Origin: Lineus longissimus
Taxonomy: Eukaryota > Nemertea > Pilidiophora > Heteronemertea > Lineidae
DNA length: 64,000 nucleotides
Reading direction: 5' to 3'
NCBI RefSeq assembly: GCF_910592395.1
Contig: NC_088308.1
Location: forward strand, 17,561,501 to 17,625,500
Shown here: positions 1 to 64,000 of the stretch, piece after piece
Numbering within the stretch: position 1 is the first letter of the stretch
Layout: each line of letters begins with the position of its first letter
The notes under the pieces: generated by a model
What the model was told of the DNA's origin: nothing
The model's input: the letters and a program-made list of their open reading frames with translations, nothing else
Database searches by the model: none
Made by a program: the position numbers and the translations under genes

Positions 1-992
1 GAGCGAGGCAATGGTTGAATAAAATTAATTATTGAACTGGGTCTCGTCCAATTTAGCTGGAGTACCGTTTCCAATTTCACAGGACTTGCCAACATAGATT
101 TTCGGATTTTCTCAAAACTGTCTGTAGTTTTGTGCTTTTGAAATAATGACAGTAACTAGAGACCTAGGTGGTGGTGATGGTGGTAGGGGGTAGGGGGGGG
201 GGGGGTGCTTATACATGTCAAAGGGAGTCGAGTTTAGCCCAACCTAAAGTATCTTAGAATAATACGTTTCGCACATTCGCGGGTTCATCTGTCGAAAACT
301 ACTCCAAGATGTGCGATATCGGTGCCTCATTGCTTGCCATATCAAGACAACTTCCGAACTGAGCGCAAGAATTTCAATCTGATTTTTCAGAAACAAGTCC
401 TGAAGAAAACGATAATGATTTGCAGTAATCTGTTATGTGACGACTTGGCCAGAGTCGGTTAACGGCAATATTAATTGACCATATCGATCTCGGTAGAAAT
501 TTAATCAATGCTTTGAGCATGCAATGTGTGAAACATAGGCTTTGGCCTGTCACCATTGATCATGGCCATCGAAGTGGCCGTAGGCAACTTAACTGGCCAG
601 CTGTGCCACAGCATTTCCGCATAAATTGCTGGCGATTACGGGGATGGATGAAAAGCATTTCATGCAACAAATCCGAACTATGGTGCCAATTAAATCCGCC
701 CATATCAACTGATACAGGTCATATACCGGGTAAAATGTACTGGCATATAGGCTAAGTACATGCCCTTGGTAAATATTGATATGAGACTTATTGTCATTGA
801 CACGGTATGAGACATGTTCTGCTTATACATGCATCGGCATATAACTACTGTGTCCGATCTCATGCGCTATATAATATGACCGGCATGCATGTTGTGATTA
901 TTGAATAGGCCATTAAGTGGCCAGGGCACAATCACCGAGGTCTATCTGTTCCGCCCACTTTCGTTGCTCACTTCGCCAAGAAACCTTCCATC
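1..992. other. Upstream region with no supported gene
   Basis: I see no coding exon, RNA gene or recognisable mobile element here. A low-complexity GGT/G-rich stretch lies at about 169-206 and ends in a run of G. The short open frames have no domain, signal peptide or convincing splice context. The promoter of the MGST1-like gene should lie in the right-hand part, but no clear TATA box is visible. Confidence 0.6.
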
Positions 993-2433
993 ATGGCTGC
1001 CCAGCTAACATTTGACAGCGATGTGTTCCGTAGCTTCGCCTTCTACGCCACCATATGTGTGGTCAAGATGATGTTGATGAGTTTGTACACGGCGAGGTTC
1101 CGTATTGGAAAGAAGGTAGGATAGGGCACTATCGTCCACTTTCTATTCGAAGGCCTATGGCCAAGCGATGTACAATTGAATAATGCATAGTCGATAATAT
1201 TCCTCCGCAGCGACGTGCCTACCAATGATCGCTAAACTGGGGAGTTACTGCAGTTAGTATTTTTGCTGTGCATTTCTGAAATGTACACTACACTCTAAGT
1301 AATCATTAACAAAAAAATATATCAGTGATTAATTCCAAATTTTTTAACGGCGCTGTCAGGTGTTCGAGAACCCAGAGGACTGCAAGGGTCAGAAAAGGGA
1401 TGGAAGGCCAGTGCAGATTAGTAAGGATGAAGACGTGGAGAGGGTTAGAAGGTAAACTCCTCACTTAGGACTTTATATATATGTTTATTCGTACTACTTT
1501 CCGTTGTACAGATAACAAAAAATAAGGTGCAATAAGACAATACAGAGTTGGGTGCAAATACAAGTTTACGATAAGGCAAACAAAGTAAAAGGTAAGACTG
1601 AGAGTCGAACCCGAAAACCTCTCATTCTTGGAGATGATCCTGAATAAGTTACATTAGTATCTTGAACTATCACAATAAAACTAACACCAAAAACAATACT
1701 CCATCAAATCAACCTGTACACAAAAAGTTAATTATCATGTTTATTTCCTCTTTTGTGAGAATATGATTCCCTGCCTCCCGCATTTCAAGCAATTCCCTAA
1801 CTTGGATGGCAACCCTATTATGCCCCAATCCCCAAATTTCCCTATTGATGTCCCATCAATACGTGCCATCTGCCGTCGATCATCATCATTTTGAAATTCA
1901 TATACAAAATCATTTTAACTAATGCTATATATTTGGCCATGGTTATGAAGTTTTAATACTTCACCTTTGGGAGATGCAATCTTATAATCCTTATTAGATT
2001 GTATATACTGTGTAGACGCCCAGGTACCTGTGCAAAAGGCCCGTATTACGCGTAATGAACCGACGTGAAACAGACGAACCGAAACCGGCTAATAACGTCA
2101 ACTCTGTTCATATGATCGATTAAAAATAAGCGTCCTCGGTTTAGCTACATTCCTCCCATCGTTTTTATCGAGCGTAATATTTCTCATTGCAGGAACCACC
2201 AGAACGACATTGAGAACATCATTCCATTTGTCCTGTTAGGCTTCGTGTACGTGCTGACCGGCCCAGCCGTCTCTGCTGCCCTGACCCACTTTAGGGTGTT
2301 CACCGCCTCAAGGATCATCCACACCCTGGCTTACCAGATCCCCATTCCACAGCCGAGCAGGGCGTTCAGCTTCCTCGTCGGACTCATCATCAACATGTCT
2401 ATGGCTGTGCAGATTATCATATACGCAGCCTAA
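993..2433 (+). CDS. MGST1: Microsomal glutathione S-transferase 1-like (MAPEG family), 3 exons
   Basis: Three coding exons join in frame: 993-1115, 1360-1451 and 2193-2433, giving 151 residues plus stop, close to the roughly 155 of animal MGST1. The introns are GT-AG (donors GTAGG and GTAAAC; acceptors CTGTCAG and CATTGCAG), in phases 0 and 2. The start ATG opens a hydrophobic first helix. The protein carries the family signature RRNHQNDIENIIPF straight after the second junction, then helices containing GFVYVLTGP and a C-terminal helix after FRVFTASRIIHTLAYQ. MAPEG enzymes of this type are trimeric membrane proteins of the endoplasmic reticulum and outer mitochondrial membrane. They conjugate glutathione to electrophiles and reduce lipid hydroperoxides. 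Nothing looks broken. The neighbouring lectin gene is functionally unrelated. The subclass call rests on the recognised motif and length; enzymatic activity is inferred. Confidence 0.9.
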
Positions 2434-4126
2434 CAAACGATAACTGTGCTCAGTGAACTTTCGAAATTGCACTGTGGCAATGTCATATGTACATCAAAGG
2501 ACATACATCATCAATGTCATCTTCAGTCTTGCTTAGCTTAAACTTGCCAACAGCTTAGCCGACACAAAAGTTACTGCGAAACAACTAATAGCAATAATTG
2601 TTTACGTGATACATTACAGCTCACTAGCATATACCCGAGGCGCGGGCTGTTCGAGGTATAAAAATCGGATTGTGTGGGTGCGGGTATGTTGTGGGTTTGG
2701 TGTTAATGGGGTGCTGGTTTGTGAGTAAAATCTCCGGGCGTTATCTATATTTACGTCAATGGCGACAGTGGTATATTGATATTGATAGATGATATGTTAC
2801 TCAGAGTCATAAAATTTCCACTGTTTTTCTCTGTAAAATGTCTCCAGTGTTGTTGTTGCTAACAGTAAACTATGATGCGGCCTTACTGGAATCCCCTACT
2901 TACTTATACTTCTAACAACAACAACAAAAAACTACTGCAACTACCAACTACTGTACATGATTAGATCATGAAAACTGGACTACAAAATGCATGATATTGT
3001 CGCAATGACTTTATTCAAAGTACTCAAACATACCTATTAACCTCCCTTGTGTAAAACTACATCATGTCAGTTGATAATGGATGACAGTAGAGGTAAAACC
3101 AGGCTTATTAAGGTGTTCAACGCTAAGTGCAACTCGTCAATTATAATAGTGATGGTAATATGTAGTGTATATACATGTACGTGCAGAAATGTGATACGTA
3201 GTGGTACACTACCTAATATGAAACGCCGCATTGTATGATAACCGGACTGTAAGAAAACTGTGAAAAATCTTATCAAGATATTATTTTAATAAATTGCAAT
3301 TTTATGTGACAATTGTCTTCTCTATATAGTTAATGTTGAGGCAGTTGATCGACTGAGCCTCTCAGTCTGCAAGTATATATGAGCACATTTCGTCGGTCTC
3401 GGCAGACAACCACAAACGTGGCACAACTAGTTTTCATCACCACCGCTAGGGGTGGTAGAATTGTACCCAATGTACACTTTTGGTGTATTCGAGTCGACCC
3501 CCCCCCCTTTCTCAACAGATGTAACACTGGGATCAGCAAGAATATGTACAATGATAGAATGCCCGGGAAAATTAAGGATATAGGCCGACCATGCACTTTT
3601 TAACATTTGCGATTGGCTACACCAGACGTCACTCCGAGGGCAGTACACGATTCCACTGTTAGTTCAAAGCCCTTTGGACTCCAAAATCCCCTATTACACA
3701 ATCATTGTAGGACTTATTCTCCATCAAGACTTAATATACCTTTACATCGACCAATGACCTCTATTCCGCAGTATGATTGTGGCTTCAAGGCAGTTTACAT
3801 AAACTGTATGACCATGACCATCGATAAGTGTCTTTTACGGTTAATGAAAATAAAGGTAGATGTACGTAGATAACTCATCATGGGATTGTGCGAAAATGCT
3901 TTTATAGATTCAGGTTTCATCTGTAAATCAATGTCTTGGTCCTTCCCTAACGATCTTTATGATACTCAGTGTACTATAGAATCCTTCAAGCATAATTCGA
4001 TCCAAGTCTTGAGTCCATTTTTGCTGTTGAAAGGAGTGGTGCTCAGACGAATTCTTCAGTCGCCCTTTGAGTATATATTGTTGATACCTCCACAAAACTG
4101 TGAACACTGTCCCTTTCGCGACAAAG
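2434..4126. other. Intergenic region between MGST1-like and lectin genes
   Basis: I see no supported gene. An AATAAA hexamer at 3288-3293 could serve the MGST1-like transcript but lies about 850 bases past its stop. A C-rich run occurs near 3499-3508. The many short overlapping frames on both strands at 3050-4170 have no recognisable domain. The right end must contain the lectin promoter, which I cannot define. Confidence 0.5.
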
Positions 4127-7100
4127 ATGCAATCATGTTGGATTATTGCCTTACTTATTATAGGTAAGACTAATAGTCTGTTTTATTCTCTCTTCAACTA
4201 AAATGTTACAACAACTGAATTACTGAACTGGTCGAGGGCATTCCGTTTCAAAAACAACTTCAATGTTTGTGATTGTGTGATTGACTTCGAGGGCACTTGA
4301 CCTTGCACGATAGTCGTAAAACAGCACTCTATCACGAAGTGCTCTTCATTATTCATGCATCCTACAACATAATTTACCGTAAACCCGGTAAGTCATAAAG
4401 TAACATTGAATATTGCTCACATCAATTCTCACTGCAGGTTTCGTCGCTGTGTCAGTCACCTCGTCCTCAAAAAAAAGTAAGTTAATTGAATAGTCAAAAC
4501 ATTATTTTCTGATCGACAGCAAATTATAAGGAGAATGCACATGTCGATAAGTATCATGAGCATTGCAATTAGCAAACATAGAAGAATATTGAAGAGGAAA
4601 TCGAAGTTTGAGCATATGGCATGACGACATGGTTGCATAACAAACCAAGACAATCAATATTTTTTGATAGAACCCTTTATATTTCCTTAGATAAATGTCC
4701 ATCTGGCTACCGATACCTGATGATGACAAAGTCATGCTACAAACTCTACACGGAGAAGAAGACATATGATGAGGCCAGGAGGAGGTGCCAAGATGTCCAC
4801 CCGTCATATCACTTGGTCTCCATTGCTGACAAGATGGAGAATAGTATTGTTCAGTACTATGCGTATGTATTAGTTCTTACCTGAAGTATTTTCGCAGATT
4901 AGCAAAGATTTAGAGATTTTTTTGTACGACTTGGGCGTCTAACTGACCCGAGCGACATGGGTTCAATCATCGGGCTGGTATTTGCTATACCCCACTCTCT
5001 TGTCTGAGTATAGTTGATGTGAATGAATTAGCAGCACCTCTCAATCTACACTGCCTCCTCTGAAAAAGTGGGTCTGGGCTTAATCTATAAAGTGGATGGT
5101 ATTCTACGTCAGGTCAGACCCAGGTCTGTGTGAAAAAGTGCTACTAAATTGACTCTTTATAGTATGAAAAGCGGCTCAGTCTGGATTGGTATAAGGAAAA
5201 CAAGAAGTTCTGCCAAGGACCGTTGGGACACCGGAGATAAGGTGACATATAAAAGGTGGTCAAGGCGACACCCGCGGAGAGGGACGTGCGGATCGATGCG
5301 CAGCACTAGCGGGTTCTGGGATGTCAAGTCGTGCAGCAAGAAGACAGCGTATATTTGCAAAGGGAAACCAGTAACCAAAAGTAAGTTAGTAAAATTTATC
5401 TTTTACCATTTTAGGAGCTGTTGTAGACTAGTGGCTCGGACTCTGCACTGGGCCAGTCGTCAAGAGGTCAAGAGGTCCTGATCTTGGTTCGAACCTCATA
5501 GTCGACGTGAGTCGACTCGAGTACACCAACAGTGAGGCAGGCCTCGCTGTCCTCCACCCACGTGTAAAATGGGTACCGGTCGGAAATGATCCATTTGTGG
5601 CGCTGAATGAAAACGTTAAGGATCGCAGTTACATGTAGCTGCATGTAGCAAGATGTTGTGTTTTTAACATATTCGCCCTGCCTCCATTTGTCTTCAGAAG
5701 TAGAATAGGACAGTTGCACTTTAACCGATTTCCATTTAGCACGCTGCATGCCCGGTTATAAGAAAATGAGAGGTGGCTGCTACAAGCTGTTTGAGGATCA
5801 GGTCCATTTCCACCTCGCTGAGATCATGTGCCGCAGGTCGGGGCCAGGGTATCACGTTACCTCAATCAAAGACAAGTCGGATAATCAGATGGTGGTATCT
5901 TTGCTGTAAGTGAAAAACAAGACTCATGTTTGTGTCGGCTTGCATCATAGCCACACTGGTCCAACGTACACGTGGTGAGCGATCGGATATTCGACAAGGA
6001 CTCGTCGAGGCTTTTGTCCAGCTCATTTGCATAAGTGTGTGAGCGAGGCAAAGAATGACAGATTAAATCCTTCAGGTCCCTATATCAAAAGTTTAGTGCC
6101 CTTCATTAAAATGCGAATTTCTTTTATGTCGTTTATGAGAGATATAAAAAATGAAAATAAGCCCATTATTATTCAAACGTTAACATGTTATACGGTTTCA
6201 TGTTTTTCATTGTCTATCCTTGATCAAATTTCATTCACTCTTTCTGCCTTTCTCCTAATGATGAGTCGATCAACGCCGTCATTTTGGGCTGAGGTTGAGA
6301 GATGGTATGACGATGAATCCCCTATCCCCCAAGGCACTCAGTAAATGGTGTTTATAAGGAAAAGTGTGTTTGTTTTAAAACGTGAAGAATGCTGTTCAGC
6401 CGTATTAATCCTATTTCCAGAAAGGGCACATCAAAGGTTGGGAACTACTGGATTGGTCTTGAAAGGAAACCTACCACTTTCGAAACGAACCGGTTTAAAT
6501 GGATTGATGGAAAACCTGTCAGTTTCTTTAACTGGGGGAAAGGCCAACCTGATAATAAGTATGGGAAACAGTATTGCACGGTGATCTCTCGTTACACTGG
6601 AAAATGGTCAGACTTCTACTGTAACAGTCCAAATAATTTGGCATTTGTATGCAGAGGGGAACTGCAAGGTGAGAATAACAGTGACTTTGTCTGTGACTGT
6701 AATAAGCATTGGTAACATTTTAACGGCATCGTGATGATGCTGATGATGAGTGTAATGATCATAACATTGAAACGTGTCAAAGAAACACACACTTCGATTA
6801 TCGAGCTAAACAAAATTAGAGCTAGGTGTGTTCCCGTCTGTCGTTTCAGATAAATCAACCATTGATAAATTCGTCGCGAAGATGAAGAAGGAAAGACAGA
6901 GCATTGCAGGAACAGGTATTTTCACGTTAAATTATCGAGTCGCCCAGGAAAAGCGACCCGCTATTAAAAGTTGACTATCCAAAGGATCATATTAGATATA
7001 GCAATATTTACCCTGATAATTTCACTACATGCACGTATCATCGTCTATCAGTACCGTAAAATACAGCGTCGTTGTCCTTCTGAATCAGTTCTGTTCACAC

Positions 7101-8727
7101 TGAAGGGAGCAACATGATTACAAAATTAACGATAACTGACATATTGTACTCTCCGTGTATGAAAATCCGGATATCAAATGAAATGCGGCGCAATGAATTC
7201 GTATAAAATTATGAATTCATGATATTATAATTTTTGACAAAATGTATACATTTTGTATTTAATATTTCGTAGACCAGGGATGTCCACTACACTACCTTCG
7301 AGTAAACACGCGATGCTACAGATTGTACACGACCAGGAAGAGTTTCGACGCCGCGGCGGCAAGCTGTACCAAGGACGACCCGGGCTTCCATCTGGCTACA
7401 GCATCTTACAAGGAGAAAAATGACATCATCAGGACCTTTGTGTAAGTTGACACCGTTATAGATAAACAATGCTATCTTACATGTTATTATGTTCGGAACG
7501 AAGTCCCTGACACGACCATTCAAATTCAAGTAGCATGTATGTCATTAGTTATGTCCTCTAATTTAGGAGATGGGCTAACGGATCATCACTTTGGATCGGT
7601 TTTAAAGTAAAGGATGGAATATCACTGAAACACCAGAAATGGTTTGACGGGAAGAAGGTCGTTGATGAAAAATGGGTGACTCGAAGTTACACCAACACCG
7701 AAAGATGCGGTGTGATGACAAGTTCGGGCCAGTGGAATCGCTATGTTTGCTTTGAGTATGTAAGGCTGCCTTTCGCCTGCGAGGGTAAAGCAAAGGCAAG
7801 TGCTAAGGAATTAGCAAACGGTAGGTCACATTTTCAGTGATATACAGCTATTGAAAGTTGTACTGCCCTCGTACAACATAACAAGGTTCGATACCAGAAT
7901 GACACTGGTTAAGTTGGTGGAAGAAATATGACAGGTCTCGGGTGTACACTTTCAATTTTCAGAAGGATAAATTCTGTTCTGTTTAATCAAAAACGAAGAA
8001 ACCTCGGCGATATTTCGTCGGCTTTTGCCGAGGAAATATCAGAATATCGTAATTGACTTTCCTTCCCTCCCTCCCTCCAGGTTCCTGCCCTAAACGTTAC
8101 ACAAAAGGTTTGGGGTCATGCTACAAGGTCAACCGGAACAGAACGAATCGAAAGAATGCTGCAAGAATCTGTCAGAAGGATGGGAAGGATTACCACTTGG
8201 TTACCATCACCAGCGAGCGCGAGAACTTGTTCCTGATGCACCTGACGTAAGGGAACGTTTTGCCGTTTTTCTATTCTTCTCTGTGGTTGTGTCACGGTAT
8301 ATACATGTAGAATAGGGCAGCATTTTAATGAGATTTAGAATACATCTATAATGGTGGTGATTAGTGTCAATAAGCAGCCCGTAGAGGTTCTTCAGCGTCA
8401 CGAATATTCAGAATCTCTGTTAAACCGTGTCCCCAATGTCAGCTTATGTTTTTTTCCGCACCAAACCTTTCTTTTTTCTCTCCTAGAAAATCTGTGCACC
8501 TTACCCAGTGGATAGGTCTGAGGAAAGTCAAGCCCAGGACGTATGCGTGGGACAACAAGGAGCCGTTCTCCTATTCCCACTGGAAACCAGGCGTTCTAAA
8601 GTATGCTGAAACAGGACGGTCAAGGATGAAGACATGTACGTCGATGAGTAATGGCCAGTGGAAAAATGAATACTGTGTAAGCCTGCTCCGCCTCTACTTC
8701 ATCTGCGAGGGGCCGGTTAAGGTCTAA
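4127..8727 (+). CDS. Secreted protein with four C-type lectin domains, 11 exons
   Basis: Eleven exons join in frame (591 residues): 4127-4163, 4438-4476, 4691-4862, 5163-5380, 5740-5905, 6421-6668, 6850-6915, 7273-7441, 7567-7820, 8081-8246 and 8487-8727. All introns are GT-AG. Exons 1-2 give a signal peptide (MQSCWIIALLIIG...). Four lectin domains follow, at about residues 26-156, 156-294, 316-457 and 457-591. Each is built from two exons with a phase-2 intron inside and phase-1 introns at its borders. Exon 7 is a short charged linker. Domain hallmarks are the WIG-type motif after each internal junction and the paired cysteines. Only domain 2 has a calcium/sugar site: QPD (253-255, galactose-type in this family) with WSD (273-275) in the WND position. 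Domains 1, 3 and 4 lack EPN/QPD. No transmembrane helix follows, so the product is probably secreted. A role in carbohydrate recognition or innate immunity is inferred. An ATTAAA at 8738-8743 is a possible poly(A) signal. Confidence 0.88.
4925..5148 (+). mobile_element. Probable tRNA-derived SINE in lectin intron 3
   Basis: The intron contains a tRNA-like stretch with a B-box-like GGGTTCAATCAT at about 4969, preceded about 35 bases upstream by an A-box-like segment. A unique tail follows. This is the usual layout of a tRNA-derived short interspersed element. I did not locate target-site duplications, so the ends are approximate. Confidence 0.4.
5405..5610 (+). mobile_element. Probable tRNA-derived SINE in lectin intron 4
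   Basis: An A-box-like segment (TAGACTAGTGGCTCGG at about 5428) is followed by a B-box match (GGTTCGAACCTC at about 5487), and then a tail with GTAAAATGGGTACCGG. This spacing is characteristic of tRNA-derived SINEs. The ends are approximate. A tRNA gene itself is unlikely because the remaining stems do not pair properly. Confidence 0.5.
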
Positions 8728-10040
8728 CTCTTGCTGAATTAAAAAAAGCACTATGTATTAATTGTTGTTGGTTATGAAATATTTATTCATTTTATTAACT
8801 GGCCGTAACCAGAGAAAGTGGGCACACAAAGAAGCGTTTCAGTCAATCTATTTTCTAGGTCTCCCAAAACACGTAGAAGTCGAAACACTGGGATAATTTA
8901 CACTGGGTGCAAACAGCCAACTCGGTTTCTCAAGCTCCTTAATATTCCTTCCATACGGTGAGGTATGAAAAATCAATCAAGAGACAACAGTACCACATGA
9001 TCATAAGTTCCTTTCAAAGGTCTATCAATGGTTCACTAGCATCGATACGAACACCGTACGGCTGGTGGTTGCCAATGGAGCAGCTTACCGCGGGCAGGTT
9101 TGTTCCTTACCAGTCGACGCCAAGGTTACGATCATGATTGAAAGCTCGAAATAACCCGATGTTGCTTGTCTTATCCTTCATTGCGGAGCATACATGTACT
9201 TGTGGTCTACCGACTGAAGTCTTGTTGCCTATTCTTTGAACACCAGATCGACGTTACTGACCTAGGAGCTCGAGTGTTGCTGCCATTGATGTCGGGTGTC
9301 TCCCAAACATGGTTTTATATATACATTGCACAAGTACTATACATGTACATGTACTTAGATGCTCGAAGTTGCCCCGTGCACATGCATTTCGCACCGCTCT
9401 GGTATATTTGAAAAACTGATCACATGGATTGTGTCAAAGGTCGCATTCCGGACCCACCACCACCACCATCACGCACAAAACCAGTTTTGTGCTTAAAAAG
9501 ATGATTCGAGAAAATTTTATTGTGCTAAATAGTATGTCTTAATTAAATTATGCATTGTACCTGGCCGACTGATTGTGTTTTAGGCAAAATAATCTTCAAA
9601 CTGTTATTTTAATGATTTTGTTCACTCAAACTGGTGAACTGGACAAGAGCTGGTGTTTCTGTGCTGTAGTTGTGAAGACCGCTAACCGTATGGTCAGTGT
9701 CTAAATATGAAATTCCAATCGGAATAATTAGTCTAAATAAGCTGAATTGAACAGTTTTTATCGATTCACTGCACACTCACGATTAATATAAATCAATGGA
9801 TTTCGAATCACATCTACCTGACGCACAAATTCACTTAATAAAATCGCCCTACTTCCTGTTCATTGAAATATCACTCGGGTGGCGATGTTTGGACCTAGCA
9901 ACCAAGAAACTAATCGATGAAGCCATTCATTCTCGTTAATCTAACGCAGCAGTTAATAGAGGCAGTATTCATATGACCTTTCAACGGGGTCTTCCGTTGG
10001 AACATTGTGTATGTATCGCACTGTAATCTCGTTCACTGTA
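8728..10040. other. Intergenic region, no gene seen
   Basis: This AT-rich sequence holds no domain-bearing frame. It includes a short CAC-rich run near 9456-9475 and several TACATGTA words near 9340. The right edge marks where homology to the tandem array begins. Confidence 0.55.
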
Positions 10041-10221
10041 AATTTTGGCTTTCTAAAAGCTGTCCCCATGTAGGAGGCATTGCAGTTTTGATGCACACAT
10101 TACGAACTCTTCGTGGCAATCTGAGTGATTTAGTGTCTTTTTCCTAGAGGTCACAATAATCACGGACTTGGTGTGTAGGTCCGTGCAACAAGAGATGTGT
10201 TTTGACAACATCGACCAGTAG
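10041..10221 (+). pseudogene. Truncated copy of the 100-residue secreted ORF
   Basis: This is the 3' part of the ORF intact at 37120-37422 and 54268-54570, starting at the shared AATTTTGGCTTTCTAAAAGC. The signal-peptide half is missing because unit 0 begins here. The frame is also disrupted near 10140, where CTTTTTCCTAGAGG replaces CTTTCCAAGAGG. The terminal TAG is retained. It is a remnant without coding capacity. Confidence 0.65.
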
Positions 10222-11587
10222 TTCGCAGCCATGAATCGGACGGCTGTGCGCCACCGATCAAATGTCGATATGCAGCAAATCTATCAAAAAACCAGATTTG
10301 TCGGGCTTCTGTTCACCAAATAAGCTCATTGCGGAGATTTTGTTTGTCTGGTGATATTGTAGATTACCATTATGGGCTGTCGTGATCTTGAGCATGCACA
10401 TACAATGTAAGCGATGTTTCCGTTTTTATGTCGTGGTGCCGTGTGTTCAAACGACACTCCCGCTTGACGTTCAAGTACTATAATGCAAAATGACACTTTT
10501 TGAAAATGTTCGGCCAAAATCATGGTCAAAAACAATTTTTTGCGACTTCTGGGAGGGGGGGGGGGGCATTTGCCCTCTGCCCCCGGTTAGAGATACGCCC
10601 CAGCTGTGTTGCACCAAGCCAGCAGCAGTTCTACACACAGCAACGGAGAGATGACCAGCGTTGCAGCCAACAAACAACCCATGGAACCTACCTTTAAAGG
10701 TACAACTGTCAATAAGAACGGTCGGTGCTAAATCCAGCGAGCTGATAGCAATTAACGGAGAAGAGAGCAGCTTCGAGACACTGCATGGCCTGGAAGCGAT
10801 CAGTTCTCATAAAGAAAGCCACGCAGAGACGATCAGTATTAGATTCAGGTGAGCAGGCCAGGTGACCTCTCAACGGAGCTTACCAGGAAATTATCATGAC
10901 ATTTCAGCTCTCTAAAATGAGTAATGTTTTGAACGAACTCTGAGGATCCGATTACGATTTCAGATCCAGATCACGCGATGAGCGCCGAGTTTTTGCTACT
11001 GACATTTATCTGGATACTTAGTGGTTTAAAGTTGAATCGTTGGGTTGGACTGATCGCAAAACAATTACATGTGGTGATAATTATTATTAGTTTTATAATT
11101 GTTCAAGTTTTCGTTGATATTTAATGCTTTCTTCGGAAGGAAGCTTGGTGGTGACATTTGCTGAACCCCGAGAAACATGTTAGCAGCACAGAATCAATTT
11201 CATCGATTCCAAAAGAAAGGGTCAGCTTATCTGAGAGCAGTCAACCTGTGTGTCTACGGCGCTGTTTCGAAATATCACTAGTGACTTATTTGTGTTTCTA
11301 TGTAAGTGTGTAGGACTCCTGAGAGTTTTCCCCAGTAACGAATTTAGCAAACAACAAGCGATTCGGTTGACAATACGATCAGCATAAAGCTTTCTACGCA
11401 TTTATATCAGACTAGCGGAATCGAGACGACCATTTGGATATTTGATTGTTGTTTATATCCTTTTCAAGTGGAGATATCTTCTTTAGACAAAATATCCGAA
11501 AACTTCATCATGTCAACAGTTACTGAAAGGTGACCTCGAATCATCTTTCGTAGCAGTCCGTGTCAACCTGGATGAGTGACAAGCAAG

Positions 11588-11648
11588 ATGGTGTCCAATA
11601 AGTGGATAATTATATGGATTGCACTCTTTAATCTACTTATAGACAAAG
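11588..11648 (+). CDS. Signal-peptide exon (candidate exon 1 of Ly6 gene), unit 0
   Basis: The ATG opens 20 codons, MVSNKWIIIWIALFNLLIDK, a good signal peptide, ending in phase 1 at the donor AAAG|GTAAGAG. The same exon occurs in unit 1 (three times) and unit 2 (once). No compatible next exon was found within unit 0. The nearest downstream acceptor with matching phase and a plausible secreted domain is the Ly6 exon at 33951, about 22 kb away across the inserted Gypsy element. Joined there, it would give a normal GPI-anchored Ly6 precursor. The pairing is inference from phase, order and protein type. Confidence 0.55.
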
Positions 11649-12437
11649 GTAAGAGCTTCTTACGATACTTAAGAGACATTCAGTGATCAGCACTTCGATA
11701 TCTGTAAATGTGTCTGGGTGACCATGTGATACATAGTTTTTTTCTGTCTATAATTGATGTGACCAACTAGAATTCACGCAACAGGAGTTATATGGGTTCA
11801 TGCGTAAGCTTGCACCCATGGGTGATCCGGGGTCTTAAAAACAGGAAAAAAAACGGCTCCCTGTAAGAGACAATACAATCCAAGACAGTAACATTTTCCT
11901 AATGATCGGAACTCGCTCATTCGGTTAATCCGCCACGGTTTGGTATCTCAAATAATCGCAGTCTTCCCCTAAAGACAACAACTAAATCACTAAATTACGG
12001 TATAATCGAGTCCTATCACCCCGCGCCATGTGTGATGCAGAGCCAAGACGCCACCGCTGTGACTGCTAAGATATAATGGCGTTCATATATCTTCATCTGT
12101 CGATAAACATGGGAACCAACTCAATCATTTTAAATTAGTTTCTCGTCGTAGCCGGAGGTAAAATACTGTATCATAACGCGCAATTGGAGATGCGATGGCT
12201 CCTTCCCTCCGAATGCGACTGCGTCAGCACAAATATCAATTGCAAAAATATCTAAGAGTCCAATTTTGTTTTAACTCTTTAAGGCTTTTTTTATACACAT
12301 AGCTTTCATCGCAACTACATGTACATATAAATGTTGTTTTCAATTGACAAGGTATGCATTGACAAACTATGGCGTTAACCGTTATATCAATGCACATCGG
12401 TAATTTAACTAGTCCAAGCAGGGTGACACACGTGTGC

Positions 12438-14057
12438 GTCCCGAATATCAATCAGCGTTTAATTTCACTAGCAAATATTGTTTCATGAACTAAATAAAGA
12501 GTGTATCGGTCTTGATTCAACATTCAGGTTTGATCACCGTCTTTACCTGTGTCAACGTGTGCAATTTAAAAGAGTGTTTATGCCAGCGTTCATAAAATGG
12601 TTGATGATCAGTGTTTGACAGCCGTTTTCACTGTATTTAGTACACTCTTAGAAATAAAGGTTTTATGAATGTATACATACATCATACTGAACTTCCAGCG
12701 GTTTTGCCTCCGTAGCCTCCACACATACCACTGAAGTAATACGTGTCATTTTTCTGTATATCGCGCGTCTCATTTTACGGTGCACCTCACCCAAATTTGA
12801 TCTGATTCTGCTGTATGCCTTGTACACTATCTGTATACGGTACATAAAACAGCATATGGTGAGCCTGTTTTTCGATCACACCGACTTCACCTTCCATGGC
12901 CACTGCGCTGCTAATATGAACTGGATTGCGAAAGGACTTCACGAGGTTTCCCTTTTAATCTTCTCTAGTGACACTGCGGAAAAAGCAAATTGTGGTTTTT
13001 GCATGAGATTTAAAAACGCTACACTTGCCGAGATATCAGGCTTAGGTGCACCCAGGACGACATTTACCCTTTCCGCGTTTATGAGTGAGTAAAACTGATC
13101 AACTTCAGTGTCAAATAGATTGCATACTTTTCATCAATGTATAGACGCGCGTTGACTGGAAGCTTAGCAATGTCAATATATTGAGGGTCAAGATGTCATA
13201 CATACGTGATATGGCTATGCATGCATTGGGCAGATACATCCGTGTCGGCCACACCAATTATCTCCAATCACAATCATATTGCAACCGTCAGTGTTAATCA
13301 ATCCTGTCGCACATGAAAAGAAGGCAGTCATATAAAACTTGCGCCTAATGTCATTCTCCCGTCGGTCATTCATCATATCCTGTCAGAGGATTGAGTTTAC
13401 TCAGGCTAAGTCGATTTGGTCGTGAAATTTGCGTGAGCCCTCTAATATTTTGCACTGTATTCGTGGGATTGTCAGAATTCGCTCTATATCTCGAACATAT
13501 GGTTGCCATGTATCCCGATAATTGTCAACCAACCCGACTAAGAATGATAAAGAGAAGGGATTGATTGTATTGGCTAGATTAATGAGAGCGAGCCGCAAAA
13601 CCACAAGATGTCCACAGCTAAAATCACGGATCTACATGTATATCGCAGTGCTATAGATCCGTGCATAAATATACTCGGTGAAGAATGATTGCCCCATTCA
13701 AGCAAACAAGATAATCATCCAGTCATAATACAATGTAATATACCGGTAAATGCATTTTCTGAGCATCTCATGTACATCTTATACACTACATCTCTCTGAG
13801 CCAAACTAAGCATCACATCAAGCATTGAGCCGAGCTTTATACCCCGCTTTTCATCCAGCTCTTAATATACGTCGCGTTGCAAATGTCGGATTCGATCGGA
13901 TCTCATCGGGTTTTTGCCTGCGTGTGTAAGCGGCCTTATACCATTTTGTCTGGTCATTTGGCAGTACGGACCCACCTGATTCAGCTAGGATGTTGCGACT
14001 GCAACCGCTGGTACATGTCAAAATGGGGCACCCTGCTCTGTCATGTCTGTAGCAATG
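12438..14057. other. Unit 0-specific non-coding segment
   Basis: This sequence is not present in units 1 or 2. I see no supported gene. A 20-base word at about 12687 (reverse strand, ACCGCTGGAAGTTCAGTATG) recurs in direct orientation at about 33137 and 51073. A frame at 12820-13092 has no recognisable domain. Confidence 0.5.
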
Positions 14058-14938
14058 GAATGTAGGCCTAGGTAAAGAGGTACTGAAAAAATGGTACAGG
14101 AAAAAAGGTACGGTAGAAAAGGTACTGAAAAATGGTACAGGAATATTCAAAACAGGAATTTAGTTTGTTTTCTGCATTGTACAGCAGTGCCCAATTTATT
14201 ATCTAATTTTGATCAGGAAGCAAACTTGTCTTGTCGTGGCTTTTAGGGTTTCTCCAGGATTGGGAATAACTACTCGTACATAATTTGTTCTATCGTAGCA
14301 TCCAGTCTAATTGGTCCGATCAGGTGATGTGGATAGCCATTAAATATAAGCAAATGAGATTGTGATTTGAGTTTTTAAAATTCTTTTCAGATACTATTGT
14401 TTTGCTTTAGGCTTGGATCTCTCTGAAGACATACTTAGGAGGAGAGTAACTGGCCAGTTAGATTGATTATAATTATGCTTGTCCTTGAGATGGTATCCGG
14501 CTAAAGAAGACATATGCAAGAACGCGTGTCTGAATAAATCACCTTTCATTTAATTAAGAATAAAACAACAAAAGATGTTTTTTTAATGAATGGAGTGATA
14601 CCTTTCTTTCGTGCAGAGGGGAGAGGGGGGGGGGGGGGATTAAACGTCTTTTTTTGTATGAGATGAAGTTATTTTGGTTTCCCTTTGCTCATAATCTTGC
14701 TCTCCCCCTCAAACACAGCTTATTTTTCCTGGAGAAACCCCGGCCTAAGCCACAACAAGACAAGCTTGCTTCCTGATCAAAATAATTCGGCACTGCTGTA
14801 CTTAAATTCCTATAATCAAGAGAAAAACATTTCCTGTACTTTTTTCCTGTACCTTTTTTCATGTACTTTTTTCCAGTACCTTTATTTCCTGTAGCTTTTT
14901 ACCGTTCCTTTTTTCCTGCACCTTTCTCATCGTAAACC
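14058..14938. mobile_element. Foldback-type DNA element with ~200-bp inverted ends
   Basis: The two ends (about 14058-14259 and 14727-14938) are long, imperfect inverted repeats. The left arm contains GATCAGGAAGCAAAC, TTGTCTTGTCGTGGC and TTTCTCCAGGA in order; the right arm has their complements in reverse order. Both termini are made of iterated GGTACAGGAAAAAA/GGTACTGAAAAA motifs. A 9-bp direct repeat, GTAGCAATG, flanks the element at 14049-14057 and 14939-14947, consistent with a target-site duplication. There is no transposase frame in the central part, so it is non-autonomous. A G-run lies near 14628-14638. Confidence 0.75.
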
Positions 14939-15345
14939 GTAGCAATGATACACCCGCAAAAAAACCCACTGCCGGATCTGCACAGTCATGCATATAGTGA
15001 TACATATCTAGTCTTTATAACAAGGACACAGCCGCACATGGCTTACAGGATAGAAATGCAAGCGAGCGAAGGAGCATACAGCTGACACTGGTATGCGAGA
15101 ATGGGTTTAGGGGGACTTGGCTTCATTGTCAATTGTATGAGTTGATCAAGCATATAGATGAGACAGTTGTCAGTCCATTGCAAGTTGGTGCCCCAAATGC
15201 ACCGCGACCAGTGATCCAAAGGTCTGTCCTAATAGCAGTCAGGCTGGATATGAAATAACATTTTCATTAGTCTGCAAATAAAAAAAGCAACCAAATGTGA
15301 GCAGGGTCTGGTTGCTCAAAAAAACATTTTGTCACAGGCGCTGGC

Positions 15346-15391
15346 GTTAACTTAACTTGGTATTTATCATCTTAAATCAAGTTAAGTTAAC
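15346..15391. repeat. Short palindrome (GTTAACTTAACTTG arms), MITE-like
   Basis: The arms GTTAACTTAACTTG (15346-15359) and CAAGTTAAGTTAAC (15378-15391) are exact reverse complements around an 18-base loop. The copies at 45770-45815 and 62262-62307 have one arm mismatch. The context (CAGGGTCTGGTTGCTCAAAA upstream) resembles the GGGCCTGTTGTTCAAAA word of the hairpin at 19777, suggesting related miniature elements. Confidence 0.5.
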
Positions 15392-15556
15392 GGCGGTATC
15401 ATTGACACTGACACAACTTGCTGAGCTCTGGCAAATGAGACGCATGACACGTGTAGGGAAAGGGGAAAAGGGTAAAGGAAAAAAAAAGTAGTCGTTTTAA
15501 AAATTCATTTTCCAATTAGTTCAGAAAAAGCCATAATTACATCTTGAGTTGGTGCA

Positions 15557-15783
15557 TGTATGGTCCCCATGGTACTAAGTACTCTTTAAATTTAGCGCCC
15601 AGTAGGTGCTGCCTCCTGGCGTCCTTTTATGTAACATACTTTGTATATGTGATTCGACGATGTTATGAACAATTGCTAGCCAATATATTAAGAAACTGAG
15701 AAACGTTGTTTAAATCCTTTATTTTCCCCACGAAACGAACCTGACGAGGCCGTAGGCACTAAACATTGAGGAAGATCAATACA
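15557..15783 (+). repeat. 5' LTR of the Gypsy-type element
   Basis: It starts TGTATGGTCC and ends ATCAATACA. It differs from the 3' LTR by two substitutions that I could find (GATTCGACG versus GATTCAACG, and TATATTAAG versus TATAATAAG), so the insertion is recent. Confidence 0.93.
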
Positions 15784-15802
15784 TTGGCGACCCCGGCAGG
15801 AC
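15784..15802 (+). promoter_or_regulatory. Putative tRNA primer-binding site
   Basis: TTGGCGACCCCGGCAGGAC directly follows the 5' LTR. The TGG start would complement a tRNA CCA end. I cannot assign the tRNA with certainty. Confidence 0.6.
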
Positions 15803-15894
15803 TTATTTTGAAAGAATTGTGCCGTTTATGGTGTAGAAAGGGACATTTTTGTCGTCTCTAATGCCGGCCGTGTGGCCGTGTGGTTAGGTATCCA

Positions 15895-15980
15895 GTCAAA
15901 TCGTCCCCAGTAGCAATCGTCCCCGCTCATAGGAGTCAAATCGTCCCCATGTCAAATCGTCCCCGGGTGAAATCGTCCCG
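15895..15980. repeat. Iterated (GTCAA)ATCGTCCCC motif
   Basis: Five copies of ATCGTCCC, mostly as GTCAAATCGTCCCC, lie within 86 bases, just inside the Gypsy leader and upstream of the MULE gene. The block could be subterminal repeats of the nested DNA element, but I found no inverted partner on the right side. Confidence 0.6.
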
Positions 15981-16388
15981 GTTTCCGGCGCCAGTGCATG
16001 ATGGAACCCGGTGGTGTATGGGGTATGGCATAAGGCCAGTAGTGGCATGATATGTCTATTCTATAAGTCTATTCCTGTATAAGGGATAAAATCAGAGGCG
16101 GATTTAGAGGGGGGCGGACCCGGCGTACGCCCTCCCTTATTTGAGAAAAATCTTTGAAATTGACCACGAATTTTAGGAAATCGTCATAAAATCGACATAA
16201 ATATCCGGTAAAAAATAGATGCCCGCCCCCCCCCTTATTCAGACTCCTGGATCCGCCCCTGGAAATAAAGAAAAATTAGCATACGCAGTGAGTTGTTTAA
16301 TTAAAGGAAAAGTCGTTCAAATAGCCTTTAGCAATGTTTAGTTCACGGACCTGTGAATACTTAGTACGGTATCTTTTAAAGTTCCATG

Positions 16389-16655
16389 GTGAGTTGATAT
16401 CACAACCGATCAAAGGGGTCGCTAATTCAATTGATGATGAACACAACCATTCATTATATCAGTGAGTTAATATCACAACTGGGCCTATATTGATCAAAGG
16501 GGCCGCTTCAATATGTTAGTGAGTTGATATCACAACTGGGCTTATTGAGCAAGGGGGCCGCAAATTGATGAACACAACCATTCATTATGATCAGTGAGTT
16601 AATATCACAACTGGGCCAATTGATCAAAGGGGCCGCTTCAATTAGCTAATTAGGT
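16389..16655. repeat. Imperfect tandem repeats upstream of MULE gene
   Basis: Four copies of GTGAGTTRATATCACAAC occur at 16389, 16462, 16519 and 16594, interleaved with AACACAACCATTCATTAT and GATCAAAGGGGCCGC words. Unit lengths are irregular (57-75 bases). This is probably a minisatellite inside the DNA transposon's 5' region. Confidence 0.7.
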
Positions 16656-16788
16656 GAGATGTTGGCGGTCAATGTGTCATTGTGTAAATCCCTGCAAACG
16701 GTGCCTTTAGTAATCAATAACTGCAATTAGGGTGAGATGAAGATGATTTTTTGAGAAGATATCATCAATTAAGCAGAGCTATAGGCCC

Positions 16789-16796
16789 TATATAAA
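16789..16796 (+). promoter_or_regulatory. Putative TATA box of MULE transposase gene
   Basis: A TATATAAA-type word (CTATATAAACC) lies about 45 bases before the ATG at 16836. The spacing would leave a very short leader. It is supported only by motif and position. Confidence 0.4.
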
Positions 16797-16835
16797 CCTG
16801 CCGGATTTTAGGGTTCCTCATTCGATTTCGAATAG

Positions 16836-18788
16836 ATGCGACATCCAACATCCAGCAGCATAATGAACGATTGTATTTCCTGCAAGAGACCTGTGAGACC
16901 ACGACAAGAAGGCCTGCAATGTGATGGTTGCGGTAGCTGGCAGCATCGTACGTGCCACACTGGTATCAGCCGTGCCGAGTACAGAAGAGCCGTGACAGAG
17001 GGAAGTGACATTGAGTGGTCGTGTGCAGAGTGCGATGCGAATATCACGGGCGTCCCACAACCCCTGGCTGAGAGCAGTCGTCTTTCGTTGGAGCAGACCC
17101 GACGCACGTGGTTTTTGGCAGACCAAGATCGACCAGATGAGACTCCAACCCCCACAGATCGACAAGATGAAACTCCAACCCCATCTGAACTCCAGGAGGC
17201 AGCTGACGCTTGGTTGCAAGAGATGCAAGTGGAAGCTGACGCTTTGTTGGAAGAGATGGAAATGGATGAGCCAGCAGACGACCCCGACCCCACCCTTGGA
17301 GAATTCGAAGTCCCGGAGCGTTTAGAAGAATCGTCGATGGCTGATGAGACACCACGAGAGTACGTAGGCGGCGATGACGGACCAGCAACCACTTACACGA
17401 CGGTCACTGATGGGACGCAGCGAGGGAAAACGAAGTTGGCAGACAGCAACGGTTACACGTACACTGTAAAGAAACGACCACGAACCGCGAAGGGGACCAC
17501 GACATGGACGTGCAGCGTCAGGAACAAAGTAGTTTGGTGTAAGGCGTCCGTGATGCAAAAAGGAGACAATTTCACACGGGGCGTGCAGCCGCATGTCCAC
17601 GAGGCACAACTCGGTGCAGCCGTTGCCGCGAAGATCCGAGCGGACGTGAAGAAGACGGCCACCCGGCAGGTATTCACGTCGGCAGCGGAGATTGTGAACC
17701 GGGCCTTACTCGACGAAGGCATACACGAAACTTCGGCACCCCTTCCGGCGCTTTCGAAACCAGAGAATCTAGCCAGAGCTGCGAATCGTCACCGTCAGAA
17801 GGCCAGACCACAAGATCCTACCACCCTCGATTTCGAAATTGACGAAACATACGTTCCAGCGACATTCCTTCGTGCCGACATCACCGTAGGCGAGAAACGT
17901 CACCTAATATTCGCAACTGACAAGATGGTCCAGCTCCTTTCGAATGCCAAAACGTGGTATATTGACGGGACGTTCAAGTTGGTCAAGGCACCGTTCACCC
18001 AGCTCGCATCCATCCACGCATTCGTGAAGAGCGGAGACAACGTAAAACAAGTACCAGTCGCCTTCATCCTGATGTCGGGGAAACGCAAAAAAGATTACAA
18101 GAAAGTGCTCAAGGCCATACGAAGGATGTGCCCGGACAGAAAAGTTGCAAAGATCGTTGTGGACTTTGAAGCGGCGATGTGGCGTGCCATACCTCTCGTG
18201 TTCGGCAATATTCGCATCATGGGCTGCTCCTTCCACTGGGCCCAATGCTTATGGAGGAAGATTCAGGAAATCGGTCTTTCGCCAGCATACAAGAACGATA
18301 ACGATACCCACAAGTTGCTGAGACAGTTTATGGCCCTGCCGTACCTGCCGCACGCACATATCCAGCCGATGTTCGAAAAGCTCGTCAGGAAGGCCAACAC
18401 GCCCGCTCTGCAAGAATTCACGGATTACGTTCGCCGCACGTGGATCGCTAACGAACTGTGGAGCCCGCGCACCTGGTCTATCTTCATGGAACCCGTGAGG
18501 ACGAACAATGACGTCGAAGGATGGCACGGAATGCTAAATCGTCATGCCGCAAAGTCGAATCTCGAATTCTACAAGATGACACGCCTTCTACAAGAGCAGG
18601 CCAGTCTCATTGAGATGCAAGTTCGTTTCATCTCCGATGCCAAACTGGAACACCGCCAGCGAAAGGTCTACAGACAACAACAGGGGAAGATCTTCACGCT
18701 TTGGGACGAGTTTATACAGGAAAAGAAGACGGCAACTCAACTCCTACGAAAGTGCTCGCATCTGGTTGCCAGCAATACGGACAATTAA
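16836..18788 (+). CDS. MULE-type transposase with PHD-like and FLYWCH zinc fingers
   Basis: This intact 650-residue frame has no introns. Residues 13-66 form a C4HC3 PHD-like finger (C13, C16, C29, C32, H37, C40, C63, C66). An acidic, Pro/Thr-rich linker follows. Residues about 195-260 match the FLYWCH pattern (WTC at 224-226, a second Cys in VWCKA, and HVH at 253-255). Residues about 370-480 carry the MULE transposase core: DGTF with D377, VVDFEA with D443 and CSFHW with C464 and H467. MULE enzymes are DDE transposases that excise and insert Mutator-like DNA elements. The gene lies between the 5' LTR and gag of the Gypsy element, in the same orientation, so it is either a nested transposon or captured cargo. 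AATAAA at 19500-19505 may end its transcript. I did not find the terminal inverted repeats. Confidence 0.85.
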   Translation: MRHPTSSSIMNDCISCKRPVRPRQEGLQCDGCGSWQHRTCHTGISRAEYRRAVTEGSDIEWSCAECDANITGVPQPLAESSRLSLEQTRRTWFLADQDRPDETPTPTDRQDETPTPSELQEAADAWLQEMQVEADALLEEMEMDEPADDPDPTLGEFEVPERLEESSMADETPREYVGGDDGPATTYTTVTDGTQRGKTKLADSNGYTYTVKKRPRTAKGTTTWTCSVRNKVVWCKASVMQKGDNFTRGVQPHVHEAQLGAAVAAKIRADVKKTATRQVFTSAAEIVNRALLDEGIHETSAPLPALSKPENLARAANRHRQKARPQDPTTLDFEIDETYVPATFLRADITVGEKRHLIFATDKMVQLLSNAKTWYIDGTFKLVKAPFTQLASIHAFVKSGDNVKQVPVAFILMSGKRKKDYKKVLKAIRRMCPDRKVAKIVVDFEAAMWRAIPLVFGNIRIMGCSFHWAQCLWRKIQEIGLSPAYKNDNDTHKLLRQFMALPYLPHAHIQPMFEKLVRKANTPALQEFTDYVRRTWIANELWSPRTWSIFMEPVRTNNDVEGWHGMLNRHAAKSNLEFYKMTRLLQEQASLIEMQVRFISDAKLEHRQRKVYRQQQGKIFTLWDEFIQEKKTATQLLRKCSHLVASNTDN

Positions 18789-20900
18789 ACCACCTGGTGT
18801 TACAAAATCGAACGGACACTGGTGCGCCTAACCATAAACTCTTTAACTGAGGAAGACGTTCTTTTTTAATGGTATAATAATGTGTAAATTAATTGATGAA
18901 TTGGCGACTGAGTTAGAGTTGTACCGTATGCCTATCACTCTATAACTGTACTATCAGTATCAGGGTTTTATATATACTGTACTATTAAAGGTGTTATCTA
19001 ATATTACATGTAGTAGGCTATAATAATAATAATAATTTTTATTGTACCCCCCATATTTGGGGAAAGAGAAATAACAATACATTTCATAAAATGGTACATG
19101 TAACTGAAGAAAACTATGGTCAAAGCAGATAGGGCCTACATTTATAAAATATGGAAAGTATATTTTTAAAAACTCTATTTAGAGTAACAGCCTATTAATG
19201 TACTTGCCTATTAATGTAGTTATCATCTTCTCGTTTGTAATTGTAACGTGACTCGGATAAACAAAATAAGTGTATGTAATAGGTGTTTTATATGCACAAA
19301 GCCCACGTGTTCTGCAATATCATGATGTAGCCTAATTTGCTATTTTTATTTGCCGCAATTGAACAGAAATATGGCGTTCGCCACTATTTTATTGTACCCA
19401 AAACATCTTGGAAATTCCTTATATCATGTATATTATGTTCACTAAACTAAACGTTAAATGATTGTGCTGTTGTACTTAATTTTGTTTCTTTTTCATCCTA
19501 ATAAATCATTGATAACTAAAGTCCGAGTTTATTTCTCCATTATTTTTTAAATATAACAGAATAGGGGGCCAACACTGATACACTGTTCATACCCGGAGCC
19601 CCCGCCGAGCGACTGCATCACCCATCCCGAATTCCTGACCCACCCCCGGATACTTGGCTCCCACAACACTATTCTGATGAAAATCCTCTGCGTTCTGACA
19701 AGTGCGACGAAGACGCAGGTACTCTGCATGGCATCACCGGGACCGCATGTAAAAAAACAGACGCAAGAAAGCATCAGGGCCTGTTGTTCAAAACAATTTT
19801 TGTCAAGCCTTCAGACGCCAGGGTTGTGACAAAAATTGTTTTGAACAACCAGGCCCAGGTTGTTAGCAGAAGCACATTGTAAATATTTTATTCATTCGAA
19901 TTAATGTTATGTTAGCCTACATATTGGAGAGGAAGTCCAAAGTCAAAAGTAGGTAGGCCAGGCCTATCCAGCACGCATACCGGTAGCATCCGGTAGGCCT
20001 ACACATCACCCGAACCCTTTCCCAAGATAACAACTCTATACCCCAAAACGCCATCAATGTTCTACTAAAATTCATATGAGTAGGCCTACATGTATTTTAA
20101 CTGTAAAAAACTACAATACTGGCCGTTGAGATGACGGAGAAACACGCAACAGAAGTGCAGTAATTTAATCGACTCCTTCATTCAAAGGCTGCAAGGGACA
20201 GACGCTTTCTGATTCTCAGACACCAACGAAACGCTATTGTCAGTTTGCGGAGAGGTGATGTTTCCACCGACGATATTCATGTAACAAAAAATGACGGATT
20301 CCGTCTCTACAACTTTAGCATTCGCGGAGCTTCAGTGAAAGGATTGCATCGTTGGGACGAAATTTATGGTCATTGATTGAAGTACCGTATAATGACAGGA
20401 TAATTCGTGACACTGAGGAGAACAGTTCAGGAGTATAAATAGAATTTTGCAGTTTTGTAGGTGGCGACCCCTTTTTCATCTTTTTTTAAAAAAACATTTC
20501 CTACAATTCTGTGACTTTTTATTTAATTCTGTGTACTAAAGTATAACTTGAATTTTCATAACTTGAGGTCCACATGTATTATCTGTACCTGTGCAGTGGA
20601 ATGCAGTAGGCACCCAGTATTGTTCTACTTTTACTGATATTTGTTCATTTCCACTTTGTCTATTTCAATAATTTTGTTTTATTTCAGGCACGGTACACAA
20701 GTGTGTTAGCACAGTAACCTATGGTATCAAATGTTCACACCTACATGTATTTGCTCGAATTAACCCTTTCTTTTTAGGATGGTATTTGGAATGTTTGGCA
20801 ATTGTGGTGTGTATTTCATGTATTGAATTTCAGTGTGTGCATGTGCATTGATTGTACAGAATTTGTGTGTTTTCTTGCTGTTTAATTGAATTAGTGAGAA
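18789..20900. other. Non-coding Gypsy leader / right flank of MULE gene
   Basis: This AT-rich sequence has no supported frame. It holds a TAATAATAATAAT run near 19020, the AATAAA at 19500 and the hairpin at 19777. The word GGTGGCGACCCC near 20461 resembles the primer-binding segment at 15784, but the resemblance is short. Confidence 0.5.
19777..19856. repeat. 80-bp near-perfect hairpin (MITE-like)
   Basis: The left arm GGGCCTGTTGTTCAAAAC... and the right arm ...GTTTTGAACAACCAGGCCC are reverse complements over about 29 bases with a single-base indel, around a loop of roughly 20 bases. No transposase is present. It looks like a miniature inverted-repeat element or its core. Confidence 0.7.
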
Positions 20901-21881
20901 GTGAGTATGGATGATAGGGAAATACTTGACGGAATGGAATTGAGGGGGCGTAGGCTTCCAGGAGTTGTGCCTATTGTGCAGCGTGCACCACCAGCCCCGG
21001 CGTCAAATATTCTTAGGACTCCTGCCTCACCTGGGGAGCGAGTGTTGGGTTTCATAGGCACCATCCGCCGAAAAGTTACTGATGCTTTTACAGCAGTGAT
21101 GACTGATTTGGATGAAACGTCGTACGCTCAGGTGCCAATGGATGAGACCACAGTAATGGGAGCTATTGATTTTGGAACTCCAGGTCGTGCGACTTCTACG
21201 CCTTATGCTATGCCAATTACATCAGAGCCAACCACATCAGTGGTAACTCCACAGGCACCCCCTGAAGCGAACATGTTTGCTGGATTGCTGCCAGCTACAA
21301 CACAAGCGCTCACCGCTACTGCACCACCTGAGCCGCCCCAGCTGACTGGATTGTTACTAGCCACAGGGCCGGGTTCAGAACACGCTATCTCTCCTATACC
21401 TGACACAGAGAGTAATACACCTGTGGTATCGGCGGAAATCACTACTCCCATTACCCAACCACTATCTGACCCACCATTGCCGACTGGATTGCTACCCTCC
21501 GCACGGCGGGACCCACAGGTAGCGACACACATGCATTCCATACCTCCTGGTACTGGGCATGTGCAGGCCTCCACTACTGCACATGAAACTTTTGCCGATG
21601 CTACACGTCAGCCTTCTACTTTACCTGCATCCTCAGTGCACTCCTCAACCCCTGTGTATGTTCCCCCAACTTTGGCACCACATTGCTCATCGCCACCTGT
21701 AATGGTAGGTAACGCTACAGAAACTACTGTACCACAATATAGCCCTATGTCGCATCCTGCTCCTTCACGTACTTCACATACTCAGAATGTGCCAAGGCCC
21801 AATGTAGCTTTCGCTTCTCAACATACGCCTGTAGCAGCTTGGCTACCGTCATCAGCTACATCACCAACTCGTCTTCGGTAG
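20901..21881 (+). CDS. gag: Gypsy ORF, Pro/Thr/Ser-rich N-terminal gag region
   Basis: The frame has 326 residues with no recognisable domain. It is rich in Pro, Thr, Ser and Ala from about residue 95 on, with iterated PPxPTGLL-like phrases. It ends at a stop that overlaps the next frame by 43 bases, and the capsid-like frame continues in the -1 direction. I saw no clear slippery heptamer, so the junction could be a programmed shift or a simple indel. It may be a disordered N-terminal part of Gag or an accessory protein. Confidence 0.6.
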   Translation: MSMDDREILDGMELRGRRLPGVVPIVQRAPPAPASNILRTPASPGERVLGFIGTIRRKVTDAFTAVMTDLDETSYAQVPMDETTVMGAIDFGTPGRATSTPYAMPITSEPTTSVVTPQAPPEANMFAGLLPATTQALTATAPPEPPQLTGLLLATGPGSEHAISPIPDTESNTPVVSAEITTPITQPLSDPPLPTGLLPSARRDPQVATHMHSIPPGTGHVQASTTAHETFADATRQPSTLPASSVHSSTPVYVPPTLAPHCSSPPVMVGNATETTVPQYSPMSHPAPSRTSHTQNVPRPNVAFASQHTPVAAWLPSSATSPTRLR

Positions 21882-22735
21882 TCAACCATTACTCCAATTG
21901 TTCTTTTGGATCTGCTTCCTCAGTAAGGGATAAGCGAACCCCTAAAGTGCCTATGTTTGATGATTCCAAGCTAGACATCGAAGCTTACTTAGCGAACTTT
22001 AAAGCGATGACTTTAGGATGGACTTCAGATGAGAAGTTAACTTTGTTGCGTGCGAAACTTACTGGAAAGGCAGCTAGAATATTGGCAGCGTTGGACCTTG
22101 GAAGTACTCCTGTGACCTTTGATCTCCTCGTGGCCGAGCTTGAGAAGCACTATGTAGGAGAGCGTTCAGAATGGATTGCGAAGTTACGAGATGTTAGAAG
22201 GGAGGACGGTGAATCACTTGACGATTTAGCTTTCAGGATAAGCTTATACAGTAAGCGCGCCTATGGCTCACCTCAATCTGACGTAGGTCTCCAGCTTTAT
22301 CTTGCCTTGCGGGAAGGTCCCCTGGGGGACAAGTTATTCGAAGTGAAGGATCAGCCTTTACCTGAGGTCTTGAGAAAGGCAAAAAGTTATGAGGCTCACT
22401 TGTTGGCAGTAAATCAGCCTGTGTTCAATTATCAGAATGTAGCAGCCATGCATCCACCAGATCCTAGGCCAGGCGGTGAGCAGTGGAATGCAACCCAAAG
22501 GCATGCAGACAATTCCCCTGTTGGCAGAGGAAGGGGAAGAGGTGACCCAGGACGTGGCCGTGGTCAACGTTATAGCTCGCAGGATCGCCGTTTTGCTACA
22601 AATGGCAAATCTTGTTTTGTTTGCAAGTCCCCTGAGCACTTCTGGCAAAATTGCCCTCGCGTTGTTGCCCATTTTGCTCCTGCGGAAGAAGTCACCAGTT
22701 TACCTGACTCAGAGCAAGCAGTTTTAAACCGTTAG
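21839..22735 (+). CDS. gag: Gypsy Gag, capsid-like region and one CCHC zinc knuckle
   Basis: The segment from FDDSKLDIEAYLANF to about residue 200 of this 298-residue frame matches the retrotransposon Gag helical domain (LLRAKLTGKAARILAAL, a W before KL, and a DLAFRI segment). An Arg/Gly-rich basic stretch follows, then a CCHC knuckle, CFVCKSPEHFWQNC. Gag packages element RNA into particles. The in-frame ATG at 21839 may not be the native start, because the upstream frame overlaps it. The frame closes with TAG, and protease follows about 90 bases later in another frame. Confidence 0.8.
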   Translation: MATVISYITNSSSVVNHYSNCSFGSASSVRDKRTPKVPMFDDSKLDIEAYLANFKAMTLGWTSDEKLTLLRAKLTGKAARILAALDLGSTPVTFDLLVAELEKHYVGERSEWIAKLRDVRREDGESLDDLAFRISLYSKRAYGSPQSDVGLQLYLALREGPLGDKLFEVKDQPLPEVLRKAKSYEAHLLAVNQPVFNYQNVAAMHPPDPRPGGEQWNATQRHADNSPVGRGRGRGDPGRGRGQRYSSQDRRFATNGKSCFVCKSPEHFWQNCPRVVAHFAPAEEVTSLPDSEQAVLNR

Positions 22736-22821
22736 GCCATGCTCCCACAAGCGGAGCCCAAGAGCATGGCACACCTCCTCAGACTTTTGCGTCATCTGGC
22801 TCCAGTCCCACTCGTGCTTTT

Positions 22822-23604
22822 ATGACAACCTACCTCAGTGGTTTGCCTTCTTGTTTCTTGATTGATTCTGGTTCTCAGACTTCCTTCTTATCGTCGGCAG
22901 CGTATAACAGAATTCCAAGGAAGTATCGTCCTCCATTGAAAAAGCATAATTTCGACATTGTCATGGCTGATGGCCAGTCTAAGCTGCCTATTTTAGGGCA
23001 GGTATCCATGCCTGTGCGCGTCCACGACACTCGATTTGATTTTGATCTCACTATTACTGATATGAGAGGTATGGATGGCATTTGGGGGATGGATTTTCTC
23101 ACCCATTTCAAGTGTGATTTGAAGTTAAGTTCTGAGACCTATATTTTTAATGGGAAGGAGTACCCTTTGATTTCTGAGCAGCATAGTGTTCTCCCTCATT
23201 CGGTTAGGTTAACACAGCCGTTGAGATTACCACCTGGAACTGAAGTGTTTGCAAATGCAAGGTTAATGCGACCTTTTCGTTGTAGACAGGAGGTTATGTT
23301 AGAGCCCAATGTACACTTCGTACAGAGATACGGCATTCTCCCCGCCAGGTCTGTTACTGTCCAGCCTCGTAAGCGACGCTCCACGCCTGTGCAACTCTAT
23401 AATCCAAATGAAGAAGAAATTGTCCTACCCGAAGGTACGCTTATTGGATATGAATTTCCTGCTACTTCTTGGAAACATAAAGCATCTTCTGAACAATGCA
23501 CAGCCGCAGCTTCACTGGCTACTGAGTTTCCTACTGACACATATAGCGAGTCGACAGGATTTAGAAGCTATTATACCGCCTCACTTATCCAACCTTTACT
23601 CTGA
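22822..23604 (+). CDS. pol: Gypsy aspartic protease region
   Basis: The retropepsin active site is visible as LIDSGSQTSFLS near the N-terminus, followed by a flap-like segment and GIWGMDFL. The frame then continues without a clear domain to residue 260. The polymerase continues in a different frame, with the switch between about 23530 and 23604. The protease would process Gag-Pol. A Ser replaces the more common Thr after Asp in the DTG-type motif, which is acceptable in this family. Confidence 0.75.
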   Translation: MTTYLSGLPSCFLIDSGSQTSFLSSAAYNRIPRKYRPPLKKHNFDIVMADGQSKLPILGQVSMPVRVHDTRFDFDLTITDMRGMDGIWGMDFLTHFKCDLKLSSETYIFNGKEYPLISEQHSVLPHSVRLTQPLRLPPGTEVFANARLMRPFRCRQEVMLEPNVHFVQRYGILPARSVTVQPRKRRSTPVQLYNPNEEEIVLPEGTLIGYEFPATSWKHKASSEQCTAAASLATEFPTDTYSESTGFRSYYTASLIQPLL

Positions 23605-26509
23605 GTCCAGTAAAGAACTATCTGCAGCAGAGAAGAGAGAATTGGCACTGCTTCTCATCAAATACCAATCTACGTTTTCTAGTTCCCCCACAGACATCGG
23701 GCAAACACAGTTAGCTACTCATGAGATTAATACTGGCGATGCACCCCCCTTCAGACTTCCGCTTCGTCGCCAAGGTTACCGAAGGGAACAAGAAATACGG
23801 AAGGCAGTCCATGACGGCCTCAGTCGAGGGGTCATGGAAGACTCCAACAGTCCCTGGGCAAGCGCCCCTGTTGTGGTTGCTGAAAAAGACGGGACAGCCC
23901 GCTTTTGCGTGGATTTTCGCAGGTTAAACTCTGTGACTAAAGCCGACTCGTATGCTCTGCCTCGCTTTGATGAGTGCATCGATTCTTTGTATGGTCAAAA
24001 GTTCTTTTGTACCCTTGATTTACAGTCCGGCTATTGGCAGGTTCCTCTCAAAACTGCTGAAGATCGTGAGAAGACTGCTTTTCTGACCAAGGATGGTTTA
24101 TTCCAATTTTCTGTTATACCTTTTGGGTTATGCAACGCCCCTGCAACCTTCCAGCGCCTAATGGAGCGTGTATTGCGTGGTTTGCAGTGGGATTGCTGTC
24201 TACTCTATTTGGATGACGTGCTTGTTTTTGGCAAGACTTTCAAGGAGGCATTAGCTAATCTTCAAGAGGTTTTAGAGCGTTTCCAGCATGCTAACTTAAA
24301 GGTAAAACCTAGCAAGTGTCATCTGTTTCAAACTTCAGTTGAGTATTTTGGTCATTTGGTTTCTGAACATGGCATCTCCCCGGTTAAGAGCAAGCTTGAC
24401 TCAGTGCAAAACTGGCCTTCGCTGGCAACTGTTCCCAGGCATAAGTTGCGTACTGAGGTCAAAATATTCCTTCGATTAGTGTCATATTATAGACGGTTTA
24501 TTCGCAATATGAGCCAAATAGCTGCACCTCTTTATGAGCTCACCAAAGCCAGCAGTAAGCTTGTTTGGACAATTGACCACGAAGCTTCGTTCCAACGGTT
24601 GAAGGCAGCTCTTCTACACCCTCCAGTTCTTGCTTTTCCTGACGTCAAAGGCGGTGATTTCATACTCGACACCGATGCTTCCAACACTGGGATGGGAGCT
24701 GTTCTCAGCCAAGTGCAGGAAGGTAAAGAGACTGTTCTTGGTTATTTCTCCAAATTGCTATCAGACTCTGAGCGGAAGTATTGTGTAACTAAGCGGGAAT
24801 TTTTGGCAATTGTCAAAGCCGTAGAACATTTCAAACCTTATTTGTTTGGTCAGCAGTTCATGTTGAGGACAGATAACGCTGCTGTCAGTCATATGCTCAC
24901 GCTTACTGACGCCAACGAACAAATACAGCGCTGGCAACTCTTCCTCTCTCAGTTCCACTTTTCTGTTACCCACAGACCCGGTAGATTACATGTAAATGCC
25001 GATTTCATGAGCCGCCTCCCCTGTGGCCAGTGTGGTAGGGATGAAGCACCAGAGCCTGACAGACCCAAGGGCCACACTAGGAAATTTCGGATTAAGGAAT
25101 CTACCGATGTTCCTCCATGTTCATATACCACCGCTACTGACCATTCTGTAGAAGATAAAGTTGAGCAGCTCATGATGGGCTGTGGTGCTGTGACCACTCG
25201 TGCTCAGGCCAGGAAAATGCAGCAACCTATGACCAAACCCACGGATAAGTCAACAGATGATACTGTCTCTCAATCTCCAACTGATGTACCGGAAGTCTCC
25301 TTACCCTATGACAAGCTTGCAGATCTACAGTTGTCTGACCCTGATATCGGCCCCATCTTGCAGTTAAAACTAGCCAATGCTGACTATCCCTCATACCAAA
25401 CAGTGTCTGGTGAGAGTCTCAGTGTGAAAACCTTACGGCAACACTGGAGGCATCTCACAGTGGACAATGGGATATTGTTCCGACGGCTAGAAGTAGCTGA
25501 TAGGCCTACACGGACTCAGATAATTTTGCCAAGGATTCTGCGCAGTAGCGTAATGGAGCAACTTCATTCTGACCCCTCTTCTGGTCACTTAGGCACTTTC
25601 AAGTCTCTTTAGCGTGTTAAATATCGATTCTATTGGGTAGGCTGGCGGCGTGATGTCTCTCGCTTTGTCTCACATTGTGAGACATGTAATGTCATAAAAC
25701 ACCCCCACAAGAAGCGTGCAGTACCTCTTACACAACAGCTTTTCGGCGAAGCGTTTGAGCGTGTCTCCATCGATTTAATCGGCCCATTAAAGGAAACGCC
25801 AAGAGGCTACCGCTACGCGGTTACGATAGAAGACAATTTCACCAAATGGGTGGAAGCAGCACCACTCCGAACTACAGAGACAGAAGAGGTCTGCCAAGCC
25901 ATCATTAAGGAGCTGGTTTCCAGGTTCGGGTGTATGTACATACTCCATAGCGATCGCGGTCCACAGTTTGTCTCAAACCTCTACTCTTGTCTTTTGGAGA
26001 AGGTTGATGTTGCCCGTAGCCTAACCACCCCTTATAACCCAAAGAGCAATGGCTTGGTGGAAAATTTTAACAAGATACTCAAGAGCATGCTTAAAACATA
26101 CATATACGATCACAAGCAGAGTACGGGTGATTGGGACATCATGTTGCCAGTGTTTTTGATGGCGTACAGATCCTCTGTTCACAGTAGTACTGGGGAAACT
26201 CCCCATTTCATGTTGACTGGGCGGGAGATGAGGCTCCCCATTGACCTTCTATATTCCAAACCGTCTGAATCTTCAGTGTCTGTTCCTTCTTATGTTCGTC
26301 AGCTGGAGGCTCGGTTCACGAAAGCGTATTCTTTGGTTAGAAATCATCTGAGACTCATCCAGCGCGTCAGAAACGTCAGTATGAAACAAACTGTCCGAAG
26401 TACCAGTCACTTCAACGGGATGACTTCGTATGGTACTACAACCCCCGGAAGGCTTTTAAGGGGGATAAACATCTTCCTTGACAGGTCCATATCTTGTAAA
26501 AGAGGTTAA
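23309..26509 (+). pseudogene. pol: Gypsy reverse transcriptase, RNase H and integrase, interrupted
   Basis: The conserved part starts near 23550. Reverse transcriptase shows FCVDFRRLN, the SGYWQVPL block and catalytic YLDD. RNase H shows ILDTDASNTGMGAV. An integrase zinc-binding half and an integrase core with HSDRGPQF and a later glutamate in NGLVENFNK follow. A TAG at 25610-25612 interrupts the frame between the HHCC region and the core. After about 26455 the frame shifts again, and the natural C-terminal sequence continues elsewhere, ending near 26624. The first 240 bases of this open frame overlap the protease frame and are probably not translated. The breaks make this copy inactive in trans-independent retrotransposition. 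Confidence 0.85.
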
Positions 26510-26624
26510 GGAGGATTTCACTGTAATGCTACAGTTGAATCCTCAGGGTGACATGTATCGAACCCATGCTGATAAGGTGCGTCTCGCCAAGGGTATGACA
26601 CTGGAGAAGTGGCTGAATCGATAG

Positions 26625-27906
26625 TATGGTATTGATGGTGACCCTAAATTGCTGTGTTATGTAAATGATGACAGTAGTTGGTATGAGTGTGGTTATCTCT
26701 GGCATTTAGACTTTTGTGGAGCAATCTTGCAATTGGGTAATTATTTCAACTGACTGCAGCTGGTTATAAGTATGACTGTGTGATTGAATGTGTGACCAGC
26801 CTGATCAACTGGATGGATGATGAATGTATGTACATGTATGTTTCCTTTTGTCAAACCAGCATGCTGTCTGTACTGTATGTTATAGGCCATTGCACATTGG
26901 GTGCTGAACAGTTGTTGCATTGTTGGCCATTTCTTATCCCCTGATATGTAGATTTGCTCACGTTGACATAAGAACTCTAGATGTAAACACTATCTGCCAA
27001 ATGTACATGTACTATTATGTTGCGTATTTTGTGGTAGTGTGTAGTGCTAGTGGTTCATAGTGTTTATCATGGTCTTTTTACCACACACAGGCCACTTACT
27101 TTTCATGTGATGTGAATTAGCGACTTGTTTCGGACCAATTTGGCCATAAGTGTTAATGTTTGCCTAGTATGGGATGTAACTACATTGATATACCAACTGT
27201 GTATTTCTATTCTTCATTTGGGTCAGCCAGCCACCTACAAAATGTGATTTTCTTGTGCTTTTTCTCATTGGACTCTTGAGCTGGCCGGATTGGTACTGGT
27301 CACTCCATAGCTGTGTATGCAACTGCATTTATTCGGACTTCTCTGGATAGTTTGTATTGTTCCACTGTGTGTAGTGTTAATGGACATTCAGCTGGCCGGA
27401 TTGTTACTGGTCATTAGTGATTACTGGTCACACTTGTCCTTTGCCGTTGCTAGAGCCACTAAAGTTGGCCAGGCTGATACTGGTCCTTCAAAAATAGACT
27501 ATGGTACAGTGTAATTAAGTTTGTATATACACTGTATTCAGTGCAGTGCCAGTGAATAGGAACTTGTGGCACATATTGTTCTTTTACTGCGATTTCGTGT
27601 ACTCATACATGTATGTATTGGTATTTTTAGTATGGTACTTTTATTACATATATAAAGGATAGGTTTGATGTATGCTGCATGTTTGATGTATGATCCGGAT
27701 GTATGATTGATTAATAGTAGTATGTGGCAAGACTATGAATACTGGAGCGATGGTCTTCACCGTGAGGATAGTGAGTCTTTGTCAGCATTTACTCATGATG
27801 TTTACATGCAGTTGTTTTTGTATTGTCTTTTACATATATCGTTTTGTAATTTGGATAGATTTCACTACTTTTTCATGCCTGGCTCGAGGACGAGCCCTTT
27901 TTTTTA
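26625..27906. other. Gypsy 3' non-coding region
   Basis: About 1.3 kb lies between the end of pol and the 3' LTR. I see no envelope-like frame or other domain. The sequence is GT/AT-rich with several related GGATTGKTACTGGTCA words (near 27291 and 27398). Confidence 0.6.
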
Positions 27907-27919
27907 AAGGGGGGGATGA
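27905..27919 (+). promoter_or_regulatory. Polypurine tract before the 3' LTR
   Basis: AAAGGGGGGGATGA abuts the TG of the 3' LTR, as expected for plus-strand priming. Confidence 0.7.
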
Positions 27920-28146
27920 TGTATGGTCCCCATGGTACTAAGTACTCTTTAAATTTAGCGCCCAGTAGGTGCTGCCTCCTGGCGTCCTTTTATGTAACAT
28001 ACTTTGTATATGTGATTCAACGATGTTATGAACAATTGCTAGCCAATATAATAAGAAACTGAGAAACGTTGTTTAAATCCTTTATTTTCCCCACGAAACG
28101 AACCTGACGAGGCCGTAGGCACTAAACATTGAGGAAGATCAATACA
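27920..28146 (+). repeat. 3' LTR of the Gypsy-type element
   Basis: It is 227 bp long, TG...CA, with two substitutions from the 5' LTR. The target duplication GTGCA follows at 28147-28151. Confidence 0.93.
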
Positions 28147-28696
28147 GTGCAAATGTATTGTTGTGAGTAAATCAACATCAAAGTTGCTGTTTCTTGATCT
28201 TTTCCACACAATGACGTCTCTTCAGGTTGCTTTTTCCTATTAATCTTTACCTAAAATCGTGAGAGATATGGGCGTGCTGTCAACTAACTCCACCTCATTT
28301 AATTTTCAAGAGATTTTCACTTTTATTGAACTTTACGGATAATCTTGTCAGACATCTACACCCATGTTACATGTACGAGCCTTTTCCAAATCTTTGGCCT
28401 GCATATGGTCAATACTTAGCCAGAACCGATCACATGCAAATGACGGTGCCCTGGATATTGATTTATGCTCTGTTTACCTGAATACCCAGATATCTGGAGC
28501 CAACCATAGAGCGCCAATTCTTCCTATTTTTACTGTGGTCCAGTGGCTCGGGTTTCGTCGGCGTGATACTGGGCAGGTGTCTGCCTAACTTGCTTTACTC
28601 TACCCAGGCCATATCTTCCTCGGGTTGCATGCCATGCAAGGTATACATTACCCTGGTCCTTTCAGGATGGGTGACATCTGAAAATCGCCCCCTAGC

Positions 28697-29354
28697 GGCC
28701 GCCATCTTGAATTTCAAAATGGCCGACACAGCAGGACCACTAGACAGTTTTTCATGAAAACTTTTGTTCTAAATTAGCCACAGAGATAGATGAACGGCTA
28801 ACCGCATGTTCTTGGGTATGGCCAATCGAATGGCAGCGTCAAAATTGAGTCCAGATGCCCGCCGTCTGGGATTTTAAGATGGCGAATGGTAAATGGCACG
28901 CATAGTTTTCACACCAACCTAAAGATTGTAGGCTGTCAAACCATTTCAAGATTGGTGACAGTGAAAAGGCGGCTCCTGTTGACCGCCGTCTTGAATTTCA
29001 ATATGGTCGCCTCGTCGAAGTCGATCTAATACAGTTTTTTGGCTATAACTTGAGTTTTAATACGGCTCCAAACAAAACTCAAAGCTAGGTCATCAAGTCT
29101 AACCCAACCAATCGAATGGTGCCATTGACGATGACGTCACATGGCCGCCATATTGGATTCCAAGATGGCCACCACTAAAATTATGCATCTCATTTGCCAA
29201 GCCTGGTTATTTGCACAGACATGTATTAAGAGCTTATTACAGCAAAACGTTTTTTGCTCAAATGTACTTAATGACCATTTGCTATATTTTAGGTATCAGT
29301 GACATGATAGTAGTACCTGCTGCGACCGCCATTTTCAATTTCAAAATGGCTGCC
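28697..29354. repeat. Array of dyad-symmetric GCCATnTTGAATTTCAAnATGGC boxes, unit 1
   Basis: Five palindromic boxes start at about 28697, 28857, 28981, 29142 and 29323, spaced 124-181 bases apart. Each pairs a CGCCATCTTG-type half with a CAARATGGC half. Partial similarity between boxes (CAGTTTTTC after several of them) suggests a decayed tandem repeat of about 160 bases. Unit 2 keeps four boxes (46583-47060) and unit 3 all five (63078-63735). Confidence 0.65.
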
Positions 29355-29359
29355 ACAGC

Positions 29360-30960
29360 AGAACTTCTGGACAGTTTTTCGATGATATGTTCCCCAGTTC
29401 CCCGGAATTTATATCCCCCTTTATTTTCAAAGAGGATGAAAAATGACACTTCAGAAATGATGTTGGACGGACTGGAGCCAAGACCTATTACCTGACACCC
29501 ATTTGTTAAAACAATAATTATGGTTTCAGACAGGGGGTCTTCGTTTAGTTTCAATTACATGTAAGGCAGAATCCTTCAATAATAGATGAATGTCACACCA
29601 CGTAATGCTACATATGCACAAGGCCTACGTTTATTATACACAATGTATTTTACATCGCGCCTCTCACAAACGATACGCGGCATTAAACACCCGAATGTGG
29701 ATAAAGGCCTTTAATGATCTTCAGCCAGACACTAACAGCTGGGCCAAACCCAGAACGGCAGTTAAAATTAATGACTCAATTTCTATTCGCATTTTTCTAA
29801 TTCTTAATTATTTCTTGATTAATTCATGAGAAAGACGATATAATGCGAGACCCTCAATGATTTCTGTCAGCATTCGAATCTGGAAGCACCCGTTGATAAG
29901 GTAAGTGCCACGCTGTTACATCGTTACTCTTCTTCTCATTATCACTCCCGTAAAACATGCCAACTGAGCCAAACCCAAAATCTGCTGACATCGCCATACT
30001 TTCATCCATCGCCCAAAAGGCAGATGTATCAGCCAATGAAAAGGATTTTTCGTCACTACCGGAGTTCCTTTTGATAATACTCCTGATCTGTTTTTTAGCC
30101 GAAAGTATAAAACCCAGTGAAACCCCATGATGTGGCGAAGTTAGCAAGTTATTTCAGCATCGTTTTTCACAAAAACTCAATCGATTGGGGATTGTGCCAA
30201 CAAAACATTGTACATTTTAAGAAATCTTCCAAAATTCACTAGACCCCGCTTGATAGAATTGCAGATATTTGGTATGCCTGTTTAGAATACCCCTACCTGT
30301 CTTTTGAAAGCTATTTACGGGCGTGGAAAAGTTTTTTAGTGCAAAGTGAGCATGTTTGACGGTCCGTGTTTCATCAGCGATAATGTTTCACCTCTTGGGT
30401 TTGTTGATGAACAAACTCGTAATACGGGTATATTGGTACATGTATATCACTTTTTTTATTTCCGAAAACCAGTCTAGACAAAAACTAATTATGCTATTTT
30501 AAAGGTTAGAGCCTGTACTCTTAAAACAACATGAAATGCTTACAATTTCACAGAGAACGCAGCACACTTGAAATTCAGTGTTGGCCACTGGCCTCCGACA
30601 CTGGGATGAAGGCAATACACTGAAGCAAAACACTTTTGCAAATTCTGAGGCAGGAAAAATACCCTGATTTAAACTGCATTAAAAACTGAATAATAAAAAC
30701 ACTAAAAAGAGTTGGGGTCATTAGGCACTTTTCCGAGCAACTCCAATTTTTCTGTCCCGCCCCGTATTTCGCGACGTTCTTTAATAAACTGGTTTTCTGA
30801 GACCAAGCCGAACCACATAGCTTATAGTCCATTCATAAATATTATGTCCGCATCGTTTGGGGCTCTGGAGGACGAACAGCCTTTCCGGAATTCTTTGAAA
30901 TTTGGTTTTTATTAATCCTTGCCTCAAAACCAAACAGATGTATGCACCATTCCAATTTCC
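29360..30960. other. Unit 1 region upstream of the peptide gene
   Basis: I see no supported gene. Reverse-strand frames at 29854-30147 (97 residues) and 30575-30832 (85 residues) are identical in unit 2, but the DNA is so similar that this does not test coding. They have no domain, signal peptide or splice support that I recognise. Confidence 0.45.
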
Positions 30961-30968
30961 TATAAATA
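30961..30968 (+). promoter_or_regulatory. Putative TATA box of unit 1 peptide gene
   Basis: TATAAATA lies 255 bases before the start codon and is conserved at 48636-48643 in unit 2. A possible 5'-UTR intron could run from the donor-like GGGTAAAG near 31000 to the acceptor CTTCCAG at 31219, just before the ATG. Confidence 0.5.
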
Positions 30969-31222
30969 AGGAAAAATCGTTTCAACTACTTGTAGCGTGG
31001 GGTAAAGCTCCTATTTTTTCAGAAACAAAATAACAAAGTGGATGCGCAAAAACAAAATTTAGATTTCGAAAACCGAAAGAATTTGGTAGTGAAACATAAT
31101 AAAATTTGTTGACAAAATTATCTATTTATCTATTTCCCAGAATCTTAAAAAGGCGCGAAATTTTACAGGTATTTCTGACCTATCAGTCAGTAAATCTTCA
31201 TGATCATTATCTTCCAGATAAA

Positions 31223-31489
31223 ATGAAGTTCGTCATCCTACTGGTCCTGTCCGTGGTCATTTGCAGTGTTGCCACTGAAAGAACCACCAAGAGAGAGGAG
31301 GATGTGACCCAGGAAGAGTCCGAAGAGGTCGCCAAGAGGTTGTTTTTCAAGAATTTCGTGAAGAACCACTGGAAGGCAGCCTACAAGTCTGGTCTTGAAA
31401 TGGCTGGTAAATTCCTTGCAAAGAGAGGCGAGGATGTGACCCAAGAAGAGTCCAAAGAGGTCGCCAAGAGGTTGTTTTTCAAGAAATAA
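31223..31489 (+). CDS. Secreted cationic-peptide precursor, unit 1 (shortened)
   Basis: The precursor has 88 residues. I chose the ATG at 31223 because it starts a clear signal peptide (MKFVILLVLSVVICSVA), follows a splice-acceptor-like CTTCCAG, and is conserved in unit 2. After TERTTKR comes an acidic spacer ending VAKR, then a 27-residue Lys-rich amphipathic segment (residues 40-66, beginning LFFKNFVKNHWK) closed by KR, a second acidic spacer (69-83), and only the first five residues of a second peptide before TAA. Dibasic KR sites flank each part, as in precursors cut by furin or prohormone convertases. The likely product is one helical peptide of net charge about +5. An antimicrobial or cytolytic role is inferred; a neuropeptide precursor is the alternative. 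AATAAA at 31695-31700 is the probable poly(A) signal. Confidence 0.75.
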   Translation: MKFVILLVLSVVICSVATERTTKREEDVTQEESEEVAKRLFFKNFVKNHWKAAYKSGLEMAGKFLAKRGEDVTQEESKEVAKRLFFKK

Positions 31490-31585
31490 ATGTAGAGCCA
31501 CTGGAAGGAAGCAGCCAAGGAAGCTTTGAAATTGGGTGTTAAAGCCCTTCTAAAAAGGAGGGCCGAGGATGTGACCAAGAATTAG
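31490..31585 (+). pseudogene. Decayed second peptide module behind the stop, unit 1
   Basis: The reading frame is still aligned after the TAA at 31487-31489. A second stop (TAG) follows at 31493-31495, then codons for SHWKEAAKEALKLGVKALLK, an RR pair and the AEDVTKN tail ending TAG at 31583-31585. The unit 2 gene has coding sequence of the same length here, so unit 1 lost its last module by substitution rather than by a length change. Confidence 0.75.
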
Positions 31586-31700
31586 AAGGTTATTGTAAAG
31601 GAAAGTAGAATGGCAGGTGTCATATGAAAAAGTTGCGAGTAGGTACTTCCTGTATTCCTATGTAATGCTAGTCTTCATTCCATCTAAAGATTGAAATAAA

Positions 31701-33950
31701 ATCATCACTGCTTTGACATTATCGTTTGCGTGAGCCAGTCTTTTTTGTTCTGGTGATCTGTTCATCGAATTCACAAGGGTTGTCTAGCAGGGTGTGTTTT
31801 GTTTTGGACAGGATTTGTCACTCATAGTTCACGAAGGATTAGAAATAATTTCGTCAAGAGATCACCTCACATTCTCAAATTTATTCACTGATTTTAACCA
31901 AAAAACGGTCAATGGCCATAATTGTGCTCAGCGGATCGCCATTTGGATGTGAATGATGTTCCAGTATGTATATACACCCGAACGGCTAAATCAAGATCCC
32001 TGATATAACATGACCTAAGAGCACTAATATATACAAATTAATGAATCATTATTCAATTCAAAGATTGTACATGTTGTACTTTACCTATAAGGACATTGTT
32101 TTTGACAAACAGGCAAAAACTAACTTATCTATTTCTATTGGGTGTAAGGGTAAAGGTAATTAAAGAATATGGAGTAAGGGTAGGCATAGGGTCACTGGCC
32201 TTCTTCTAGGTCCAGAATCATTCTCTAACGGTTACTGCGTTTAAATGTCTCGTTGGAGTTTAAGCTGGGTCGATCGCCGTCGGCTAACCTATCATCACCC
32301 GCCGCGCCAACGGTCGACCAAGAAACGTACCGGGGTAGCACATGATCATTCTAATGCGATCGTCCAATTGGTTTTAATGTCAAATCATACTCCCCGCGAT
32401 GTGGTTGGATAACGCTACAAGAGAGCTCCATGTTCATTGCTAATTGACTTCCTACCCCTACTCTTGACCTTGTTTTATAAAAATACGGGTAATGAAGATT
32501 TCCAGATAGAAATGGCTCGCCTAGTGACGCACGTACAGTGGAGCGTGTGATGCACGCCTTAGTCGCCGTTGGTTTGTTGCGCCATTACAAAATATAGATT
32601 AAAATGAACCCAACACCAGCGAAAATCCTTTATTAGAGATCAGCCAGTGTTATGCTACATGTGGTGGCGCAAAGTGGCGAGAAGGGGAATTATCATCCTT
32701 GCTAGCTATCGCCCACGACCTAAATGCGCATTTGAAAACACGAATGGAGAGTCTCGTGCCCAGGCCATTTGGAAAATGACTCTCCCTACTGAGTGAGGAT
32801 GCCATTTCACCGCAGATCATCAGATCAGGCCCCACATGTCTCCGAGATAATTGTTTTTCTTTGGCACGCCACCAAGTGGAAAATGCAAAAATATTTATTA
32901 AATTGGATGATATCCAGACAACAAATCCTGGTGTCGTGTGCAGGTAACGGACGACATTCATTTCTTCAGATACGCTTACTGTTTTTGCATATTCAAACCA
33001 GTCATATGAAAGGTTGAAAGGACAACTATAAGTGACACAGAAAAGATAAAATTATGACGGGTACGCCTAAGATATCTACTTGACCCTCAATGTATTGACA
33101 TTGTTCAGCTTCCAGACAACGCGGTGCGAAGGCAGCACCGCTGGAAGTTCAGTATGCCTTTCTGGTGGCAACGATTCTGCTTTTCATCGCACTGACCAGT
33201 CATCTAATTAGCTGTCACCCATCTGCCTATTTCGTGTTACTGGGTGATTATTCATCAGTGGAAAACCAGTGTCACTCGCATTTTATGGGAGTGACATTGG
33301 CTTAAAGATAATGAATGTGAGGAGTATCCCAATTTGGTTATTGAGCCGAGTATGGCCAATCTGAGACAGGAATTCTAAACCTCCGTTGTAATTAGGAAAA
33401 CACCAGAGTTGTGATAATTGTAACGATGCCTTAATCGTGACGGCTATAACGTCCTTGATCTCTCATTTCCAAAGGTAGTGATTAGAAATAAGACTGTCCA
33501 TTATGTGTGATATTGCTGAGCAATGAATGGAATATCAGATTTTAATAATAGACATATACACGCCGTAGAAGATATATCTTTGAGAGCTGCTATTAGAAAG
33601 GGTTCTTTCAGTGCTATAGGAATATAACTTCTTATTTGGCCAATCTATAGATAAAAGACATAATAAATGCAAAGGAAAAGTGTTTTTTTCCGGCGAATTC
33701 ATCCATTATTACCAAGCCACGGTCGAATGCTTCTCTTCGACAAAAAACTTCGATTATGGTATCAACTACACATTTTGATTTTGATCAGTGATACATTCTG
33801 AATCAACTTTTATTTCCAGTTTCCAGTTTTCTGTTTCAAATTTACTTTCGCATTTAAAGACGAAAGGTTAACACGTGGTGTCTTAGTTGTCACATGTATG
33901 AGCTACATTTGAAACTTGAACAGAAATTATTTGAAATCCCATGTTTTCAG
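31701..33950. other. Unit 1 region between peptide gene and Ly6 exon 2
   Basis: No complete gene is recognised. A reverse-strand frame at 32650-32961 (103 residues) differs from its unit 2 counterpart at five residues but has no known domain. An open stretch with a hydrophobic segment lies at 33117-33305 and is listed separately. If the Ly6 pairing is right, this is part of its first intron. Confidence 0.45.
33117..33305 (+). other. Possible terminal exon with a membrane helix, unit 1
   Basis: The acceptor-like CAGCTTCCAG is followed by 62 open codons to a TAA. They include PLEVQY and then a hydrophobic run, AFLVATILLFIALTSHLIS. It has no ATG and no identified upstream partner. Unit 2 has the same stretch at about 51053-51244. 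The 20-base DNA word encoding PLEVQY recurs inverted in unit 0 near 12687. It could be a lost or alternative exon or chance. Confidence 0.25.
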
Positions 33951-35345
33951 CTTTCGGAGGCATCTACTATGAAGGACTGACTGGTACCAATCTTTCCTGC
34001 TACACGTGTAAGGAAAGTTACAAAATCACGCCATACGACCCAACAGCCCACACCTGCCAGTCAAACCTTCCCAAAGTAGACATCATTTCCTGCGGCATGA
34101 AAGATAAATACTGCAAGGTATGACTGCAGAGAATAATTATACCCACGCTAATCTCCTGTAGCGGATAGGTGCCGTCAAAGCAGATCTCACAGACATCCGT
34201 GCAGTGTAGGGCCGGAGAAGCGAACGTTAACCCCCGATTTCCTCAGGATGCACATAGTAGGTGGCTTCCTTAAAAGTGGCATCTACAATGTTTACATGTA
34301 CTTCAGTCAGGTTTGCAAGATATTTCGCGGGTGTTGAACGATTTGAATTTACTTGAAAGTGTTTCTGAATAAGGCCGGATATAATCATATCAAAATTTTG
34401 TTCTCCTCCCTGGACGACTCAATTTATATGGTTCCGTAAAGCAAATATGCCTTTTTAGAAGTTTACCTTTTGCCACCATTTTGCTTTGAGGAGACACATG
34501 GGCAGTGTTGCTGAGAGCATATATATGAGTATGGTTCTTCGCACTTCATTCTTGAGTATTTAAAATTATTCGCTCGATCACACTCACACATAGGTTGTTA
34601 TACGGAGATGCCTTTTGAGGTACTAGTATAAATCATGCTTGGAGACACACAACTTTCATGTAAACCACCAGCGACGGGACGACATTTCGTAGCTAATTAT
34701 TTTATTCAAAGTGTAACAAACCGAATTACATTAGAGATAATTTTAAAATACCTTAGTGAGAATATTTCATTTTCATAATGGATAATATATAAAGCATCGT
34801 TTTCACAACAGAGGTTTGGGCGAGACAGCAATAACCGCTTGGGTTAGTGCAAAATGTGGAAGCACTTCAAAAGCATTTAAAACCACATTATTCAATATTT
34901 GATTTGAGATGTTTCAGAATAGAAATTGATACCTCACTGTCGGTATTGATTGTCTCACCCAAACCGCTCGGATGGAGCTAAATATAGGCTACGCCTCGGT
35001 TTTGGTCTACATTACGAGCGGTTTGGGTGAGACAACCAATACCTCCAGTTCGGAATCAATTCCTTAATCAAACAACCTGTACGTGCATTTCTAATCTAGA
35101 ATGAATTACAATTTAAGGTTGAGAGGGTCGAGCTTCAAGGCGTGAAGATCAGCATTGAAAGAAGCTGTACGGACACATGTTATTATGGATGTAAGTTCCA
35201 AGGATACGGATTGACCTATCTGAAATGTACGTCGTGCTGTAGAGGACATGCGTGCAACACAGACAGCCACGGAGTGATTATCACGCCAAGTTTATTTCTT
35301 TATGTGATGATGATTTTAATTGCTACATTTATAATCCGAGGATGA
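33951..35345 (+). CDS. Ly6/uPAR-domain GPI-anchored protein, exons 2-3, unit 1
   Basis: Exon 2 is 33951-34117 (acceptor TTTTCAG, entry phase 1, donor AAG|GTATGA, exit phase 0). Exon 3 is 35118-35345, ending in TGA. The encoded 130 residues contain 12 cysteines, from LSCYTC at the start to the hallmark CCRGHACN near the end of a three-finger LU domain. A hydrophobic tail (SLFLYVMMILIATFII) follows, typical of a GPI-attachment signal. Such proteins sit on the outer cell surface and act as receptors, modulators or defence molecules. Exon 1 should supply a signal peptide ending in phase 1. The only candidate upstream is 11588-11648 in unit 0, across the peptide gene and the Gypsy insertion. Confidence 0.82.
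34920..35066. repeat. Inverted repeat in Ly6 intron 2, unit 1 (MITE-like)
   Basis: The left arm GGTATTGATTGTCTCACCCA and onward to CCGCTCG, and the right arm CGAGCGGTTTGGGTGAGACA and onward, are reverse complements over about 40-50 bases around a spacer of about 45 bases. A related half-copy (GTTTGGGCGAGACAGCAATA) lies near 34814. Unit 2 carries it at about 52858-53003. Confidence 0.65.
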
Positions 35346-36277
35346 ACGATAAGTCAGTATGATTTGAATCGGGCCTAAACTTGTTTGAATGAATGACAAC
35401 AGAGTGTGAGTACACAGAAGGACATACTAGTTCTGGTGATTTGTTTTCTCTCTTAATACAGCCCGGTTGCAAATTTAGGGCAATGGCGTTAAAAGTTAGT
35501 ACTGGGACAATCACGAACCCAAGGGTTTTGTAATTTTGACGCGAGTTGTTTACTACGTTGAACACTAAAGATCTGATTTCACTGCAGTGGTTTGCCGCGG
35601 CGTCAAAGTTTTTCCGCTTTCACGAGCTTTGTGGTCAGTTTCATTCCGCTTTCGCTGCTGTATGTACTTGCAAGCAATAGTATATTTATGCACTCTTTAC
35701 CAGTGTCTCAGATAAGAAGGATTGGGTTAATGTTGTCAAGTGTTGAGTAACGAAAAATACTCGATGCTGAGGGAAACCACAATTCCACACACTGCCATCT
35801 ATTGGTGATTCATAGTAAAACATGGTCGATCAATTATATATATATACATAACCAGCGGATATAATAAAAGGTTCAAGAAACCGAGTTTAACATATTGTAT
35901 GACACAAACTTAAAGTGATACTATGATGTGATTTACAACTTGGCGGAAATACGTCCGTTTTTAATTGTTGATCACAAATGTAAAGCTCAAATTTTCCATT
36001 TTTGATTAGATTTATTATAAAATCGCTGTTTTAATCGCGTCAGACTGGCCAACTCCCGAAGACGTTTTCAAAAACCCGCACTAAGTCACGTGACCTCATG
36101 ACCTCACAACATGAACAAGTCAGACCGTCGAATATTTTCCAAGGAAGAAGCTATATCCGCAGTATTAAGCGTACGCTCAGGAAAATCTAATGAATATTAA
36201 ATGAGGTCTAAAAATAGTTTTAGGAATACCATTATTATGAAGTCAGCGATGGAATTTCCTGGTTGGACTTAGGAAAT

Positions 36278-36607
36278 TTATGATAAAATGACTAGGACTG
36301 TGCACTTGGTGGGAGGGGCCGTCCCTTCCCTTACTTCGTTACTTCGAGATTTTTTCCAAATGTGCTGGAAGACCTCCAACGGCAGACGAATTTGGAGTTG
36401 GTTCTCGAAGTTGTGTTCCGGCGGAGCATCAGGAGGAGCAGATGAACCACCGGCTGGTGACCTCTTAACTCGAACTTCATGGCGACGGCCCGGTTCTTTG
36501 ATAGGGTCAGGCCAGCGGAAAACCCCAACACCTTCAGTTTTGCTGGTGTTGCCGCAAAACATCGCAGCACAACGCTACCCGACAACCCTTTTCTTTTTCT
36601 TCTCCAT
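36278..36607 (-). pseudogene. THAP-like zinc-finger ORF, broken in unit 1
   Basis: This is the same 110-codon frame as at 53425-53754, but a TAG replaces the Trp codon just before the first zinc-binding cysteine. Only the part from MFCGNTSKTEG remains open. See the unit 2 copy for the domain reasoning. As the first Cys of the Cys-x4-Cys pair lies upstream of the remaining Met, a functional THAP finger cannot be made from this start. Confidence 0.45.
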
Positions 36608-37119
36608 AATCTTCAGTTCTTATCGTGTATATATTGTGTAAGGACAGGATGGAATGTCAATGGTCAATGGCAGTTGTAAATAAACGAATGATATTTTTTT
36701 TTCGCGGGAATGTAAACCACCGCGACAGCGAAAATGTTCATGTTGTGACGTCATCAACAAAAACGTCGTCGGCGTAGCGCGATTTCAACGGCATCGAAGC
36801 GAGCCGTCCGGGCGGGATTAAAACCATCAATTTCTCGAAAATGTGCATTTCGATTCGAAAACCTTACCGATTTATGAGAAAGTGACGTAGTCATTTGTCA
36901 AAAACAGCTAAAACATTATATGGTGAAATTTGACACGAGTTACCCTTTAAAGTTTTTCAATAGAAATATGCATCGATATGATAATCGCCACCCTCGACGA
37001 ACTTTTTGTTATTTCTGTTGCCTAGTTACTCCGCAAACTTCACGTGTTTGTTTCATATGCAATGATATTAGGAATCAACAGATATATACTTTTGACGACA
37101 ACGTGTAATTGGTTCCAAA

Positions 37120-37422
37120 ATGGCGCAAGTGAGGGGCATGCTCCTCATATTTCTGGTGTTTCATCTGGAATGTCAATGGATTCGTGGTGAAGAAGAACCA
37201 AGGCTTCCACTGGGAATATCAAAAGGTAAGCCATCAGAAATTCAATTTTGGCTTTCTAAAAGCTGTCCCCATGTAGGAGGCATTGCAGTTTTGATGCACA
37301 CATTACAAATTCTTAGTGGCAATCTGAGTGATTTAGTGTCTTTCCAAGAGGTCACAATAATCACGGACTTGGTGTGTAGGTCCGTGCAACAAGAGATGTG
37401 TTTTGACAACATCGATCAGTAG
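37120..37422 (+). CDS. 100-residue secreted ORF of unknown function, unit 1
   Basis: The ATG starts a signal peptide (MAQVRGMLLIFLVFHLEC...), followed by EEEPRLPLGISK. The open frame then runs to residue 100 with three further cysteines (SKSCPH, LVCRS, EMCFD). Two readings are possible: a short intronless secreted protein, or a first exon ending at AAAAG|GTAAGCC (37225, phase 1) that splices onward. That phase would also fit the Ly6 exon 2. Unit 2 differs by His to Leu in the signal peptide and Glu to Ala near the C-terminus. I do not recognise the family. Confidence 0.45.
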   Translation: MAQVRGMLLIFLVFHLECQWIRGEEEPRLPLGISKGKPSEIQFWLSKSCPHVGGIAVLMHTLQILSGNLSDLVSFQEVTIITDLVCRSVQQEMCFDNIDQ

Positions 37423-38845
37423 TTCGCAGCCATGAATCGGCCGGCCGGCTGTGCGCCACCGATCAAATGTCGATATGCAGCAAATCTATCAAAAAACCAG
37501 GTTTGTCGAGCTTCTGTTTACCAAATAAGCTCGTTGCGGAGATTTTGTTTGTTTGGTGATATAGTAGCTTACCGTTATGGATTTTACAATAATTATAGAC
37601 TGGCTGTCCGGACTGTCGTGATCTTGCGGGCACATAAGCATGTACATACAATGTAAGGGATATTCCCGTTTTTATGTCGTGATGACGAGTGTTCAAACCA
37701 CACTCCCGCTTGACGTTCATGTATCATGCTAAGACTATTAAAATGCAAAATGACACTTTTTTTGCAAATTTTCGGCCAAAATCATGATCAAAAACAACTT
37801 TTGGGCAAATTCTGTGAGGGGCGAGGGCATTTGCCCCCTGTCCCCGCTAGCTACGCCCCAGCTGTGTTGCATCAAGCCAGCAGCAGTTCTACACACAGCA
37901 ACGGAGAGATGATCAGCGTTGCAGCCAACAAACAACCCATGGAACCTACCTTTAAATGTACAACTGTCAATAAGAACGGTCGGTGCTAAATCCAGCGAGC
38001 TGATAGCAATTAACGGAGAAGAGAGCAGCTTCGAGACACTGCATGGCCTGGAAGCGATCAGTTCTCATAAAGAAAGCCACGCGGAGACGATCAGTATTAG
38101 ATTCAGGTGAGCAGGCCAGGTGACCTCTCAACGGAGCTTACCAGGAAATTATCATGACATTTCAGCTCTCGAAAATGAGTTATGTTTTGAACGAACTCTG
38201 AGGATCCGATTACGATTTCAGATCCAGATCATGGAATGAGCGCCGGGTTTTTGCTACTGAAATTTATCTGGATACTTAGTGGTTTAAAGTTGAATCGTCA
38301 GGTTGGACTGATCGCAAAACAATTACATGTGGTGATAATTATTATTAGTTTTATAATTGTTCAAGTTTTCGTTGATATTTAATGCTTTCTTCGGAAGGAA
38401 GCTTGGTGGTGACATTTGCTGAACCCCTAGAAACATGTTAGCAGCACAGAATCAATTTCATCGATTCCGAAAGGGAGGGTCGGTTTATCTGAGAGCAGTC
38501 AGCCTGTGTGTCCAAGGCGCTGTTTCGAAATATCACTAGTGACTTATTTGTGTTTCTATGTAAGTGTGTGCGACTCGTGAGAGTTTTCCCCAGTAACGAA
38601 TTTAGCAAACCACTAGCGATTCGGTTGACAATACGATCAACATAAAGCTTTCTACGCATTTATATCAGACTAGCGGATCCGAGACGACCATTTGGATATT
38701 TGATTGTTGTTTATATCCTTTTCAAGTGGAGATATCTTCTTTAGACAAAATATCCGAAAACTTCATCATGTCAACAGTTACTGAAAGGTGACCTCGAATC
38801 ATCTTTCGTAGCAGTCCGTGTCAACCTGGATGAGTGACAAGCAAG
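37423..38845. other. Region between secreted ORF and signal-peptide exons, unit 1
   Basis: No supported gene is seen. A 63-codon frame ending at a donor-like CAG|GTGAGC (37919-38110) is present in all three units with one residue differing. The DNA is too similar for that to be evidence of coding. Confidence 0.4.
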
Positions 38846-38906
38846 ATGGTGTCCAATAAGTGGATAATTATATGGATTGCACTCTTTAATCTACTTATAG
38901 ACAAAG
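38846..38906 (+). CDS. Signal-peptide exon, unit 1 copy a
   Basis: It encodes the same 20 residues as 11588-11648 and ends in phase 1 at AAAG|GTAAGAG. It is a candidate first exon for the Ly6 exons at 51888, about 13 kb downstream. It is the original position of the exon relative to units 0 and 2. Confidence 0.55.
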
Positions 38907-39279
38907 GTAAGAGCTTCTTACGATACTTAAGAGACATTCAGTGATCAGCACTTCGATATCTGTAAATGTGTCTGGGTGACCATGTGATACATAGCTTTTT
39001 TCTGTCTATAATTGATGTGACCAACTAGAATTCACGCAACAGAAGTTATATGGGTTCATGCGTAAGCTTGCACCCATGGGTGATCGGGGGTCATGAAAAT
39101 AGGAAAAAAAACGGCTCCCTGTAAGAGACAATACAATCCAAGACAGTAACATTTTCCTAATGATCCGAACCCGCTCATTCGGTTAATCCGCCACGGTTTG
39201 GTATCTCAAATAATCGCAGCCTTCCCCTGAAGACAACAACTAAATCACTAAATTACGGTATAATCGAGTGACAAGCAAG

Positions 39280-39340
39280 ATGGTGTCCAATAAGTGGATA
39301 ATTATATGGATTGCACTCTTTAATCTACTTATAGACAAAG
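39280..39340 (+). CDS. Signal-peptide exon, unit 1 copy b
   Basis: This is an identical second copy of the exon created by the local duplication, with intact start and donor. It could act as an alternative first exon or be silent. Confidence 0.45.
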
Positions 39341-39460
39341 GTAAGAGCTTCTTACGATACTTAAGAGACATTCAGTGATCAGCACTTCGATATCTGTAAA
39401 TGTGTCTGGGTGACCATGTGATACATAGCTTTTTTCTGTCTATAATGAGTGACAAGCAAG

Positions 39461-39521
39461 ATGGTGTCCAATAAGTGGATAATTATATGGATTGCACTCT
39501 TTAATCTACTTATAGACAAAG
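39461..39521 (+). CDS. Signal-peptide exon, unit 1 copy c
   Basis: This is an identical third copy, closest to the downstream Ly6 exons, with intact start and donor. The upstream sequence is that of block X only, so its promoter context differs from copy a. Confidence 0.45.
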
Positions 39522-40275
39522 GTAAGAGCTTCTTACGATACTTAAGAGACATTCAGTGATCAGCACTTCGATATCTGTAAATGTGTCTGGGTGACCATGT
39601 GATACATAGCTTTTTTCTGTCTATAATTGATGTGACCAACTAGAATTCACGCAACAGAAGTTATATGGGTTCATGCGTAAGCTTGCACCCATGGGTGATC
39701 GGGGGTCATGAAAATAGGAAAAAAAACGGCTCCCTGTAAGAGACAATACAATCCAAGACAGTAACATTTTCCTAATGATCCGAACCCGCTCATTCGGTTA
39801 ATCCGCCACGGTTTGGTATCTCAAATAATCGCAGCCTTCCCCTGAAGACAACAACTAAATCACTAAATTACGGTATAATCGAGTCCTATCACCCCGCGCC
39901 ATGTGTGATGCAGAGCCAAGACGCCACCGCTCTGTTAAGATATAATGGCGTTCATATATCTTCATCTGTCGATAAACATGGGAACCAACTCAATCATTTT
40001 AAATTAGTTTCTCGTCGTAGCCGAAGGTAAAATACTGTATCATAACGCGCAATTGGAGATGCGGTGGCTGTTCCCTCCGAATGCGACTGCGTCAGCACAA
40101 ATATCAATTGCAAATATATCTAAGAGTCCAATTTTGTTTTAACTCTTTAAGGCTTTTTTTATACATATAGCTTACATCGCAACTACATGTACATGTTGTT
40201 TTCAATTGACAAGGTATGCATTGACAAACTATGACGTTAACCGTTATATCAATGCACATCGGTAATTTAACTAGT

Positions 40276-40321
40276 CCAATGGAGAGCATTCCAGTCTTCC
40301 TACTGGAATGCTCTCCATTGG
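40276..40321. repeat. Perfect 20-bp inverted repeat at the Gypsy breakpoint, unit 1
   Basis: CCAATGGAGAGCATTCCAGT (40276-40295), loop CTTCCT, and the exact reverse complement (40302-40321). The right arm is native integrase-region sequence of the reverse-strand Gypsy element. The left arm is an inverted copy of it joined to unit sequence. The same scar is at 56801-56846. Confidence 0.9.
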
Positions 40322-43300
40322 TGCTTTGGCAGTCTTAGGTGGTGATTTGATCATCTGGCAAGTTGGACATGCTCGTATGAATTCAACCACCAATCGCTTC
40401 AAACCTGGTCTCCAGAACCTACTCCTTACTTTAGCATGGGTTTTCAATACCCCAAGATGTGCCCCGGCGTACCCTTCATGAAGGTTACTTATTGCTTGGT
40501 CAGCCAAAGATTTTGGAAGGACCCAGCGAGGGTTATCCCGGTACTTTTTCTCTGGCGACCTCAGAATAAGGCAGTCATCCTTAACATCTAGTAACTGAAA
40601 CTGGGCCATGATAGCTCGTGCAGTGGTGCCGAGGGATCTTAAGACTGCTTCAGATGGCTTCTTGTGCTTTTCTATGTGCTCAATCACGGGGCCTATGTCC
40701 GGATCTACCCGTTCAGCCTTTGCCAAGTCTTTTGAAGTCCATGAAAGGATGCTTTGCGATTTGCCTTCTGTTCTTACCACCAAGGTTGGTCCTTTCACTT
40801 TTCCCTCTTCAAGGTGTTTTACGCAAGTGCTGTCACCCCTGCAATCCTCGTTATTTGGTTTATCCGTTGGCCCACATGACGGGCAGTCTCCATGTTGGCG
40901 GATACGCTTTGGCCGACGAGAGAGTACATCTGCATTCCCATGGAGCTTCCCAGGGCGATGTTCGATCTCATAGTCAAATTCAGCCAATCGCTCCAACCAA
41001 CGAGCTACTTGTCCAGATGGATTCTTGAAATTTAGCAACCACCGCAGGGCCATGTTGTCCACTCTGACACGGAACTTCTTACCTAGCAAGTAATAACGGA
41101 AGTGCTCACAAAAGGTGACTAATGCTAGCATCTCCCGCCGTGTTGTGCAATAGTTACGCTCGTCGCTGTTAAGAGTTTTGCTGCCGTAAGCCACCACTCT
41201 TTCAGTGTCACCAGGTTGAACTTGTGACAGGACAGCCCCTATCGCAAAATCACTCGCATCGGTATCTAGAATGAAAATTCCAGCATCTTTGGTGAAATCA
41301 GGATAAGCAAGGATCGGAGGAGATGTCAACAGTGCTTTTAGCGTAGTGAAAGCTTCTTGGCATTGCAGAGACCAGACATACTCTACTCCTTTCTTTGTAA
41401 GATTGTGCAAGAGGGTTGTTATTTTAGAGAACTCTGGGACAAATCGTTGGTAATAGGTTACAAGACCGAGGAAAGAACGTAACTCAGCCAGGTTTATTGG
41501 CACTGGCCAGCTAGCAATCTTCTTGGTCTTTTCATGATCAGTGGCGATACCATCTTTGGAAACAACATGACCTAGGAAGGAGACAGACTTCCGAAAAAAG
41601 TTTGCACTTAGTCGGTTTAAGCTTCAGCCCGGTTGTTCGGATTTTTTTGAAGACCTCCTCCAATCGTGTGAGGTGATCATCAAATGACACAATGTGGACA
41701 ATGATGTCATCGAGATAAGCCAAACAATGGGTTAGTCCTCCCAACACCAAGAACATCAGACGGGTAAAGGATGCAGGCGCCCCGGTTAACCCGAAGGGCA
41801 TGACATTCCATTCAAACTGTTTATTTCCAAAAACAAAGCTAGTCTTAGATCGATCTTCGGGTGCAACCTCCATTTGCCAATATCCGGACGCACAATCTAG
41901 GGAGCTAAACCAACATGAACCGTTCAAAGCATTTAGCGTGTCATCCACCCGAGGGAGAGGTTGTGCAGACTTAACCGTACAGCTGTTAACCCGGCGATAG
42001 TCAATACAAAGACGTAGGGACCCATCTTTCTTCTTGGCTAAGACGATCGGGGAACTCCATGGACCTTGGGCGCATACTTGATAAGGTTCTTTTCCAGTAG
42101 GCCTTGAGCAATCTCCTCTACTGCTTCCAACCTGTGAGGTGGAAGTTGTCGGGGAGCCTGCTTGATTGGCGGTGAGTTCCCAGTGTCAATGTGATGTTGA
42201 ATTAACTCACTACGGCCAATGTCAAAATCGCCACTCGAAAAGATGTCCTCATAGTCTGTAACCAGTTGTTTTGCCTTTCTTAACTGCTCTGGGGCAAGAT
42301 CAGTCTGCTCTAGTTGCAGCTGAGCAAAGAGGGTCTCCATTTCTTGCTCATCCCTGGGCTTTCTTGCTGCTGACGGCTGGTCTCTTGACGTGTCTGCATC
42401 GGCTGGCCTACCACAGTTTTCAGTCTTTCTGGTTGGGTCTATAGCACCAATCAGATGACGCTCCTGTGTGTTCTTTTCCTGGGCAGTCGACGTTGATTCC
42501 TTGTTGTTCATCTCATCTGGGGAGAAAGGAATAGCCTTGGCATCCGATGCACAACTTGGGTGGAACCATCCAAGGGTATGGTGTGACTTGATGTGCACCT
42601 CAGAGTCGGAGAGATTTGCCACACGTACTGGAACCTTTCCCTTCTGTGGGACCACTAAAGTCCGGCCGGTAAAGAAGGACTGGTTTCCCTTCCTCCTCTC
42701 AATGATGCCAGGAGTGCCTTCATTAAGATGCACCGACGACCTGAGATGTCCTGTCAAAATCATCTCTGAATTGGGTGGTATCGTTACAGATCGGTTAAGG
42801 GTCACTCGACTTATCCGTGGGTTTTCTCTGTCCTGATGGAGAGGAAGTTCCTGTCCGGCTATGGCGAGGGTCTTGGTACCATAGTCGATTGTGCAGTCAT
42901 GTTTTGCAAAGAAATCACTACCAAGGAGACAGGGATAGTCAAGATTATCAATCACGTCAACCTTATGAAGAATCTCTAAATCACCAAACTGGAATAAGAC
43001 CGTGGTGCACCCAAGAACATGCAACTCATCACCTGATGCTGACGTGAGAGAACCATCTGCTGGCCCAAGCTCTTCCCCAGAATAGGAAAATTGCTTCCAT
43101 ACCGCTGCGCTTACTGCAGTAGAAGTCGCTCCGGTGTCAAGCAAAATTGGCATAGACTCCCCATTGACCTGAACAGTGACAAACAAGCTGCTGTCTACCC
43201 AGTTAATGCTACCTTTCTTGGGTTGCGCTGAAGTAGGTTCAAATCTCGTTGCCGTTGGGTTCAATTTGGACGTCTGCAATATGTTCTCTGGGCTTGGTCG

Positions 43301-43507
43301 TTTTTCTTTTCTGATAGGTGGTGCTGTTGGACCTAAAACTGCACGGTCTTCTGAAATTATATGGTAAGCTGGACATTCATTAGATAAGTTTGTACCAATA
43401 CTAGTTGATGGTTCTATAATGGTATTACCATTCGCAACTAAATCAACCGCAGGAGGCGTTCCCAGAGCAACGTGTAAATCAGTCACCTTGGGTACACCAT
43501 CAGGCAC
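40276..43507 (-). pseudogene. pol: Gypsy Pol (protease, RT, RNase H, partial integrase), unit 1
   Basis: The protease motif ILLDTGATSTAV lies in the frame 43507-42038. Reverse transcriptase with YLDD is in 41948-41538, and RNase H (FILDTDASDFAIGAV) plus the integrase HHCC region in 41503-40271. The three frames are not the same phase, so at least two indels break Pol. The coding sequence ends at the scar, where the last residues (LECSPLD) come from the inverted arm. Confidence 0.85.
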
Positions 43508-43805
43508 CTTATTTAATGGGGGGGGGGGGGGGGGGAACCATACCTCTCAGGCAGATGAGAATTAACTGCCGTATTCTCTGGTCTTAGAGCGTCATTGCGG
43601 ATGTCAGCAGGGGCAGCTATAGGACATGAAACTTCTCTCCACGATGTACCTGTACTAGTGTTAGGCCCTACATGATTAATCAGTGATGGGTATAGATCAC
43701 CACCAACTGATTTCTGCTGGAGGACATCCCTAGTGATGTTTACATCAATCACATTGGGTGTCTCTCCAACACTAATAATATTTACATGTGGTGGGGGCCG
43801 TACAT

Positions 43806-45080
43806 TTACAATTGGTGGGAAGCATCTCGGCCCTTCGATACTCCCTGGTTGGAGTTTTCCGACACATTTGTACAATCTCTAGCAAAGTGGCCCTTACCAT
43901 GACACTGGTAACATTCAGCCATAGGGCACCGGCTAGCCCTGTGTCCCTCATTATTACAAATACGACATTTATTGTCACGCCTGGCATAGGAATTTGATCT
44001 CCTTGCATTAGCGCCTTGCTCAAGCTGGCTGAGGCGGGTTTCCATTCTACCTAAAATGTCAAGCATTTTTGCCATTTCTGACTGGTTTTCTTTGTCTACC
44101 CTATTTACCTCACCTTGAGTTTTGGTTGAGCTCGTCGCTGCAACTTTCTTTGGTTTTTGAAGAAGCGCCTCCGATTGCCGTGACATCAACTTGGCCGCTT
44201 GGAGCTGGCGAAACTTTCTCACAGCTTCACTCAAGGTGGTAGGCGCAGCCAAAAAAAGCTGCTCTCGGGTAGTTTCGGAGGCCTCAACCCCACTCATGAA
44301 GCGATCCAATGCCATCTCCTGTTGGATTGAAAACCCACTCCCTGGATAGGCGTTTAATGCCAATTCTTGGAGTGCATCCGCATAAGCTTCGGGGGTCTCA
44401 CTGCTCTTTTGATTCCGTCCTCGAAGTTGCAATTTGAAATCTTCTTTCGTGGTGTTCATGAAGCGGTTGAGGAGGGCCTCCTTATACTCCTCGTACTCCA
44501 TCCCCGATGGCAAATGGAGATTTGCAATTGCCACATAGGCCTGGTGGTCCAGCCTTGACTGCAGTTGCTCCCGCCTTTGACTCTGGGGTATCTTGCAAAG
44601 GTCGGCATAGGTGTCGAAACGTTCTAGCCAAATTCAAAAGTTTTGACCGACCACAAAGTTTTTAGGTGCCTGTACTTTGTGGGCAAGGGGAACTGCTGAA
44701 ACGGTGGGTGCGGGCAGGTCAGGGTTTAGACCCGGGGCTGGGTGACCACTGTTACCCACATGACCACTACTTGCAGCCAATTGACTGAGCAATGCCACCA
44801 CCAAAGCATTCATATCTAGGCCAGAAGGGGCCTGAGAAGCACCTTGTGCTGGCAAAGAAGCGGGGTTTGGTGACCCACTGGCCACATCTGCAGTGGGGCT
44901 TAATGGTAGCTTTGGCCTATCGCCAGTAGAACTAACCTTAGGTCTACTACCTGATGTAGACATCGTGACCTCTGCCCCTGACCTCGCGATAAACATGTCA
45001 CTTGGCTGACTCATCGTCGGCCTACTTATCATTTGTGAGACGGCCCCCGTCTCTGGGTCACTGCCATCATGCGTTGCCAT
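43806..45080 (-). pseudogene. gag: Gypsy Gag with two CCHC knuckles, interrupted, unit 1
   Basis: A 148-codon N-terminal frame (45080-44634) ends at an in-frame TGA. The capsid-like part and two zinc knuckles (CRICNNEGHRASRC and CYQCHGKGHFARDC) continue in the same frame at 44534-43806. The same TGA is present in unit 2, so it predates the duplication. An 18-base G run near 43518 lies between gag and pol only in this copy. Confidence 0.8.
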
Positions 45081-45366
45081 TGTTCTAGCTGGTTTACGTT
45101 AATGTACACGAAATGTACGCTATACTCTCAGGCAAGATCGACAAATGGACACTCAGTTCGTTACTGGAGTATTGACACAGCTAAAACTGGCGCCGGCACA
45201 GTATATTTCATGTGCAAATGTCGCGGGAAAACACCTGTAGGTTCGCATACAATGTACACAATTTTACACTATGCAATGGCGGAGCTAAAATGCGTCGGCC
45301 GGGCTCGATTAATTCTTGTAAATTATCAATGATAATGGGCTTTTATCCCATTCCGCTGCTCACCAG

Positions 45367-45576
45367 TGTAATATTCGAGTTTCTAGCTACTACGTAATAA
45401 CTCACGTCTACGATCTATGTATGGTTATTCTTGATTTCAACGCTCTTTATTCTCTTGAAACTACAGTCAAATCGGTGTGTCTCGTCGATCCGCTCAATCA
45501 CCGCGCTCTGCACTTGCGCGACCTCTCATTCGTCGCTCGCTGGTGAGGGGCCGTCTCATAAGGCCTGCTCACCACA
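45367..45576 (-). repeat. Probable 5' LTR of truncated Gypsy element, unit 1
   Basis: On the reverse strand it starts TGTGGTGAGCAGG, ends AATATTACA, and contains AATAAA. Beyond its outer edge the sequence matches unit 0 at 15149. TGGTGAGCAGCGG follows its inner edge as a possible primer site. The 3' partner is deleted, so the ends are inferred from the TG/CA termini and the breakpoint only. Confidence 0.5.
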
Positions 45577-46582
45577 TATAGATGAGACAGTTGTCAGTCC
45601 ATTGCAAGTTGGTGCCCCAAATGCACCGCGGCCAGTGATCCAAAGGTCTGTCCTAATAGCAGTCAGGCTGGATATAAAATAACATTTTCATTAGTCTGCA
45701 AATAAAAAAAGCAACCAAATGTGAGCAGGGCCTGGTTGCTCAAAAAAACATTTTGTCACAGGCACTGGCGTCAACTTAACTTGGTATTTATCGTCTTAAA
45801 TCAAGTTAAGTTAACGGCAGCATCATTGACACTGACACAACTTGCTGAGCTCTGGCTAAATGAGACGCATGACACGTGTAGGGAAAGGGGAAAAGGGTAA
45901 AGGAAAAAAGAAGGTAGTCGTTTTAAAAATTCATTTTCCAATTAGTTAAAAAAAAGCCATAATTACATATTGAGTTAGTGCAAATGTATTGTTGTGAGTA
46001 AAACAACAACAAAGTTGCTGTTTCTTGATCTTTTCCACACAATGACGTCTCTTCAAGTTGTTTTTTCCTATTAATCTTTTCCTAAAATCGTGAGAGATAT
46101 GGGAGTGTTCTCAACTAACTCCATCTCATTTAATTTCCAAGAGATTTTCACTTTTATTGAACTTTACGGATAATCTTGTCAGACATCTACACCCATGTTA
46201 CATGTACGAGCCTTTTCCAAATCTTTGGCCTGCATATGGTCAATACTTAGCCAGAACCGATCACATGCAAATGACGGTGCCCTGGATATTGATTTATGCT
46301 CTGTTTACCTGAAATATCCTCATTTAAAATGCAGGCAGCAGTTGGTAGACATAATTATTTAAATATTGTCATACTTTTTAATCAGATTAGAATCAAATTA
46401 GTGAAAAAACGGGCTGCTACACGTATGCGCAGATATCTGGAGCCAACCATAGAGCGCCAATTCTTCCTATTTTTACTGTGGTCCAGTGGCTCTACCCAGG
46501 CCATATCTTCCTCGGGTTGCATGCCAAGGTATACATTACCCGGGTCTTTTCAGGATGGGTGACATCTGAAAATCGCCCCCTA

Positions 46583-47060
46583 GCGGCCGCCATCTTGAAT
46601 TTCAAAATGGCCGACACAGCAGGACCACTAGACAGTTTTTCATGAAAACTTTTGTTCTAAATTAGCTACAGAGAAAGATGAACGGCTAACCGCATGTTCT
46701 TGGGTATGGCCAATCGAATGGCAGCGTCAAAATTGAGTCCAGATGCCCGCCGTCTGGGATTTTAAGATGGCGAATGGTAAATGGCACGCATAGTTTTCAC
46801 ACCAACCTAAAGATTGTAGGCTGTCAAACCATTTAAAGATTGGTAACAGTGAAAAGGCGGCTCCTGTTGACCGCCATCTTGAATTTCAATATGGTCGCCT
46901 CGTCGAAGTCGATCTAAAACAGTTTTTTGGCTATAACTTGAGTTTTAATACGGCTCCAAACAAAACTCAAAGCTAGGTCATCAAGTCTAACCCAACCAAT
47001 CGAATGGTGCCATTGACGATGACGTCACATGCCGCAATATTGGATTCCAAGATGGCCACC
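46583..47060. repeat. Dyad-symmetric box array, unit 2
   Basis: Four of the five boxes described at 28697 are present. The fifth was removed by a deletion joining CTCAAATG to CCAAGACC near 47151. Confidence 0.6.
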
Positions 47061-48635
47061 ACTAAAATTATGCATCTCATTTGCCAAGCCTGATTATTTG
47101 CACAGAGATGTATTAAGAGCTTATTACAGCAAAACGTTTTTTGCTCAAATGCCAAGACCTATTACCTGACACCCATTTGTTAAAACAATAATTATGGTTT
47201 CAGACAGGGGGTCTACGTTTAGTTTCAATTACATGTAAGGCAGAATCCTTCAATAATAGATGAATGTCACACCACGTAATGCTACATATACACAAGGCCT
47301 ACGTTTATTATACACAATGTATTTTACATCGCGCCTCTCACAAACGATACGCGGCATAAAACACCCGAATGTGGATAAAGGCCTTTAATGATCTTCAGCC
47401 AGACACTAACAGCTGGGCCAAACCCAGAACGGCAGTTAAAATTAATGACTCAATTTCTATTCGCATTTTTCTAATTCTTAATTATTTCTTGATTAATTCA
47501 TGAGAAAGACGATATAATGCGAGACCCTCAATGATTTCTGTCAGCATTCGAATCTGGAAGCACCCGTTGATAAGGTAAGTGCCACGCTGTTACATCGTTA
47601 CTCTTCTTCTCATTATCACTCCCGTAAAACATGCCAACTGAGCCAAACCCAAAATCTGCTGACATCGCCATACTTTCATCCATCGCCCAAAAGGCAGATG
47701 TATCAGCCAATGAAAAGGATTTTTCGTCACTACCGGAGTTCCTTTTGATAATACTCCTGATCTGTTTTTTAGCCGAAAGTATAAAACCCAGTGAAACACC
47801 ATGATGTGGCGAAGTTAGCAAGTTTTTTCAGCATCGTTTTTCACAAAAACTCAATCGATCGGGGATTGTGCCAACAAAACATTGTACATTTTAAGAAATC
47901 TTCCAAAATTCACTAGACCCCGCTTGATAGAATTGCAGATATTTGGTATGCCTGTTTAGAATACCCCTACCTGTCTTTTGAAAGCTATTTACGGGCGTGG
48001 AAAAGTTTTTTAGTGCAAAGTGAGCATGTTTGACGGTCCGTGTTTCATCAGCGATAATGTTTCACCTCTTGGGTTTGTTGATGAACAAACTCGTAATACG
48101 GGTATATTGGTACATGTATATCACTTTTTTTATTTCCGAAAACCAGTCTAGACAAAAACGTAATTATGCTATTTTAAAGGTTAGAGCCTGTACTCTTAAA
48201 ACAACATGAAATGCTTACAATTTCACAGAGAACGCAGCACACTTGAAATTCAGTGTTGGCCACTGGCCTCCGACACTGGGATGAAGGCAATACACTGAAG
48301 CAAAACACTTTTGCAAATTCTGAGGCAGGAAAAATACCCTGATTTAAACTGCATTAAAAACTGAATAATAAAAACACTAAAAAGAGTTGGGGTCATTAGG
48401 CACTTTTCCGAGCAACTCCAATTTTTCTGTCCCGCCCCGTATTTCGCGACGTTCTTTAATAAACTGGTTTTCTGAGACCAAGCCGAACCACATAGCTTAT
48501 AGTCCATTCATAAATATTATGTCCGCATCGTTTGGGGCTCTGGAGGACGAACAACCTTTCCGGAATTCTTTGAAATTTGGTTTTTATTGATCCTTGCCTC
48601 AAAACCAAACAGATGTATGCACTATTCCAATTTCC

Positions 48636-48643
48636 TATAAATA
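48636..48643 (+). promoter_or_regulatory. Putative TATA box of unit 2 peptide gene
   Basis: TATAAATA lies 255 bases before the ATG at 48898 and is identical in position to the unit 1 copy. Confidence 0.5.
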
Positions 48644-48897
48644 AGGAAAAATCGTTTCAACTACTTGTAGCGTGGGGTAAAGCTCCTATTTTTTCAGAAA
48701 CAAAGTAACAAAGTGGATGCGCAAAAACAAAATTTAGATTTCGAAAACCGAAAGAATTTGGTAGTGAAACATAATAAAATTTGTTGACAAAATTATCTAT
48801 TTATCTATTTCCCAGAATCTTAAAAAGGCGCGAAATTTTACAGGTATTTCTGACCTATCAGTCAGTAAATCTTCATGATCATTATCTTCCAGATAAA

Positions 48898-49521
48898 ATG
48901 AAGTTCGTCATCCTACTGGTCCTGTCCGTGGTCATTTGCAGTGTTGCCACTGAAAGAACCATCAAGAGAGAGGAAGATGTGACCCAGGAAGAGTCCGAAG
49001 AGGTCGCCAAGAGATTGTTTTTCAAGAATTTCGTGAAGAGCCACTGGAAGGAAGCAGCCAGGGCTGGTCTTAATTTTGCTAGTAAAGCCCTTGCAAAGAG
49101 AGGCGAGGATGTGACCAAGGAAGAGTCCGAAGAGGTCGCCAAGAGGTTGTTTTTCAAGAATTTCGTGAAGAGCCACTGGAAGGAAGCAGCCAGGGCTGGT
49201 CTTAAACTGGCTGGTAAAGCCCTTGAAAAGAGAGGCGAGGATGTGACCAAGGAAGAGTCCGAAGAGGTCGCCAAGAGGTTGTTTTTCAAGAATTTCGTGA
49301 AGAGCCACTGGAAGGAAGCAGCCAGGGCTGGTCTTAAATTGGCTAGTAAAGCCCTTGAAAAGAGAGGCGAGGATGTGACCAAGGAAGAGTCCGAAGAGGT
49401 CGCCAAGAGGTTGTTTTTCAAGAATTTCGTGAAGAGCCACTGGAAGGAAGCAGCCAGGGCTGGTCTTAATTTGGCTAGTAAAGCCCTTGAAAAGAGAGGC
49501 GAGGATATGACCAAGAATTAG
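48898..49521 (+). CDS. Secreted precursor with four cationic amphipathic peptides, unit 2
   Basis: The precursor has 207 residues. A signal peptide (1-17) and a short acidic prosegment are followed by four modules. Peptides lie at 40-66, 84-110, 128-154 and 172-198, each starting LFFKNFVKSHWKEAARAGL and followed by KR. Acidic spacers GEDVTKEESEEVAKR lie at 69-83, 113-127 and 157-171, and the tail is GEDMTKN. The 44-residue (132-bp) unit is almost identical in all four copies. Each peptide is Lys-rich (net about +4), has one Trp and Phe/Leu/Ala spaced for a helix with one hydrophobic face. Cleavage at KR by prohormone-convertase-type enzymes would release four peptides, and acidic spacers may neutralise them in the precursor. 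No Gly precedes KR, so C-terminal amidation is not expected. I do not recognise a named family; a host-defence peptide is most likely. AATAAA is at 49632-49637. Confidence 0.82.
   Translation: MKFVILLVLSVVICSVATERTIKREEDVTQEESEEVAKRLFFKNFVKSHWKEAARAGLNFASKALAKRGEDVTKEESEEVAKRLFFKNFVKSHWKEAARAGLKLAGKALEKRGEDVTKEESEEVAKRLFFKNFVKSHWKEAARAGLKLASKALEKRGEDVTKEESEEVAKRLFFKNFVKSHWKEAARAGLNLASKALEKRGEDMTKN
49015..49497 (+). repeat. Intragenic 132-bp coding repeat, unit 2
   Basis: There are four peptide modules with three intervening spacers. Copies differ mainly at peptide residues 20, 21, 23 and 27. The near-identity indicates recent expansion or concerted evolution by unequal exchange within the gene. 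Confidence 0.9.
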
Positions 49522-49637
49522 AAGGTTATTGTAAAGGAAAGTAGAATGGCAGGTGTCATATGAAAAAGATGCGAGTAGGTACTTCCCGTATTCCTATGTA
49601 ATGGCTAGTCTTCATTCCATCTGAAGATTGAAATAAA

Positions 49638-51887
49638 ATCATCACTGCTTTGACATTATCGTTTGCGTGAGCCAGTCTTTTTTGTTCTGGTGATCTGTTC
49701 ATCGAATTCACAAGGGTTGTCTAGCAGGGTGTGTTTTGTTTTGGACAGGATTTGTCACTCATAGTTCACGAAGGATTAGAAATAATTTCGTCAAGAGATC
49801 ACCTCACATTCTCAAATTTATTCACTGATTTTAACCAAAAAACGGTCAATGGCCATAATTGTGCTCAGCGGATTGTCATTTGGATGTGAATGATGTTCCA
49901 GTATCTATATACACCCGAACGGCTAAATCAAGATCCCTGATATAACATGACCTAAGAGCACTAATATATACAAATTAATGAATCATTATTCAATTCAAAG
50001 ATTGTACATGTTGTACTTTACCTATAAGGACATTGTTTTTGACAAACAGGCAAAAACTAACTTATCTATTTCTATTGGGTGTAAGGGTAAAGGTAATTAA
50101 AGAATATGGAGTAAGGGTAGGCGTGGGGTCACTGGCCTTTTTCTAGGTCCAGAATCTTTCTCTAACGGTTACTGCGTTTAAATGTCTCGTTGGAGTTTAA
50201 GCTGGGTCGATCGCCGTCGGCTAACCTATCATCACCCGCCGCGCCAACGGTCGACCAAGAAACGTACCGGGGTAGCACATGATCATTCTGATGCGATCGT
50301 CCAATTGGTTTTAATGTCAAATCATACTCCCCGCGATGTGGTTGGATAACGCTACAAGAGAGCTCCATGTTCATTGCTAATTGACTTCCTACCCCTACTC
50401 TTGACCTTGTTTTATAAAAATGCGGGTAATGAAGATTTCCAGATAGAAATGGCTCGCCTAGTGACGCACGTACAGTGGAGCGTGTGATGCACGCCTTAGT
50501 CGCCGTTGTTTTGTTGCACCATTACAAAATGTAGATTAAAATGAACCCAACACCAGCGAAAATCCTTTATTAGAGATCAGCCAGTGTTATGCTACATGTG
50601 GTGGCGCAAAGTGGCGAGAAGGGGAATTATCATCCTTGCTAGCTATCGCCCACGGCCTAAATGCGCATTTGAAAACACGAATGGAGAGTCTCGTGCCCAG
50701 GCCATTTGGGAATTGACTCTCCCTACTGAGTGAGGATGCCATTTCACCGCAGATCATCAGATCAGGCCCCACATGTCTCCGAGATAATTGTTTTTCTTTG
50801 GCACGCCACCAAGTAGAAAATGCAAAAATATTCATTAAATTGGATGATAACCAGACAACAAATCCTGATGTCGTGTGCAGGTAACGGACGACATTCATTT
50901 CTTCAGATACGCTTACTGTTTTTGCATATTCAAACCAGTCATATGAAAGGTTGAAAGGACAACTATAAGTGACACAGAAAAGATAAAATTATGACGGGTA
51001 CGCCTAAGATATCTACTTGACCCTCAATGTATTGACATTGTTCAGCTTCCAGACAACGCGGTGCGAAGGCAGCACCGCTGGAAGTTCAGTATGCCTTTCT
51101 GGTGGCAACGATTCTGCTTTTCATCGCACTGACCAGTCATCTAATTAGCTGTCACCCATCTGCCTATTTCGTGTTACTGGGTGACTATTCATCAGTGGAA
51201 AACCAGTGTCACTCGCATTTTATGGGAGTGACATTGGCTTAAAGATAATGAATGTGAGGAGTATCCCAATTTGGTTATTGAGCCGAGTATGGCCAATCTG
51301 AGACAGGAATTCTAAACCTCCGTTGTAATTAGGAAAACACCAGAGTTGTGATAATTGTAACGATGCCTTAATCGTGACGGCTATAACGTCCTTGATCTCT
51401 CATTTCCAAAGGTAGCGACTAAAAATAAGACTGCCCATTATGTGTGATATTGCTAAGCAATGAATGGAATATCAGATTTTAATAATAGACATATACACGC
51501 CGTGGAAGATATATCTTTGAGAGCTGCTATTAGAAAGGGTTCTTTCAGTGCTATAGGAATATAACTTCTGATTTGGCCAATCCATAGATAAAAGACATAA
51601 TAAACGCAAAGGAAAATTGTTTTGTTCCGGCGAATTCATCCATTATTACCAAGCCACGGTCGAATGCTTCTCTTCGACAAAAAATTTCGATTATGGTATC
51701 AACTACACATTTTGATTTTGATCAGTGATACATTCTGAATCAACTTTTATTTCCAGTTTCCAGTTTTCTGTTTCAAATTTACTTTCGCATTTAAAGACGA
51801 AAGGTTAACACGTGGTGTCTTAGTTGTCACATGTATGAGCTACATTTGAAACTTGAACAGAAATTATTTGAAATCCCATGTTTTCAG
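49638..51887. other. Unit 2 region between peptide gene and Ly6 exon 2
   Basis: This is the counterpart of 31701-33950 and has the same content: no recognised gene, a reverse-strand frame at 50587-50898, and the open stretch with a hydrophobic segment at about 51053-51244. Confidence 0.45.
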
Positions 51888-53252
51888 CTTTCGGAGGCAT
51901 CTACTATGAAGGACTGACTGGTACCAATCTTTCCTGCTACACGTGTAAGGAAAGTTACAAAATCACGCCATACGACCCAACAGCCCACACCTGCCAGTCA
52001 AACCTTCCCAAAGTAGACATCATCTCCTGCGGCATGAAAGATAAATACTGCAAGGTATGACTGCAGAGAATAATTATACCCACGCTAATCTCCTGTAGCG
52101 GATAGGTGCCGTCAAAGCAGATCTCACAGACATCCGTGCAGTGCAGGGCCGGAGAAGCGAACGTTAACCCCCGATTTCCTCAGGATGCACATAGTAGGTG
52201 GCTTCCTTAAAAGTGGCATCTACAATGTTTACATGTACTTCAGTCAGGTTTGCAAGATATTTCGCGGGTGTTGAACGATTTGAATTTACTTGAAAGTGTT
52301 TCTGAATAAGGCCGGGTATAATCATATCAAAATTTTGTTCTCCTCCCTGGACGACTCAATTTATATGGTTCCGTAAAGCAAATATGCCTTTTTAGAAGTT
52401 TACCTTTTGCCACCATTTTGCTTTGAGGAGACACATGGGCAGTGTTGCTGAGAGCATATATATGAGTATGGTTCTTGGCACTTCATTCTTGAGTATTTAA
52501 AATTATTCGCTCGATCACACTCACACATAGGTTGTTATACGGAGATGCCTTTTGAGGTACTAGTATAAATCATGCTTGGAGACACACAACTTTCATGTAA
52601 ACCACCAGCGACGAGACGACATTTCGTAGCTAATTATTTTATTCAAAGTGTAACAAACCGAATTACATTAGAGATAATTTTAAAATACCCGAGTGAGAAT
52701 ATTTCATTTTCATAATGGATAATATATAAAGCATCGTTTTCACAACAGTGGTTTGGGCGAGACAACCATAACCGCTTGGGTTAGTGCAAAATGTGGAAGC
52801 ACTTCAAAAGCATTTAAAACCAAATTATTCAATATTTGATTTGAGATGTTTCAGAATAGAAATTGATACCTCACTGTCGGTATTGATTGTCTCACCCAAA
52901 CCGCTCGGGTGGAGCTAAATATAGGCTACGCCTCGGTTTTGGTCTACATTACGAGCGGTTTGGGTGAGACAACCAATACCTCCAGTTCGGTATCAATTCC
53001 TTAATCAAACAACCTGTACGTATATTTCTAATCTAGAATGAATTACAATTTAAGGTTACAATTGAAAGAAGCTGTACGGACACATGTTATTATGGATGTA
53101 AGTTCCAAGGATACGGATTGACCTATCTGAAATGTACGTCGTGCTGTAGAGGACATGCGTGCAACACAGACAGCCACGGAGTGATTATCACGCCAAGTTT
53201 ATTTCTTTATGTGATGATGATTTTAATTGCTACATTTATAATCCGAGGATAA
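51888..53252 (+). CDS. Ly6/uPAR-domain GPI-anchored protein, exons 2-3, unit 2
   Basis: Exon 2 is 51888-52054 and encodes the same residues as unit 1. Exon 3 is 53055-53252, ending TAA instead of TGA. An in-frame 30-base deletion right after the acceptor removes ten residues between the two cysteine-rich halves (VERVELQ... of unit 1). All twelve cysteines, CCRGHACN and the hydrophobic GPI-type tail remain. The candidate first exons lie at 38846, 39280 and 39461 in unit 1, with a matching phase-1 junction. The intervening 12-13 kb contains a Gypsy fragment and the four-peptide gene. Confidence 0.8.
52858..53003. repeat. Inverted repeat in Ly6 intron 2, unit 2
   Basis: This is the copy of the hairpin at 34920-35066. 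Its outer arms pair slightly better here (GGTATCAATTCC against AATTGATACC). Confidence 0.6.
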
Positions 53253-53424
53253 ACGATAAGTCCGTATCGTCGTCTGACGGTGGCCAGTGGTACCAGGCTA
53301 TATCCGCAGTAGTTCGCGTACGCTCAGGAAAATCTAATGAATATAAAATGAGGTCTAAAAATAGTTTTAGGAATACCATTATTATGAAGTCAGCGATGGA
53401 ATTTCCTGGTTGGACTTAGGAAAT

Positions 53425-53754
53425 TTATGATAAAATAACTAGGACTGTGCACTTGGTGGGAGTGGCCGTCCCTTCCCTTACTTCGTTACTTCGAGATTTT
53501 TTCCAAATGTGCTGGAAGACCTCCAACGGCAGACGAATTTGGAGTTGGTTCTCGAAGTTGTGTTCCGGCGGAGCATTAGGAGGAGAAGATGAACCACCGG
53601 CTGGTGACCTCTTAACTCGAACTTCATGGCGACGGCCCGGTTCTTTGATAGGGTCAGGCCAGCGGAAAACCCCAACACCTTCAGTTTTGCTGGAGTTGCC
53701 GCAAAACATCGCAGCACAACGCCACCCGACAACCCTTTTCTTTTTCTTCTCCAT
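53425..53754 (-). CDS. THAP-like zinc-finger ORF (partial), unit 2
   Basis: The frame has 109 residues. After a basic start (MEKKKKRVVGW) it shows RCAAMFCGN, the Cys-x4-Cys opening of a THAP domain, then GVFRWPDP and RRHEVRVKR, matching the F-x-x-P and W/H-x-x-x-V-x-R positions of that family. The second zinc pair (Cys-x2-His) and the AVPTIF end are missing. The remaining 60 residues have no similarity I recognise, so this is at best a first exon or a remnant. THAP domains bind DNA and occur in host regulators and in P-element-like transposases. The unit 1 copy has a stop before the first Cys. Confidence 0.45.
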   Translation of the reverse strand: MEKKKKRVVGWRCAAMFCGNSSKTEGVGVFRWPDPIKEPGRRHEVRVKRSPAGGSSSPPNAPPEHNFENQLQIRLPLEVFQHIWKKSRSNEVREGTATPTKCTVLVILS

Positions 53755-54267
53755 AATCTTCAGTTCTTATCGTGTATATATTGTGTAAGGACAGGATGGA
53801 ATGTCAATGGTCAATGGCAGTTGTAAATAAACGAATGAGATTTTTTTTTTCGCGGGAATGTAAACCATCGCGACAGCGAAAATGTTCATGTTGTGACGTC
53901 ATCAACAAAAACGTCGTCGGCGTAGCGCGATTTCAACGGCATCGAAGCGAGCCGTCCGGGCGGGATTAAAACCATCAATTTCTCGAAAATGTGCATTTCG
54001 ATTCGAAAACCTTACCGATTTATGAGAAAGTGACGTAGTAATTTGTCAAAAACAGCTAAAACATTATATGGTGAAATTTGACACGAGTTACCCTTTAAAG
54101 TTTTTCAATAGAAATATGCATCGATATGATAATCGCCACCCTCGACGAACTTTTTGTTATTTCTGTTGCCTAGTTACTCCGCAAACTTCACGTGTTTGTT
54201 TCATATGCAATGATATTAGGAATCAACAGATATATACTTTTGACGACAACGTGTAATTGGTTCCAAA

Positions 54268-54570
54268 ATGGCGCAAGTGAGGGGCATGCTCCTCATATTT
54301 CTGGTGTTTCTTCTGGAATGTCAATGGATTCGTGGTGAAGAAGAACCAAGGCTTCCACTGGGAATATCAAAAGGTAAGCCATCAGAAATTCAATTTTGGC
54401 TTTCTAAAAGCTGTCCCCATGTAGGAGGCATTGCAGTTTTGATGCACACATTACAAATTCTTAGTGGCAATCTGAGTGATTTAGTGTCTTTCCAAGAGGT
54501 CACAATAATCACGGACTTGGTGTGTAGGTCCGTGCAACAAGCGATGTGTTTTGACAACATCGATCAGTAG
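54268..54570 (+). CDS. 100-residue secreted ORF of unknown function, unit 2
   Basis: This is the intact counterpart of 37120-37422 with the same start, signal peptide, donor-like AAAAG|GTAAGCC (after 54373) and stop. Two residues differ. The alternative reading as a phase-1 first exon applies here too. The family is not recognised. Confidence 0.45.
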   Translation: MAQVRGMLLIFLVFLLECQWIRGEEEPRLPLGISKGKPSEIQFWLSKSCPHVGGIAVLMHTLQILSGNLSDLVSFQEVTIITDLVCRSVQQAMCFDNIDQ

Positions 54571-55989
54571 TTCGCAGCCATGAATCGGCCGGCTGTGCGC
54601 CACCGATCAAATGTCGATATGCAGCAAATCTATCAAAAAACCAGATTTGTCGGGCTTCTGTTTACCAAATAAGCTCGTTGCGGAGATTTTGTTTGTTTGG
54701 TGATATAGTAGCTTACCGTTATGGATTTTACAATAATTATAGACTGGCTGTCCGGGCTGTCGTGATCTTGCGGGCACATAAGCATGTACATACAATGTAA
54801 GGGATATTCCCGTTTTTATGTCGTGATGACGAGTGTTCAAACCACACTCCCGCTTGACGTTCATGTATCATGCTAAGACTATTAAAATGCAAAATGACAC
54901 TTTTTTTACAAATTTTCGGCCAAAATCATGGTCAAAAACAACTTTTGGTCAAATTCTGTGAGGGGCGAGGGCATTTGCCCCCTGTCCCCGCTAGCTACGC
55001 CCCAGCTGTGTTGCATCAAGCCAGCAGCAGTTCTACACACAGCAACTGAGAGATGACCAGCGTTGCAGCCAACAAACAACCCATGGAACCTACCTTTAAA
55101 TGCACAACTGTCAATAAGAACGGTCGGTGCTAAATCCAGCGAGCTGATAGCAATTAACGGAGAAGAGAGCAGCTTCGAGACACTGCATGGCCTGGAAGCG
55201 ATCAGTTCTCATAAAGAAAGCCACGCAGAGACGATCAGTATTAGATTCAGGTGAGCAGGCCAGGTGACCTCTCAACGGAGCTTACCAGGAAATTATCATG
55301 ACATTTCAGCTCTCGAAAATGATTTATGTTTTGAACGAACTCTGAGGATCCGATTACGATTTCAGATCCAGATCATGGGATGAGCGCCGGGTTTTTGCTA
55401 CTGAAATTTATCTGGATACTTAGTGGTTTAAAGTTGAATCGTTAGGTTGGACTGATCGCAAAACAATTACATGTGGTGATAATTATTATTAGTTTTATAA
55501 TTGTTCAAGTTTTCGTTGATATTTAATGCTTTCTTCGGAAGGAAGCTTGGTGGTGACATTTGCTGAACCCCTAGAAACATGTTAGCAGCACAGAATCAAT
55601 TTCATCGATTCCGAAAGGAAGGGTCGGTTTATCTGAGAGCAGTCAGCCTGTGTGTCCAAGGCGCTGTTTCGAAATATCACTAGTGACTTATTTGTGTTTC
55701 TATGTAAGTGTGTGCGACTCGTGAGAGTTTTCCCCAGTAACGAATTTAGCAAACCACTAGCGATTCGGTTGACAATACGATCAACATAAAACTTTCTACG
55801 CATTTATATCAGACTAGCGGATCCGAGACGACCATTTGGATATTTGATTGTTGTTTATATCCTTTTCAAGTGGAGATATCTTCTTTAGACAAAATATCCG
55901 AAAACTTCATCATGTCAACAGTTACTGAAAGGTGACCTCGAATCATCTTTCGTAGCAGTCCGTGTCAACCTGGATGAGTGACAAGCAAG

Positions 55990-56050
55990 ATGGTGTCCAA
56001 TAAGTGGATAATTATATGGATTGCACTCTTTAATCTACTTATAGACAAAG
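55990..56050 (+). CDS. Signal-peptide exon, unit 2
   Basis: This is a single copy with the same 20 residues and phase-1 donor as the others. By the pattern of the array its partner Ly6 exons would be in unit 3, beyond the window. Confidence 0.5.
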
Positions 56051-56800
56051 GTAAGAGCTTCTTACGATACTTAAGAGACATTCAGTGATCAGCACTTCGA
56101 TATCTGTAAATGTGTCTGGGTGACCATGTGATACATAGCTTTTTTCTGTCTATAATTGATGTGACCAACTAGAATTCACGCAACAGAAGTTATATGGGTT
56201 CATGCGTAAGCTTGCACCCATGGGTGATCGGGGGTCATGAAAATAGGAAAAAAAACGGCTCCCTGTGAGAGACAATACAATCCAAGACAGTAACATTTTC
56301 CTAATGATCCGAACCCGCTCATTCGGTTGATCCGCCACGGTTTGGTATCTCAAATAATCGCAGTCTTCCCCTGAAGACAACAACTAAATCACTAAATTAC
56401 GGTATAATCGAGTCCTATCACCCCGCGCCATGTGTGATGCAGAGCCAAGACGCCACCGCTCTGTTAAGATATAATGGCGTTCATATATCTTCATCTGTCG
56501 ATAAACATGGGAACCAACTCAATCATTTTAAATTAGTTTCTCGTCGTAGCCGAAGGTAAAATACTGTATTATAACGCGCAATTGGAGATGCGGTGGCTGT
56601 TCCCTCCGAATGCGACTGCGTCAGCACAAATATCAATTGCAAATATATCTAAGAGTCCAATTTTGTTTTAACTCTTTAAGGCTTTTTTTATACATATAGC
56701 TTACATCGCAACTACATGTACATGTTGTTTTCAATTGACAAGGTATGCATTGACAAACTATGACGTTAACCGTTATATCAATGCACATCGGTAATTTAGT

Positions 56801-56846
56801 CCAATGGAGAGCATTCCAGTCTTCCTACTGGAATGCTCTCCATTGG
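56801..56846. repeat. Perfect 20-bp inverted repeat at the Gypsy breakpoint, unit 2
   Basis: It is identical to 40276-40321. The adjoining unit sequence lacks four bases (TTAGTCC instead of TTAACTAGTCC). Confidence 0.9.
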
Positions 56847-59800
56847 TGCTTTGGCAGTCTTAGGTGGTGATTTGATCATCTGGCAAGTTGGACATGCTCG
56901 TATGAATTCAACCACCAATCGCTTCAAACCTGGTCTCCAGAACCTACTCCTTACTTTAGCATGGGTTTTCAATACCCCAAGATGTGCCCCGGCGTACCCT
57001 TCATGAAGGTTACTTATTGCTTGGTCAGCCAAAGATTTTGGAAGGACCCAGCGAGGGTTATCCCGGTACTTTTTCTCTGGCGACCTCAGAATAAGGCAGT
57101 CATCCTTAACATCTAGTAACTGAAACTGGGCCATGATAGCTCGTGCAGTGGTGCCGAGGGATCTTAAGACTGCTTCAGATGGCTTCTTGTGCTTTTCTAT
57201 GTGCTCAATCACGGGGCCTATGTCCGGATCTACCCGTTGAGCCTTTGCCAAGTCTGTTGAAGTCCATGAAAGGATGCTTTGCGATTTGCCTTCTGTTCTT
57301 ACCACCAAGGTTGGTCCTTTCACTTTTCCCTCTTCAAGGTGTTTTACGCAAGTGCTGTCACCCCTGCAATCCTCGTTATTTGGTTTATCCGTTGGCCCAC
57401 ATGACGGGCAGTCTCCATGTTGGCGGATACGCTTTGGCCGACGAGAGAGTACATCTGCATTCCCATGGAGCTTCCCAGGGCGATGTTCGATCTCATAGTC
57501 AAATTCAGCCAATCGCTCCAACCAACGAGCTACTTGTCCAGATGGATTCTTGAAATTTAGCAACCACCGCAGGGCCATGTTGTCCACTCTGACACGGAAC
57601 TTCTTACCTAGCAAGTAATAACGAAAGTGCTCACAAAAGGTGACTAATGCTAGCATCTCCCGCCGTGTTGTGCAATAGTTACGCTCGTCGCTGTTAAGAG
57701 TTTTGCTGCCGTAAGCCACCACTCTTTCAGTGTCACCAGGTTGAACTTGTGACAGGACAACCCCTATCGCAAAATCACTCGCATCGGTATCTAGAATGAA
57801 AATTCCAGCATCTTTGGTGCAATCAGGATAAGCAAGGATCGGAGGAGATGTCAACAGTGCTTTTAGCGTAGTGAAAGCTTCTTGGCATTGCAGAGACCAG
57901 ACATACTCTACTCCTTTCTTTGTAAGATTGTGCAAGGGGGTTGTTATTTTAGAGAACTCTGGGACAAATCGTTGGTAATAGGTTACAAGACCGAGGAAAG
58001 AACGTAACTCAGCCAGGTTTATTGGCACTGGCCAGCTAGCAATCTTCTTGGTCTTTTCATGATCAGTGGCGATACCATCTTTGGAAACAACATGACCTAG
58101 GAAGGAGACAGACTTCCGAAAAAAGTTTGCACTTAGTCGGTTTAAGCTTCAGCCCGGATGTTCGGATCTTTTTGAAGACCTCCTCCAATCGTGTGAGGTG
58201 ATCATCAAATGACACAGTGTGGACAATGATGTCATCGAGATAAGCCAAACAATGGGTTAGTCCTCCCAACACCAAGAACATCAGACGGGTAAAGGATGCA
58301 GGCGCTCCGGTTAACCCGAAGGGCATGACATTCCATTCAAACTGTTTATTTCCAAGAACAAAGCTAGTCTTAGATCGATCTTCGGGTGCAACCTCCATTT
58401 GCCAATATCCGGACGCACAATCTAGGGAGCTAAACCAACATGAACCGTTCAAAGCATTTAGCGTGTCATCCACCCGAGGGAGAGGTTGTGCAGACTTAAC
58501 CGTACAGCTGTTAACCCGGCGATAGTCAATACAAAGACGTAGGGACCCATCTTTCTTCTTGGCTAAGACGATCGGGGAACTCCATGGACCTTGGGCGCAT
58601 ACTTGATAAGGTTCTTTTCCAGTAGGCCTTGAGCAATCTCCTCTACTGCTTCCAACCTGTGAGGTGGAAGTTGTCGGGGAGCCTGCTTGATTGGCGGTGA
58701 GTTCCTAGTGTCAATGTGATGTTGAATTAACTCACTACGGCCAATGTCAAAATCGCCACTCGAAAAGATGTCCTCATAGTCTGTAACCAGTTGTTTTGCC
58801 TTTCTTAACTGCTCTGGGGCAAGATCAGTCTGCTCTAGTTGCATCTGAGCAAAGAGGGTCTCCATTTCTTGCTCATCCCTGGGCTTTCTTGCTGCTGACG
58901 GCTGGTCTCTTGACGTGTCTGCATCGGCTGGCCTACCACAGTTTTCAGTCTTTCTGGTTGGGTCTATAGCACCAATCAGATGACGCTCCTGTGTGTTCTT
59001 TTTTCTGGGCAGTCGACGTAGATTCCTTGTTGTTCATCTCATCTGGGGAGAAAGGAATAGCCTTGGCATCCGATGCACAACTTGGGTGGAACCATCCAAG
59101 GGTATGGTGTGACTTGATGTGCACCTCAGAGTCGGAGAGATTTGCCACACGTACTGGAACCTTTCCCTTCTGTGGGACCATTAAAGTCCGGCCGGTAAAG
59201 AAGGACTGGTTTCCCTTCCTCCTCTCAATGATGCCAGGAGTGCCTTCATTAAGATGCACCGACGACCTGAGATGTCCTGTCAAAATCATCTCTGAATTGG
59301 GTGGTATCGTTACAGATCGGTTAAGGGTCACTCGACTTATCCGTGGGTTTTCTCTGTCCTGATGGAGAGGAAGTTCCTGTCCGGCTATGGCGAGGGTCTT
59401 GGTACCATAGTCAATTGTGCAGTCATGTTTTGCAAAGAAATCACTACCAAGGAGACAGGGATAGTCAAGATTATCAATCACATCAACCTTATGAAGAATC
59501 TCTAAATCACCAAACTGGAATAAGACCGTGGTGCACCCAAGAACATGCAACTCATCACCTGATGCTGACGTGAGAGAACCATCTGCTGGCCCAAGCTCTT
59601 CCCCAGAATAGGAAAATTGCTTCCATACCGCTGCGCTTACTGCAGTAGAAGTCGCTCCGGTGTCAAGCAAAATTGGCATAGACTCCCCATTGACCTGAAC
59701 AGTGACAAACAAGCTGCTGTCTACCCAGTTAATGCTACCTTTCTTGGGTTGCGCTGAAGTAGGTTCAAATCTCGTTGCCGTTGGGTTCAATTTGGACGTC

Positions 59801-60051
59801 TGCAATATGTTCTCTGGGCTTGGTCGTTTTTCTTTGCTGATAGGTGGTGCTGTTGGACCTAAAACTGCACGGTCTTCTGAAATTATATGGTAAGCTGGAC
59901 ATTCATTAGATAAGTTTGTACCAATACTAGTTGATGGTTCTATAATGGTATTACCATTCGCAACTAAATCAACCGCAGGAGGCGTTCCCAGAGCAACGTG
60001 TAAATCAGTCACCTTGGGTACACCATCAGGCACCTTATTTAATGGGGGCAA
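56801..60051 (-). pseudogene. pol: Gypsy Pol, interrupted, unit 2
   Basis: Protease (ILLDTGATSTAV) lies in the frame 60051-58945. A further frame follows at 58865-58563, reverse transcriptase with YLDD is at 58473-58063, and RNase H plus integrase zinc region at 58028-56796. The protease-to-RT part is split once more than in unit 1, by the single-base insertion near 59000. The integrase core is missing beyond the scar. Confidence 0.85.
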
Positions 60052-60297
60052 ACCATACCTCTCAGGCAGATGAGAATTAACTGCCGTATTCTCTGGTCTC
60101 AGGGGCAGCTATAGGACATGAAACTTCTCTCCACGATGTACCTGTACTAGTGTTAGGCCCTACATGACTAATCAGTGATGGGTATAGATCACCACCAACT
60201 GATTTCTGCTGGAGGACATCCCTAGTGATGTTTACATCAATCACAGTGGGTGTCTCTCCAACACTAATAATATTTACATGTGGTGGGGGCCGTACAT

Positions 60298-61572
60298 TTA
60301 CAATTGGTGGGAAGCATCTCGGCCCTTCGATACTCCCTGGTTGGAGTTTTCCGACACATTTGTACAATCTCTAGCAAAGTGGCCCTTACCATGACACTGG
60401 TAACACTCAGCCATAGGGCACCGGCTAGCCCTGTGTCCCTCATTATTACAAATACGACATTTATTGTCACGCCTGGCATAGGAATTTGATCTCCTTGCAT
60501 TAGCGCCTTGCTCAAGCTGGCTGAGGCGGGTTTCCATTCTACCTAAAATGTCAAGCATTTTTGCCATTTCTGACTGGTTTTCTTTGTCTACCCTATTTAC
60601 CTCACCTTGAGTTTTGGTTGAGCTCGTCGCTGCAACTTTCTTTGGTTTTTGAAGAAGCGCCTCCGATTGCCGTGACATCAACTTGGCCGCTTGGAGCTGG
60701 CGAAACTTTCTCACAGCTTCACTCAAGGTGGTAGGCGCAGCCAAAAAAAGCTGCTCTCGGGTAGTTTCGGAGGCCTCAACCCCACTCATGAAGCGATCCA
60801 ATGCCATCTCCTGTTGGATCGAAAACCCACTCCCTGGATAGGCGTTTAATGCCAATTCTTGGAGTGCATCCGCATAAGCTTCGGGGGTCTCACTGCTCTT
60901 TTGATTCCGTCCTCGAAGTTGCAATTTGAAATCTTCTTTCGTGGTGTTCATGAAGCGGTTGAGGAGGGCCTCCTTATACTCCTCGTACTCCATCCCCGAT
61001 GGCAAATGGAGATTTGCAATTGCCACATAGGCCTGGTGGTCCAGCCTTGACTGCAGTTGCTCCCGCCTTTGACTCTGGGGTATCTTGCAAAGGTCGGCAT
61101 AGGTGTCGAAACGTTCTAGCCAAATTCAAAAGTTTTGACCGACCACAAAGTTTTTAGGTGCCTGTACTTTGTGGGCAAGGGGAACTGCTGAAACGGTGGG
61201 TGCGGGCAGGTCAGGGTTTAGACCCGGGGCTGGGTGACCACTGTTACCCACATGACCACTACTTGCAGCCAATTGACTGAGCAATGCCACCACCAAAGCA
61301 TTCATATCTAGGCCAGAAGGGGCCTGAGAAGCACCTTGTGATGGCAAAGAAGCGAGGTTTGGTGACCCACTGGCCACATCTGCAGTGGGGCTTAGTGGTA
61401 GCTTTGGCCTATCGCCAGTAGAACTAACCTTAGGTCTACTACCTGATGTAGACATCGTGACCTCTGCCCCTGACCTCGCGATAAACATGTCACTTGGCTG
61501 ACTCATCGTCGGCCTACTTATCATTTGTGAGACGGCCCCCGTCTCTGGGTCACTGCCATCATGCGTTGCCAT
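60298..61572 (-). pseudogene. gag: Gypsy Gag, interrupted, unit 2
   Basis: The structure is as in unit 1: an N-terminal frame 61572-61126, an in-frame TGA, then the capsid-like part and two CCHC knuckles at 61026-60298 in the same phase. Protein differences from unit 1 are few. Confidence 0.8.
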
Positions 61573-61858
61573 TGTTCTAGCTGGTTTACGTTAATGTACA
61601 CGAAATGTACGCTATACTCTCAGGCAAGATCGACAAATGGACACTCAGTTCGTTACTGGAGTATTGACACAGCTAAAACTGGCGCCGGCACAGTATATTT
61701 CATGTGCAAATGTCGCGGGAAAACACCTGTAGGTTCGCATACAATGTACACAATTTTACACTATGCAATGGCGGAGCTAAAATGCGTCGGCCGGGCTCGA
61801 TTAATTCTTGTAAATTATCAATGATAATGGGCTTTTATCCCATTCCGCTGCTCACCAG

Positions 61859-62068
61859 TGTAATATTCGAGTTTCTAGCTACTACGTAATAACTCACGTC
61901 TACGATCTATGTATGGTTATTCTTGATTTCAACGCTCTTTATTCTCTTGAAACTACAGTCAAATCGGTGTGTCTCGTCGATCCGCTCAATCACCGCGCTC
62001 TGCACTTGCGCGACCTCTCATTCGTCGCTCGCTGGTGAGGGGCCGTCTCATAAGGCCTGCTCACCACA
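61859..62068 (-). repeat. Probable 5' LTR of truncated Gypsy element, unit 2
   Basis: It is the counterpart of 45367-45576, of identical length (210 bp), with the same TG/CA ends and AATAAA. Confidence 0.5.
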
Positions 62069-62471
62069 TATAGATGAGACAGTTGTCAGTCCATTGCAAG
62101 TTGGTGCCCCAAATGCACCGCGGCCAGTGATCCAAAGGTCTGTCCTAATAGCAGTCAGGCTGGATATAAAATAACATTTTCATTAGTCTGCAAATAAAAA
62201 AAGCAACCAAATGTGAGCAGGGCCTGGTTGCTCAAAAAAACATTTTGTCACAGGCACTGGCGTCAACTTAACTTGGTATTTATCGTCTTAAATCAAGTTA
62301 AGTTAACGGCAGCATCATTGACACTGACACAACTTGCTGAGCTCTGGCTAAATGAGACGCATGACACGTGTAGGGAAAGGGGAAAAGGGGAAAAGGAAAA
62401 AAGAAGGTAGTCGTTTTAAAAATTCATTTTCCAATTAGTTAAAAAAAAGCCATAATTACATATTGAGTTGG

Positions 62472-64000
62472 TGCAAATGTATTGTTGTGAGTAAAACAAC
62501 AACAAAGTTGCTGTTTCTTGATCTTTTCCACACAATGACGTCTCTTCAAGTTGTTTTTTCCTATTAATCTTTTCCTAAAATCGTGAGAGATATGGGAGTG
62601 TTCTCAACTAACTCCATCTCATTTAATTTTCAAGAGATTTTCACTTTTATTGAACTTTACGGATAATCTTGTCAGACATCTACACCCATGTTACATGTAC
62701 GAGCCTTTTCCAAATCTTTGGCCTGCATATGGTCAATACTTAGCCAGAACCGATCACATGCAAATGACGGTGCCCTGGATATTGATTTATGCTCTGTTTA
62801 CCTGAAATATCCTCATTTAAAATGCAGGCAGCAGTTGGTAGACATAATTATTTAAATATTGTCATACTTTTTAATCAGATTAGAATCAAATTAGTGAAAA
62901 AACGGGCTGCTACACGTATGCGCAGATATCTGGAGCCAACCATAGAGCGCCAATTCTTCCTATTTTTACTGTGGTCCAGTGGCTCTACCCAGGCCATATC
63001 TTCCTCGGGTTGCATGCCAAGGTATACATTACCCGGGTCTTTTCAGGATGGGTGACATCTGAAAATCGCCCCCTAGCGGCCGCCATCTTGAATTTCAAAA
63101 TGGCCGACACAGCAGGACCACTAGACAGTTTTTCATGAAAACTTTTGTTCTAAATTAGCTACAGAGATAGATGAACGGCTAACCGCATGTTCTTGGGTAT
63201 GGCCAATCGAATGGCAGCGTCAAAATTGAGTCCAGATGCCCGCCGTCTGGGATTTTAAGATGGCGAATGGTAAATGGCACGCATAGTTTTCACACCAACC
63301 TAAAGATTGTAGGCTGTCAAACCATTTAAAGATTGGTAACAGTGAAAAGGCGGCTCCTGTTTTGACCGCCATCTTGAATTTCAATATGGTCGCCTCGTCG
63401 AAGTCGATCTAAAACAGTTTTTTGGCTATAACTTGAGTTTTAATACGGCTCCAAACAAAACTCAAAGCTAGGTCATCAAGTCTAACCCAACCAATCGAAT
63501 GGTGCCATTGACGATGACGTCACATGCCGCCATATTGGATTCCAAGATGGCCACCACTAAAATTATGCATCTCATTTGCCAAGCCTGATTATTTGCACAG
63601 ACATGTATTAAGAGCTTATTACAGCAAAACGTTTTTTGCTCAAATGTACTTAATGACCATTTGCTATATTTTAGGTATCAGTGACATGATAGTAGTACCT
63701 GCTGCGACCGCCATTTTCAATTTCAAAATGGCTGCCACAGCAGAACTTCTGGACATTTTTTCGATGATATGTTCCCCAGTTCCCCAGTTCCCCGGAATTT
63801 ATATCCCCCTTTATTTTCAAAGAGGATGAAAAATGACACTTCAGAAATGATGTTGGACGGACTGGAGCCAAGACCTATTACCTGACACCCATTTGTTAAA
63901 ACAATAATTATGGTTTCAGACAGGGGGTCTACGTTTAGTTTCAATTACATGTAAGGCAGAATCCTTCAATAATAGATGAATGTCACACCACGTAATGCTA
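62472..64000 (+). repeat. Start of tandem unit 3
   Basis: It matches 45978-47287 and 28147-29610. It has the 100-base segment of unit 2 and the fifth dyad box of unit 1, so it is not a simple copy of either. It continues past the window. No gene lies in this part. Confidence 0.85.

Follow-up and report, generated by a model that had tools for sequence, protein, structure and literature searches.

The reading frame at 48898-49521 of a 64,000-nucleotide stretch of Lineus longissimus DNA (the window) is best explained as encoding a secreted precursor with several copies of a linear, membrane-active peptide that would serve in defence (antimicrobial) or cytolysis and be released by dibasic cleavage, a reading assigned a probability of roughly 0.6. 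The anatomy of the frame supports the predicted secretion and processing, and from it we infer activity, together with transcription, cleavage, a helix, membrane action and a role in defence. A paralogous gene and the segmental duplication containing both genes, neither of which figured in the initial annotation of the locus, supply the best hints as to function.

Anatomy of the four-copy precursor

ORF translation revealed an intact frame on the plus strand, running from ATG to TAG and specifying 207 residues. Its parts, as defined by translation, hydropathy, charge counts and alignment, are as follows.

48898..49521, plus strand: four-copy precursor ORF, 207 residues, intact (translation)
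48898..48948, plus strand: putative signal peptide, residues 1-17 (hydropathy up to 3.56)
48970..49008, plus strand: acidic spacer 1, net charge -7 (charge count)
49015..49095, plus strand: cationic peptide 2a, 27 residues, net charge +4 (charge count, alignment)
49102..49140, plus strand: acidic spacer 2, net charge -5 (charge count)
49147..49227, plus strand: cationic peptide 2b, 27 residues, net charge +4 (charge count, alignment)
49234..49272, plus strand: acidic spacer 3, net charge -5 (charge count)
49279..49359, plus strand: cationic peptide 2c, 27 residues, net charge +4 (charge count, alignment)
49366..49404, plus strand: acidic spacer 4, net charge -5 (charge count)
49411..49491, plus strand: cationic peptide 2d, 27 residues, net charge +3 (charge count, alignment)
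49498..49521, plus strand: C-terminal tail of 7 residues, plus stop codon (translation)
49632..49637, plus strand: AATAAA, candidate polyadenylation signal (consensus match only)

The N-terminus is hydrophobic, with an 11-residue Kyte-Doolittle mean reaching 3.56, and is followed by small residues and a charged segment; on the basis of the small-residue rule, signal cleavage is presumed to occur after Ser-Val-Ala. The remainder of the chain is built from a unit of 44 residues, comprising KR, a 13-residue acidic spacer (net charge -5 or -7), a second KR and a 27-residue cationic peptide, which appears four times before a final KR and the tail, with KR being found at all nine boundaries. At the DNA level, Tandem Repeats Finder describes 48964-49515 as 4.2 copies of a 132-bp period with 96% matches. 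The four 27-mers are identical to one another at 23 of 27 positions, differing only at positions 20, 21, 23 and 27. Each bears a net charge of +3 or +4, is free of both cysteine and proline, and has a pI of 10.0-10.5 and a mass of 3052-3091 Da (calculated average masses: 3052.5, 3060.6, 3090.6 and 3076.6 Da). The signal peptide, the near-identical 27-residue segments, the acidic spacers and the KR pair at every boundary that had been described in the initial annotation were thus all recovered. Such a signal-like N-terminus (judged by hydropathy), together with tandem copies bounded by dibasic sites, is what defines a multi-copy secreted precursor, while positive net charge and the absence of cysteine are features of linear cationic antimicrobial peptides.

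Beyond residue 18, the precursor carries a net charge of +10 overall, such that the spacers neutralise the peptides incompletely. Just 5' of the ATG, a donor-like site at 48842 and an acceptor-like site ending at 48892 delimit a candidate short intron.

Architecture versus chance

On the minus strand, 48898-49521 is also spanned by two open frames, which measure 211 and 226 codons from stop to stop. Because copying an open 132-bp unit keeps other frames open as well, the openness of the frame is in itself weak evidence. Attention was hence given to architecture, scored in ORFs of at least 80 residues as a signal-like N-terminus combined with adjoining segments, one acidic and one cationic, delimited by K/R-R cleavage sites, with thresholds chosen post hoc, when the ORF was already in view, and with 60 dinucleotide shuffles of the window serving as the null. 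The full architecture was seen in 2 of 54 ORFs in the 64-kb window, these two being copies of each other, as compared to 0 of 1491 ORFs in the shuffles. When scored alone, a signal-like start was present in 4 of 54 real and 14 of 1491 shuffled ORFs, and acidic/cationic alternation in 5 of 54 and 6 of 1491, respectively.

These numbers bear on the possibility that the frame is a decaying or never-translated repeat, open merely through the copying of one open 132-bp unit. The open antisense frames would be expected of such a sequence, as would the stop codons in the second repeat of the neighbouring copy described below and the transposon proteins encoded around the locus. Nonetheless, no shuffled ORF combined a signal-like N-terminus and such cleavage sites with alternating charge, no frameshift is found among the four repeats, and both changes seen in the spacer and KR sites of the first-repeat pair (see below) are synonymous, making a decaying repeat very improbable.

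A paralogue within a tandem segmental duplication

ORF searching and alignment revealed a second gene of the same type upstream of the four-copy precursor, with each gene being contained within one unit of a tandem duplication.

31223..31489, plus strand: paralogous precursor, 88 residues (ORF search, alignment)
28598..46489, strand not given: neighbouring duplicated unit containing the paralogue (blast block starts, ends approximate)
46490..62982, strand not given: duplicated unit containing the four-copy gene (blast block starts, ends approximate)

The paralogue presents an unchanged signal peptide, an identical first spacer and conserved KR sites, with one residue (residue 22) differing shortly downstream of the signal peptide. 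It is truncated, containing a single intact 27-mer (1a, 31340-31420), followed by a second repeat (1b) bearing two in-frame stops, and recognisable repeat DNA extends to approximately 31585. The 132-bp intragenic repeats accordingly number four in the gene at 48898 and two in the gene at 31223. An AATAAA consensus match also lies 3' of the paralogue, at 31695.

The tandem segmental duplication itself spans 28598-64000, with units starting at 28598, 46490 and 62983 and with main blocks that are approximately 97-99% identical, as determined by blast. The block at 62983-64000 matches 28598-29610 and runs off the end of the window, suggesting that a third duplicated unit may lie beyond this point. 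An older partial copy of the duplicated unit is found at 10041-15783 and 27919-28482, with other sequence interposed.

Several other features of the window were noted. Both duplicated units contain ORFs of a gypsy-type retroelement, at 40271-45098 and 56796-61590 (minus strand), lying within a block of 7.7 kb that is 99.0% identical between the units; in the first unit, matches to RNase H-like, integrase zinc-binding, aspartyl protease and CCHC families were obtained with three of these ORFs. Among the best 120 of 1013 proteins matching the pol of this element, the top match is 54% identical across 87% of the query, and identities reach 60% over approximately half of it, with the proteins coming from many animals and from unnamed sources. 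A second, different gypsy-type element lies at 20898-26509 (plus strand), two ORFs of which match reverse transcriptase, RNase H-like and integrase domains. An uninterrupted ORF of 650 codons at 16836-18788 matches a MULE transposase domain, with a FLYWCH zinc finger scoring just above and a PHD finger just below the cut-off. A short ORF with a signal-like N-terminus is kept in both units (37120-37422 and 54268-54570), and 10041-10375 matches part of it; no Pfam match to the 37120-37422 ORF was obtained at E up to 0.001. ORFs at 36278-36574 and 53425-53766 (minus strand) bear a possible resemblance to the start of a THAP zinc finger. In addition, a 440-bp repeat is present with 100% identity at 38830-39269 and 39445-39884, adjoining a 181-bp tandem repeat at 39259-39636, and several exon-like ORFs resembling C-type lectins are found at 4612-8727, two of three tested matching Lectin_C. 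The CpG observed/expected ratio of the window is 0.79.

Divergence between the two genes

The 5' flanks of the two genes differ at 10 of 1745 bases (0.57%) and the 3' flanks at 50 of 3535 bases (1.4%). A higher estimate for the 5' flank (4.6%; 92/1983) was dropped, as it included a gap-rich junction with 82 gap columns. Between the genes, the first repeats differ at 16 and the last repeats at 20 of 132 bases (12-15%); the repeats may not be orthologous, such that some of this divergence may predate the duplication.

When the first-repeat pair was considered by region, the C-terminal 19 peptide residues showed 13 nonsynonymous changes and one synonymous change, the first eight residues showed no changes at all, and the spacer together with KR showed two synonymous and no nonsynonymous changes. 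Comparison of the peptide tail with the spacer and KR yielded p = 0.025 (Fisher), a value that pertains to one pair selected after viewing. Elsewhere, the spacer does vary, with 2.5 nonsynonymous and 2.5 synonymous changes separating 2a from 2b, 2c or 2d. Positive selection was also considered and set aside, since the pattern is suggestive yet the excess of nonsynonymous change in the first-repeat pair was not significant in a binomial test (p = 0.16).

At the protein level, peptides 2a and 1a differ at 9 of 27 residues and are both of net charge +4. The first eight residues are invariant in all five intact peptides and altered in the broken repeat 1b, and lysine or arginine occupies positions 4, 8, 12, 16 and 24 in each of the five. 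In the intact copies, the head of the peptide is thus fixed, the tail is variable and charge is retained. Such a combination would be more in keeping with action on membranes than with binding to a receptor, although this is not proof.

A signalling precursor, namely, one encoding many copies of a neuropeptide, hormone or pheromone that is released at dibasic sites and acts through a receptor, was considered as an alternative. Precursors of this type often encode near-identical copies within a single polyprotein, and the invariance of the first eight residues in the five intact copies would be in keeping with a ligand. On the other hand, the peptides of the two first repeats disagree at 9 of 27 residues although the flanks are only 0.6-1.4% apart, the length of 27 residues and the net charge of +3 or +4 speak against a ligand, and the protein searches described below returned no match. 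Moreover, in many neuropeptides amidation is usually signalled by a glycine preceding a dibasic site. Here, each peptide has alanine or glutamate immediately ahead of its downstream KR, and glycine is found before none of the KR sites. In yeast alpha-factor, as described in the excerpted text of PMC5850478, the repeats are likewise in tandem and variable in number, with expansion and contraction affecting mainly the inner copies and odd ones being found at the edges. A comparable pattern is seen here, in that 2b-2d share spacer letters that the edge repeat 2a lacks. Alpha-factor is, however, a 13-residue pheromone produced as near-identical copies according to the same excerpt (PMC5850478), whereas the cationic peptide encoded here has 27 residues and varies from one gene to the other. 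Overall, a signalling role is considered a serious although unlikely alternative, and a membrane-active defence or cytolytic peptide is preferred.

A more elaborate proposal can be offered as a speculation with a limited chance of being correct, namely, that the peptide family serves as a generator of diversity. A tandem array of genes with internal peptide repeats would be homogenised within each gene by unequal exchange, while the last 19 residues would diverge between genes more than 10 times faster than the flanks, with conservation of the signal peptide, the bulk of the spacer, peptide residues 1-8 and the lysine spacing.

Amphipathicity and predicted structure

The initial annotation had portrayed the 27-mers as lysine-rich and amphipathic, and proposed prediction of the helical moment as a check. 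With the angle fixed at 100 degrees, no excess over shuffled sequence was found, with 25-38% of shuffles equalling or exceeding the full-length moment of each of the four peptides, and 8-24% doing so when the best windows of 11 and 18 residues were taken from the five peptides. When the angle was left free, the best values were obtained at 91-92 degrees and were equalled by 2.8-3.4% of shuffles, in a comparison that favours the observed sequences, these having been scanned in steps of 1 degree and the shuffles in steps of 4. The cationic character of the peptides (net charge +3 or +4) stands, whereas the claim of amphipathicity is upheld only in part. The further claim of a secreted host-defence peptide divides similarly. 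A secreted, multi-copy, dibasically processed cationic precursor is upheld, whereas host defence is plausible only, given that the moment at 100 degrees does not rise above that of shuffles. Basic residues placed every four positions would form a stripe winding slowly round an alpha helix. AlphaFold modelling conducted without an alignment gave a pLDDT of 47.5 and was uninformative.

Searches for relatives

In a protein search of approximately 5.8 billion sequences, zero matches at E up to 10 were obtained with either the precursor (7998 candidates scored, these sharing the most words) or the paralogue (20 candidates scored). Entries of nr, UniRef and EukProt are part of the database, shared 5-residue words are needed for detection, and the extent to which small animal genes are represented is uncertain. 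No PDB sequence matched the precursor. Calmodulin-binding target sequence from CaM kinase I (PDB 1mxe), paired with the 27-mer at 13.8 bits (E = 0.43), was judged a chance hit. Six words from the peptide were found in none of the searched text of 5.39 million open-licence papers, and of 13 and 220 pattern stretches in viral and prokaryote contigs, respectively, where an animal gene is not expected, none was confirmed. Likewise, none of the 14 and none of the 4 NCBIfam models reached their cut-offs, nor did any of the four Pfam families listed for the paralogue.

For the precursor, 26 Pfam families matched, and among the 25 listed IBN_N (PF03810) alone passed its cut-off, scoring 39.6 bits over the whole precursor against a cut-off of 21, in four stretches. 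Taken at face value, this would make the frame a fragmentary importin-beta N-terminal repeat protein. The best stretch, however, covers only 18 of 73 profile positions, with the score summing four copies of that one stretch, and with the paralogue, which contains one full repeat, IBN_N is absent from the matches at E up to 10. Importins are, moreover, not known to be secreted. The match was thus rejected as an apparent repeat-summing artefact, and the importin reading is considered to have next to no probability. The description of the family in the initial annotation as apparently undescribed holds within the databases and literature searched, where no relative was found; the multi-copy layout itself is already known.

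Proposed route to the peptides

In the preferred reading, that of a defence or cytolytic precursor, the signal peptide would direct the chain into secretion, cleavage after each KR would be carried out by a furin-like enzyme or a prohormone convertase, and a carboxypeptidase would remove the basic pair, yielding four 27-residue peptides (approximately 3.05-3.09 kDa) per chain as well as the acidic spacers. Prior to release, the spacers would probably counterbalance the positive charge on the peptides, and the released peptides would most likely act on membranes, in host defence (antimicrobial) or as cytolysins. Copy number has increased at two levels, through the intragenic 132-bp repeats and through tandem duplication of units of approximately 16.5-18 kb. 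If expressed, the two genes would yield five different intact peptides (four and one) from a family absent in the searches. The locus as such offers a compact natural comparison, in which intragenic repeats and gene duplication jointly alter the dose and diversity of a putative secreted effector.

Comparison with known systems

Apidaecins are proline-rich, unlike the proline-free 27-mers considered here. As for the named frog peptides, none was returned in the protein searches with the precursor or the paralogue. According to the excerpted text of PMC5850478, antimicrobial peptides made as polyproteins include both magainins and apidaecins. The magainin precursor of Xenopus skin, set beside the present frame by description only, likewise carries several peptide copies per secreted polyprotein in that excerpt (PMC5850478), and the apidaecin precursor of bees, named in PMC5850478, in PMC8423362 and in the reference list of PMC6832493, likewise contains tandem copies of an antibacterial peptide. 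Baramicin A of Drosophila similarly gives rise to tandem related peptides from one precursor and has also undergone locus duplication, as outlined in part of PMC8423362. As described there, Baramicin A employs furin RXRR sites and releases mixed peptides, whereas KR sites and one repeated unit are found here (PMC8423362).

Spider venoms offer a parallel for another explanation, namely, that the peptides are cytolysins of a venom or secretory gland, of the same chemistry but aimed at prey or predators rather than at microbes. Such venoms contain multi-peptide precursors in which linear antimicrobial peptides are set in a row with short spacers, according to the excerpt of PMC6832493, and the divergence of the repeats and the duplication of the gene would fit this role as well. 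In these complex precursors, the same excerpt (PMC6832493) has spacers ending in a quadruplet motif (PQM), in which position -1 is Arg and a Glu lies somewhere at -2 to -4, and an inverted PQM at the start of the spacer, with Arg first and Glu at 2 to 4. Here, all four peptides instead follow Val-Ala-Lys-Arg, with no Glu at -2 to -4, which departs from the quadruplet motif of spiders as given in that text (PMC6832493). Each peptide is followed by Lys-Arg-Gly-Glu, which fits the inverted PQM only if Lys is counted as part of the peptide. A venom or gland cytolysin is considered a rather improbable although serious alternative. Returning to the preferred reading, the layout of the frame matches that of multi-copy antimicrobial precursors, such that it would represent a new sequence of a known type, with defence or cytolysis as the likeliest function.
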